From assembly GCA_015143295.1 (NCBI GenBank), contig CM026559.1, positions 16,134,826 through 16,198,825 of the forward strand: 64,000 bases of DNA, in the 5' to 3' direction. Shown in pieces: positions 1-64,000 of the stretch. Below the pieces are notes generated by a model, which was not told the origin of the DNA, did no database searches, and was given only the letters and a program-made list of their open reading frames with translations. Position 1 is the first letter of the stretch. Each line of letters opens with the position of its first letter. A program made the position numbers and the translations under genes. This DNA comes from Tetracentron sinense (Eukaryota > Streptophyta > Magnoliopsida > Trochodendrales > Trochodendraceae).

Positions 1-850
1 ACTTGGTCTATCCAGCCGATCAGAAGACCCTTCTAATCGGCTGGATAGTATAATGTTTGCACAAAAAAACACTGAAATCCAATTTTCTTGACCTTAAAGA
101 TTGGAATGATTTCCAAGGCTACTTGGCTTGCCTTTAGCAAGATTTTCAAGTATTCCAAAGTCTTTTAAATTATTAGATAAACATGATTAACAACTTATAA
201 TGATTTTTCGAATGATCTAATATGGATTTATAATGGTTTCCAACACGATCAGAACATGTAGATAAATTTTGGAAAAATTTGTTCTATCCAGTCAATCACA
301 AGGCTTGTCTGATCGACTGGATGGTCTGCCTGATCGGCTGAATGGTCTGTTTGATCGACTGGATAGACCATTTTCTTTCCTGAATCCATTTTTCAAAACT
401 TTAAGATAGGATATGATTCCAAGGTTTTGTACTTAATCTTTATGAGAAAGATGATCATGTTTTAAGGTCCTTAATAATATTATTATATTGATTTAAGGAA
501 CCTATGGTCAATCTAAGGTTATTGAGCTTTTATCCAAACCATCTAATGAGGAATTTTTACAAAAGTCCTAAACACTCTCAATTTAAACTAAGACACTAAA
601 AACCTTGAGAGTTCTCTTCTGATCTTGGATCTGATATTGCTTTGTGATGATCCATCTTCTTCAATTTCATCTTTGAGTTTTGAGCTTTTGTCATCTTGAA
701 TGATCTTGACTAGGACTTGTGAGCTAATGTTCTTCTTAATCTGATTTTTATAGAAACTCAAAAGAGACATTAGTAACACAATATCCATTCTTTTATTGTG
801 TTATCATCAAAATCAATGATGTTGCCTTAGGTCAAAACCTAAAGGCAACA
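1..850 (-). repeat. Element L: 3' LTR of SIRE-like copia (cut by window start)
   Basis: This stretch matches, in decayed form, the LTR at 12230-14120: shared blocks include the GATGATAAC end and the AAAAGTCCTAAA segment near 560 and 13770. It runs on the minus strand and its beginning is at 850 (TGTTGCC read on the minus strand). At 821-849 there is a near-perfect hairpin with arms GTTGCCTT-AGGT and ACCT-AAAGGCAAC. Copies of an imperfect palindrome built on ATCCAG..CTGGAT occur at about 11-48 and 287-362. No gene is present. The far end lies outside the window. Confidence 0.7.
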
Positions 851-1491
851 AAAAGCTTATCAAATTCTAAAGTATTGACATTTTCATTTCTATGAGTTAT
901 AAACATGGTATTAATGTTATCTTTCTCTTTAATCATACAAAGGTTGGATTTAAAAGAAACATTTAACCCCTTATCACATAATAGACTTATGCTAATAAGG
1001 TTATGTTTAAGATCATCTACAAATAAAATATTTTCAATAAAAGTAGAGTTATTCTTACGAATGTTACTTATGCCAATGATCTTCTCCTTTGCATTGTCTC
1101 CAAAGGTCACATGCGCTCCATCCTTGGGAGTGAATGATATGACTTGAGGCATACCTCATCCTCATTTGCCATGGGGAAAAAGCTTGCCACTTCCTCACCA
1201 ATTGAGTATTCAAATCCAATTCCTTCTGAATCATCCCATGTGGCCTTCATGGCTCTTTTCTTGAATTTGTTGCTCTTTTCTAGTTAAGGGCAATCGGTTC
1301 GGATGTGGCCAAGTTTCTTGCATTCGTATAATGTGAGAGGCTCCTTTTTGTTTGACTCCATTTTGGACACTTCTTTGGAGAACTCCTTATATGGTCTCTT
1401 CTTGAAGTTCTTCTTGTGTTTGAGAAACCGTTTGAATTTTTTGGCCATAAGGGCAATGTCTTCATCATCACCACTTGATTCTTCATCACTC
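851..1491 (-). pseudogene. Element L: copia gag C-terminus and GAG-pre-integrase fragment
   Basis: On the minus strand, 1491 to about 1190 encodes the end of a Ty1/copia Gag: an acidic linker, a lysine-rich stretch and a zinc knuckle near 1287-1330 of the form x-x2-C-x4-H-x4-C whose first cysteine is replaced. A stop follows the knuckle. From 1152 down to 832 another frame encodes the conserved copia segment with F-x-P-K-D-G, VTFGDN and LKHNLISIS, which lies between protease and integrase. The sequence then runs straight into the LTR near 850 with no integrase, reverse transcriptase, RNase H or polypurine tract, so most of pol is deleted. The upstream half of this gag continues at 11446, because element A is inserted between the halves. 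Confidence 0.85.
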
Positions 1492-1857
1492 TGTAGAGCC
1501 TTAGAACTTTAGCTATGTATTGGAACTCATGCCAAGGCATTTTTTCCTTTGTAATCCTCCTATTTCTATGAAATGAGAAAATTTAAAGAACTCTAAATGT
1601 TAAGAAGTAGTACTCCTAAGTCGAATATATCGAAAACCCGAGTTACTGAAACCCATTTGCGGATCAGTCGACTTCAGGGGTAATTTAATCAATAAATAAA
1701 GAATAAATTAGAAATTCAAAAATATCAGGAATGTTCCCCTTTGAAAGACGAATCCAACGCAAGTTGAATCGTCAAAATCAGGCAACCGAGTCAAAAGTTA
1801 TGGTCCAATTACCAAAGTAGGGGGAAAACTAGGAGAAAACAACAAGATCTGGAAGGT

Positions 1858-2096
1858 GTGATCGATCGCAAGTTTGCTACGATCGATCGCATGCAAGCGA
1901 ATTGGGTCCCAAAATCTTGGGGTCATATGCGATAGATTGATTCCCCAGGTGCGATAGATCACCGGGTTTTGCGATCGATCGCAAGAATGTGCGATCGATC
2001 GCATACAGGGGGAAATCAGACCAATATGTTCGGGTTCATGTGCGATAGATCGCATCCAGCTGCGATCGATCGCAAGGACCTGCGATCGATCGTATG
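1858..2096. repeat. Palindrome cassette of element A, word TGCGATCGATCGCA
   Basis: About nine copies of a 14-bp palindromic word, perfect at 1970-1983, 1990-2003 and 2061-2074, and degenerate (for example GCGATAGATCGC) elsewhere. Spacers are irregular at 7-40 bp, so this is not a simple tandem repeat. The 3' LTR has the same cassette at about 9411-9655 with extra point changes. Confidence 0.9.
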
Positions 2097-3437
2097 CGGT
2101 AACTGAAGCCGGATTTGAGGGTTTTAACCCTTGATCTATTTGAGGGTTTTCATTTTGGGGCATTTCGAACCTAGAGGAGAGAAAGAGGGAAGAGAAAGGA
2201 GAAGAGGATTTTGAGGGAATCCTCCAAGGAGCTTGGATTGAGAGATCAAAGGGAGTTCAAGCTTGGGAAATTGCAAGCAAGGGGCTTCCCCAATGCATCA
2301 CGAGTTCTCCATACCCAAGTGGGAGTTCTTCCTCAAGTTGGAATCCACATCAAGGGTGTCCTTCAACCCCAAATCAAGGTCGGTACCCTACAGTACCCTC
2401 CTAATTCATAGTCTCTTTTATTTTTTTGTTTTTCCCTAAATTTCTAAGCAAGATAATGTGGGGATGAATGGATGGTGGTGCGGATGTGAATGGGCGATTG
2501 GATGCCGTGTGTTTGTTGAAATGAATGAAATGGGGAGGGCATTGTACCAATAATGAATACACATGTGTGTTGTGATCGTTAACCCACCTAGAAATTCAAG
2601 GTTTAGGATTAACCATAATGCACATACCACGTGTTTGATGAAATGCCAATATGAAGGAGATGAGTTGCAAATGAAGAAATGTATGCTTAGAAGCTTACAA
2701 AAATTGCTAGGGTTTATGATAGTGTGATATGTTGCTTTCCCTAAATTGGTATGAATATTGATTTGCTCAAATTATTGATGTTCTATGTATTGCAAAATCC
2801 CCAAATTGTCATATTTAATTTCAAATGAAAGTATGCACACGATTCCACGAGCATGGCATGCATGACATGTTTTACCGACGGTTTTGCAAGAGTAAGGATG
2901 TTAGGGGTGGGACATATCTTACGATATGTTTTACCTCGCTTTTGACAAGAGGACAAGAATAAGTATTTCTTAGGTGGGAGTTTACACTTCCCTCCCTTCC
3001 ATGAGGGGTCTCCCCTCACTCACAAGTGCATTGCATTAAAGAAGGGTCTCCCTTCCCTCTCAAGGCAAATCATGAAAGAAGGGACTCCCTTCCCTCTCAA
3101 GGCATCTCACAAGCGCATCTCACAAGTACATGAGCATGTTAAATTGTCAAGCAAGCACGCATGACAAGCTTGGTACACGCATGACAGGCATGATACAAGC
3201 CTGATACGCATGACACGACGCGACACGACAAAACAAGACACATGACAAGACGAGTTTTAAAGCACGAAGCGAGGATTTTAAGTCAAGTCAAGTGCACGAT
3301 GTTTTCAAGAGATTTATCGATTTTTTAGAAAGGTAAGCATGAATATAAACTGTTTTACTTTCTTGTTATGATATGAATCGCTTCCTGTCTTATATTGTAT
3401 CTGCTATGTTATGGCTGTTGGTTAGTGTTTGGTACCC

Positions 3438-3458
3438 GCTGAGTATTCTATGCTCAGT
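3438..3458 (+). other. Conserved LTR hairpin GCTGAG...CTCAG (element A, 5' LTR)
   Basis: A short stem with arms GCTGAG and CTCAG(T) around a 9-bp TATTCTATG-type loop. The same element recurs at 10990-11010, 34993-35013, 53865-53885, and on the minus strand at 48838-48858, 61043-61063, 22229-22249, 58093-58113 (decayed) and 14813-14833. It always lies just upstream of a CAGG and the micro-ORF. Confidence 0.75.
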
Positions 3459-3468
3459 TGTACTTCTT

Positions 3469-3588
3469 ATGCCAGCAGGTGATAGCGGAGCGGCTGCTCC
3501 TTTTGATATCTGTGCTCCGAGCCCTTGGGGGGAGGACGAGTATGTCGAGGAACCTGTGGAGGAACCTCCGGTAGAGGGTTATTATTAG
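3469..3588 (+). CDS. LTR micro-ORF, acidic 39-aa peptide (element A, 5' LTR)
   Basis: An ATG in the CTTATGCCAGCAGG context opens a 39-codon frame ending TAG. The peptide starts M-P-A-G, has a core P-F-D-x-C-A-P and an acidic proline-rich tail P-W-x-E-[DE]-E-Y-V-E-E-P. Homologous frames occur in LTRs of A (3'), B, E, F and K, and more distantly in C and M. Between A and K many changes fall in third codon positions while the residues are kept or conservative, which suggests selection on the peptide. An open frame extends upstream to 3373, but that part is not conserved in frame, so I chose the ATG at 3469. It lies about 115 bp upstream of the TATA run, that is in U3. The function is unknown and translation is unproven. 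Confidence 0.5.
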   Translation: MPAGDSGAAAPFDICAPSPWGEDEYVEEPVEEPPVEGYY

Positions 3589-3703
3589 AGTGGTAGATTC
3601 TGAGTGAACAGCTGTGGGTGAGTTGAGAGAGATGTATTCATGTATTTTGGTGGGCCTGTCTGCACTTTCTTGTGTGTATCTTTTTGTATAAACTTGGATT
3701 ACA

Positions 3704-3713
3704 TATATATATA
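3704..3713 (+). promoter_or_regulatory. TATA run of element A 5' LTR
   Basis: A TATATATATA run followed by CATAGAGG. The TATATACATAGAGG-type block is kept at the same place in LTRs of A (3'), B, F, E and K, 160-180 bp before the LTR end, so it is the likely promoter. The transcription start would be about 30 bp downstream. Confidence 0.6.
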
Positions 3714-3886
3714 CATAGAGGTTTGGTTAAGTCTTCCGCTGTGCTATGTTAGAGTATGTTTCCGCTATTATGTCCTCTATTGTATATGCTCCAGGTCTTT
3801 TGCAGGTTATTTTGGTCAAGCAAGTTATGATGAGTCGTCCAAGATTCACTCTAACTCCTAGGGTGGGTTTTGGGGTGCGACAAAGG

Positions 3887-3900
3887 TGGTATCAGAGCCT
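3887..3900 (+). other. Primer binding site, initiator Met tRNA (element A)
   Basis: TGGTATCAGAGCCT starts 5 bp after the LTR end. This is the standard plant initiator-Met primer site of LTR retrotransposons. Confidence 0.9.
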
Positions 3901-4235
3901 AGGTTTTAGGTCTCTAGGGTCACTTAGAATCTAGTACCACGGCTTGACAAGAGCATATTGTAGGAAACAGGTTAGGAAGGAAGTCGGAAGCGAGTCATGA
4001 TTCCAAGTGTGAGACTAAACTTTAGTCTAAGTCTAAAATGGTTGCTTCAACCAAGTACGGGTCTTAGGGACGTCAGAACACCAAAGTATAATATTATAAA
4101 TACACCGATGGTTATGATGCGATGTATATTAGTATTATACAACTTATACAAATTGAATTGTTGTGAAATGAAATTGTGATGAATTGTGGTTCCAAGTTAG
4201 ACTCATGTGGTGCTATTGTTCTCAGGACGTTAGTC
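3901..4235 (+). other. Element A untranslated leader
   Basis: A non-coding leader between the primer site and the gag start. It is similar to the leader of B (about 48046-48386, minus strand). No further signal is recognised apart from a TTCTCAG acceptor-like tract shortly before the gag ATG. Confidence 0.6.
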
Positions 4236-7200
4236 ATGAGGCGGGGCACACGGGGTCGCGGACAAGACACTAGAGCTTCATCTTCTTCTCGAGATGAGGG
4301 TGAGCAGCCGGACCTCTCTCAGGTTCTCGGCTCTATTGTAGAGACTTTAGCCTTACTGGCGGCTAGGCAGGCTACTCCATCGTCTGCATCGCCTACTCCA
4401 CCGCCTGTAGCACGAGCACATCATACCGCTGGGGTTGAGGCATTTCGGAGACTGAGGCCTCCACCATTCCATGGGAGTGTGGACCCTCTTACCGCGGAGG
4501 CTTGGATCCTCCAGTTGGAGAAGATCTTTGTGGTCCTCTCGCCTTCAGAGGGGGATAGAGTAGCATGGGCAGTTTTCATGCTTGAGGGTGAGGCAAACCA
4601 TTGGTGGTTGTCCGGCTTGAGGACTCGAGAGTTGACTATGCAAGGTCAACCTTGGACTTGGGATGAGTTCAAGGATACTTTTTACAAGAAGTACTTTCCT
4701 GTTAGAGCACGGGAAAAGAAAGAAAGAGAGTTCATCAACCTAGAGCAAGGTTCGATGACTGTGGCCGCTTATGAGGCTAAGTTCTCAGAGCTCTCTAGAT
4801 TTGCGCCCCACATGGTGGCTACTGAAGCAATGAAGGTGAGGAGATTTGAGCAAGGGCTCAAGGATGTTATCATGGAGAAGGTCTCGGTTTTCAGACATGC
4901 TACCTACCCTGAAGTAGTAGACAAGGCCTTATTGGTCGAGGCGAATTCCGAGGCCGTGTCCAAGAAGAGGGAGTTGGCGAGAGGCCAAACCAGCAGTTCG
5001 GCACCTCCAGAGAGGCGGGCTCGTACCGGCCCTTATCAGTATGTGTGGCCAGCACCACCGATGAGGCCATCTTATGCACCTCTAGCTCCACGACAGTATG
5101 TGCCTCAGGCACCGCGACCTCAGGCTCTTCCGGCTCCACGGCCTATTGCACCTCAGGTAGCGAGGTATGCTTCACCTCCGACCCCTCCGACATACACGTA
5201 TGAGGCTTTCACTTCTTGTAGCAAGAGGCACTTGGCAGGAGATTACCGAAGGGCATCAGGTTGATGTTTTCATTGCGGTCGCCAGGGCCACGTGATCAGG
5301 GATTGCCCTAGCTGGCATTTACCAGGCCAGTCTCAAGGTATTAGGCCGCCAGCTCGTCCAGTGGGACCTTACCAGGCATCCTCCCAGCCTACCCAGTCTA
5401 CACCTACATCTCGCTAGGCGAACCAGGGGTGAGTTTTTGCCTTGACAGAGGGTGATGCACTTGCATCTGATGATGTGGTGCAAGGTACGCGTTTAGAGTT
5501 ATTCTTTTACCCGTGATTCATGTTGTGCATTATTCCTTGTGTACGTATGTGGCGTGCTACATATATATCTCTATCTATACATATGATGATTGATGCATGG
5601 ATTGACTTAGCTAGTTAAAATTTCAGGAACCTTACTAGTCAATGAGTGTTTGGCTCGTGTGTTGATCGATATTGGGTCTGCGCATTCATTTGTCTCATCG
5701 AGCTTTTCTCAGGGCTTCTCTACAGAGCCTAGTCAATTGGAACCGGAATTTTTCATTTCGACTCCTCTCGGCAAAATAGTGGTGACAGATAGCATTTTCA
5801 AAGGCAGTGTGGTCCAAGTGGGAAGCCATGAATTGGCAGTCGACCTCATCGTCCTTGGATTCCAGGACTTTGACGTTATCTTGGGGATGGATTGGTTAGT
5901 AGCTCATCATGTGCATGTAGCTTGCTTCGAGAAAATGGTCATCTTCAGGCCGGTAGAAGGGAAGCCATTTCATTTTCGGGGGTTGAGAAGTAGAGATATC
6001 GCTCGCTTTGCGGCACTAAGCTTAGCGAACCCCGAGGCAAAGGACTCTTCGACTATTCCGGTCGTGAGTGAATTCCTGGATGTATTTCCAGAGGAGTTGC
6101 CAGGGTTGCCCATAGACAGGGAGATTGAGTTTGTGATCGAGCTTGCACCAGGCACATCTCCCATTTTCCGGGCTCCGTATAGAATGGCCCCGATCGAACT
6201 CAAGGAGTTGAAGACTCAGTTGGAGGAATTGCAGGGCCTTGGTTTCATTCGACCAAGTGTCTCACCGTGGGGTGCCCCAGTCTTATTTGTCAAGAAAAAG
6301 GATGGCTCGATGCGTATGTGCGTTAATTATAGACAGTTGAACAAAGTCACTATATAGAATAGGTATCCATTGCCTAGGATTGATGACTTGTTCGATCAGT
6401 TAAAGGGAGCGATATTTTTCTCTAAGATCGATCTTTTGTCTGGTTACCACCAGTTGAAGATCAAGGCTGAGGATGTGCCTAAAACTACTTTCCGGACTCG
6501 GCATGGACACTACGAGTTCTTGGTGATGCTGTTTGGTCTCACGAATGCGTCGGTAGCCTTTATGGATTTGATGAACCGGGTGTTTCGGCCATATCTTGAT
6601 CGATGCGTGATCGTGTTTATCGATGACATACTGATATATTCCCAGACACGGGAAGATCACGTGCGAGACCTTCGCCTTGCTTTGGAAATCCTGAGAGAGC
6701 ACAAGCTATACGCCAAACTCAGTAAGTGTGAATTTTGGTTGGAAGAGGTGGCATTCCTAGGCCACGTTGTTTCTGCGGAAGGTATCTCGGTAGATCCGAA
6801 GAAGATCGAGGCGGTTATGAGTTGGGAAAGGCCCAAGAGTGTCACAGAGGTACGTAGTTTCCTTGAGTTGGTAGGTTACTACAGGAGATTTATAGAGGGT
6901 TTCTCCAGCCTTGCAGCACCACTTACTTACCTAACAAGGAAGAACGCGAAGTTCGTTTGGAGTGATAAGTGTGAGATCAGTTTCACGGAACTGAAGAAGA
7001 GGCTTACTATGGCCCCCGTCCTTACTATGCCATCCGGACATGGTGGGTATGAGGTGTACAGTGATGCCTCGCACATTGGACTTGGGTGTGTGCTCATGCA
7101 ACACAAGAAAGTTATTGCCTATGCATCGAGGCAATTGAAGGAGCCCGAAAAGAATTACCCCACGCACGACTTAGAACTTGCCTCAGTCGTGTTTGCACTC

Positions 7201-8951
7201 AGGATTTGGCGGCATTACCTTTATAGGCTAGAATTCTATGTGTTCACGGATCACAAGAGCCTCGAGTATCTCTTTTCCCAAAAGGAGCTAAATCTACGAC
7301 AACAGCGTTGGATGGAATTTCTAAAAGACTACGAGTGTACCATCTAATACCACCCAGGCAAAGCAAACGTTGTAGCAGACGCTTTGAGTAGAAGACCTCC
7401 GGGTCTGTTGGTACACATGTTAGTGTGGGACTGGAAACTATTGGAAGATTTGGCAAGTCTGGACATCAGTGTGAATGATTCGGTCCGCAGTCCTATCTTG
7501 TCAAATGTCACGGTTCGGCTGTACATTATAGATTTGATCCAAGAATATCAAGCCACGGATACTGACTTATTGGCTTTCTGGGACAAGGAGGTTGCCAAGG
7601 GTAGTGAAGACTTCTCTCTCACTAGCCGTGGTGCTATTACATTCAAGGGAAGGCTGTGTGTCCCAGCCAATGCAAATCTTCGGAGGGAGATTATGGATGA
7701 AGCCCATCGATCGAAATATACTGTGCATCCTGGGGGTACAAAGATGTACCGGAACCTCAAAAGTCACTTTTGGTGGCGGAATATGAAGAGGGATGTCGCG
7801 GAGTATGTGGCACGGTGCTTGGTGTGCCAACAGGTGAAGGCAGAGCATTTGAGACTGGTGGGTCTATTGCAGTCTCTCCCGATTCCCGAGTGGAAATGGG
7901 AGCACATATCCATGGACTTCATTATGGGATTACCAAAGACGGCAAGAAACTCTGATGCGATATGGGTTGTGGTGGATCGGTTAACAAAGTCCGCACACTT
8001 CTTACCCTACCGGACTACTTTCAACTCGAGCCAGTTGGTTGTACTGTATATCAAGGAGATCATTCGGTTACATGGGGTGCTAGTTAGTATTGTGTCAGAT
8101 CGGGATCCAAGGTTCACATCAAGATTCTGGAAAAGTTTTCAAGAAGCCATGGGTTCCCGACTCGATTTCAGCACCGCTTTTCATCCATAGACGGATGGGC
8201 AAACTGAGAGGGTAAACCAAGTCATAGAAGACATGCTTCGGGCGTGTATGTTGGATTTCAAGGGCAGTTGGGAAGAACACTTACCTTTGGTTGAATTCGC
8301 CAATAAAAATAGCTACCAGCAAGCATCCAAATGACACCATTTAAGGCCTTGTATGGGTGAAGTTGCAGGTATCCTCTCTACTGGGATGAGGTAGGAGAGA
8401 GAAAAATACTTGGTCTGGAGTTAATCGAGCAAACTGCGGGTATAGTCAAAATCATCCGAAATCGGTTGAATGCTACCCAAGATCATCAGAAAAGCTATGC
8501 TGACACTCGCCGTAGGGACTTGGAATTCCAAGTAGGGGATCAAGTTTTTGTGAAGGTATCTCCTAGCAAGGGGATTATGAGATTTGGCAAGAGAGGCAAG
8601 CTTAGTCCTCGGTATGTTGGGCCGTTTGAGATTATCACACGAGTTGGTGAAGTAGCTTACCGACTAGCTCTTCCACCTCACATGGCCGCGGTTCACAATG
8701 TTTTCCACGTGTCTATGCTTCGGAAGTACATTGCGGACCCTTCACATGTCATAGACTTGGAACCGTTGGAAATCCGAGAGGATCTCACTCTAGTCGAAAG
8801 GCCAGTTCACATATTGGATTGAAGAGATCAAGTCCTTCGCAACAAGACTATTCCATTAGTGCTCGTTCAGTGGCAACATCATGCTTGGGAAGAGGTCACA
8901 TGGGAACGTGAAGCCGAAGTCAAAGCGAAATACCTAGAGTTATTTGAATAG
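4236..8951 (+). pseudogene. Element A gag-pol (decayed, with intron 5485-5626)
   Basis: Gag starts at the conserved ATG (M-R-R-G-T-R-G-R-G) and runs to 5484, the same coding length as B's gag. Pol resumes at 5627: protease (active site reads D-I-G instead of D-T-G), reverse transcriptase (F-I-D-D near 6618), RNase H (Y-S-D-A-S near 7050), integrase (zinc finger near 7640-7850, then the D,D and E regions near 7912, 8095 and 8227) and a chromodomain-like tail ending TAG at 8951. Gag is broken by stops at 5262, 5415 and 5430; pol by stops at 6355, 7345, 8188, 8358 and 8820 and a frameshift near 8310-8330. Compared with B, most stops are C-to-T changes, three of them CGA to TGA. It cannot encode an active polyprotein. 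Confidence 0.93.
5485..5626 (+). other. Putative intron between gag and pol (element A, 142 bp)
   Basis: The segment begins GTACGC directly after the conserved GTGCAAG and ends AAAATTTCAG before GAACC. Removing it joins gag to protease through a split Gly codon (1+2). The same junction with GT...AG ends is found in B (46651-46796) and C (55941-56085), although the inner sequence is diverged. Its length is not a multiple of three and it contains stops, so it is not coding. Confidence 0.72.
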
Positions 8952-9030
8952 GCTTTTGTTTATGCTATGTAATGATGTTTTGGGACTTGTAATGAATGTG
9001 TCGTCCAAATTTCAAGGATGAAATTTTTAT

Positions 9031-9042
9031 AAGGGGGGAGGA
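9031..9042 (+). other. Polypurine tract of element A
   Basis: AAGGGGGGAGGA immediately precedes the TG of the 3' LTR, the normal plus-strand primer position. Confidence 0.9.
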
Positions 9043-11445
9043 TGTAGAGCCCCGAAACTTTTGCTATGTATTGGAACTCATGCCAAGGAATTTTTGCCTT
9101 TGTAATCCTCCTATTTCTATGAAATGAGAAAATTTAAAGAACTCTAAGTGTTAAGAAGTAGTATTCCTAAGTCGAATATATCGAAAACCAGAGTTACTGA
9201 AACACATTTGCGGATCAGTCGACTTCAGGGGTAATTTAGTCAATAAATAAAGAAGAAATTGGAAATTCTAAACTACCAAGAATGTTCCCCTTCGAAAGAC
9301 GAATCCAACGCAAGTTGAATCGTCAAAATTGGGCAACCGAGTCAAAAGTTATGGTCGAATTACAAAAGTAGGGGAAAAACTGGGAGAAAACAACAAGATC
9401 TGGAAGGTGGGATCGATCGCAAGTTTGGTGCGATCGATCGTATGTAGGCGAATTGGGTCCCAAACTCTCGGGGTCATATGCGATAGATGGATTCCCCAGG
9501 TGTGATAGATTCCCGGGTTCTGCAATCGATCGGAAGAATGTGCGATCGATCGCATACAGGGGAAATCAGACCAATATGTTCGGGTTCATGTGCAATAGAT
9601 CGTATCCAGGTGCGATCGATCGCAGATAAGTGTGCGATCGATTGCATGTGGTAACTAAAGCCGGATTTGAGGGTTTTAACCCTTGATCTATTCGAGGGTT
9701 TTCATTTTGGGGCATTTCTAACCTAGAGGAGAGAAAGAGGGAAGAGAAAGGAGAAGAGGATTTTGAGGAAATCCTCTAAGGAGCTTGGATTGAGAGATCA
9801 AAGGGAGTTCAAGCTTGGGAAATTGCAAGCAAGAGGCTTCCCCAAAGTATCACGAGTTCTCCATACCCAAGTGGGAGTTCTTCCTCAAGTTGGAATCCAC
9901 ATCAAAGGTGTTCTTCAACCACAAATCAAGGTCGGTACCCTACACTACCCTCCTAGTTCAAAGTCTCTTTTATTTTTTTGTTTTTCCCTAAATTTCTAAG
10001 CAAGATAATGTGGGCATGAATGTATGGTGGTGCGGATGTGAATGGACGATTGGATGCTGTGTGTTTGTTGAAATGAATGAAATGGGAAGGGCATTGTACC
10101 AATAATGAATACACATGTGTGTTGTGATCGTTAACCCACCTAGAAATTCAAGGTTTAGGATTAACCATAATGCACATACCACGTGTTTGATGAAATGCCA
10201 ATGTGAAGGAGATGAGTTGTAAATCAAGAAATGCATGCTTAGAAACTTACAAAAATTGCTAGGGTTTATGATAGTGTGATATGTTGCTTTCCCTAAATTG
10301 GTATGAATATTGATTTGCTCAAATTATTGATGTTATATATATTGCGAAATCCCCAAATTGTCATATTTAATTTCAAATGAAAGTATGCACACAATTCCAT
10401 GAGCACGGCATGCATGACATGTTTTACCGACGGTTTTGCAAGAGTAAGGATGTTAGGGGTAGGATATATCTTATGATATGTTTTACCTCGCTTTTGACAA
10501 GAGGACAAGAACAAGCATTTCTTAGGAGGAAGTTTACACTTCCCTCCCTTCCATGAGGGGTCTCCCCTCACTCACAAGTGCATTGCATTAAAGAAGAGTC
10601 TCCCTTCCCTCTCAAGGCAAATCATGAAAGAAGGGCCTCCCTTCCCTCTCAAGGCATCTCACAACGGCATCTCACAAGTACATGAGCATGTTAAATTCCC
10701 AAGCAAGCACGCATGACAAGCATGGTACACGCATGACACGCATGATACAAGCATGACACACATGACACGATGCGACATGACAAAACAAGACACATGACAA
10801 GACGAGTTTTAAAGCACGAAGTGAGGATTTTAAGTCAAGTCAAGTGCACGATGTTTTCAGGAGATTTATCGGTTTTTTAGAAATGTAAGCATGAATATAA
10901 ACTGTTTTACTTTTTTGTTATGATATGAATCGCTGCCTGTCTTATATTGTATCTGCTATGCTATGGCTGTTGGTTAGTGTTTTGTACCCACTGAGTATTC
11001 CATGCTTAGCCGTACTTCTTATGTCGGCAGGTGATAGCGGAGCGGCTGCTCCTTTTGATATCTGTGCTCCGAGCCCTTGGGTGGAGGAGGAATACGTCGA
11101 GGAACCTGTGGAGGAACCTCCGATAGAGGGTTACTATTAGAGGTGGTAGATTCTGAGTGAATAGCTGTGGGTGATTGAGAGAGATGTATTCATATATTTT
11201 GGCGGTCCTGTCCGCACTTTCTTGTGTGTATCTTTTTGTATAAACTTGGATCACACATATATATATACATAGAGGTTTGGTTAAGTCTTCCGCTGTGCTA
11301 TGTTAGAGTATGTTTCCGCTATTATATTCTCTATTGTATATGCTCCAGGTCTTTTGCAGGTTATTTTGGTCAAGCAAGTCATGCAAGTTATGATGAGTCG
11401 TCCGAGATTCACTCTAACTCCTAGGGTGGGTTTTGGGGCGCGACA
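9043..11445 (+). repeat. Element A 3' LTR
   Basis: 2403 bp, homologous over its whole length to 1492-3882. Its palindrome cassette is at about 9411-9655, hairpin at 10990-11010, micro-ORF at 11021-11140 and TATA run near 11258-11268. It ends GCGCGACA followed by the CACTC duplication. Confidence 0.93.
11021..11140 (+). CDS. LTR micro-ORF, 39 aa (element A, 3' LTR)
   Basis: Starts M-S-A-G-D-S-G and keeps the core A-A-A-P-F-D-I-C-A-P and the acidic tail P-W-V-E-E-E-Y-V-E-E-P, ending Y-Y-stop. It differs from the 5' copy mainly at G to V, D to E and V to I. In this 3' LTR the frame lies between the end of pol and the LTR TATA, so it would be present near the 3' end of full-length RNA. No function is known. 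Confidence 0.5.
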   Translation: MSAGDSGAAAPFDICAPSPWVEEEYVEEPVEEPPIEGYY

Positions 11446-11450
11446 CACTC

Positions 11451-12205
11451 TCTTTCACAAGAGAGGAATTTAGGGCCACCCCTTCTTGGCTCTTGGTTAC
11501 TTTGCAATTTGGTCATTCATTATGATCTCATGGGTCATGAGAGATCCCAGCAGCTCATCCATTGGTAACTTGGTGAGGTCCTTTGCTTCTTGAATGACTG
11601 TAACTTTTGGAGTCCATTTCTTAAGCAGTGAACGAAGAACTTTCCTCACATTCTCTGCATTTGTATACACTTTACCCAAAGATTTCAATCCATTAATGAT
11701 GTTAGTAAAGCGGGTAAACATGTCACCTATTGATTCATCTTTTTCTATTTTAAACAATTCATACTTGTGAACAAGCATGCTAATCTTTTCTTCTTTAACT
11801 TGGTTTGTTCCTTCATATGTGACTTGGAGTTTATCCCAAATTTCTTTTGTAGAGTCACATTTGGATACTCGGTTAAACTCTTGATGGCTTAAAGTGCACT
11901 AAAGATTGCTAATAGCTTTAGCATTGATTTGGATGAGTTTAACATCCGCCTCATTCTATTATTCCTCAGTCTTGGGTATTTGTACCCTTCATGAGTTTTT
12001 ACAGGAAGATGGGCCTTTGACTATTACCCTCCAACACTCATAATCCAGAGCTTGGATGTAATACATCATTCTGGTTTTCTAATAGTTATAATTTTCTCCA
12101 TTAAACAGTAGAGGTTTGGTGGTTGACTGAATTTCTCCTAAACTGGTTGCAAAAAGTTTTCTGCCATCTCTATCATTTACTAGATTTTTTAGATCTAGCA
12201 AGAGT
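11451..12205 (-). pseudogene. Element L: copia gag N-terminal half
   Basis: Minus strand. From about 11900 down to 11497 it encodes a typical Ty1/copia Gag core (UBN2-type): W-D-K-L-Q-V-T-Y-E-G-T, then K-Y-E-L-F-K, F-T-x-I-I-N-G-L, V-R-K-V-L-R-S-L and the W-x-P-K-V-T-V-I-x-E-A-K-D-L block. A stop follows shortly before the insertion of A. Upstream to about 12205 the frame is broken. With 851-1491 it forms one gag interrupted by A. Confidence 0.85.
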
Positions 12206-12211
12206 ATTTAG

Positions 12212-12225
12212 GGCTCTGATACCAA
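12212..12225 (-). other. Primer binding site of element L
   Basis: Read on the minus strand this is TGGTATCAGAGCCC, an initiator-Met primer site, a few bases after the LTR end near 12230. It fixes L's orientation. Confidence 0.85.
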
Positions 12226-12229
12226 TTTT

Positions 12230-14120
12230 TGGTCAGGTATTGATCCTAAAGGAGGGCGAATAGGGTCTATGGCAGATTTAAAATTTAGACTAAGTCTTTT
12301 ATGCGGAAATGATATTTATGCAACTACTAAAAATAATCAAAGCAATGCAGAAGTAAAAGGAGTTAAAGTTAGAGTATTAAACACCAAGATTTGTTCACGA
12401 GGTTCGGCAAATCTAGTCTACTTCCCGCCTCAATCTATTTCAGCTAGAGGGTTCACCACGATTCTTTAAATCGCACAGATTTCTTCCCAGGTGAAGCCTA
12501 AACTGTTATAACCTCTCTTCTAGGTCGAGACGGAACCTTTACACACCCTCCTTTAGGTCTGGATGAAACAATTACAATGCAAAAGCACCTCCCTCTCTTG
12601 CTGAAACGAAGCAACAACTTCAACTGCAAGAATCCAAGATTCTTGACTTTCTTTTACAGTGAAAGATCTTGGATTTAACAATCCAAAATAAAGCTCCTAA
12701 ACTAAACTGGATATGAGTTGAATGACACTCTTGAAAAGCTCCTCAAATAAGCTGAATTAAGTTGAATAACACTCACTAATTTCTAATAAAATCACTCAAC
12801 AGTGGGAGTTGAAAAGCTCATAAAACAGAGTATGAGGAATTTGGAGATTTTTCACTTAGAACAATGATGAATGAGATTCAGGTGATTTAGATTTGAGCAT
12901 TCATGCTTAATCATTCATATTTAATCTCTAATTATAGATCCCAGAAATTTATGGCCGTTGGAGAAGTATTTAATGCGATTTACTCATTATATATATAGTT
13001 GTTGAAGGCATTAATGACGTTCTCAGGTCATCCAGTCAGCTGGATGGGAGCATCTAGTCGTCTGGATGATTGCAGAGTCAAGACGCAAAATATAAACTTT
13101 CATCCAGTCATCTGGATGACATCAATCATCTCCAAATCCATATTTTTCAACTTTTACAAATCCAAATGGTTTCCAAATACTTTTTAATACATTTAGAATG
13201 ATAAAACTCAAAGTTTTATGATTATTAAAACAATTTAGATTGATTATCAAATGATCGAGAATGGATTCAAAATTTGGAAAAATAGTTCAGAGCCAAAATA
13301 AGATTTTTGGCCTATCCAGTCGACTGGATGGTGCAATTTTTGCACGCATCCGATTTTCATACTTTTGACATTTTGATTCAATTCAAAAACCTTTTTCCTT
13401 TGATTATAAATATGATAAACATGTTTTCAAGATCATTTAAAAATTATAAGTTGGTTTTACATTGATCATAAGATTGATCAAAGAGTGCAAATTCAAGAGT
13501 TAATGCACAGAGGCCAAAATCCATATTTCTGGCCTATCCAGTCGTCTGGATGGGACCATCCAGTTGACTGGATGGTGCAATATCTGAACCAATCTGGTTT
13601 TTCAAACCTTTTAAGATGATATTGATTTTCAAGGTTTTGTATTTTGAATTTTAAAGATTGTTAACTTATTTTAAGGTCTTTAAACATATTTTAATTTGGT
13701 CTTAAAAAACCTAAGGTCTTTCTAGGTAATTGAGTTTTTTCAACAATCAACCATGGAGGACTTCATACAAAAAGTCCTAAATCATTTTCCTACCTAAAAG
13801 ATGACTTTCTTGAGTCTTGGATCTTCAACATGATGCTTCAATACTTGATATCATCCAAGAAGTCTTTTTTTTCTTATGTTAGAATTTGGCATGAACTTCC
13901 TTGAGTTCCTTTAGGTTACTTGAAGCTTCTTGAGACTTTGACTTCTTTGCCCTTCTTCTTACTTTTGATAACATATTCATGACTTGAATTGAATGGGCAG
14001 CTAATGCCTTTAGATCACTGATTTTCATAATCACTTAAGATGACATTAGTACCTTAAAAGTCATTTCATTATTTAAGTTATCATCAAAACCAATTATGGT
14101 CCTTGGGATGTAACCTTTCA
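12230..14120 (-). repeat. Element L: 5' LTR (SIRE-like copia)
   Basis: About 1.9 kb, minus orientation, homologous to 1-850. It holds two groups of CCAGTCGACTGG-type words: around 13029-13119, and at 13314-13329 (perfect 16-bp palindrome ATCCAGTCGACTGGAT) and 13536-13573. The end at 14120 (TGAAAGG on the minus strand) is inferred from the TG/CA rule and similarity decay. No gene inside. Confidence 0.7.
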
Positions 14121-14441
14121 GCTAACAATATATAGCGCATCGTATACATCGAGGTATACACATAATAGTATTCTCATACCACCAATTTCCTAGTGAAACT
14201 AATCTTGAACTTTTGGTTAAGTCATTAAACGATTAGACTAAGACTATTTGATTAGTCTATACTTGGAATACAACTCCCTATATGTACCTAATGACTTTGC
14301 TTGCTACCCGTTATGTCATGGTATCAAACTTGTAATCGAAAGTTCATCTGAGTTTTAAGTTCAACTCAAAGAACCGACATAACCTAAACCTAACTTCCGC
14401 TTAGCCATGGGAAACTAATCCCTGAGCTCTGATACCAACTC
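14121..14441 (-). mobile_element. Element M: leader and primer site fragment
   Basis: Similar to the leader of C (about 57440-57682), including GAAACTAATCCCT and the primer site. On the minus strand TGGTATCAGAGCTC lies at 14424-14437. Leftward, M is interrupted by the LTR of L, so its gag-pol would lie left of the window. Confidence 0.75.
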
Positions 14442-14711
14442 TGTCGCGGCCCAAAATACCACTAGAAGATAGGAGACCTTTCGGCACGTGACCTAAATCA
14501 TATCATACTATCCTGTACAATACACAAAACATACAAATAGCGGAAAATAAAATTTTCTAAATACATAAACTTGTATATCTTTCAAGTTTGAGCCAACGGA
14601 AATGTTAACAAATATAACTAGTGCAAAGTGGACATTCCCCACTTTCAAAATATACATGATCTCTCCTTCAACCTCTCACCAGCAATTCGAATAAGGCCAC
14701 CTAGATAATGC

Positions 14712-14801
14712 TCAATCCTTGAGTGGGTGATCCATGGAAGGCTCCAGATCATAATATTCCTCCTCTATCCAAAGTTCAGGAACATGTGCATCAACTAAAC
14801 C
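14712..14801 (-). CDS. Micro-ORF homologue in element M LTR (partial)
   Basis: Read on the minus strand from the GGT after CAG at 14801, a 29-codon open frame ends TGA at 14712. It keeps the core W-I-E-E-E-Y-Y-D-L-E-P-S-M-D-H, matching C's W-[VI]-E-E-[EK]-Y-Y and A's W-V-E-E-E-Y. No ATG is visible at the position used in A, so an upstream start or a spliced leader would be needed. The function is unknown. Confidence 0.4.
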   Translation of the reverse strand, partial: GLVDAHVPELWIEEEYYDLEPSMDHPLKD

Positions 14802-15087
14802 TGCCGATGACGGCTGAGTTTGGAATACTTAGTGTATACAAACCATTAGATAATATATCATAATTTAACATGCTTCACATAGTCAATTCATAGAATACAC
14901 ATGCACTGAAACACATAAGGAAACCTTTTTGCAAATAGACATGTGCGATGCGATAAAACACATACACTTATCTTTCAAAATCATCTTCTTCTTTTCTTTT
15001 CTTTTCTTTTATCTCTTTTACTTTATATATGGAATATTTCACTTGATTATTTACACATGACTTTATGGGAGTGTACATATGACTTTG

Positions 15088-15347
15088 ACTAATGCTCTAC
15101 CTAGAGTGGTAGAAGTCCATTAGCATTCACATACACATGGAGCATGCCTAATACTCTACCTAGAGTGATAGAAGTCCATTAGCAGCTTCATCCACCTCCT
15201 CGTGGATATCTTTGCACATAGTTTACCCGAAATAAATGCCAAATGCTCTACCTAGAGTGGTAGAAGTCCATTTTTATTTTTCCCACACATAGCTTCATTT
15301 GAGATCAAATGACTAATGCTCTACCTAAGTTGGTAGAAGTCCATTAT
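15088..15347. repeat. Four dispersed copies of a ~30-bp motif in M LTR
   Basis: Copies of AATGCTCTACCTAGAGTGG followed by TAGAAGTCCATTA start near 15093, 15151, 15242 and 15316. They are separated by unrelated sequence of variable length (about 30-60 bp), so this is a dispersed rather than a head-to-tail array. Confidence 0.85.
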
Positions 15348-15876
15348 CATCCTCCTGATACATCTTACTTTGTTCATTATCTTTTGTTTTGCTTTATCGA
15401 TACACATACACATGAAAAACTTGATCATGCACTACAAGTGGCATATACAATTGTGAGTGAATATGGTAAACACGTAACACATGGCATATGCTCTTCAATT
15501 CCATTAAAACCTTTCACATGACACACACATAGTCTAATACACATGGTTTCTTCAAAAACATCACTTTTATCTTTTGCTTTAAGCATAGCATCAATACAAA
15601 GAAAGCTAGTAGGATTTCCTACTTTTTCTCATTTCAAAGCATATAGTTCATCGTAGTTTTTCAATGGAATTTATAACATAATACATAGTAGAGTGTATCT
15701 ACAACTTTTCATCGTAGCACATGATTTCCCTCTTCAAACTTCATCAATAACATACTTTTCATCTTTAAGTTCAAGTATATGATCTTGACAAGGTATATAG
15801 TAGAGAGTATCTAAAAATTTTCATCATAGCACATGATTTCCATCTTCAAACTTCATCCATAACATGCTTTTCATTT

Positions 15877-16069
15877 GAATTAGTCTATGGATACTCCTAA
15901 GGTGTACTCCCAAATCCTATCCGTTTATCTCTGTTGTTAAATGGTTAGGATTAGAGCTGATGTGGCATTAGAAAAGACAAAATAAGTCAACTCAAATCCT
16001 GACCTGTAGTGGTTGGTTATAAACGGTTAGGATTAGGGAGTATATTTGGGAGTACCTATAGACTGACTC
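15877..16069. mobile_element. MITE-like insertion in M LTR
   Basis: A 193-bp non-coding segment with terminal inverted repeats GARTYAGTCTATRGRTACTCC (21 bp, four transitions). It interrupts a block repeated elsewhere in the same LTR. Flanks TTTCATTT (15869-15876) and TTTCATCT (16070-16077) form an 8-bp duplication with one mismatch. The size and 8-bp duplication fit a hAT-type MITE, but the termini are not diagnostic. Confidence 0.65.
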
Positions 16070-16414
16070 TTTCATCTTTAGGTTCAAGTATATTATTTTG
16101 ACAAGGTATATAGTAGAGAGTATCTACCTCACAAATAGCATTTCCCCACGATCGAAGCGGTTTAGGATACTCCATGGACCGAAGAACGGACTTCGACTTT
16201 GTTGAAAAACACAAGTCCAAGAACACTTGGCAAACCCTAGCTTCTATCTCTCTAAAAACTCTTCAAAATATTAGCTAAGGGTTGTGTAAACCCTAACACC
16301 CATGAAATGGGTGCATTTATAGGCAAAGGGGTTTTCAAAAGACCCCTTAGCCCTTAAAAAATATCCCACAAGGTTGGCCAAGCAAAAAGGGCAGGAGTTG
16401 TTTGACGGGATTTC

Positions 16415-16545
16415 AAGTTGGTCGACCGGATTGCCCAATCTAGTTGAAAGGCCAAAAGATCCCCTTCTGGATTTTTTCTCATACAAACTATTGAGGCAGT
16501 CGGTCCACCGGATTTAGGGTCGGTCAACCGGATGCCCCCATTTTT
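16415..16545. repeat. Palindrome cassette of element M, word CGGTCGACCGG
   Basis: GGTCGACCGGAT at about 16420, then the spacer TTCTGGATTTTTTCTCATAC (from 16465), then GGTCCACCGGAT and GGTCAACCGGAT near 16503-16532, followed by CCATTTTTGCC. The architecture is word, TTCTGGA...CATACAAA spacer, words, TTTTTGC, as in C, E and N. Confidence 0.8.
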
Positions 16546-16757
16546 GCCTATTTTACCTATTTTCTTAATTTTTGACACTTGAATACTTTTACCCTTTGTT
16601 CCTTAACATGCTTAAACACCTATTGTGACACATGTTAATGAACTCAACTTTCACATGTGATTAAAAATCCAAAAACACATAAGGCCTTAGGCCTTTACAA
16701 CACTATGCACTATCACTATTCACAGTGAACAGTGATATTGAAATCCGGGGATCTACA

Positions 16758-18226
16758 ACTAGCCCCTGTGGGCGTCTTCACCAACCACTCAAAAATTTTC
16801 CTACAGACACTAGGGTAAGTCGAGGAGTGGAAGTTGAACACAACCACATGGAGAAAACCTGGGATACTAGCCAACTGCTCCAACCCCTGGTGGGTTCAAA
16901 CACTATTTATATCTTGGCAATGTTTCAATGGATTAAACCAAAATAAGGAAAAAAGAAACTAAATTTAATCCATTACCAAAAAAATCAACCTCTAATGTTT
17001 GAGTTGAGAACTCATAAATTCAAGGGGGTGGCTAGGTCTCCCTACAAAGTCTATCTACCCTTTTTAATATTTAACAATTAAGTTATTAATTAAGGGATTA
17101 TGAACTTAAAGTGCGGAATAAGGGAAACAAGCAAACCACAACACCAGGATTTTTACGTGGAAACCCTTTCGGAAAAAACCACGGGACCTAGTCCAACAAT
17201 GAGAATCCACTAAAACAAAGAAACAAATACTTACAAGACTCGAACTGTACTCAACCGGACTTGACACTACAATCCTCAGTACTCAGTCTTTAATGCCTCT
17301 GAAAGCAATCACGATCTCGCAAGCCTCTCAATCTACCGCAGTAGCATGTTCTTTTCTTTGTGTCTCGATAACCACGATCTCCACAATCGATCTCCGTCAA
17401 TGACGGTTTCAAATTCCACCGACCAAATATTACATCCACGATCCTTCTCCGATCGATCTCCTTCGCAAAGGCTCCAAAACACTCCAACCAATTTGTTCTT
17501 TCCAGAATGGATTAATGGTTTGATTTAAAATCAAATCTTAGATGGATTTCATCAATAGGAAAGTCGAAGCAAGCAATAATGGAACATTGGCTTACAAACT
17601 CTAGGATAGAAGAGGATAATAAAGGGGAGGAGAGAAAACAAATATGGAGTTTCTATGAACTCTAGAGATAGCCTAATACCCTCTCAATACTCCCCCAAAG
17701 TCCCCCTTCACGGACTAGAAGAGTTCACATTAAATAGAGAACCAACCCCAAGGAATTAGAAACTGTTAAAAAATGAATTTAGAAGGAAATTCCATATCAG
17801 GGTCGACCCTGAGTGCTTTGGGTCGACCCAAGTTTACACTTCGGTCGACCCAAGTGACACTTTGGGTCAACCCTCAAAATTCTCATGTTCTGGAAAATTT
17901 TCCCATACAAATTCCTTGAGGGTCTGGGTCGACCCTGGAGAGCATTTTTGGCATTTTTCTTCATTTTATTCCCTAATGCTTTGCTTCAATTGGTCTAGGC
18001 TTTTTGGAATCATTTTCTATGATTTTGGAAATTTCCATATGAATGATTTTTGGTCTTCTAAGTCTCACTTACCATCCTAAAACTTGAGCCATTCTTGGGT
18101 GATGATTCTTCATGCTTTATCATGACATCTTCTTTGCTTTTCATCGAACCGGATGATGTGACCTAAGGAGTACTATACCCACTTTTGGACTCAGAATTTA
18201 GCCAACAAAAAAACCATGACTTTACA
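16758..18226 (-). repeat. Element N: SIRE-like copia 3' LTR (left edge not resolved)
   Basis: On the minus strand the LTR starts TGTAAAGTCATGG at 18226, right after a polypurine tract. The TTTACGTGGAAACCCTTTCGG block near 17150 is typical of plant copia LTRs. The left limit is uncertain; 16758-17000 may be flank. It contains a GGGTCGACCC cassette. No gene inside. Confidence 0.6.
17799..17945. repeat. Palindrome cassette of copia element N, word TGGGTCGACCCA
   Basis: Words at 17800-17810, 17819-17830 (perfect 12-bp palindrome), 17842-17851, 17863-17874 (GGGTCAACCC) and 17925-17937. Between the fourth and fifth lies GTTCTGGAAAATTTTCCCAT followed by ACAAA (17887-17911), itself containing the palindrome GGAAAATTTTCC. 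The cassette ends near CATTTTTGGC. Confidence 0.88.
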
Positions 18227-19568
18227 ATCTCCCCCTTTGGCAATTCCGAGACAAAACCAAACTGAAGTACATGACTTGACAAAAACTCACCCAAACACAT
18301 CAAACGGTGAATTAGGGCATTTACATGACTCCAACACAATTACATGACACCAATTGACAAATAAACTTAAATGAAGACACTGAAGCTCTTGTCAAGTAAG
18401 ATCTGTCTGCTACATCTGCACATGGTCATAAATAAAACACTCAGTGAAGTATGTATGGAATATGAAACTAAATAACCACAGTAACCACAGGTATTGCAAG
18501 GAATGTACTAAACTAGGGAAATAATACCCTAACATTCTCCCCCTTTTTGGCACAATTACCAAAGGTAGTTATGAAGCCAATATCACAACGAATATATCAA
18601 TTTAACACATGACTAATATCAAGGCAATCACAATACAACCAATCAAATGCAGACAATGTGGGGACTAAAGAGCGGGGAACAAAATAGCAATATAAAGCAC
18701 AAACTCACCCTCAACAACTCAACTTGATCTTCTCCTCCTAAGATCAAGGACACCACCAAAAGCAGGGCACCTATGCTAGAAAGGCCCATGCCAACTAATA
18801 AGGAAACACATAATAATAATACTAAAAAGGTATCATGTGCCACACAAATATGCATCGAAAGCATTCCAAGCAGTAGTAATTTAAAATTACAGATCCAATG
18901 AAGAACATGATTAGTTAGTCTGATTGAGGATACACATCTAAGTAAATCTTACGGAACGCTAAAGCATAACCAATTCACTTAGTCACATTTAGTGAAGAGT
19001 TCAAAAGTGAAGCAATATGTGTGTAGTGGTGGTCTAAGTAGATACTAAATCAAGGTTTCTTTCCCTCTCCAAGGATATGACATTAACCATTAAGGGGACT
19101 CCGGAGACACAAATCTTAGAAGTAAAACCTAGTTAGATCCAGATATGCTGATTTTTTTACATTTTGGTGCTCTTTTATCCATTTTCTTTGACTCAATATT
19201 TCTTTTTAACTTTTGGTCAAATACCTCCAAACTCTGTAAGATTTCTTTTGATGTTCATTATCTGAACATATCTTTTCATGCAATGATGGATTTCACACTA
19301 TCTAGGTAGGTAGTCCTGGCTATTGGCAGCAGGGGCTTTCACTTTAGCAACCCAACTACTGTCCGCATAGGTAGCCGTTACATACTGTTTACAACCAATA
19401 GTGACTTTCACACTATCTTAGCAGGTAGCCCTTTACATTGCAATAATTTTTGCTCATGGAGGATACACAAAATGGGGATTGTGAGTAATGAAATTATGAC
19501 ACCAGTTTGAGCCAGGGTTCACCAACTTCAGTGCACCCACTTCACACCGAATCAAAAGGAGATGGAAT
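18227..19568 (-). mobile_element. Element N: polypurine tract and 3' non-coding region
   Basis: At 18227-18245 the minus strand reads GCCAAAGGGGGAGAT, a polypurine tract against the LTR. A second tract, TGCCAAAAAGGGGGAGAAT, lies at about 18534-18552; doubled tracts are known in SIRE-type copia elements. The rest is AT-rich with no coding similarity. Near 19290-19435 a block TTTCACACTATCT..GGTAG is repeated. N is cut off at about 19569 by element I. Confidence 0.6.
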
Positions 19569-20888
19569 GTGTGGACTACACGAAGCCCTCAATGTGGCTT
19601 TGGTCTATCTCCGCAGATAGACCTAGTCAAACAAACCTCTGTGGACCGGTCAAACAGCCAGTCCTTAATTGAGCCCTTGCAGACTGACTCTATGAGTTAG
19701 TCTGCGGACAGGCTTAAAAAGTCAGTCCCGTAGATAACCCTTTGTGTTAGTCCTTAGGGGATTTGACATGTGGATAAGGTTTGCCCTTGCGAACAGATCC
19801 ACATCCAAGCTTGTAGATAGGCTCCATGAGTCCATCCACAGGCCAGTCAAAGACTAGCCCAGTCCGTGACCATAAAAGGCCATGGACCTAACCTAGACCA
19901 AGGCTTAGACCCATACCTTGTATAGGTTCGCGGACTGACTAAGGTCTGACCTTGGTCCGCAGTCCAAATATACTTGGACTTGACCCATGGTCTCACCTCG
20001 TTAATTGCGGACTGACCAAGGTCAGTCCTTTCCCAGATGGCAGCCATTATTTGACCGCCATGTGGCAGGGAATCCTTAATAAAAAGGATTCTCTACCAGC
20101 TTTGGGGGATCCTAAGATAGAGATCATCTCTCTTTCTCTAAGGAGAGGGTGCTATATGGCACCCCATCCGAAAGGAGAAGTTATCTCTTCACTTTTCTGG
20201 AAAAATAAGAATATTTCCCCTTTTTGGGGGAAAATTTTGATCCTTGCAGGTTTCCCAAAAAAAAGAAACTAATTTGGAGTTCTTCAAAAAGGACTCCCAT
20301 CCGTGTGGTTTATCGAAGATAAGAGAAACCAACTGTCATTGGACAGATGACCCTCTTTAAGGAGAGTTGGCCTCTTTTGATTTTCTAAAAAAGAGGAAGT
20401 CAAAGGGGAGTCCAAAGAGGACTCTTCAAAATGGATAAAAGAGAGAGTTTCTCACAAGAAACTCCCAATGCAAATTTATTCATGTAAGTGGTAAAGAAGG
20501 AAGAAGAAAAAAAGTTTTCTTTTTGCAGGAACATAGGAACCAAGGAGGAAGAAGGAGGATCTCCCCCATATGGAGAATACCAGGTGAACCCTCAATAAAG
20601 CCACCTCTCTTTCAATTCTTTCTTTTTGATGCTAAAACCTCTATGAGGTATCTTATAACGCCTACATGGGACTTAGGCAACCCCAATAAATAAAAAATAT
20701 ATTTTATTCAAAATATCTATTCTTCTTTTAATCTTTCTTCCTGATTAGAGGTACTTCCTCTAAATAGGGAAGGTAATTAACAGTCTGAGTTTACTCAGAT
20801 TGGAAGGATAGTGCCCCACAACAAATAATAAACTTCGTACATTAATGGAGGAAATTTGATAAGCAAAGAATAATTTCTGCTGCTTACA
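19569..20888 (+). repeat. Element I: 5' LTR rich in stem-loops
   Basis: Inferred start TGTGGACTACA at 19569 and end CTTACA at 20888, just before a TGG primer-like site. The LTR is packed with perfect or near-perfect hairpins: 19602-19623 (9-bp stem), 19679-19705 (12-bp stem with one G-T pair), 20009-20028 (9-bp stem, AA loop), 20070-20091 (8 bp), 20147-20164 (6 bp), 20408-20424 (6 bp) and 20445-20464 (7 bp). The start coordinate is less certain than the end. No gene inside. Confidence 0.55.
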
Positions 20889-21819
20889 AATTAATGGCAC
20901 GCCCGGTGGGACTTTCTTCTGCTCTCATCTTTAAAAAAAGATAAAAAATAAGAAGAACAAAAAAAAAAGATGAGTGATTCTTTCCTCTCTTTTCTTATTG
21001 TCGCTGACTAGGATCATCGAGACTGTATGCATTCGTTGGGCCTACACCCTGACCATCAACTGGTGGGTGTACGTACTCCCAATCTGGATCCCGGTGACTC
21101 ACCCACTCACCTGGGCCGAGGTGGCAGTATCTCCAGCCAGGCAGGTCAAGCCAATTGGCCAGACCTCTGCAAAAAGGCCATGGTCACTAGACCAGGCCTC
21201 TGTTGAAGACGCTCTAATCCATAACAGAAGCAGGACCCACACCATCAACTCAGGGGTGGAAAGATAGTCTACCCGCCTAAATAAAAGTCAGGCAGCCCAC
21301 CCACATCAGGCTGCTTGCCAAAAGCAGGTCGCCAGTCCGCGGGTATCCCAGAGGATGCCAGCCAGCCGATGGGCACCTCAGAAAAGAAGTGCCCACCTGT
21401 AGATATATCTGTCCGTGGAGACAAAGGAGGGTGCACCCAACCGGGTGCACACAAGGCAAAGTGGCTCAGCTACTTCGTGATAGGTCAACCCAAAAGGCAG
21501 ACCTATGTCACTGGAAACCCTGAAAGGGGATTCCAACTTTGTTAACCCTTTGGGGTCAACTAATGGAGCAAGCTCATTTCGAGCCCAAACCATAAACCAG
21601 TCAAGGTCTAAACAGGAGAAGCCTTATAGGTCAATCCTAAAACAGACTGTTGAGGTCCCCTAGCCCAAGTCGGTTGTTGGGAGTCATCCTTCAAAAGTTT
21701 ATCAACAGAAGGGAGATGCTGCCCAAATTATCTCAGAGCGAAAGAACAAGGCCACTGGCCTAAAGGATTTTATGGAAGCTTTTCCAGCAAAGTTGCAGAG
21801 AACCACTCCGCAAACCGGA
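20889..21819 (+). mobile_element. Element I: primer site and leader, left part
   Basis: TGGCACGCCCGGTGGGAC at 20895-20912 looks like a primer binding site and lies 6 bp after the LTR end. The sequence that follows is non-coding and again hairpin-rich: GTGCACCC-AACC-GGGTGCAC at 21431-21450 is perfect. Open frames here show no recognisable domain. The leader is interrupted by C at 21820 and continues at 59480. Confidence 0.55.
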
Positions 21820-22072
21820 TATCGTGACCCAAATACCCCTAGGAGTTAGGGATACTTTAGCTTGTGACTGTCGTGTCATACCATCCCGTATGACACATAA
21901 GGCACACATACTAAACTATCGGAGTACACAAGTTATACATGGCGGAAACGATTTAAAATCAATTACTCCTATCATTTGGTTCAAGTTTGAACCAACAAAA
22001 TATATATCCAAAATATGGAGTGGACAAGTCCCACTCTCAACATAAGCAAAATATCTCCTCTTCCTAACATAG

Positions 22073-22207
22073 TCAGCAGAAGTCAAAGTCGAGCCGCCTA
22101 TCTGGTGATCCATCATCCTGGTAGTGGTCCATAGAAGGCTTCGGGTTGTAGTATTTTTCCTCTACCCAAGGCTCTGAACCACACAAGTCGAAAGGAACCA
22201 GTGCACC
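22073..22207 (-). CDS. Micro-ORF homologue in element C 3' LTR
   Basis: From the GGT after CAG at 22207 an open frame of 44 codons ends TGA at 22073. It reads G-A-L-V-P-F-D-L-C-G-S-E-P-W-V-E-E-K-Y-Y, then P-S-M-D-H-Y-Q-D-D-G-S-P, and ends D-F-D-F-C. The P-F-D-x-C...P-W-V-E-E core matches the peptides of A, B, E, F and K. The copy in the other LTR (57938-58075) keeps the same frame with W-I-E-E-E-Y-Y-D-P-E-P. The hairpin upstream is in a different frame relative to the core than in A, so coding homology begins at the CAGG. Confidence 0.45.
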   Translation of the reverse strand, partial: GALVPFDLCGSEPWVEEKYYNPKPSMDHYQDDGSPDRRLDFDFC

Positions 22208-23190
22208 TGTCGATGATAACAAATATCGGCTGAGCGTGGAATACTCAGCGTATACATACTACTAACAACAAAGCAATAATATCATGGAAGTATGCGAGGC
22301 ATGGAGACTGAAATCCTTAAAATATATCAAATTGTAGAAACCATGAAATAGCATGTGTGATGACATCCGAAAACTAAAACCGTGTAAGTCTTGCGATAAT
22401 CATAGCCTTGTGAATTCTCTGAGCCGTGTTAAGTTCATAGAGTTCCTTAGAGTCATTTATGATCCATAGAGCCTTAGAGCAATGCCGTAGAGCAAAACCA
22501 TAGAGATCTTAGAACATTTATATTTATGATCCTTAGAGCTTGTACATCTATCTTAGACCTTATCATAGAGTTCTTTGTGAGTTCAATATGATCCTTAGAG
22601 CTTGTGAACCGATCTTAGACAATATCATGGGGTTTCTTAAAATCATCATATGAGTCACTTATTCAAAACCCTTCTTATAACTTTGAGAAATCCATAAAAA
22701 ACCCGGTTCATGCGAGATATGAGAAGCATATGAGAATAATAACATATTTAAACATAAAAGTCCTTAGAGGCACTAAACCAAACATATAGAGTGCATAATA
22801 ATGGTAGTTTACATCCAAGTATAAAAGCAACATCACGCACCATATCAACCTAAGATTTTTGGCATAGAATGAGAAAAACATCATGTGGTGAACTAGTATT
22901 ATCACAAGTTTGGTAGTAGAATGTATCTACCTTGGTGAAATCGATGAATTCGATTCCAAGGGCTTGGAACAAGTGAGAACCTCAACTTCTTAGTTGGAGA
23001 ACACCAAAGAAGGGAAGATCTTGATCTTTTCTTCGAGCTTGAGCAACACCCTAGCTTTCCCCTTTCTTCTCCTCTCTAACTTTCTCAAAAATATGCCCTA
23101 AGGGTTTCTGAAACCCTTAGGCACGAGCTTTATAGGCAAGGGTGGTGGTTAAAAGAGTTAAACACCCTTAATGAAGCAAAACTGCATATA

Positions 23191-23380
23191 ACCGATCGAT
23201 CGGTGGTCAAGATCGAGCGATCGGTGGCATACCGAGTGATCGGTGTTTTGACCGAGCGATCGGTTGAAAACACCCTCTATGGAATTTTTTCCCATACAAA
23301 ATTTTTGACTAGTTGATAAATACCGATCGATCGCTGGTTGACCGAACGATCAATATTATCACCGAGCCATCGGTTCTCCC
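23191..23380. repeat. Palindrome cassette of element C (3' LTR), word ACCGATCGATCGGT
   Basis: A perfect 14-bp palindrome at 23191-23204, then degenerate copies (ATCGAGCGATCGGT, ACCGAGTGATCGGT, ACCGAGCGATCGGT), the spacer CTCTATGGAATTTTTTCCCA plus TACAAA (23275-23300), then three more words to about 23374 and CTGTTTTTGC. The 5' LTR copy is at 59062-59245. Confidence 0.9.
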
Positions 23381-23610
23381 CTGTTTTTGCTGCAAAATCC
23401 TTTTCCCACTACTTGGACCTTCTCCTTTCAAACTCTAACACCTTGTACACTCAAAACACACTCCCTTAGGCTATATATACCTATCAACACATGCACACGA
23501 TATATCCAAACATTGTCATTAGCATAAAACCCATTAGGGTACAAGACTCCACTTGAACACCATTCACACACTATTCACTACTCAATTAAATGAAGATTGG
23601 GGGTTCTACA

Positions 23611-23622
23611 TCCTCCCCTCCT
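23611..23622 (-). other. Polypurine tract of element C
   Basis: AGGAGGGGAGGA on the minus strand, directly before the LTR start. Confidence 0.85.
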
Positions 23623-23694
23623 TACAACAATTTTGTCCCCGAAATTGGAACGATACCAAAAGAACCAGAAGAAACAAATTACATGAAAAGAACA

Positions 23695-25144
23695 TCAAGA
23701 AAACAAATGAGGGTACTTTTCTCTCACGTCAGCTTCATGCTCCCACGTAGCCTCTTCTGCAGAATGGTGCTACCATTTTACGAGGACTAATAGGATAGCC
23801 TTGGTGCGCAAGACTTGATCTCGACGATCCAAGATTTGAGCCTTCTACTCAACCAAAGTGAGATCCTCTCCAATCTCCACGGGATCAAGAGCAATGACAT
23901 GGGACAGATCCAGAATGTATTTCCTGAGCATGGAAATGTGAATTACATTATGGACCGCTGCCATGTGAAGTGGTAGGGCTACCCTGTAAGCAACCTCACC
24001 AACCCTAGTGACGATCTCGAATGGCCCCACATATCTAGGGCTGAGCTTCCCTTTCTTCCTGAACCTCATGATTCCCCGACTTGGTGAAATCTTCACAAAG
24101 ACCCGATCCCCAACTTGGAATTCCAAATCTCTGCGACAAGTGTCCGCATAGCTCTTCTACCTATCCTGAGTAGTTTTCAACCGTTCCCTGATGACCTTGA
24201 TCCTTTCTACAGTCTACTCAATTAATTCAGGACCCAATACCTCTCTCTCACCAACTTCGTCCCAGTAAAGAGGAGATCTACAACTTCAACCATACAGAGC
24301 TTTAAAAGGCACCATTTGGATGCTCGTCTGGTAACTGTTGTTGTAGGCAAACTCAGCCAGTGGCAAGTGTTCCTCCCAACTGTCCTGAAAGTCCAACATA
24401 CAAGCTTGGAGCATATCCTCTACAACCTGGTTCACCCGTTTAGTCTTCCGATCAGTTTGAGGATAAAACACAGTGCTGAAATCTAACCGAGAACCCATAG
24501 GGCTCTAAAAAGTTTTTCAGAACCTAGAAGTAAACCTAGGGTCTCGATCAGACACTATGGAAATTGGCACATTGTGTAGATGGACCACCTCCTTGACACA
24601 CAAGGCTACCAACTGATTCGAACTGAACGTAGTTCAGTAAGGAAGAAAATGTGCAGAATTTGTCAATCTATCCACTATCACCCAAATAGCATCGGAGCCC
24701 TTCGCCTTCCGTGGCAAGCTAACGATGAAATCCATCGAGATATTCTCCCATTTTCATTCCGGAATAGGGAGGGACTGTAAAAGACCTGCTGGCCTCTATT
24801 GCTCGACCTTCATCTGCTGGCACACCAAATATCTAGAAACGTACTCTGCGACTTTCCTCTTCATGTTTAGCCACCAATAGTGCCTCTTGAGGTCCTAGTA
24901 CATCTTAGTACCACCAGGATGTACCGTGTACATGGATCGATGAGCCTCGTTCAAGATCTCAAGTCTCAACTCTGGGTTGGCTGGAACACACCACCTACCC
25001 TTGAATGTGATAGTACCACCACCACTCACGGTAAAATCTTGACTACCACTACTCACCGACTTGTCCCAGTAAGCAAGCAACTCATCATCGGAATCCTGCA
25101 ACTTCTTGATCCGATCAAAGATATGCGGCCTAACTGATACATTT
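23695..25144 (-). pseudogene. Element C integrase and chromodomain-like tail
   Basis: Minus strand, downstream part of pol after the G insertion. It starts in the linker before integrase and encodes the HHCC finger region (H-R-S-M-Y-T-V-H-P-G-G near 24920, C-Q-Q downstream), the integrase core (S-M-D-F, S-D-R-D-P-R-F), the C-terminal [12 protein letters not shown] block near 24050 and a tail E-E-A-T-W-E-H-E ending TGA at 23695. About a dozen stops interrupt it, many at former Gln, Arg or Trp codons. Best-preserved stretches are 23845-24126 and 24895-25101. Confidence 0.9.
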
Positions 25145-26525
25145 TGTAATGCCCCAGAATTTTAATATAATAAAATTATGGGTTTATTGGTCCTTAATTG
25201 GGGTTAATAAGTTAAGTATTTAATTAAATTATGAAAAGTGAGTTTGACTCAGGATTGAGTTGTATTGATAAAATCTCAATATTTCTTCTCGAAAACCGCA
25301 CAGTGTGTTGGTCGACTACCGGGATCTTCACCTGTCATATTGATCCCATCAGGTATCGTCTCGCAGGACCGCAGGGACATCATGTAAGAAAATCAAGAAA
25401 ACGAAAAATTTCCAGATTTTCAAAAATTAAGTGGGACTCAATATTTCTTGGGAATCCTAATAGAAATCCGTTCGGTTGATACCAGTGGGTGCTGATCGGT
25501 CGTGGGAACTAACATCTATCGTTTCGGCAGTTAGTTATCTCAAATGAAGAAACGGCGGCCTGTTTTGTGTCTGAAATCAGGAAATTAGTGGGTTTTACAG
25601 TTTTCTTCCAGACAAAAGTGCAGCTGTCAAAACTCAATATTTTTCCCTGAAATTTTTATAGCGGGTGTCGGACTGTTCCTAGTTCGGTCACTTGAAGTTT
25701 CGATTTCGTTGCATGTCATTTAGTAGGGTTACGAGAAGCCGTAAACGTGGAAAAACGGGATTCTGGTCAAACCAGTCAATGCCTTGTCATCATGGCCCAT
25801 GTGATAAGCACATGGCTTTCACATGGCCTCACCACCTAAGCACCACATGGCTGTCCACATGCCTATGTAAAGAGGGTTAAACCCCTTCATTTCTCACACA
25901 TAGATTAGTGAGGCGAGACTCTACCCCCATAATTTTTAGAGAGAGAAAGTGAGGAGAGAGAAAGGAAGAGAGAGAAAGAGGAGAGAGAAAGGAAGAGAGA
26001 GAAAGGAAAGGGAGGTCCCCTTGGGGTTTTTCGATGTCCCCGACATGTTGGCGACGTTCAATTTTATCTCTAGTATCTCGATTGGCATGTAGAGAGAGAA
26101 AGAGAGAAAGTGGAGGTTAGAGAGAGGAGGTTTATCTAGAGGTTTTCTAGCATTCTGATCGCATTGGCGATGACCATTTCAACATCCAGAGCCTCAAAAG
26201 TTGTGTAGTAGGTAAAATCCCTCTCCATCTCTTCTCTTTTCCCTTGTTTAAGCTACTTTAATTATGTGGAATGGTTAGGTGATATTATGTGTGGATGGAA
26301 AAAGGTCGGAGACCTTACTAATGATGTATGGATGAGATGGATGAGAGTGAAAATGGAGCAGAGGGATGGAGCCCTTGTTTTCGGGCTGTTTCTAGATCGG
26401 AATTTAGGCTCAGTGTAATTTGCGATAGATCGCAGGGGAAGTGCGATCGATTGCACCACAAGAAGTTATGAGAGCTTGACTGGGCTTCTATATGTGTAAT
26501 GCGATGTGATTTTGACATTGTAAGG

Positions 26526-26803
26526 CAATGGTAGGGTCCATTGGACTGGTTAAGTTCCCTATCGGAACTACTCTTGTATGATGTGATGTTTGTTTTAAGG
26601 CAATGGTAGGTCCATTGGCCTGGTAAAGTTCCACCCCGGAACAATCCCTGCATGATGGGATGTTGTTTGAATGTTGTAGGGTGATGGATAGACCCATCAG
26701 CCCGGATATGTTCCCTATCGGAATAACTGTATGATGTTGTGTTGTTCGAACATGGTAAGGCGATGAAATAGTTCATCGGCCGGGTAATGTTCCACACCGG
26801 AAC
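26526..26803 (+). repeat. Four tandem ~79-bp units, each with two hairpins, in G
   Basis: Units start at 26526, 26601, 26682 and 26761. Each has stem 1, a 6-bp stem (CAATGG/CCATTG, CAATGG/CCATTG, TGATGG/CCATCA, CGATGA/TCATCG), and stem 2, GTTCC/GGAAC (GGAAT in unit 3) around a 5-base loop CTATC or ACMCC. Stem 1 differs between units but pairing is kept in all four. Confidence 0.88.
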
Positions 26804-27160
26804 CGTATATCATCAAACTTGGTCCATGGGTGTGAGGCCCAACTGGTTCAATCATTCAAGCAGGGATTGAATAATTGAGGACTTTCTATGGTTAGAAAAC
26901 CTAACCTACATGAAATGCTGTCTGTGTTCCCTCTTTGGCTAGGTCCGGAGAGGCGGTATCTATTATAAGCCCGGGTTCCTTGGTAACTGTTAGTCAGGAG
27001 AGTTAGGACGGCATTGGGCCATGGGCTCAAGTTTGGATTGGGGCCTATGGACCCAGTGATGTATTGAGTTTACGAACTCAATGATGTTACCTTAAGGGGG
27101 CATTGGTCTGTGTCTGCAGGTATGCACCCAACAGAGGCTGTGATGATATATGATGGTAGC

Positions 27161-27480
27161 TGTCAGAGGTGTTGTGCCTGACAGGATTTGATGTCAGAGG
27201 TGTTATGCCTGACAGAGGTAAATGTCAGATGTGTTTTGTCTGACAGGATTTGATGTTAGAGGTGTTGTGCTTGACATGATTTTATGTTAAAGGTGTTTCC
27301 TGGTTATTAGATGGGTGTTCTTGGCATATCAGATGTGTTATTCCTGGTAGGTCAGATGTGTTCATGGTAATCAGATGTGTTTCCTGATAAGGGTGTCATG
27401 TCAGAGGTGTTATACCTGACAGAGTGATATGTCAGATGTGTACCTGATAGACAGGTGTTTCCTGATGGTTAGGTGTTTAT
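27161..27480 (+). repeat. TGTCAG...CTGACA hairpin repeats in G (left block)
   Basis: Repeats of TGTCAGAGGTGTTRTGCCTGACA form stems at 27161-27183, 27192-27214 and 27223-27245 (the last closed by A-T instead of G-C), then decay into TCAGATGTGTTYCTGRT phrases. The array continues after J at 39885-40180. Confidence 0.8.
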
Positions 27481-27487
27481 TGGTGGT

Positions 27488-29552
27488 TGAAAGTATGCCT
27501 CTTTTTAATTTTAGAAAAAAACAGTTCTTGGGGGGCATACATCGAATCCCAAGATCTGACTAAGATTCTAATTGATTTTATTCAATGAAGGTTAGAATAA
27601 CATCACCTTTGCGACTTTGAAATTGTTAAGTCAAATCCACGTTAGAATAGTACTCGGAAAACTTCACAAGTGTCAAGTCTCCTGTCGATTCACACGAACC
27701 TTCTTTTTCCTTTAAAGCTTTCTCTAATAGAAGCTAATGGCCCTTCCAAATTTCCATGCTCTTTTATCTTTTCTTCTTTTCTTTGATTCAAGAACCTTTC
27801 TTGATCAAACAAGATCCAATCTTGATTTTCAAAGAACTTGTTCTTGATCATCAAGATCAAAAACCAAACAAAAAAGAAGAAGGAGAAGGGTGATCGTACA
27901 CCCTCAAAGGGGGAGAGGGCTGGGCGTGAACTAGAGGAGAGGGAGAGAAGAAAAAAAAAATTCTGGAGAATTATATTATTTAAAGGGCTGGGTATCCAAT
28001 CCTTTATATAAGTTCCCTCTTGGTTGCTTGAATTGTAATCCAATTATAATTCATTAACCTTATCCTAAATCAATTAGGATTCCTCAATAGTTTCCTTTAA
28101 TTAGTAACTAACTAACTAACTAACTAACCTTATCTAATAAGGATATTAGTTATTAGAAACTAATTAAATAAATAATAACAATTATTATTTCCTCCATGAA
28201 GTGGGCGTCCCACCCTAGGTGGGTCCCACCCTACACACCTAAAGGGTTTCCAAAACCCTCTTGGTCACTTGAATTATTCTTTTTTTAATAATTCTCAATG
28301 GGTCCTACCCATTTGGTTTTTCACATCCAATGTGATTCCACCGTTTAGAGCTTCACTATACCAAATAGTGATTACTTAGAGAAATTAATTAATTTAATTA
28401 TAAATTAAATTAAATACTTTAAGAAGGTCCTTGGGTGTGGGATCTAAAGAGATCTTCTACTTTCGGTTGTGGGACCAAGTACTTCACCTTTTTGGTTGAA
28501 GCATTGTTACTAGGAAACACCTTTCCTATACTCCATTAGGATTATAGAATTTTATCTATATCCCTAGACTTCCACCAATCACAATTAATGTCCATTAACA
28601 CAATGTGAATAACCTCCAGAAATTAGAGAATTGCTTATAAGTACCATCTCACAATATATTTACAAATAAATCCTTCCACATTTCGATATCACTTGTAAGC
28701 TTCCGGGATTGGAACAATTCCACTGTCTTAGTCCCTAGCTTATGAATAGAACCCTTTCTCGTGATTACTTTTTCAATGAACTGAACCTCCAAAACACTTT
28801 TGAAGAAACATTAGAAAAGAACTGACATATATATTTATATATACTTTTCCATATTAAAAATATCAACTTCGATAAAGACTATTTTACCGAAAAACACCAG
28901 TACTGGATTTAACAGATCAGTTCAATAAGTATCACCTTGATATCATTATCTCCAATTAAGGAGTTGTGGATTCCTTATTGAGTGTTTACACACTTCTCCA
29001 AACATAGTGTACATGACCCAACGTACCCGGAGTTAGTCCTGTGTATTGGACATTGCCGATTGGCACATCAAAGCCATATAGACAAATGTCTGAGAAGATG
29101 TTAACCTCTCAGGTCTAAGGACAATTTGTCAAATAGATAACCCTAATACAATCTGACAGTGTATTCCATAGGGTATCCACTAGTGACCCCGTTCAGTATT
29201 ATGTACTTGCTACATATACTCATATGTTAGTCAAGAGTCACCACTCTCTCTAAATGAGATTCATCACACTATCTCATAGAACTACACATGTGAAAGCCAT
29301 GATGAAGTACGGCATCCAACCAGTACTCTAGAGGCTTCGAACAATATTAGGTTTACAAGGAACCGGAAAATCATATCTCCTCGCAACCTTTGCATGATTT
29401 TCTTACAATATTACCTATGGAATTTTATGTCTTCATCATATGAGACAGTAATTAATATAAATACCCTTTATAGTTGGTTGTGTGAATATGATGCTTATCT
29501 AATCAACATAGAAAAGTCTCTTATTGGCTTCCGAGGGCATATATATCTAACA
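27488..29552 (-). repeat. Element J 3' LTR
   Basis: 2065 bp, reading TGTTAGATATATATGCCC from 29552 on the minus strand and ending GGCATACTTTCA at 27488. It is close to 37673-39879 but lacks a 142-bp stretch present there. A 117-codon open frame (27690-28043) is shared with the other LTR and shows no known domain. Confidence 0.92.
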
Positions 29553-32500
29553 ATCTCCCACTTGCACTATAAGCCAATTAGATGTAATACCCATCTTCTC
29601 AGTGATGTTTTTCAAACACCAATTGAGACATAACTTAATATGTATGAGTTTGTCATGTCTGCTTACCACAACTATTGTAGTGATGCAATAACTCTTGCAA
29701 CTCTTGTAAATTTATTATCAATAACCATAGTCTTAAAAGACTAAACAAAAATGATACTGTCCAACAGTCATTTTCAGAAGTTAACTTGCTTGTGCTTTAC
29801 CATTGTACAATGCTCCGGACTAATCTGATCAATATCTTAGCACATCAACATGTGATGAATATCCGGTCTAGTACAAGTATACTTTCTCAATATATCACAT
29901 ATCTAAGAGAAACTAATTCCATTCCATAAAGGTAGAAACTCTTTTCTTGAAATCTTACTTGCACAAAAACATGATTGTTATTGGGAGAATAATAATACCA
30001 TTTTTCTTTTGTCTCTAAACCATTTAGGACTAAGAAAACATGTTGTCAAAGTTATTGTCCTTCATTGCATAATTGCTAGATCAAATCTAAGAGAAGAATA
30101 ATATTCGTACTTCATTCACAATGAAAAGAATATTATCTCTGCATAGAGCCCGGAAAGTAATTATGCTCCCGCTAACCAATTTATACACAAATGATACTTT
30201 TATTCTTAGATGAAAATCAAACAGTTTGATTACTTCATCAAAATAAAAGTTAGTCCATCTATAGATTCTGGGATCTGTGGGTTCTAGTGTACTATTTAGG
30301 TATAGTGAAAGTATAGAGTTGATCTCTATCAATTCTTATAGTTATTGGTCTATTGGGCTTCCGCTTCTAGAACAATTCTAGATTCAGTTTCTCTACTAGG
30401 AAACTTGTATTCCTGTTTACAAATATCTTTTGTTATCCAGGAATAGAGATTAAGTATCTCTAATGCGAATTCCAAGCTTATCTTCTATCAAATCATATCC
30501 AATAAAATTTGATTTAACAACACCATCATGCTATGGTTTGTTGTGGGAATTATCTGAGACAAGATGTAATGAGACTAAATTATGAAATTTCTATTAAGAG
30601 GTACTCTTCTCAATCATGGAAGACTTACCTAGCTATTTCTTTATTTCAGTGCGGAATTCCTTGAACTTTTCAAAGAATGTGAAATAAAGTTAGCTACCTC
30701 TTAATGGAAGATTCATATGGTTACGATCATCCAACTTTTGTCCCATTCCTAAGTAGAAGTTTTATCCACTCAGATTTCTCCTTCTCCTTAACAAACATGC
30801 AACTATTGCACTTATGCAAGATCATACCAAGCATTAGGAGCTGGAGGTTCCAACAATTGAGTTGGACTTGATGATTATACAAGCTGGACAATCCTTCCAA
30901 TGGTTTGTCCTGTATCCAATGACCAATTACTTCACTATGAAGCACAATCCTTCTACTTTCCTTTCTTCTCAGAAGAGCCTTTGTCCATACTACTAGAATA
31001 CCTTTCCAATGGAAAATCTTGGATTTCTTTCCTTTGCATAAATGTTCGGGATTTAGAAAATCCAATTCTTTTGAACATCTTTGCATGTAGCATTGAACTC
31101 TTCAAAGGTTCTTAGCCATATGTAACATGTGGGATTTCAGACAATCTGATTTCCTACTTGTTCAACATAACCATATTAAAGGACTCCGGGAGTTTGTCGG
31201 GGATCATATCCTCTAATCCCATAAATTTATCTCAATTTATCTCAGCACCAAGAATTGGGATTTATGAATCCAATGATCTCTATCATATTCTTTGTGACTG
31301 GGTTTTCCTAGTCAACTTGGTGTCCACTTGTCCTTTTATATAGTAAGTTGCCTAGCAGCCCTATTGTATTCTGTAAATATCTCATATGAGATTTAACATC
31401 AGTAGTGAGAACTTGGGCAATTCTTTAGATAGTAAGCACAAACTTGAGATTCCTTTTCCATTCCAAACACTTTGAATTGGTCAAGAGATTCTCATTAAAG
31501 ACTTGGTAAGGTGGTTATAGAATGACATGACAATAAAACATACATCATAATATTTCACACATAATTATATCATTAGATCAAGGCTTTCGATCTTTGATGA
31601 TATTGCTCATCATTTAGTTAAATTTCATAGACCCCTCAATCTATAAAATTAGGAAATATGCTACTTCATATTTCTAATGAGCATTGGGTGCCTTATAATA
31701 CACATGGAATCTTCCATGCTAGGATAGTACCACACATGCATTACAAGGTAGATAGTAACTATCCATCACTGAACATCTCATGCATAACTCCTTATGTAAA
31801 TCAGTGATTCTCAATTTTCTTGTGACCTCTAAGGATAACATGACTGTCACCTGTCAGCCGTCATGGTCCTTGGTTAAGTGAAACCTATTATTCTCGGTTG
31901 TCATATGATCAAGTAGGAATATGCCGCCATGCTAGTTGACACTCCCTATTAGGCCATACACATTCCTATCTACTATAGAAATAAAACACTAGGAGTTTAA
32001 TTTAGACTGAATTATGTCCGATTCCTGTCAGAGAGACAAGACTCAGGCTAATTAATTCCTAGTCTTATTGATAATGGAAGGTCATAGGGCAACATTATCC
32101 TATAGGATAGATTAGCCCATTTAATTCACTTAATATTTTTCTTGAGGGAAAACAGAATATTATGAACAAATTATACATCTAATGCATATATCAAAAGCAT
32201 TCACAATATTTATCATTGTATCACATGTATAGAACAATATACAAAATCATCACATGATAATAAATCAAATTTCTGTTTAATTAGATCAAACTAATTCCAA
32301 TGAACTCCCACTAGCCCTAGAAATCTTAATGGATCTAATCCAAGGGTACAAAGGTTATTTTTTAACATCAGTGGGCTTTAAATGGTTCAGACATCTATAT
32401 GATGGACCATTGGTCATACCAAGCACCATGGGCCCAAAATAACAATTATAAAGTGTCCATGTGCATCACTAAAGCTCATAAGTCAAAATAGACTATATTA

Positions 32501-32745
32501 CCCTTTAATTCTCTACGAATTATTTTTAGCACATTAGGGTTCACCAACCCTAAGTTTAAAAGAAATTATGGGAGTCTTTAAACAACTCTTTAAGACCTCT
32601 ACTAGGGTCTATAAGTGTTACTCAAGCACTTCCCATAATCGTGAATATTGTTAGCTTACATCTATGTCAATTAAGGCACAATTATCTCATAATCATGCAA
32701 GTAACATATTCCACGTAAAAATTTCAACATGGACTACATGCATCA
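29553..32745 (-). pseudogene. Element J interior, 3' part with gag/protease traces
   Basis: Minus strand. A polypurine tract (CAAGTGGGAGAT) lies at 29553-29564. At 30727-31086 a frame with S-E-V-I-G-H-W, following a C-F-H context if one base is restored, looks like a decayed CCHC knuckle. It is followed after about 40 codons by a protease-like region ending L-R-N-G-T-K-V, as in copia proteases. Elsewhere I see no coding similarity. The interior is too short downstream of the protease to hold integrase, reverse transcriptase and RNase H in intact form. This could be a deleted or non-autonomous element. Confidence 0.45.
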
Positions 32746-32961
32746 TGTAGAGCCCTGGACCTTTTCACATTTAATGCATGACACTTTCGTTGCCATTTTG
32801 CCTTTAAAGAGGTATAATTAATAAATAAGGAAGAAATTGGAAATTCCAAAATGTCAAAAATGTTTCTTTTCGAAGTACGAACCCAACGCAAGTTGAATCG
32901 TCAAAATCGGACGAACGAGTCAAAAGATATGGCCAAAACAGTCTGGACCTGCAAGAAATCG

Positions 32962-33460
32962 TAGCTCGGAAGGCACTAAGGACGTAGCTCGGAAGGCACT
33001 AAGGACGTAACTCGGAATGCACTTGAGGACGTAGCTCGGAAAGCGCTAAGGACGTAGCTCTGATAACGTGCTCTGACAACGTGCTCTGATAAGGCACAGA
33101 CAACGTACTCTGATAATGTATACGTTGTGCATCCGTTGTGCAACAGACAACGGGTACATTGTACAGCAAACAACGGGTGCGTTGTACAGCTCACAACGGG
33201 CACGTTGTACATAAGACAACGGACAACGAGCTCAGCACTATGCACAACACAACGTGACAACGGGTTCGGTACCCTTCACAACGGACAACGTGTTCGGCAC
33301 TATTCACAGCACAACGTGTTCGGCACTATTCACAACACAACGTATTTGGCACTATTCACAGCACAACGTGTTCGGCGCTATTCACAGCACAACGTGTTCG
33401 GCACTATTCACAGCACAACGTGTTCGGCACTATTCACAGCTCAACGTGTTCGGCACTCGT
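32962..33460. repeat. Serial minisatellites in solo LTR K
   Basis: In order: about four 23-bp units (GTAGCTCGGAAGGCACTAAG core, to 33060), short ACGTGCTCTGATA units (33060-33120), about 25-bp ACAACGGGYRCRTTGTACA units (33130-33250) and six 26-bp units with core TTCGGCACTATTCACAGC (33294-33460). The last is the same motif family as the arrays in B and F. Confidence 0.88.
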
Positions 33461-34374
33461 GTTTTCGCAGAAATTTCAGTAAGGGTATTATGGTCTTTTG
33501 CTCGATTCACTCTTACCTTAAGAGTTTAACCCGAGCCTTTAGGGCTCATTCTCAACACTTAGAGGATTTGGGGGATTAGAAGAGAGGAGAAAGGGTTTCC
33601 TAAGCTAGGGTTTTGCTTTTGGAGAAGAATCAAAGGGGTTTTGAGACCCTAGATCACTTCAAGTCCGGTTTTTCTCCAAGATCACGGCTCAAGCACTCGT
33701 GGAGAGCGTTCCCCAAGCTAGGGCAGCACCTCACGGTCGTTTTTGGAAGGGGTTTCTTCCTCATTTCTTCAAGGTCGGTACTTCTTACTACCCACCTAGT
33801 TATAGTTCCTCTTTTCCCTTTATTTCTTTTGATTTTCTTTCATTTACACATGTGCTATGAGATGGATGGTTGTGAATGGTGAATGGAGATGGAATGGGCG
33901 ATTGGATGCCAAGGGTGGTGTTGTGATGATTAAAATGGGGAGGGCATTGTATCCATAATAAACACACCTTTATGATGTGAGTAAACTCACCTAGAAAAGC
34001 ATGATTTAGGTTTAAATGAATAATGAATAATGAACACACCATGTTTGATGAAATGCCAAGGTGAATAAAATGAGTTGTAAATTAGTAAATGCATGCCTAA
34101 TAAATTATGAATATTGCTAGGGCCTATGATAGTGTGTTTCTTGCTTTCCCTAAATGATATGAATATTACATTGCTCAATCATTGATGTTATATGTGTTGT
34201 GAAATTACCCAAATGTCATATTTAAATTTAAATGCAAGTATGTACACGGTTCCCACGAGCACGGCATGCATGACATGATTTATCGAGGTTTTCAAGAACA
34301 TGGTTAGGGGTGGGACATATCCTACGATATGTTTTACCTCGCTCTTGGCAAGGACAAGTCAATCATGCATTATC

Positions 34375-34710
34375 ATAAGAAGGGTCTCCCTTCCCTCGCA
34401 AGTACATACATATCATAAGAAGGGTTTCCCTTCCCTCGCAAGTACATCTCACAAGGACATCTCACAAGTGAAAGGACATGACATGAGCATTTAGAAAGAA
34501 GGGTCTCCCTTCCCTCACAAGTAGTTTACTTTTCCAAGCATGATACAAGCATGACATGGCACGGCATGACAAGCATGAGTATTTTAGGAAGAAGGGTCTC
34601 CCTTCCCTCACAAGTAGATTACTTTTCCGAACAAGCAAGCATGATACATGGCATGACAAGCATGAGCATTTAGGAAGAAGGGTCTCCCTTCCCTCACAAG
34701 TAGTTTACTT
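34375..34710. repeat. AAGGGTCTCCCTT inverted-motif series in K
   Basis: Five copies of AAGAAGGGTYTCCCTTCCCTC about 40-110 bp apart, separated by CATGACA-rich sequence. The motif holds short inverted arms AAGGG/CCCTT. The same series occurs in A (3030-3110, 10590-10660), B (41420-41515, 49150-49245), F (53445-53560) and E (61335-61560). Confidence 0.82.
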
Positions 34711-35023
34711 TTCCAAGCAAGCATGACATGGCATGACACACATGACACGCATGATACGATAAGATAAGACAAACATGACAAGTTTTCAAGCACGGAAATG
34801 GTATTTTCAGTCAAGTCAAGTGCACGGTGTTTTCAAGGGTGTTATCGGCTTTTCATGAAATGCAAGCATGATTATAAATTGCCTTATTTCCTTGTTATGA
34901 TATTGATGGCTCCTGCTTTATATATGTGAAATGCTTCCTGCTTCCTATACTGCTATGGTTTTGCTATGACTATTGGTTAGTATTTAGTACCCGCTGAGTA
35001 TTCCATGCTCAGCCGTACTTCTC

Positions 35024-35140
35024 ATGTCGGCAGGTTCTGAGGGAGCTGCTGCTCCATTTGATGTTTGTGCTCCTGGTCCATGGGTGGAAGAGGAGTACGT
35101 CGAGGAGCCTTTGGAGGAACCTCCCGTAGAGGGTTATTAG
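35024..35140 (+). CDS. LTR micro-ORF, 38 aa (solo LTR K)
   Basis: Starts M-S-A-G-S-E-G-A-A-A-P-F-D-V-C-A-P-G and carries the acidic tail P-W-V-E-E-E-Y-V-E-E-P-L-E-E-P-P, ending G-Y-stop. It follows the conserved hairpin by 10 bp. Against A, at least seven codon differences are synonymous. The frame is intact although K is an isolated LTR. Function unknown. Confidence 0.5.
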   Translation: MSAGSEGAAAPFDVCAPGPWVEEEYVEEPLEEPPVEGY

Positions 35141-35442
35141 TAGGTGGTGTTAGATTCTGAGTGGATTGACTGTGGGTGAGCATGAGTAATTATATCCATG
35201 TATTTTGGCGGGCATGTCCGCACTTTCTTTGTTTTGATTTCTTTGTATTAAACTTGGACCAGGTGTATATACTTAGAGGTTGTTAGACTTCCACTGTGTT
35301 TTATAGTTATGTTTCCGCTGTCATCCTCTATTGTATATGCTCTGTGGGTTTTTGCAGGTTGGTTTGTTAAGCAAGTCATGTAAGCCATGATTAGTCGTCC
35401 AAAGTTCACTCTAACTCCTAGGGTGGGTTTTGGGTCGCGACA

Positions 35443-37672
35443 CATCACGTCCAAAAGGGCTATAATAATGTGTTTTATTTAAACACAAACTTTTTATGTT
35501 TCAACAAAACACATATTGTGGGGTTTGATCCAATTATCCAAAATTTACATAAAAACGATAATCACATTATCACAAGGGTTATGGACTTTTCTAAGCAACT
35601 AAGAGTTATAACAAATCATCACATGAAATACATAATATAGCCGCACAATGGGTCCACATGATCATGCTATCTTAGAAATCCTACAACTACTCTTGTAGAA
35701 CGTATTCCAAGATTTATTCTCTATGCGATCACCATCATCTTCGATCTTCAATATGATTTCTCTATAGAGAAAAACCAGAAACTCCTAATACTAAGATTAT
35801 ATCATATTCAAAATAAGAAACCTTGAGAAACCACCCAAAATAGGGTGCTCAAGGGGAGTACAACTCATAAGAAGAAAGAGAAGAGAATAGAGAGAGAAGA
35901 AGAATGCATGATCATGGAACCCATCCACCATTCAACAAGAATATATATTAACAATTCATCAACTATGGATAATAACATGGCATGACAAATTACTTAGAAA
36001 GTCCATAACCTCAACAAGGGTTTTGCTAACCTTAGGGAAACTCTTTCCCATATGGTTAAGGCCTCTATTAACATTTAATAGAAAAACCCTAGAGTAAAGA
36101 AAGCAAGCATGTCTAGAATGAATTCTTAGGGTTTTTAGATCATCATTAAAAGAAAACAATTTTCCTTTAATACTTGGAAAATCATTAAGAGAAACAATTT
36201 CTCTAAGATTTAATCTAACCCTAAAATTCATCCTCACATTCCTCAATTGATAAACAAATAGAAAACACCATATTAAATTCGGCTAGGCTACGGATCAAAT
36301 CCCTTCCATTTTATTTTGATCTAATAACTATTAAAAGACCAAAATAAAAATCAGCAAATTGCTAATTTTTTAATATCACTTTATATTGATTCCAAAAATA
36401 AATTCAAAATCAATAATAGGTGAATTCAAAATTTTTCATAATGGCCAACTGCTTTAGGGATTATTTGATTTAACAATTAAATAAAATAATACCCTAAACA
36501 CTAGTATTAAATGTCCATGAAATAATTGATCTCTATTAATTAAAATTCACTTGAGGTAAAACTCTGTATCTCAACCAATGGCATTTATGTAATTACTTGA
36601 TTAACTTTTAATCAAATAAAAACTTATAAATACTATGTAGCCGAAAATTTTGAGCACATGTAATTGATCCAAATCAACTACAATAATTATGGTATTATTC
36701 CCATAAATTTTTAGGGAACCATAAATGATATCATAATTAACATTTAATTAAATGATAGCCTGTGGACTCGAAGCAGATAATTAAACAATTTAATTAAATC
36801 TCAGCCCGTGCTCTCAAATCAAATAATTAAACTATTTAATTAATTGATAGCCCATTAAATGATTTAATAGCATCCCATGCTCTCAAATCAAATAATGGAA
36901 TTTAGGAAAAATTTGAAAGCCTCTTGGAAAATTAATTTAGAAAACTCTTTTTCCCGCTTTGGATTTTCGAGTTAAGTTTTGACCCTCAAAACGATTGATT
37001 CTGGAAAAACTTTCTTCACAAAAGTTGTAGATCTTTTCGACAGCTTCAAAACGATGTACTGACAGACCTAAATCGGACTTACGGTCACAAAGTTATGGCC
37101 GAAATACCGAAACTGTATCGATTCTTCTAATCAAATACAAATCTGAAAATCCATGAATCAATTTTAATCGAAATAAGCTTTAATCTCCAAGAAAACTTAA
37201 GCAAGGGTGTCTAACACCATGAGATTTATTAATTAACATTTAATAAATAAAATCTCATCTATATTTGCTAGCCAAAATATCAATAGGTATCTAAGTGGTA
37301 TATATGAAAGGGAAAACTGGCCCGAGACTCACAAGAATAAATTAAATAATTTAATTTAATATAAAAACGATCTCTAAATCCTTAAAGGGCTTTAACCAAA
37401 TTTATATCTCTATATACCTATCCCTAATAGAATTAAGAGAGGTTTTGAAATCATCCAAAACTGAAATTAGCATCACACTAATTTCTAAGGGCTTGATTAC
37501 TCCCTCAATAACTAGAGGGGGATCCCTTAAGCCTAATAATGATTATCCAATAATCAAGAATCTAAAAGATTGATTCATTAGGGCTACCAAAATTCATAGG
37601 GGAGGCAATCTTGATATAAATCTTGATTAAACTCAAAAACAAAGAGAAGCATAGCCCTGACTCTGATACCAA
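35443..37672 (-). mobile_element. Element J interior, 5' part (leader)
   Basis: AT-rich sequence between K and the 5' LTR. The primer site TGGTATCAGAG lies at 37661-37671 on the minus strand. No coding domain is recognised. An open frame at 35959-36246 (minus) has no resemblance to gag that I can see. Confidence 0.6.
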
Positions 37673-39879
37673 TGAAAGTATGCCTCTTTTTAATTTTAGA
37701 AAAAAACGGTTCTTGGGGGGCATACATCGAATCCCAAGATCTGACTAAGATTCTAATTGATTTTATTCAATGAAGGTTAGAATAACATTCACCTTTGCGA
37801 CTTTGAAATTGTTAAGTCAAATCCATGTTAGAATAGTACTCGCAAAACTTCACAAGTGTCAAGTCTTCTGTCGATTCACACGAACCTTCTTTTTCCTTTA
37901 AAGCTTTCTCTAATGGAAGCTAATGGCCCTTCCAAATTTCCATGCTCTTTTATCTTTTCTTCTTTTCTTTGATCCAAGAACCTTTTTTGATCAAACAAGA
38001 TCCAATCTTGATCTTCAAAGAACTTGTTCTTGATCATCAAGATCAAAAACCAAACAAAAAGGAAGAAGGGGAGGGGTGACCGTACACCCTCAAAGGGGGA
38101 GAGGGCTGGACGTGAACTTGAGGAGAGGGAGAGAAGAAAAAAAAAATTCTGGAGAATTATATTATTTAAAGGGCTGGGTATCCAATCCTTTATATAAGTT
38201 CCCTCTTGGTTGCTTGAATTGTAATCCAATTATAATTCATTAACCTTATCCTAATCCAATTAGGATTCCTCAATAGTTTCCTTTATTGATTATTCTCCTA
38301 ATCCAATTAGGATTAATCTTAAAAGAAACCAACCTTATCCATTAGTAACTAATCTTATCCTTATCCAATGAGGAATCTTGAATTAGTAACTAACTAATGG
38401 AATCCCTAACAATTAGGGAATCTTTAATTAGTAACTAACTAACTAACTAACTAACCTTATCTAATAAGGATATTAGTTATTAGAAACTAATTAAATAAAT
38501 AATAACAATTATTATTTCCTCCATGAAGTGGGCGTCCCACCCTAGGTGGGTCCCACCCTATATGCCTAAAGGGTTTTCAAAACCCTCTTGGTCACTTGAA
38601 TTATTCTTTTTATAATAATTCCCAATGGGTCCTACCCATTTGGTTTTTCACATCCAATGTGATTCCATCTTTTAGAGCTTCACTATACCATATAGTGATT
38701 ACTTAGAGAAATTAATTAATTTAATTATAAATTAAATTAAATACTTTAAGAAGGTCCTTCTGTGCGGGATCTAAAGGGATCTCCTATTTCCGGTTGTGGG
38801 ACCAAGCACTTCACCTTTTTGGTTGAAGCATTGTTACTAGGAAACACCTTTCCTATATCCCATTAGGATTATAGAATTTTATCTATATCCCTGGACTTCC
38901 ACCAATCACAATTAATGTCCATTAACACAATGTGATTAACCTCCAGAAATTAGAGAATTGCTTGTAAGTACCATCTCACAATATATTTACAAATAAATCC
39001 TTCCACATTCCGATATCACTTGTAAGCTTCCGGGATTGGAACAATTCCACTGTCTTAGTCCCTAGCTTATGAATAGAACCCTTTCTCATGATTACTTTTT
39101 CAATGAATTGAACCTCCAAAACACTTTTAAAGAAACATTAGAAAATAATTGACATATATATTTATATATACTTTTCCATATTAAAAATATCAACTTCGAT
39201 AAAGACTATTTTACCGAAAAACACCAGTATTGGATTTAACAGTTCAGTTCAACAAGTATCACCTTGATATCATTATCTCCAATTAAGGAGTTGTGGATTC
39301 CTTATTGAGTGTTTACACACTTCTCCAAACATAGTGTACATGACCCAACGTACCCGAAGTTAGTCTTGTGTATTGGACATTGCCGATTAGTACATCAAAG
39401 CCATATAGACAAATGTCTGAGAAGATGTTAACCTCTCAGGTCTAAGGACAATTTGTCAAATGGATAACCCTAATACAATCTGACAGTGTATTCCATAGGG
39501 TATCCACTAGTGACCCCGTTCAGTATTATGTACTTGCTACATATACTCACATGTTAGTCAAGAGTCACCACTCTCTGTGAATGAGATTCATCACACTATC
39601 TCATAGAACTACACATGTGCAAGCCATGATGAAGTACGGCGCCCAACCAGTACTCTAGAGGCTTCAAACAATAGTAGGTTTACAAGGAACCGGAAAATCA
39701 TATCTCCTTGCTACCTTTGCATGATTTTCCTACAATGTTACCTATGGAACTTTATGTCTTCATCATATGAGGTAGTAATTAATATAAATACCCTTTATAG
39801 TTGGTTGTGTGAATATGTTGCTTATCTAATCAACATAGAAAAGTCTCTTATTGGCTTTCAAGGGCATATATGTCCAACA
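37673..39879 (-). repeat. Element J 5' LTR
   Basis: 2207 bp, near-identical to 27488-29552 except for a 142-bp extra segment near 38280-38425 made of TAATCCAATTAGGATTA and TAGTAACTAACTAA phrases, which look like local duplications. Confidence 0.92.
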
Positions 39880-40794
39880 GTGGTCAGGTGCTTCCAGTTA
39901 GTTAGCGGTGCGTCCCTGGCTTGTCAGATGAGTTTTATTTTCCTGACAGGTTGGATGGGTTTCCTGGCTATCACATGTGTATCCTGGTTGATCAAATGTG
40001 TATCCTGGCAATCAGATGTGTATCCTGGCGATTAGATGTGTTTCCTAAAAAATATGGTTGTGTGTGTGTCGGTGTTCCCATAGAGGGAAAATATAAAGTA
40101 AGTGTCATAGGTGTGGTTCCTGACAGAGTGTGATATGTCAGAGGTGTTGTTCCTGACAGAGTATGATGTGTCAGAAGTATTATTCCTGGCAGTTTTCGGG
40201 TGAAGACCCGGGTTATGTGTAGAATATGATGATTTAAGGATTAATTGGGTCGACATACCCAATGATTGGTTATAATCGGGAGAAGTCCCGATTGGTTGAT
40301 AATTGAGTCTGTGGACTCATAGTTAGAGGTTGTACACGGGCGAAGGCCCAGTCGATCGAGTCTGTGGACTCAAGGATAAAGTGTGAGCGGTTATCTGAAA
40401 TGGTAACCTGGTGTCGTGGACAATGATTAGATGAATTTGACAACTTGGAGGTTGGGAACATCGAATAGGGTGAGATAGCTCTGAGTGACCTCAGGTCACG
40501 AATTACGATATTATTATTCTACATATTATTATAATATGAGAATTGTATTATACTACTATATCATTATTGATGAATGTTATTATGTGGAAAATAGTTTAGA
40601 TGGGCTGTGGATTTTGCTGGGCTCTATGGCTCGTATCTCATTTTATGTCTTCAGATTCTGAAGCGGTTACCGATTGGCAAGGAGTTACACTTTAGAGTCT
40701 GGAGGTATATCGGTGCGGTTGTGGCACCAAAAGTAAAGACTATTGTAGCTAGTGAGGTAACACATTTGCTGATGATGGGTTACTGTGATGACCA
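39880..40794 (+). repeat. Element G: solo LTR, middle part
   Basis: Continuation of G between J and B. It starts with the J target duplication and ends with GACCA, the B duplication. It has more TCAG...CTGA phrases (to 40180), then stem-loops at 40197-40210, 40244-40263, 40273-40294, 40304-40319, 40338-40349 and 40358-40371, then AT-rich sequence (40500-40600) without visible features. Confidence 0.8.
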
Positions 40795-43224
40795 TGTCGC
40801 GACCCAAAACCCACCCTAGGAGTTAGAGTGAACTTTGGACGACTAATCATGGATTTCATGATTTGCTTGACAAACTAACCTGCAAAAACCCACAGAGCAT
40901 ATACAATAGAGGATATAAACAGCGGAAACATACTCTAACATAGCACAACGGAAGACTACCAAACCTCTATGTATATACATACGCAATTCCAAGTTCATAC
41001 AAAAAGTCTCCAAAAGAAAGTGCGGACATGCCTGCTAAAATACATGAATCTAACTCTCATCTCACCCACAGCTAATCCACTCAGAATCTAACACCACCTA
41101 CAGATAACCCTCTACGGGAGGTTCCTCCAAAGGCTCCTCGACGTACTCCTCTTCCTCCCATGGGCCAGGAGCATACATAAAGCAGGAAACAATTCGTATC
41201 ATACAAGGAAGTAAAGCAATTTATAATCATGCTTGTATTTCGTAGAAAACCGGTAAAACCTCTTGAAAACATAGTGCACTTGACTTGGCTTGAAATCTCT
41301 TTTCGTACTTGAAAGCTTGTTTTGTCTATCTTGCTTGATTCTTGTATGTCGTATCATGTCATGCATGTCATGCGTGCTTGCTTGTGATCATGTAACTTGT
41401 GAGATGCGCTAGTGAGATGCCTTGAGAGGGAAGGGAGACCCTTCTTTATGCAATGCACTTGCGAGGGAAGGGAGACCCTTCTTCATGATATGCACTTGTG
41501 AGTGAGGGGAGACCCCTCGTGGAATGTTGGTTCTTGTCTTCTTGTGAAAAGCGAGGTAAAACATATCGTAGGATATGTCCCACCTCTAATCATGTTCTTG
41601 AAAACCTCGATCAATCATGTCATGCATGCCGTGCTTGTGGGAACCGTGTACATACTTGCATTTAAATTTAAACGTGACAATTGGGAAATTTCACAACACA
41701 CATAACATTAATGATTGAGCAATGTAATGATCATATCATTAGGGAAGGCAAGAAACACACTATCATAGTCCCTAGCAATATTCATAATTTATTAGGCATG
41801 CGTTTCCAAATTTTCAGCTCACTGTGTTCACCTTGGCATTTCATCAAACATGGTGTGTTCATTATGGATTTACCCTACAACATGCTTTTCTAGATGGGTT
41901 TTACTCAAATCATACACGTATGTTCATTATTGGAACAATGCCCTTCCACATTTGTTCATCACACACCACCATTGGCATCCAATCGCCCATTCCATCTCCA
42001 TTCACCATTCACCATTCACCATTCACCATTCACCATTCATCATTTACCATTCATCCATCTCATAGCACATGTGTAAATGAAAGGAAATCAAAAGAAAAGA
42101 AGGGGAAAGAGGAACTATAACTAGGAGGGTAGTAAGAAGTACCGACCTTGAAGAAATGAGGTAGAAACCCTCTTTCCAAATGACTGTGAGTTGCTGCCCT
42201 AGCTTGGATCGCGAGCTCCACAATGCCTGAACCGAAATCTTGAAGAAAACGGGCTTGAGGTTGATCTAGGGTTTCAAACCCTTTGATTTCTCTCCAAAAT
42301 GGAAACCCTAGGTTGGAATCGCCTTCTCCCCTTCTCCTATTCTCTCAAACTCTCTAAGTGTTGAGAATGAGCCCTAAAGGCTCGGGTTAAACTCTTAAGG
42401 TAATAGTGAACTGACAAAAGACCATAGCACCCTTACTGAATTTCTGTAAAAACACGAGTGTCGAACTCGTTGTGCTGTGAACAGTGCCAACTCGTGGTGC
42501 TGTGAACAGTGCCAACTCGTGGTGCTGTGAACAGTGCCAACTCGTTGTGCTGTGAACAGTGCCAACTCGTGGTGCTGTGAATAGTGCCAACTCGTGGTGT
42601 TGTGAACAGTGTTGAACCCGTTGTGCTGTGAACAGTGCTGAACACGTTGTGCTGTGAACAGTGCTGAACCCGTGGTGCTGTGAACAGTGCTGAACACGTT
42701 GTGCTGTGAACTGTCCTGAACCCGTGGTGCTGTGAACAGTGCTGAACCCGTTGTGCTGTGAACAGTGCTGAACAGGTTGTGCTGTGAACAGTACCAAACA
42801 CGTTGTCTGTTGTGAAGGGTGCCGAGCCCGTTGTCACGTCGTGTCGTGCACAATGCTGAGCTCGTAGTCCGTTGCTTATGTACTACGTACACATTGTCTG
42901 CTGTACAACGAATACGTTATTTGCTGCGCGACGGATGCACAACGAATACATTATCAGAGTACGCCCTTAGCGCCTTCCGAGCTACGTCCTTAGCGCCTTC
43001 CGAGCTACGATTTCCGACAGGTCCAGACTGTTTTGGCCATATCTTTTGACTCGTTCGTCCGATTTTGACGATTTAACTTGCGTTGGGCTCGTACTTCGAA
43101 AAGGAACATTTCTGACATTTTGAAATTTTCAATTTCTTCCTTATTTATTAATTATACCTCTTAAAAAGGCAAAATGACAACGAAAGTGTCAGGTATTAAG
43201 CATGAAAAAGTCTGGGGCTCTACA
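40795..43224 (-). repeat. Element B 3' LTR
   Basis: 2430 bp. Relative to the 5' LTR it lacks 117 bp at 41173/41174 (equivalent to 48784-48900) with GCA at both breakpoints. The loss removes the conserved hairpin and the start of the micro-ORF (remnant 41098-41173). It has 13 minisatellite units at about 42463-42805 and a CCATTCA heptamer run at 41996-42055. Confidence 0.93.
42463..42805. repeat. 13-unit minisatellite in B 3' LTR
   Basis: Thirteen units of 25-26 bp with core GTGCTGTGAACAGTGC, the reverse complement of GCACTGTTCACAGCAC. Two sub-types alternate: GCCAACTCG in the first five and GCTGAACMCG in most others. The 5' LTR has 11 units (50180-50470). Confidence 0.93.
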
Positions 43225-43239
43225 TCCTCCCCCCCTTAC
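43225..43239 (-). other. Polypurine tract of element B
   Basis: GTAAGGGGGGGAGGA on the minus strand, abutting the LTR start. Confidence 0.92.
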
Positions 43240-43324
43240 AAAAATTTCTTCCTCGAAATTCGGACGATACTTGCATTACAAATCAAAACAGAATTACAAG
43301 ACATACACAAAACCAATACAAAAC

Positions 43325-46300
43325 TCATTCAATTAATTCTGGGTACTTTGCTTTGACTTCGGCTTCACGCTCCCATGTAGCTTCTTCCCGAGCATGGTGT
43401 TGCCATTGCACAAGAACCAAAGGGATGGTCTTGTTGCGAAGCACCTGATTTCTTCGATCCAAAATCTGAACCGGCTTTTCAATCAAGGTGAGGTCCTCTT
43501 GAATCTCCAACTGTTCCAAGTCTATGACATGCGAAGGATCCGCAATGTACTTCCGAAGCATAGACACATGGAAGACGTTGTGAACTGTGGCCATGTGAGG
43601 TGGGAGAGCTACCCTGTAAGCAACCTCACCAACTCGTGTGATAATCTCAAAAGGCCCAACATACCGAGGACTGAGCTTGCCTCGCTTGCCAAATCTCATG
43701 ATCCCTTTGCTAGGAGATACTTTCACAAAAACTCGATCCCCTACTTGAAATTCTAAGTCCCTACGGCGCGTGTCCGCATAACTTTTCTGGCGATCTTGAG
43801 CGGCTTTCAATCGATCCAGAATGATCTTAACTGTGCCTGCAGTTTGCTCAATCAACTCCGTACCAAGTACTTTCCTTTCTTCTACCTCATCCCAATAGAG
43901 AGGAGACCTACAACTTCGGCCATACAAGGCCTCAAATGGTGCCATTTGGATATTTGCCTGATAGCTGTTATTATAGGCGAATTCAACCAAAGGTAAGTGC
44001 TCTTCCCAACTGCCTCTGAAATCCAACATACAAGCCCGAAGCATGTCTTCAATGACTTGGTTCACTCTCTCGGTTTGTCCATCCGTCTGTGGATGAAAAG
44101 TGGTGCTAAAATCAAGTCTGGAACTCATAGCCTCTTGGAAACTTTTCCAAAATCTTGACGTGAATCTTGGATCCCGATCCGACACAATACTGACTGGCAC
44201 CCCATGTAGTCTAACTACTTCCTTGATGTATAGAGCGGCCAACTGGCTAGAGTTGAAAGTAGTTCGGTAGGGTAGGAAGTGCGCAGACTTCGTCAGACGG
44301 TCTACTACAACCCAAATTACATCTGAGCCCCTTGCCGTCTTTGGCAAGCCAACTATGAAATCCATGGATATGTTCTCCCATTTCCACTCGGGAATCGGAA
44401 GAGAATGCAATAGACCGGCGGGTCGCATGTGTTCTGCTTTCACCTGTTGGCACACCAAACACCGTGCCACATATTTCACAACCTCCCTCTTCATATTCCG
44501 CCACCAAAAGTGATTCTTGAGGTTCTGGTACATCTTTGTACCCCCTGGATGCACTGTGTACTTCGAACGGTGTGCTTCATCCAAAATCTCTCTTCGAAGA
44601 TCTGCATTGGCCGGGATGCATAACCTTCCCTTGAATGTGATAGCACCCCGACTAGTGAGAGAGAAGTCCTCACTACCCTTAGCAACTTCCTTGTCCCGAT
44701 AAGCCAACAATTCAGCATCTGTGGCTTGGTATTCTTGGATTAAATCTATAATGTATGGCCGAACCGTGACATCTGCCAAGATAGGACCACGGACAGAGTC
44801 ATTCACACTAATGTCCAAATTTGCCAAATCTTCTAGTAGCTTCCATTCTTGAACCAACATGTGTGCTAACAACCCTTGAGGTCTTCTACTCAAAGCATCC
44901 GCCACTATATTTGCTTTACCCGGGTGGTATTGAATGGTACAATCATAGTCTTTCAAAAATTCCATCCAACGCCGTTTCCTTAGATTCAGCTCCTTTTGGG
45001 AAAAGAGATACTTGAGACTCTTGTGATCAGTGAACACATAGAACTCCACCCCATAAAGGTAATGACGCCAAATCTTAAGTGCAAACACGACCGCCGCAAG
45101 CTCCAAGTGGTGCGTGGGGTAATTCTTCTCATGCTCCTTCAACTGCCTTGATGCACAGGCAATGACTTTCCTGTGCTGCATGAGTACACACCCAAGTCCA
45201 ACGTGTGAGGCATCACTATACACCTCATACCCATAAGGTCCAGATGGCACAGTAAGGACAGGGGCTGTAGTAAGCCTCTTCTTCAGTTCCGTGAAACTGA
45301 TCTCGCACTTATCACTCTATGCAAACTTGGCGTTCTTCCTTGTCAGGTAAGTGAGTGGTGCCGCAAGGCTAGAGAAACCCTCTACAAATCTCCTGTAATA
45401 GCCTGCCAATCCAAGGAAACTACGTATCTCTGTGACACTCTTGGGCCTCACCCAACTCATGACTGCATCTATCTTCTTTGGATCAACTGAGATGCCTTCC
45501 ACAGAAACAACGTGGCCTAGGAATGCCACCTCTTCCAACCAAAACTCACACTTGCTAAGTTTGGCGTATAGCTTGTGTTCCCTTAGCATTTCCAAAGCAA
45601 GGCATAGGTCACGTGTGTGATCTTCCCGTGTCTGGGAATAGACCAAAATGTCATCAACAAATACAATCACGCACCTATCAAGATACGGCCGGAACACCCG
45701 GTTCATCAAATCCATAAAAGCTGCCGGCGCGTTCGTGAGTCCAAAAGGCATCACCAAGAACTAGTAGGGTCCATACCGAGTCCTGGAAGCAGTTTTGGGA
45801 TCATCTTCCGCCTTAATCTTCAACTGGTGATAGCCCGATCGAAGATCTATCTTTGAGAAAAATCTCGCTCCCTTCAACTGATCGAACAAGTCATCAATCC
45901 TAGGCAAGGGATACCTATTCTTTATAGTGACTTTGTTCAATTGCCTGTAATCGACGCACATCCGCATCGAGCCATCTTTCTTCTTAACAAACAACACCGG
46001 GGCACCCCACGGTGAGACACTTGGTCGAATGAAGCCAAGGCCTTGCAATTCCTCTAACTAAGTCTTCAACTCCTTGAGTTCAATAGGGGCCATTCTATAT
46101 GGAGCTCTGAAAACAGGAGCTGTGCCTGGTGCAAGCTCGATCACAAACTCAATCTCTCTGTCTGGAGGCAATCCTGGCAACTCCTCTGGAAATACATCTA
46201 GGAACTCACTCACAACCGGAATAGTCGATGAGTCCTTTGCCTCGGGGTTAGCTAAGCTCAACGCCGCAAAACGAGCAATATATCTACTTTTCAACCCGCG

Positions 46301-46650
46301 AAAGTGGAATGGTTTCCCTTCTACTGGCTTAAAGAGTACCATCTTCTCAAAGCAAGCTACATGCCCATGATGTGCTGCTAACCAATCCATTCCCAATATA
46401 ACATTAAAGTCTTGGAATCCAAGGACGATGAGATCAACCGCCAACTCGTGGCTTCCAACTTGGACCACGCTATTTCTATACACTTTATCTGCCAATACGG
46501 TTTTGCCGAGAGGAGTCGAAATGGCTAACTCCGGTTCTAGCTGAGTAGGCTCCATAGAAAAGCCTTCTAAAAAACTCGGCGAGACAAACGAATGAGTAGA
46601 CCCGGTATCAATCAACACTCGAGCCAAACACTCATTGATTAGTAGGGTTC
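43325..46650 (-). pseudogene. Element B pol exon (PR-RT-RNaseH-INT-chromodomain), three stops
   Basis: Minus strand, a single frame from 46650 to TGA at 43325. In order: aspartic protease with intact L-I-D-T-G-S near 46610; reverse transcriptase with F-V-D-D at about 45647-45657; RNase H with Y-S-D-A-S, the L-E-L-A-A helix and F-T-D-H-K-S-L; integrase with HHCC finger (about 44590-44440), core Asp near 44360 and 44180 and Glu near 44075; and a C-terminal E-E-A-T-W-E-R-E tail typical of the chromodomain of Del/Tekay elements. The frame is broken only by TAG at 46058-46060 (Gln in A), 45761-45763 (Glu) and 45317-45319 (Trp). No frameshift was found. It makes the machinery for copying and integrating the element, but this copy is dead unless the stops are read through. 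Confidence 0.95.
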
Positions 46651-46796
46651 CTGAAATTTTAGCTAGTTACGTCAATTTAAGCATCAACAGTGTATACTCA
46701 TAGGTAAATATATATATATAGTATACCAAGTACGTACACAAGGAATAAAGCATAACATAACAATCACGAATAAAGAAAATAACTCTAAACGCGTAC
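46651..46796 (-). other. Putative intron between gag and pol (element B, 146 bp)
   Basis: On the minus strand it starts GTACGCG after CAAG (46797-46800) and ends AAAATTTCAG at 46651. Exon phase: gag contributes one base of a Gly codon, pol two. Without splicing gag reads on for about 36 codons to a stop at 46684. The inner sequence differs from A and C while both ends are kept. Confidence 0.75.
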
Positions 46797-48045
46797 CTTG
46801 CACCACATCGTCAGATGCAAGTGCATCACCCTCTGTCAAGGCAAAAACTCGCCCCTGGTTCGCCTGGCGAGACTGAGGTGTAGACCGGGTAGTCTGAGAT
46901 GACGCCTGATATGATCCTGTTGGGCGTGCTGGTGGACTAATCCCCTGAGACTGGCCTGGTAAATGCCGACTGGGGCAATCCCTGATCATATGGCCCTGGC
47001 GACCACAATGAAAACATCCACCCGATGCTCTTCGGTAATCTCCTGCCGGGTGTCTTCGGCCGCATGAAATGCAGACCTCATGTGCATAGGTCGGAGGGGC
47101 CGGAGGTGGAGCATACCTCACCGTCTGAGGTGCAATAGGCCGTGGGGCTGGAAGAGCCTGAGGTCGTGGTGCCTGAGGCACATACTGCCGGGGAGCTGGA
47201 GGCGTATAAGTTGGCCTCATCGGTGGTGTTGGCCACGTATACTGATAAGGGCCGGTACGAGTTCGCCTCTCTGAAGGTGCTGAACTATTAGCTTGGCCTC
47301 TTGCCAACTCCCTTTTCTTGGACACTGCCTCTGAATTGGCCTCGACCAATAAGGCCTTGTCTACTACCTCAGGGTAGGTAGTATGTCTGAAGACTGAAAC
47401 CTTCTCCATGATAACATCTTTGAGCCCTTGCTCAAACCTTCTTGCCTGCATTGCCTCGGTGGCAACCATGTGAGTCGCGAAGCGTGATAGCTCCGAGAAC
47501 TTGGCCTCGTATTGTGCCACCGACATCAAACCTTGCTCGAGGTTGATGAATTCTCTCTCCTTCTTTTCCCGTGCTCCAATCGGAAAATACTTCTTATAAA
47601 AAGTGTCCTTGAACTCCTCCCAAGTCCAAGGTTGACCCTGCATGGTCGATTCTCGCATCCTCAATGCGGACAACCACCAATGGTGGGCTTCACCTTCTAG
47701 CATGAAAACTGCCCATGCTACTCTATCCTCCTCTGTAGGTGAGAGGACCGCAAAGATCTTCTCCATCTGGAGGATCCATGCCTCCGCAGCAAGAGGGTCC
47801 ACACTCCCATGGAAGGGTGGAGGCCTCAATCTCCTAAATGCCTCAACTCCAGCTGTACGATGTACTGGAGCCGCGAGCGGTGGAGTAGGTGCCGCCGACG
47901 ATGGTATAGCCTGCCGAGCCGCCAGTATGGCGAGTGTCTCAGCAATAGAGCCTAAGACCTGAGAGAGGTCCGGCTGCTCATCCTCATCCCGTGAAGAAGA
48001 GGAAGCTCTGGTGTGTGGTCCACGACCCCGTGTGCCCCGCCTCAT
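46797..48045 (-). CDS. gag: Element B Gag (exon 1 of putative Gag-Pol)
   Basis: Minus strand, intact 416-codon frame from ATG at 48045 (M-R-R-G-T-R-G-R-G). Residues about 70-220 are the retrotransposon Gag core (W-A-V-F-M-L-E-G-E-A near 111-120, then F-Y-K-K-Y-F-P near 149). Residues 250-320 are proline-rich. There are two knuckle-like motifs: C325-x2-C328-x3-H332-x4-Y337, with the last Cys lost, and an intact C344-x2-C347-x4-H352-x4-C357. Gag forms the cytoplasmic particle and binds RNA. The start matches A and C. If the intron is kept, the protein ends about 36 residues later at the stop at 46684. This is the only undamaged gag in the window. Confidence 0.93.
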
Positions 48046-48404
48046 GACTAAAGTCCTGAGAACAATAGCACCACATGAGTCTCACTTGAAACCACAGTTT
48101 ATTTCAATGCCATTTCACAATAATTCAATTTGTATTAGTTGTATAATACCAATATACATCACATCAAGTCATCAGAGTATTCATCACATTATACTTATAC
48201 TTTAGTGTTCTAGCGTACCTAGGACTCATACTTGGTTGGAACAACCATTTGACTAAGGCTAAAGTTTAGTCTTACACTTGGATCAAGACTCTCTTCCGAC
48301 TTACTTTCTTCCTAACTTGTTTCCTGACATATGCTCTTGTCAAGCCGTGGTATAAGATTCTAAGTGACCCTAGGGACCTAAAGCCTAAGCTCTGATACCA
48401 CTTC
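48046..48404 (-). other. Element B leader and primer binding site
   Basis: Non-coding leader. On the minus strand TGGTATCAGAGCTT at 48387-48400 is the initiator-Met primer site, 4 bp after the LTR end at 48405. Confidence 0.85.
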
Positions 48405-50916
48405 TGTCGCGACCCAAAACCCACCCTAGGAGTTAGAGTGAACTTTGGACGACTAATCATGGATTTCATGATTTGCTTGACAAACTAACCTGCAAAAACC
48501 CACAGAGCATATACAATAGAGGATATAAACAGCGGAAACATACTCTAACATAGCACAACGGAAGACTACCAAACCTCTATGTATATACATACGCAATTCC
48601 AAGTTCATACAAAAAGTCTCCAAAAGAAAGTGCGGACATGCCTGCTAAAATACATGAATCTAACTCTCATCTCACCCACAGCTAATCCACTCAGAATCTA
48701 ACACCACCTACAGATAACCCTCTACGGGAGGTTCCTCCAAAGGCTCCTCGACGTACTCCTCTTCCTCCCATGGGCCAGGAGCACACACATCAAATGGAGC
48801 AGCAGCTCCCTCAGAACCTGCCGACATAAGAAGTACGGCTGAGCATGAAATACTCAGCGGGTACTAAGCACTAACCAACAGTCATAGCATACGGATAGCA
48901 TACATAAAGTAGGAAACAATTCGTATCATACAAGGAAGTAAAGCAATTTATAATCATGCTTGTATTTCGTAGAAAACCGGTAAAACCTCTTGAAAACATA
49001 GTGCACTTGACTTGGCTTGAAATCTCTTTTCGTACTTGAAAGCTTGTTTTGTCTATCTTGCTAGATTCTTGTATGTCGTGTCATGTCATGCATGTCATGC
49101 GTGCTTGCTTGTGATCATGTAACTTGTGAGATGCGCTTGTGAGATGCCTTGAGAGGGAAGGGAGACCCTTCTTTATGCAATGCACTTGCGAGGGAAGGGA
49201 GACCCTTCTTCATGATATGCACTTGTGAGTGAGGGGAGACCCCTCGTGGAATGTTGGTTCTTGTCTTCTTGTGAAAAGCGAGGTAAAACATATCGTAGGA
49301 TATGTCCCACCTCTAACCATGTTCTTGAAAACCTCGATCAATCATGTCATGCATGCCGTGCTTGTGGGAACCGTGTACATACTTGCATTTAAATTTAAAC
49401 GTGACAATTGGGAAATTTCACAACACACATAACATTAATGATTGAGCAATGTAATGATCATATCATTAGGGAAGGCAAGAAACACACTATCATAGTCCCT
49501 AGCAATATTCATAATTTATTAGGCATGCGTTTCCAAATTTTCAGCTCACTGTGTTCACCTTGGCATTTCATCAAACATGGTGTGTTCATTATGGATTTAC
49601 CCTACAACATGCTTTTCTAGATGGGTTTTACTCAAATCATACACGTATGTTCATTATTGGAACAATGCCCTTCCCCATTTGTTCATCACACACCACCATT
49701 GGCATCCAATCGCCCATTCCATCTCCATTCACCATTCACCATTCACCATTCACCATTCACCATTCACCATTCATCCATCTCATAGCACATGTGTAAATGA
49801 AAGGAAATCAAAAGAAAAGAAGGGGAAAGAGGAACTATAACTAGGAGGGTAGTAAGAAGTACCGACCTTGAAGAAATGAGGTAGAAACCCTCTTTCTAAA
49901 TGACTGTGAGTTGTTGCCCTAGCTTGGATCGCGAGCTCCACAATGCCTGAACCGAAATCTTGAAGAAAACGGGCTTGAGGTTGATCTAGGGTTTCAAACC
50001 CTTTGATTTCTCTCCAAAATGGAAACCCTAGGTTGGAATCGCCTTCTCCCCTTCTCCTATTCTCTCAAACTCTCTAAGTGTTGAGAATGAGCCCTAAAGG
50101 CTCGGGTTAAACTCTTAAGGTAATAGTGAACTGACAAAAGACCATAACACCCTTACTGAATTTCTGTAAAAACACGAGTGTCGAACTCGTTGTGCTGTGA
50201 ACAGTGCCAACTTGTGGTGCTGTGAACAGTGCCAACTCGTGGTGCTGTGAACAGTGCCAACTCGTTGTGCTGTGAACAGTGCTGAACCCGTTGTGCTGTG
50301 AACAGTGCTGAACACGTTGTGCTGTGAACAGTGCTGAACCCGTGGTGCTGTGAACAGTGCTGAACACGTTGTGCTGTGAACTGTGCTGAACCCGTGGTGC
50401 TGTGAATAGTGCTGAACACGTTATGCTGTGAACAGTGCTGAACACGTGGTGCTGTGAACAGTACCAAACACATTATCCGTTGTGAAGGGTGCCGAGCCCG
50501 TTGTCACGTCGTGTCGTGCACAGTGCTGAGCTCGTAATCCGTTGTCTTATGTACAACGTGCCCATTTTGCTGTACAACGTACACGTTGTCTGCTGTACAA
50601 TGAATACGTTATCTGCTGCGCGACGGATGCACAACGAATACGTTATCAGAGTACGCCCTTAGCGCCTTCCGAGCTACGTCCTTAGCGCCTTCCGAGCTAG
50701 GATTTCCTACTGGTCCAGACTGTTTTGGCCATATCTTTTGACTCGTTCGTCCGATTTTGACGATTTAACTTGCGTTGGGCTCGTACTTTGAAAAGGAACA
50801 TTTCTGACATTTCGAAATTTCCAATTTCTTCCTTATTTATTAATTATACCTCTTAAAAAGGCAAAATGACAACGAAAGTGTCATGTATTAAGCATGAAAA
50901 AGTCTGGGTCTCTACA
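48405..50916 (-). repeat. Element B 5' LTR
   Basis: 2512 bp, TGTAGAGACC at 50916 to GGGTCGCGACA at 48405 on the minus strand. It holds 11 minisatellite units (50180-50470), the CCATTCA run (49730-49775), the AAGGGTCTCCCTT series (49150-49245), the hairpin (48838-48858), an intact micro-ORF and a TATA run (TGTATATACATA at 48580-48591). Confidence 0.94.
48708..48827 (-). CDS. LTR micro-ORF, 39 aa (element B, 5' LTR)
   Basis: Starts M-S-A-G-S-E-G-A-A-A-P-F-D-V-C-A-P-G and has the tail P-W-E-E-E-E-Y-V-E-E-P-L-E-E-P-P. It is intact in the 5' LTR but destroyed by the 117-bp deletion in the 3' LTR (remnant 41098-41173). Because the 3' LTR copy is the one carried at the 3' end of genomic RNA, B itself could express it only from the 5' side. 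Function unknown. Confidence 0.5.
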   Translation of the reverse strand: MSAGSEGAAAPFDVCAPGPWEEEEYVEEPLEEPPVEGYL

Positions 50917-51062
50917 GACCAGTTGTTATTGCTTATGTAAGCTCATAAGAAAAGTTGAAAATTCCTGCATTTTCGTGGATGAAGTCTTCCGCTGTGTGTC
51001 ATTGATGACCGGACGCACGTCTCAGAACACGACTTCCTTAGGCGCGGGTTCGGGGCGTTACA
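50917..51062 (+). repeat. Element G: solo LTR, end
   Basis: Last part of G, from the B target duplication to GGGGCGTTACA at 51062. No other feature seen. Confidence 0.8.
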
Positions 51063-51317
51063 TGTTTGACATCACCGGCCCATACGTAGCAAGTCTAAGG
51101 GTAGTGTCGAGGTTACACATATCATTTAATAACTTCCACTCTTGGACCCTCATGTGAGCCATAACCTAGTAAGGCTTTCTGCTAAGAGCATTGGTTACCA
51201 TGTTCGCCTTACCTGGATGGTACTGAATGGAACAATCATAGTCCTTCATGAACTCCATCCATTGACGCTACCTCATATTCAAATCCTTCTGGAAGAAGAG
51301 ATACTTCAAGCTCTTGT
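51063..51317 (-). pseudogene. Element C RNase H end and linker to integrase
   Basis: Minus strand, between F and G: S-L-K-Y-L-F, the [12 protein letters not shown] block, Q-Y-H-P-G-K-A-N and A-L-S-R-K-P, then the variable linker. Two stops are visible. The sequence joins 54306 on one side and 25144 on the other once F and G are removed. Confidence 0.9.
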
Positions 51318-51659
51318 TGTAGAGCCCCAGACTTTTTCATGCTTAATACATGACACTTTCGTTGTCATCTTGCCTTTTTAAGAGGTATGATTAATAAATG
51401 AGGAAGAATTTGGAAATTTTGAAATGCTAGAATTGTTCCTCTTCGAAGTACGAACACAACGCAAGTTGAATCGTCAAAATCGGACGAACGAGTCAAAAGA
51501 TATAGCCAAAACAGTCTGTACCTGTAGGAAAACGTATACTGTGTGCATCCGTTGTACAGCTCACCACGGGTACGTTGTACAACTCACCACGGGCACGTTG
51601 TACAACTCACCACGGGCACGCTGTACATGAGACGACATGACAACGGGTTCGTCACCCTT

Positions 51660-52510
51660 GACAACGCCACCACGAGTTGGCACTATTCACGCCACCACGA
51701 GTTGGCACTATTCACGCCACCACGAGTTTGCACTATTCATGGCACCACGAGTTGCACTATTCACGGCCCACGAGAGGCACTATTCACAAGCACCACGAGT
51801 GGCACTATTCACGGACCACGAGTGGCACTATTCACAAGCACCACGAGTGGCACTATTCACGGACCACGAGTGGCACTATTCACAAGCATCACGAGTGGCA
51901 CTATTCACAAGCACCACGAGTGGCACTATTCACAAGCACCACGAGTTTGCACTATTCACAAGCACCACGAGTGGCACTATTCACAAGCACCACGAGTTTG
52001 CACTATTCACAAGCACCACGAGTAGCACTATTCACAAGCACCACGAGTGGCACTATTCACGGACCACGAGTGGCACTATTCACAAGCATCACGAGTGGCA
52101 CTATTCACAAGCACCACGAGTTTGCACTATTCATGGCACCACGAGTTGGCACTATTCACGCCACCACGAGTTGGCACTATTCACGCCACCACGAGTTGGC
52201 ACTATTCACGCCACCACGAGTTTGCACTATTCATGGCACCACGAGTTGGCACTATTCACGCCACCACGAGTTGGCACTATTCACGCCACCACGAGTTTGC
52301 ACTATTCATGGCACCACGAGTGGCACTATTCACAAGCATCACGAGTGGCACAAGCACCACGAGTGGCACTATTCACAAGCACCACGAGTTTGCACTATTC
52401 ACAAGCACCACGAGTGGCACTATTCACAAGCACCACGAGTGGCACTATTCACCGACCACGAGTTGACACTATTCACAGCACCACGAGTTGGCACTATTCA
52501 CAGCACTATT
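51660..52510. repeat. ~34-copy minisatellite in solo LTR F
   Basis: About 34 units of 23-27 bp sharing GGCACTATTCAC followed by AAGCACCACGAGT, GCCACCACGAGT, GGACCACGAGT or TGGCACCACGAGT. Sub-types come in blocks: the GCCACCACGAG/TTGGCACTATTCAC type at both sides (51665-51745, 52140-52320) and the AAGCACC type in the middle, a higher-order pattern. All three forward frames are open across most of the array, which is a by-product of the repeat. Confidence 0.95.
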
Positions 52511-53895
52511 CACAGAAATCCCAATAAGGGTATTTCGGTCTTTTGGTCAGTTCACTCTTACCTTAAGAGTTTAATCTGAGCCTTTAGGGCATCATTCGAC
52601 ACTTAGAGAGTTTGAGAGAATAGAAGAAAGAGGAGAAGGCAATTCCAACCTAGGGTTTCCATTTGGGAGAGAAATCAAAGGGTTTGAAACCCTAGATCAA
52701 CCTCCAGCCCGTTTTTCTTCAAGATCAAGGCACAAACTCGTGAGGAGCATCTCCTCAAACTAGGGCAGCAGCTACACAGTCGTTTTGGAAAGGGGTTTCT
52801 TCCTCATTTCTTCAAGGTCGGTACTTTTTACTACCCTCCTAGTTATAGTTCCTCTTTCCCCTTCTTTCCTCTTCATTTTCTTTCATTTACACATGTGCTA
52901 TGAGATGGATGAATGGTAAATAGTAAATGGTGAATGGTGAATGGTGAATGGTGAATGGTGAATGGAGATGGGATGGGCGATTGGATGCCAATGGTTGTGT
53001 GTGATGAACAAATGGGGAAGGGCATTGTTCCAATAATGAACGTACATGTATGATTTGAGTAAAACCCATCTAGAAAAGCATGTTGTAGGATAAATCCATA
53101 ATGAACATACCATGTTTGATGAAATGCCAAGGTGAACACAGTGAGCTGAAAATCTGGAAATGCATGCCTAATAAATTATGAATATTGCTAGGGACTATGA
53201 TAGTGTGTTTCCTGCTTTCCCATAATACTATGAATATTACATTACTCAATCTTTGATGCTATATGTGTTGTGAAATTACCCAAATGTCATCTTTAAATTT
53301 GAATGCAAGTATGTACACGGTTCCCACGAGCACGGCATGCATGGCATGATTTATCGAGGTTTTCAAGAACATGGTTAGAGGTGGGACATATCCTACGATA
53401 TGTTTTACCTCGCTTTTCACAAGAAGACAAGAACCAACATTCCACGAGGGGTCTCCCCTCACTCACAAGTGCATATCATGAAGAAGGGTCTCCCTTCCCT
53501 CGCAAGTGCATTGCATAAAGAAGGGTCTCCCTTCCCTCTCAAGGCATCTCACAAGTGCATCTCACAAGTGCATCTCACAAGTTACATGATCACAAGCAAG
53601 CATGCATGACATGACATGACATGACATACAAGAATCAAGCAAGATAGACAAGACAAGCTTTCACGTACGAAAAGATATTTCAAGTCAAGCCAGGTGCACG
53701 ATGTTTTCAAGAGGATTTATCGGTTTTCTACGAGTTTCAAGCATGATTATAAACTGCTTTACTTCCTTGTATGATATAAATTGTTTCCGTGTGACAAATA
53801 TGAATTTCTCCTGATTATGTATTGCCATGTTTATGCTATAATTGTTGGTTAGTATTCAGTACCCGCTGAGTATTCCATGCTCAGCCGTACTTCTT

Positions 53896-54015
53896 ATGTC
53901 GGCAGGTTCTGAGGGAGCTGTTACTCCATTTGATGTTTGTGCTCCTGGTCCATGGGTGGAGGAGGAGTATGTCGAGGAGCCTTTGGAGGAACCTCCAGTA
54001 GAGGGTTACCAATAG
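53896..54015 (+). CDS. LTR micro-ORF, 39 aa (solo LTR F)
   Basis: Starts M-S-A-G-S-E-G-A-V-T-P-F-D-V-C-A-P-G, then the acidic tail P-W-V-E-E-E-Y-V-E-E-P-L-E-E-P-P, ending Y-Q-stop. Intact frame, 10 bp after the hairpin. Function unknown. Confidence 0.5.
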   Translation: MSAGSEGAVTPFDVCAPGPWVEEEYVEEPLEEPPVEGYQ

Positions 54016-54305
54016 GTGGTTGTAGATTCTGAGTAGATTAGCTGTGGGTGAGACGAGAGTCAGATTTATGTATTTTGGCGGGCATGTCCGCACTTTCTTT
54101 TGGATTCTTTTTGTATAAACTTGGATTGATTATGTATATACATAGAGGTTTGGTAGACTTCCGCTATGCCATGTTAGAGCATGTTTCCGCTGTTTTGTCC
54201 TCTATCGTATATGCTCTATGGGTTTTGCAGGTTAGTTGTCAAGCAAGTCATGATTAGTCGTCCAAAGTTCACTCTAACTCCTAGGGTGGGTTTTGGGGCG
54301 CGACA

Positions 54306-55940
54306 CTTGTGATCCATGACCACAATGAACTCTTCCCCATAGAGGTAGTGACGCCAAATTTCAGTGCCAAAATGACTGCGGCTAGCTCTAGATCATGCGT
54401 GGGGTAGTTCTGCTCATGCTCCTTCAACTGGTGAGAAGCCTAGGCAACCACCTACTTATGCTACATAAGAACACACCCAAGCCCGACAAGTGATGCATCA
54501 CTGTAGACTTCGAAGCCACCGCTCCCAGATGGAACTATGAGAACAGGGGCCATGGTAAGCTTCTTCTTCAACTCCAGGAAGCTTGCCTCATGCTTCTTAC
54601 TCCAAGTGAACTTAGCGTTCTTCCGCGTGAGATAGGTAAGCGGAGCCACTAAGCTGGAGAACCCCTCCACGAACCTCCTATAGTATCCTGCCAGGCTAAG
54701 AAAACTAAGAATCTCGGTAACACTCTTCGGCCTCTCCCAGTTCATCACTGCCTTGATCTTCGCAAGATCGACTGAGATACCTTTGGCAGACACCACATAA
54801 CCAAGAAACGACACCTTTTCCAGCTAGAACTCGCACTTGCTCAACTTAGCATACAGGCTATACTCTTGAAGAGTCTGCAATGCCAGGTGGAGATCTCTCG
54901 TGTGATCATCTTGGGTCTATGAATACACAAGGATATCATCTACGAATACAATCACACACTGATTGAGAGATGATCTGAACACTCGGTTCATCAGATCCAT
55001 GAATGCAGTCGGTGTGTTAGTCAGACTAGAAGACATAACCAGAAACTCGTAGTGACCGTATCGAGTTCTGAATACCATCTTCGGAATGTCTTCTGCCTTG
55101 ATCTTCAACTAATGATACCCAGATCAAAGATCGATCTTTGAGAAGAACTCCATGCCCTTCAACTGGTCAAACAAGTCGTTTATTCAAGGCAATGGATAAT
55201 GATTCTTCACAGTGACCCTGTTTAGCGTTTGTAGTCAATGCACATCTGCATCGACCTATCTTTCTTCTTCACGAAGAGCACTGAAGCTCCCCAAGGTGAG
55301 ACACTTGGCTGGATGAAGCCAAGGCTTTGCAATTCTTCCAACTGCTCTTTTAACTCCTTAAGCTCGATAGGGGCCATCCTATACGGAGCCCTAGAAATCG
55401 GAGTCGTGCATGGAGCAAGCTCGACTGCAAACTCGATTGCCCGATCAGGAGGTAGTCTCGATAAGGTCTCTGAAAAGACATCCATATACTTGCACACAAC
55501 CGGAATGGATGTGGAGTCTCGTACTTCTATACTCGTGAGAATGAGAGCTGCAAAACAAGCAATGTATATCCTCTAAAGTCCCCTGAAATGAAACGGCTTC
55601 ACCCCAGTAGGTTCAAAGTTCACCACCTTCTTGAAACACGCCACGTGTCCATGGTGAGCTGAGAGCCAATCCATACCTAAGATAACATCGACATCCCAAT
55701 CTTGAAATCCCATGATGATTAGGCCGACTGGCAACTCATGCTGCATGACTTGCACAACACTGCCTAGATACACCTTATCTGCCTCAACAGACTTGCCCAG
55801 TGGAGTCAAAATGGACAACTCTCGAGGTAGCTTACTTAGCTCGGACGTAAATCCTTCAGCAAAACTAGGCGAGACGAATGAATGAGTAGATCATTTGTCA
55901 ATCAATACCGGTGCTAAACACTCATTCACTAGCAAAGCAC
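54306..55940 (-). pseudogene. Element C protease, reverse transcriptase and RNase H start
   Basis: Minus strand. Protease begins right after the putative intron; its active-site Asp is followed by K and a stop instead of T-G. Reverse transcriptase shows [12 protein letters not shown] near 55390, the F-V-D-D-I-L-V-Y-S core near 54935 and G-Y-V-V-S-A-K-G-I near 54800. RNase H starts V-Y-S-D-A-S near 54510. Several stops and small frameshifts interrupt the frame. The region is cut by F at 54305. Confidence 0.9.
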
Positions 55941-56085
55941 CTGAGAATTATAGCTACCCAAGTTATAAGATAAACTACATACCTAATACATGTTGATACA
56001 CGCATAGCACAACACTACATAGCATATATAAATACAACATGTCATGGTAACACTAGAACCTTAACAATCTTAAACTCGCGCATAC
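55941..56085 (-). other. Putative intron between gag and pol (element C, 145 bp)
   Basis: Minus strand: GTATGCG after GTGCAAG at 56085, and ATAATTCTCAG ending at 55941. The exon junction is the same Gly codon split as in A and B, although C belongs to a different LTR family. Confidence 0.72.
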
Positions 56086-57295
56086 CTTGCACAACATCAT
56101 TAGATGCCTGTGTGGCTCGATTAGTCATGGCAAATACCCTGCCCTGATTTGCCTGACGAGGCTGCTGGGTGGGTAGCAAGGATCTGGAGGCTTGAGATGA
56201 AGACCCCTGAAGCGAAGTTTGCCTGCCTGGAGGTTGGACTCCCTGTGGCCCAGTCTGTGACTGCCTGTGTGGGTAATCCCGTATCACGTGACCAACCTCA
56301 CCACAGTGGAAGCATCCACCCAATAGTCTTTGGCAATCCCCAGTCTTGTGCCGATGACCACATACTGTGCATTCCTCAAATGCCTGCAATGTGGAGGATG
56401 CCGGAGGTGTAACCCTCATAGCCTGTGACGTCGTAGGGCGCGATGCCTGAGGCACAAAAGGAGGCCTCTGAGCCGACATCGGCTGAGAGAATTGATATGG
56501 AGCAGTCCTGGTCTTCTTCTCATATTGTGCCGAACCACTAGACTAACCCCAGGACATGGTCCTCCGAAGCCACTATCCCTCCTCCTGATAAACTCCTCTG
56601 CATTCTTCTCGGCGATCTTCTCCTTTCCCACTATCTCCTTCCAGGACTCTACTTGGAGGATGGACACCCTATCACGGATGAATGCCTTCAATCCCATCTC
56701 AAAATTTTTGACCTGTAGATCTTCAGTCGCGATCAGATGTGAAGCGAATCTTGACAACTTGATGAACTTAGCCTCATACTCGGCTACGTTCATCGCTCCT
56801 TGCTCTAAGAGCATGATTTCCTTACCTTCTATTCCCGGATAAATCTGGGAAAATACTGTTCACAGAAGGTGTCCAGGAACTCCCCCCATGTCCAGGGTTC
56901 CCCTGCCTTTGGGCAGCTCTTCAACAATGCTCGACTTCACCTTCCATCACGAAGGAAGCCCGCTCAATCCACTGCTCCTCAGTACAGTGGAGAGCCCGAA
57001 AGGTCTTCCCCAACTATATAATCCATGCCTCTGCCACCATCGGGTCCAGATTCACATAGAATGTAGGAGGCCGCAATCTCCGGAAGGCCTCAAGTCCCGC
57101 GGTGTGATGCACCGCCGGAGGCACAGGAGTAGTCGATGGGGTAGTAATAATCACAGCAGGTCTGGCTGCCAATAAAGCCAAAGTCTCTGCTATGGTATCC
57201 ATAGCATTTGTGAAGTAAGGTGGCTCCTCCTCTCTCAGAACCTCACCCTCGGATCTCCGAGTATGGTAATTACGACCCCGATTGCCTCGTCTCAT
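56086..57295 (-). pseudogene. Element C gag
   Basis: Minus strand from ATG at 57295 (M-R-R-G-N-R-G-R-N). The N-terminal part is open to a stop at 57014, then frames shift. The core E-Y-E-A-K-F-I-K-L-S-R-F-A lies near 56780. At 56370-56270 are two knuckles: C-x2-C-x3-H-x4-C intact, and C-x2-C-x4-H-x4-Y with the last Cys lost, the reverse of the pattern in B. The end V-V-Q leads into the intron. Confidence 0.9.
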
Positions 57296-57682
57296 GATGT
57301 AATATCCTGAAATCAATGACAAAACATGAGTCTAACTTGGATACCAATCTTCACACAACATATAGCAATTCAATGAACATGAAATGGTAATACCTGCATA
57401 TAGTAGACATTGAAGTATATACATAATCACACAATTATAACTTCGAGTTTTCTAGCATAACTAAGATCCTTTTGTTGTGCATCCACCCTTTTTGGAATAA
57501 GACTAAGGACATAGTCTAAACCTGGCATCTAAACTAGGATCCTAGACTGACCTAAGGATTCGCTTGATATCGGTTATGTTGTGGTAGCAAACTTAAGACA
57601 AACAATTCCATCTGAGTTCTAAGTTCAACTCGGAGGACTCACTTCTGCTTAACCCAAGGGAAACTAATCCCTAGAGCTCTGA
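57296..57682 (-). other. Element C leader and decayed primer site
   Basis: Non-coding leader. On the minus strand the primer site reads ATATCAGAGCTC near 57673-57684; several bases between it and the LTR are lost compared with M (14424-14441). Confidence 0.65.
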
Positions 57683-59479
57683 TATCATGACCGAAAATAC
57701 CCCCTAGGAGTTAGGGATACTTTAGCTCATGACCACTATGTCATACCATCCCGTATGACACATAAGGCACACATACCAACCTGTCAAAGTACACAAGTTA
57801 TACATAGCGGAAATGATTTAAAAACAATTACTCCTATCATTCGGTTCAAGTCTGAACCAAAAATATATATATCCAATATATGGAGTGGACAAGTCCCACT
57901 CTCAACATAAGCAAAATATCTCCTCTTCCTAACATAGTCAGCAGAAGTCAAAGTCGGGCCGCCTACCTGGCGATCCATCATCCTGGTAGTGGTCCATAGA
58001 AGGCTCAGGGTCGTAGTATTCTTCCTCTATCCAAGGCTCCGAACCACACAAGTCGAAAGGAACCCATGCACTTGCCAATAATAACAAATATCGGCTAAGC
58101 GTGGAATAGTCAGCATATACATACTACTAACAACAAAGCAATAATATCATGGAAGCATACGAGACATGGAGACTGAAATCCTTAAAATATATCAAAGCGT
58201 AGAAACTATGAAATAGCACGTGTGATGACATCCGAAAACCTAAACCGTGTAAGCCTTGTAATAATCATAGCCTTGTGAATTCTTTGAGTCGTGTTAAGTT
58301 CATAGAGTTCCTTAGAGTCATTTATGATCCATAGAGCCTTAGAGCTATACCTTAGAGCAAAACCATAGAGATCTTAGAACATTTACATTTATGATCCTTA
58401 GAGCTTGTACATCAATCTTAGACCTTATCATAGAGTTCTTTGTGAGTTCAATATGGTCCTTGGAGCTTGTGAACTGATCTTAGACAATATCATGGGGTTT
58501 CTTAAATCATCATATGAGTCACTTATTCAAAACCCTTCTTATAACTTTGAGAAATCCATGAAAAACCCGGTTCATGCGAGACATGCGAAGCATATGAAAA
58601 TAATAGCATATTTAAACATAAAATTCCTTAGAGGCATTAAACCAAACACATAGAATGCCTAATAATGGTATATTACATTCAAGTATAAAAGTAACATCAC
58701 GTAACATATCAACCTAAGATTTTTAGCATAGAATGAGAAGACCATCATGTGGTGAACTAGTATTATCACAAGTTTGGTAGTAGAATGTATCTACCTTGGT
58801 GAAATCGATGAATTCGATTCCAAGGGCTTGGAACAAGTGAGAACCTCAACTTCTTAGTTGGAGAACACCAAAGAAGGGAAGATCTTGATCTTCTCTTCGA
58901 GGTTGAGCAACACCCTAACTTTCCCCTTTCTTCTCCTCTCAAAATTTCTCAAATATATGCCCTAAGGGTTTCTGAAACCCTTTGGCATGAGCTGGGGCCT
59001 TTTATAGGCAAGGGTGGTGGTTAAAAGACTTAAACACCCTTATGAAGCAAAACTGCGTATAACCGATCGATCGGTGGTCAGGATCGAGCAATCGGTGGCA
59101 TTCTGAGTGATCGGTGTTTTGACCGAGCGATAGGTTGAAAAGAACCTCTCTGGAATTTTTCCCCATACAAAATCTTTGACCAGTCGATAGATATCAATCG
59201 ATTGCTAGTTGACCGAGCGATCGATGTTAACATCGAGCGATCGGTTCTCCCCTGTTTTTGCTACAAAACCCTTTTCCCACTACTTGGACCTTCTCCATTC
59301 CAACTATAACACCTTGTTCCCTCAAAACACTCCCTTAGGCTATATATACCTATCAACACATGCACACCATATATCCAAACATTTTCATTAGCATAAAACC
59401 CATTAGTGTACAAGACTCCAATTGAACACCATTCACACACTATTCACTACTTAGTGAAATGAAGATTCGGGGTTCTACA
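57683..59479 (-). repeat. Element C 5' LTR
   Basis: 1797 bp, homologous to 21820-23610. It contains the micro-ORF homologue (57938-58075), a decayed hairpin (58093-58113) and the palindrome cassette (59062-59245), whose words have drifted more at some positions than in the other LTR. Confidence 0.88.
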
Positions 59480-60627
59480 CTTCAACAAGATAATCTTGCG
59501 GACATAAGAAGAAGTGGCCAAGGCCACTCCACGGGCAAGGGGCAGTGCCCATCTGCGGACACCAATCAGGGTCCACGGATCCAAAGTCTAGCTAGACCCA
59601 AGGGTCCAGCTCAGGCTTATCCCGCGGGCAGAGTTGTAAGCAACTCCGTGGACAGGTCTAGAAGCAGACTTGAGTCTACAGACAGAAGAGTCCATGGACA
59701 AGCCCCTCTTAGCCGAAGGAGGGAACTGTGGATAGATTCAACACCATCCATAGATAGTTCCTCTTCCAAGAAAGAGAAAAATTGGCAGTTGAAGGCAGAG
59801 TCCCCAGGGATAGAATTCAACTCTTGATGACATCATTAACGATGTTATTAGATCACGAAGTGAATGTGCAAACTTGCAAGTTTCCTTGAACTGCATAAGG
59901 GGCATTAATAGCTGTGATCAAAGTCACCCGACTGTTAATGCAAACACAAACCTGGACTCAGCACTAGCAGATAGAAACTTGTTGTTCAGACTAGGTCCAA
60001 ATGCATTTAGAGGCGTTAAACCGGTGACCTTCGCAGCAATAACGACAAATATTCATCATCAGCATCAACGGCCTCCGTCTAGAGATGTCAGCCCATTCTA
60101 GGGCCGAACAAATAAGGAACTAGAAAGAAGAACCGGAGCATCCTCTGACCCTCAGGTCAAAGTGCTAAATATAAGTTCTTCTCCCTTTGAAATACCAAGG
60201 AAGAAGACTCCTGAGAAAATCCTCTAGCTCAGAAACCAGAAATACCTATCAGCTTCGCCAAAGAGGGCATGCAATTACCCGTCAAAGCCGAGAAGGTCTA
60301 GAAAGCAAAGGTCCTCTATACTCCTCATGTTCGGGAAGAACCAAGGACCAGAACATTGTACCCCAATCATGAAAGCGTATCCGTAAATGTGGTTGGTATA
60401 AGGAAAAACCCTAATCCAGAGCAGTTTACAACTCCATTGTTCCAAGGGACCGGTGCACCGCTCAACCAAAATTTGTCGAAAAGGCAACGTTCTCAGAACA
60501 CAGCCACTACCATTATAGCTACTTTGGAAGAAATAGAACCTTCTAGAGTTGTTGAAGCAATAGGTCCCGGTCAAACAATTCTGAGAAGGAGGAGCAGCTG
60601 TAGAAATAAGGCCAAAGGCAAAGAAAT
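59480..60627 (+). mobile_element. Element I: leader, right part
   Basis: Hairpin-rich non-coding sequence continuing I after C: AGTGGCC-AA-GGCCACT at 59513-59528 and GAGTTG-TAAG-CAACTC at 59631-59646 are perfect. Open frames between 60187 and 60652 have a basic, low-complexity composition and no domain I recognise; an untypical gag N-terminus cannot be excluded. It is interrupted by E at 60628. Confidence 0.5.
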
Positions 60628-60912
60628 TATCGAGACCCAAAACCCACCCTAGGAGTTAGAGTGAACTTTGGATGACCAAAACAACCTGCAACAGACCTGG
60701 AGTATACACAATAGAGGACAATAATGGCGGAAACATAAACTATAAAGCACAACAGAAGACTTAACCAAAAACCTCTATGTGTATATACATATACATGATC
60801 CAAGTTTATACAAAAAGAAATACACAAAAGAAAGTGCGGACAGGCCCGCCAAAATACATGAATATACTTCTCTCACTCACCCATAGCTCACTCACTCAGA
60901 ATCTACCACCAC

Positions 60913-61032
60913 CTAATAGTAGCCCTCGACCTGAGGTTCCTCCACAGGTTCCTCGACATGCTCCTCCTCCACCCAAGGACTCGGAGCACAGATGTCAAAA
61001 GGAGCAGCCGCTCCGTTATCACCTGCCGACAT
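60913..61032 (-). CDS. LTR micro-ORF, 39 aa (element E, 3' LTR)
   Basis: Starts M-S-A-G-D-N-G-A-A-A-P-F-D-I-C-A-P-S and has the tail P-W-V-E-E-E-H-V-E-E-P-V-E-E-P, ending G-Y-Y-stop. Closest to A in sequence. Intact frame. Function unknown. Confidence 0.5.
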   Translation of the reverse strand: MSAGDNGAAAPFDICAPSPWVEEEHVEEPVEEPQVEGYY

Positions 61033-62424
61033 AAGAAGTATGGTTGAGTATGGAATACTCAGCGTCTACCGAATGCTAACCAACAGTCATAGTAAAACAA
61101 CAATGATATATATGTAAGCAAGAAGCAGTTAATCTCATAACAGGAAAGTAAGCAGTTTATAATCATGCTTGATTTTCGTAAAAGCCAATAAAACCCTTGA
61201 AAACATCGTGCACTTGACTTGACTCAAATTTCCCCTTTCGTGCTTGAAAACTTGTCTTGTCTGTCTTGTCTTGTCGTATCATGTCGTGTCATGCGTGTCA
61301 TGCCATGTCATGCTTTCTTGGAAAAATAAACTACTTGTGAGGGAAGGGAGACCCTTCTTCCTAAATGCTCAAGCTTGCCATGCCATGTATCTTGCTTGCT
61401 TGAAAAATAAACTACTTGTGAGTGAAGGGAGACCCTTCTTCCTAAATGCTTATGCTTGCCATGCCATGTATCTTGCTTGCTTGAAAAATAAACTACTTGT
61501 GAGGGAAGGGAGACCCTTCTTCCAAAATGCTCTTGCGAGGGAAGGGAAACCCTCCTTTATGAATGCTTGTCTTGTTCTTGCCAAAAGCGAGGTAAAACAT
61601 ATTGTAGGATATGTCCCACCTCTAATTCTAGTTCTTGAAAAACCTAAATAAATCATGTCATGCATGCCGTGCTCGTGGAATTGTGTACATACTTGCATTT
61701 GAATTTAAATATGACAATTGGGTAATTCACAATACACATAACATCAATAATTTGAACAAGTCAATATTCATGCAATTTAGGGAAAATAAGAAAGCACACT
61801 ATCATAGGCCCTAGCAATTTCCATAATTAATTAAGCACGCATTTCTTAATTTATAACTCATTTTATTCACCTTGGCATTTCATCAAACATGGGGTGTGTT
61901 CATTATTTATTAAACCTACATCATGCTTTTCTAGGTGGGTTGATGCTCACATCACACATGTATGTTCAATATGGATACAATGCCCTTCCCATTTCATTCA
62001 TCACAACCATACACACGGCATCCAATCGCCAATATCCATCTCCATTCACACCATTCACACATTACAAATCGTAGCACATTTATAGATGATGAAGAACAAG
62101 GAAATAGGGAAAGAAAAGGGAAAACTATAACTAGGATGGTAGCATAGGGTGAGTTTCTGCCCTAGCTTGGAGAACGTGCTCCATGAGGGCTTGAGCCTTG
62201 ATCTTGAAGGAAAACGAGCTTGTGGATGATTGTGAGTTCATAACCCCTTTGATTTCTCCCCAAATGCAAACCCTAGGTTAGGAAACCCCCTTCTCTTCTC
62301 TCCTTATCTCTCAAATCTCTACTTAGGGTTTATGAACCCTCAAATGCTCGGGCAAAGCCTTTAAGGCATGAGTGAAACGGCTGAAAGACGAAAACACCCT
62401 TACTGAAATTTCTGCAAAACACAG

Positions 62425-62595
62425 GGGACCGAGCGATCGGTGGTTATGATTGATTGATCGGTTGCCTACCGAGCGATCGGTCAAAAACATGCTCTCCGGA
62501 ATTTTTTCCCCATACAAAAAAGTTCACCAGTCGATAGCTACCGATCGATCGGTTGTGGACCGATCGATCGCTTTTGTGGACCGAGCGATCGGTGC
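62425..62595. repeat. Palindrome cassette of element E, word ACCGATCGATCGGT
   Basis: Words at 62428-62441, 62448-62463 (degenerate) and 62468-62481, the spacer GGAATTTTTTCCCCATACAA near 62498, then a perfect ACCGATCGATCGGT at 62540-62553 and copies at 62559-62572 and 62580-62593. Word, spacer and order match C (23191-23380), not the LTR relatives A, B, F and K. Confidence 0.9.
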
Positions 62596-62906
62596 TCTGT
62601 AGGTCCAAACCGTTTTGGCCATATCTTTTGACTCGTTCGTCGGATTTTGACGATTCAACTTGCGTTGGGTTCGTATTTCGAAAAGGAACATTTCTGACGT
62701 TTCATAATTTTCAATTTCTTCCTTATTTATTAATTGTCCTACGTTAAAGGAAAATTAGCTACGAAAGTGCCATGCATTAAGCATGAAAAAGTCTGGGGCT
62801 CTACATCCTCCCCCCTTTATAAAAAATTTCATCCTCGAAATTTAGATGATACTTGCATTATAATCAAAACAATATTACAAGTCATATACAAAACCTATAC
62901 AAAAAC

Positions 62907-64000
62907 TCATTCAAACAATTTCGGGTACTTCGCTTTGACTTCGGCCTCTCGCTCCCACGTAGCCTCTTCTCGGGCATGATGCTGCCATTGCACAAGAACC
63001 AATGGGATGGTTTTGCTGCGAAGGACTTGATCTCTCCGATCCAATATATGAACTGACCTCTCAACTAAAGTGAGATCCTCTCGAATTTCCAACGGTTCCA
63101 AGTCTATGACATGCGAAGGGTCCGCAATGTACTTCCGAAGCATAGACACATGGAAAACGTTGTGAACCGCAGCCATGTGAGGTGGAAGAGCTACCCTCTA
63201 AGCAACTTCACCAACTCGCGTGATGATCTCGAACGGGCTAATATATTGAGGACTAAGCTTGTCTCACCTGCCAAATCTCATAATCCCCTTGCTAGGAGAT
63301 ACCTTCACAAAGACTTGATCTCCAACCTGGAATTCCAAGTCCCTGCGACGCGTGTCCGCATAGCTCTTTTGACGATCTTGAGCGGCTTTCAACCGATCCC
63401 GGATGATCTTGACTATACTCGCAGTTTGCTCGATCAACTCCGGACCTAACACCTTTCTTTCTCCTACCTCATCCCAGTAGAGAGGAGACCTGCAGCTTCA
63501 CCCATACAAGGCCTCAAATAGAGCCATTTGGATGCTCGCCTGATAGCTATTGTTATAGGCGAATTCAACCAAAGGCAAGTGTTCTTCCCAACTGCCCTTG
63601 AAATCTAACATACAAGCTTGAAGCATGTCTTCGATGACTTGGTTCACCCTCTCGGTTTGTCCATCCGTCTGTGGATGAAAAGCGGTGCTGAAATCGAGTC
63701 GGGAACCCATGGCTTCCTGAAAACTTTTCTAGAATCTTGATGTGAATCTTGGATCCTGATCTGACACAATACTAACTGGCACCCCGTGTAGCCTAACCAC
63801 TTCCTTGATGTATAGAGCGGCCAACTGGCTAGAATTGAACGTGGTCCGGTAAGGTAGGAAATGCGCTGACTTTGTCAAACGGTCCATCACAACCCATATA
63901 GCATCTGAGTTCCTTGCCGTCTTTGGCAACCCAACAATGAAGTCCATGGAGATGTGCTCCCATTTCCACTTGGGAATAGGGAGAGACTATAATAGACCTG
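62907..64000 (-). pseudogene. Element E pol 3' end (integrase core to chromodomain-like tail)
   Basis: One minus-strand frame from the window edge to a stop at 62907: integrase M-D-F-I-V-G-L-P near 63940, the S-D-Q-D-P-R-F block near 63760 (D-R-D in relatives), T-E-R-V-N-Q near 63650, the [10 protein letters not shown] block near 63330 and the tail E-E-A-T-W-E-R-E near 62950. Stops lie between 63711 and 63728 (Trp to TAG), between 63453 and 63497 (Arg CGA to TGA) and near 63200. No frameshift seen. Confidence 0.92.

Follow-up and report, generated by a model that had tools for sequence, protein, structure and literature searches.

Blocks of palindromic words were found in the LTRs of both gypsy (families A, C and E) and copia (families L and N) retrotransposons of the window, which is the whole 64-kb stretch of DNA that was analysed. 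The words are regularly spaced, several families share an anchor sequence and a common frame of word positions around it, and a TATA-like box lies just downstream of the words in four families. With a probability of about 0.6, we consider these blocks to be promoter-proximal U3 enhancer arrays on which a dimeric host factor would bind the words and a second factor would bind the anchor, both the protein and its binding being putative.

Self-comparison showed that the window is a nest of LTR retrotransposons, whose type points to a plant host, and the following LTRs carry word blocks.

1492-3882, plus strand: 5' LTR of A, 93.9% identical to its 3' LTR at 9043-11445
57681-59479, minus strand: 5' LTR of C, 92.1% identical to its 3' LTR at 21818-23610
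60630-62805, minus strand: 3' LTR of E, with the end of a gypsy pol at 62806 and above
12229-14127, minus strand: 5' LTR of L, then a copia gag at 11500-11898 (minus strand)

Family A belongs to gypsy, with RVT_1 and RNase H domains found in Pfam, and so do C and E, in which the pol adjoining the LTR is homologous to that of A by self-comparison. Families L and N belong to copia: a PF14223 gag stands beside the L LTR (Pfam), and for N a PF14223 gag frame (locus L090) lies elsewhere in the genome between two N-block copies that are 5 kb apart on the same strand. The occurrence of the words in both superfamilies, as originally claimed, was borne out. M was grouped with gypsy on weaker grounds, namely the likeness of its LTR start to that of C only, where the alignment score was 53 and the largest of 500 shuffles reached 33; against E, A, N and L, 241, 52, 294 and 36 of the 500 shuffles scored as high (here and in the block alignments below, the shuffles moved two-base pieces and were not strictly dinucleotide). 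A direct repeat pair at 27488-29552 and 37673-39879, 96-97% identical, flanks the region of the solo LTR F; these may be the two LTRs of a further element into which something has inserted.

The word arrays are as follows.

1858-2094, plus strand: A, 5' LTR, nine perfect or near copies of TGCGAT[CA]GATCGCA
9411-9655, plus strand: A, 3' LTR, eight copies
23191-23380, minus strand: C, 3' LTR, ACCGATCG[AC]TCGGT and variants
59062-59245, minus strand: C, 5' LTR
62425-62595, minus strand: E, ACCGATCG[AC]TCGGT and variants
16415-16545, minus strand: M, three imperfect words of the TCCGGTCGACCGGA kind
17797-17945, minus strand: copia N, TTGGGTCGACCCAA / CAGGGTCGACCCTG
13028-13574, minus strand: copia L, six words CATCCAG-NNNN-CTGGATG
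26421-26455, no strand assigned: G, a putative LTR, two imperfect A-type words

The arrays of C, E, M, N and L are read on the minus strand. Counted by LTR and not by whole element, and after near-matches sharing a register had been removed by visual inspection, there are about nine and eight words in A, six to eight in C, six each in E and L, five in N and three in M.

The TCGA-centred words were confirmed where the original prediction had placed them, and its expected excess over shuffled sequence was also found. In fact, 23 TCGA-centred perfect palindromes of at least 10 bp were observed against 2.88 +/- 1.75 expected from 200 dinucleotide shuffles in 2-kb blocks of the 64-kb window, among which the largest count was 9; at 12 bp or more, 13 were observed against 0.76 expected (largest shuffle count 4). 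These 23 are part of the 98 perfect palindromes of at least 10 bp with any centre, and other centres were less enriched (AATT 16 against 10.1, ATAT 15 against 7.3 and TATA 14 against 5.9; among palindromes of at least 12 bp, AATT 12 against 2.6 and ATAT 7 against 2.0). Eighteen of the 23 lie inside the predicted blocks, including one at 17797-17812 that begins two bases ahead of the predicted edge of the N block, and five lie outside, at 6424, 26743, 44591, 50809 and 55124. The TCGA palindrome was claimed too widely: M has no perfect one of 10 bp or more and L has one, their remaining words keeping the arms with a variable centre. Moreover, the words differ as predicted, though not with one word for each family, as A and G have a common word and so do C and E, so that the words mark groups and not single families.

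The LTR positions at which the words start are +210 (E), +212 (M), +234 (C), +281 (N), +373 (A) and +554 (L). The TATA-like boxes were located as follows.

59001-59006, minus strand: C, TATAAA, 56 bp after the words
16316-16321, minus strand: M, TATAAA, 94 bp after the words
17730-17736, minus strand: N, TATTTAA, 61 bp after the words
12992-12997, minus strand: L, TATATA, 32 bp after the words

Such a box therefore lies just downstream of the words in four of the six families (C, M, N and L); the same regular expression found no TATA in E, and no recognisable TATA was seen within 300 bp after the words of A. The position of the words is that of the upstream promoter part of U3.

The words had been described as irregularly spaced, which was wrong: from one word centre to the next the distance is in most cases 19-22 bp, and longer jumps recur near 40, 50-51, 60-62, 71 and 90-92 bp, and in L also above 200 bp. 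With a strict word detector (at least 6 of 7 pairs) applied to five sets, namely A, N, C, L and the anchor blocks, not a single step of 5-17 bp was found in any set, and a step of 24-34 bp occurred once, in the anchor set. The share of steps at 18-23 bp was 0.60 in A (8 copies), 0.57 in N (19 copies) and 0.65 in the first 40 anchor blocks, and it was 0.16 in C and 0.11 in L (30 copies each), where we think that decayed words were missed by the strict detector. In L, an arm-based detector over 30 genome copies placed 81 of 178 steps at exactly 22 bp and 24 at exactly 50 bp; word pairs 22 bp apart recur across these copies, with at least one such step in each of the 30. A looser detector (at least 5 pairs) gave 201 of 323 steps at 18-23 bp and 25 at 5-17 bp in 60 anchor blocks, and we infer that the latter are mostly second registers of one word. 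The best-fitting periods of the modal offsets were 10.05 bp for the C/E frame, 20.15 bp for locus L100 and 20.95 bp for N. These values correspond roughly to one or two turns of the helix, although a firm claim would need more than three frames.

The anchor, TTTGTATGRGRAAA, is common to the blocks of C, E, M and N and is usually followed by CAGAGAG. Its five exact matches in the window all lie in word blocks, on their sense strand.

62505-62518, minus strand: TTTGTATGGGGAAA, in E
59158-59171, minus strand: TTTGTATGGGGAAA, in the C 5' LTR
23287-23300, minus strand: TTTGTATGGGAAAA, in the C 3' LTR
16474-16487, minus strand: TTTGTATGAGAAAA, in M
17898-17911, minus strand: TTTGTATGGGAAAA, in copia N

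No exact anchor was found in A or L by the window search. When up to two mismatches were allowed, the window held eight matches against 3.97 expected, and the three additional ones lie outside the blocks. Throughout the 1.16 Gb genome, which was the scope of all genome-wide searches, 7486 forward and 13575 reverse matches were obtained for the anchor with a TYC tail, some sites among the latter being counted twice owing to the variable gap; the reversed pattern matched 6 and 4 times, respectively. Sixty anchor sites were then taken in their listed order on one chromosome, leaving out a likely sister LTR and a duplicate N copy. At least two words were present at 59 of them by the looser detector, and locus L118 has imperfect words by eye; 57 of the 60 have at least two words of the CGATCG type, the exceptions being L100, L107 and L118. 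A search for anchor plus word in viral contigs gave two matches, of lengths 48 and 45, which were taken as chance.

The words stand at fixed distances from the anchor. Among the 60 anchor blocks, an ACCGA....TCGGT-like word (at least 8 of the 10 arm letters) was present at exactly -28 in 52, at -47 in 50 and at +43 in 47. Genome-wide, the pattern anchor+N{18,40}+GTCGAC had 165 + 175 = 340 matches against 0 + 0 for the reversed control, and the palindrome centre lay at exactly +43 in 85 of the 100 matches listed, out of 23 possible lengths. As these matches are related copies, the counts are not independent; the linkers of the listed +43 matches are nevertheless far apart in sequence, forming 23 clusters with a mean identity of 0.41 between representatives. 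The CAGAGAG after the anchor is often retained in them, and the 13 bases preceding the word much less so. The longer pattern anchor+N{41,71}+GTCGAC had 206 + 258 = 464 matches against 0 + 1 in the control; of the 100 listed, 43 had the centre precisely at +65 and another 17 precisely at +87. The bands +63-66 (66 matches) and +84-88 (25 matches), which were chosen after inspection of the data, together took in 91, with 31 lengths possible. In eight blocks picked by hand from different linker clusters (L153-L160), words stood at two or more of the N-type offsets (about -39, -19, +43, +65 and +87) in six, and L154 and L158 had fewer. Same-strand anchor+GTCGAC pairs 4.5-5.3 kb apart were also noticed by eye, eight among the 100 matches listed (for example, G000:C2:52818908 and 52823870), suggesting a short, perhaps non-autonomous copia population.

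Different words occupy this frame. In C/E (gypsy), ACCGATCG[AC]TCGGT is placed at about -67, -47, -28, +43, +64, +83 and +104; at locus L100, ACCGGTCGACCGAA-like words are placed at -57, -38, -17, +43, +64, +83 and +104; and in copia N, TTGGGTCGACCCAA is placed at -39, -19, +43, +65, +87 and +107. Gypsy C/E and copia N thus have the anchor in common and downstream offsets within 0-4 bp of each other, but the words are different. The offsets do not agree everywhere: +83 against +87 and +104 against +107 differ by 3-4 bp, and the upstream words of L100 and N are shifted by about 10 bp, or one helical turn, relative to C/E.

That the words are binding sites of a dimeric factor, a possibility raised in the original prediction, remains the best explanation because the arms are symmetric, the spacing is about two helical turns, TATA is near in four of the six families and the words differ between families. 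Each word would be an operator of two half-sites for a homodimeric DNA-binding protein, with the family-specific identity carried by the arms and the centre being TCGA or a close variant, and neighbouring dimers would be placed about two helical turns (19-22 bp) apart. The anchor TTTGTATGRGRAAA would be read by the second factor and would set the frame in the large anchored group. Upstream of it, words would be put at about -67/-47/-28 (C/E), -57/-38/-17 (L100) or -39/-19 (N); on the downstream side they would be put at +43, +64/65, +83/87 and +104/107. In C, N and M, the distance from the last word to the TATA-like box is 56-94 bp. A frame common to gypsy and copia would most simply have arisen through recombination of blocks, and the words, changing together in a block, would probably track different members of one host DNA-binding family. 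What we infer in this scheme is the protein and its cooperativity, that it activates, which way the blocks were transferred and why the words turn over.

The common layout with a spelling that varies by family suggests a swappable binding code for a putative regulatory protein. A broader proposal can be made, tentatively and with some doubt: a promoter grammar across superfamilies, in which the anchor and the helix-set words are exchanged as a block and the word serves as a swappable address for members of a fast-evolving family of dimeric DNA-binding proteins. If so, by changing all words at once while the frame is undisturbed, families could partition host regulators among themselves or escape repression. 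In Tnt1, U3 regulatory blocks reportedly differ among subfamilies of one element, and we know of no common anchor with swapped palindromes there. The pattern points to regulatory blocks that pass from one superfamily to the other, gypsy and copia, with their recognition words changing in concert, and it may therefore offer a natural system for the co-evolution of cis-sites and their readers. The anchor, the exact offsets and the alternative words provide ready pairs of bait and control for pull-down or DAP-seq.

An explanation at the RNA level, which we consider unlikely, would be that adjacent words form hairpins and that these supply small-RNA silencing or lead it astray; this has been proposed for the LTR palindromes of maize Sirevirus. 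The palindrome region of maize Sirevirus was reportedly described as a small-RNA hotspot by Bousios et al. in 2016. In the predicted fold of A, neighbouring words pair into long hairpins, and the folding z-scores against shuffles were -5.0 for A, -7.7 for N, -2.5 for E, -2.4 for C and -2.8 for part of L, all better than the two controls (-1.0 and +1.3). However, the fold of M does not surpass that of shuffled sequence (z -0.9), the exact DNA spacing between anchor and word would be needless for hairpins, and any palindrome may yield small RNAs as a consequence. Furthermore, changes in the arms that break a pair (A.C, 357) outnumber the wobble ones (G.U, 233), in a count whose loose thresholds admitted non-words, above all in N; RNA pairing is thus apparently not what is kept, and RNA structure as the selected feature was not supported. 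From the passages available of the published work, the LTR palindromes of maize Sirevirus are hotspots of small RNAs (PMC10760457, PMC5311732), which favours the hairpin explanation and would make palindromes silencing targets rather than sites of escape. The region concerned resembles the blocks here as a palindrome-rich, fast-evolving, cis-regulatory and hairpin-capable part of the LTR, but maize Ty3/RLG elements generally have no clear peak of such structures in the text of PMC10760457 available to us, while the arrays here are also in gypsy.

The dimeric-factor reading has next to be set against shared descent, in which an ancestral block recombined between LTR families and its words drift neutrally, being homogenised by short duplications or conversion. 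The homology of the anchor between gypsy and copia blocks and the similar downstream offsets of N and E are in its favour. In block alignments, N-M scored 62 (largest of 300 shuffles 44), E-M 58 (largest shuffle 43) and E-N 42 (1 of 300 shuffles as high); E-L and A-L were no better than shuffles, and no homology of L to the other blocks was detected. E against A scored 47 in the same direction (3 of 300 shuffles as high) and 63 reversed (0 of 300), which we think is driven by the common CGATCGATCG core, and nothing was drawn from these scores. The alignment of C with E in the self-comparison covers the block and not the rest of the LTR; A and E have a flank in common but not the words; and loci L107 and L118 carry the upstream U3 stretch of A and E (CCAACGCAAGTTGAATC...) with words of the GGTCGACC kind. 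From these relations it follows that the block behaves as a module whose words differ together, and the first two would also fit descent. The anchor and the similar offsets in C, E, M and N mean that block ancestry or exchange between superfamilies explains much, so that the claim of a design going beyond shared ancestry was only half right; A and L alone are without a detectable sequence link.

Arm conservation bears on the same question. In L, the column-based diversity was 0.096 in the arms, 0.178 in the background and 0.221 in the linkers, and only 1 of 794 circular shifts was as low. In N, the arms (0.123 against 0.143 in the background) did not differ significantly, with 184 of 472 shifts as low, and the arms of C were more divergent than the background (0.146 against 0.096), likely through CpG deamination of the CpG-dense word, an effect that was not separated out. 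Conservation of the arms was accordingly found in L only, a confinement that suits neutral drift. On the other hand, drift is not expected to retain the symmetry of the arms word after word, the arms of L are conserved relative to the linkers, and the spacing is exact (85 of the 100 matches listed) despite differing linkers (0.41 identity), and we regard pure descent as quite improbable. At loci L109 and L126, C/E-type words and the anchor were observed inside LTRs with quite different flanks, and these could show one word in both superfamilies. No LTR-element frame was found in the 3.5 kb downstream of L126 or of L100; five frames from downstream of these two were tested in Pfam, with one match, a zf-RVT downstream of L100 that is probably a LINE remnant.

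It is very improbable that the words are sites for a co-evolving anti-silencing protein encoded by the elements themselves, in the manner of VANC. VANDAL elements are DNA transposons. The words resemble the VANC targets, which according to the available portions of Hosaka et al. 2017 (PMC5735166) are short motifs that differ among related elements and accumulate in non-coding regions, in being family-specific, fast-changing and repeated non-coding motifs. Unlike the words here, these motifs are never termed palindromes in the text of PMC5735166 at hand (0 uses), and they have a known element-encoded reader according to the same text. Against such a protein, no additional DNA-binding frame was recognised among the selected proteins given to Pfam, and one protein would have to act across gypsy and copia. 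Drift of microsatellites or tandem repeats in TCGA-rich sequence, by which the original prediction had allowed itself to be undone, can practically be dismissed, even though tandem-repeat calls, few and short, overlap the blocks in places (2041-2092, 17816-17873, 23191-23264 and 62540-62593): it is ruled out by the word offsets, fixed at hundreds of listed or counted loci, together with linkers that differ between copies, and the TCGA excess survives dinucleotide shuffling.

Palindromic boxes in LTRs are not new in themselves, and in this respect the prediction had been anticipated: the portions of Bousios et al. 2010 available to us (PMC2829016) describe palindromic, family-specific RM boxes upstream of TATA in Sirevirus LTRs. 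According to the same portions, RM boxes are clustered, mostly start 200-400 bp into the LTR, number at least eight per element and form CpG islands; TCGA is the centre of two words, from Vitis (CGGTCGACCG) and Tnd-1 (ACAATCGATTGT), among the 13 that were published, all except Tnd-1 have a CGG-CCG core, and the boxes are called Sirevirus-specific, being absent from the other copia elements compared (PMC2829016). The arrays here would function in the manner of these boxes; they are likewise repeated, palindromic, family-specific and placed in the LTR, and the start at 200-400 bp is matched by C, E, M, N and A, but not by L (+554). The CGG-CCG core is present in the words of M, L100 and the L107 type (CGG-NNNN-CCG), but absent, in that order, from those of A, C/E, L and N. 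Unlike RM boxes, the arrays also stand in Ty3/gypsy LTRs (A, C and E), and they have an anchor and fixed offsets, neither of which is described for RM boxes in the available text of PMC2829016. We therefore call the arrays a variant of the RM-box kind, since taken as a group they lack two features that define it, the core and the copia carrier. Among the literature matches listed, mainly open-access text, there was no published account of gypsy arrays, anchor or fixed offsets, and the letters of words and anchor led, among the matches listed, to unrelated papers only. What is new here is the gypsy members, the anchor, the fixed spacing and the differing words on one frame.

The carriers N and L were assigned by PF14223 as far as copia. 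Purine tracts followed by AT/TG have been published for Sireviruses, and two AAGGGGGAGA-type purine tracts were observed upstream of the N LTR (18226-18550, minus strand), the last of them followed by AT/TG. Palindromes are also reportedly favoured by LTR elements as insertion targets (PMC6911290). Finally, LTR families B, D and F have tandem arrays of 23-26 bp in the 5' part of the LTR (32960-33457, 42463-43009, 50183-50699 and 51550-52506; one unit with TTGTACAA) and no TCGA words there, as if another type of repeat occupied the place of the word array.
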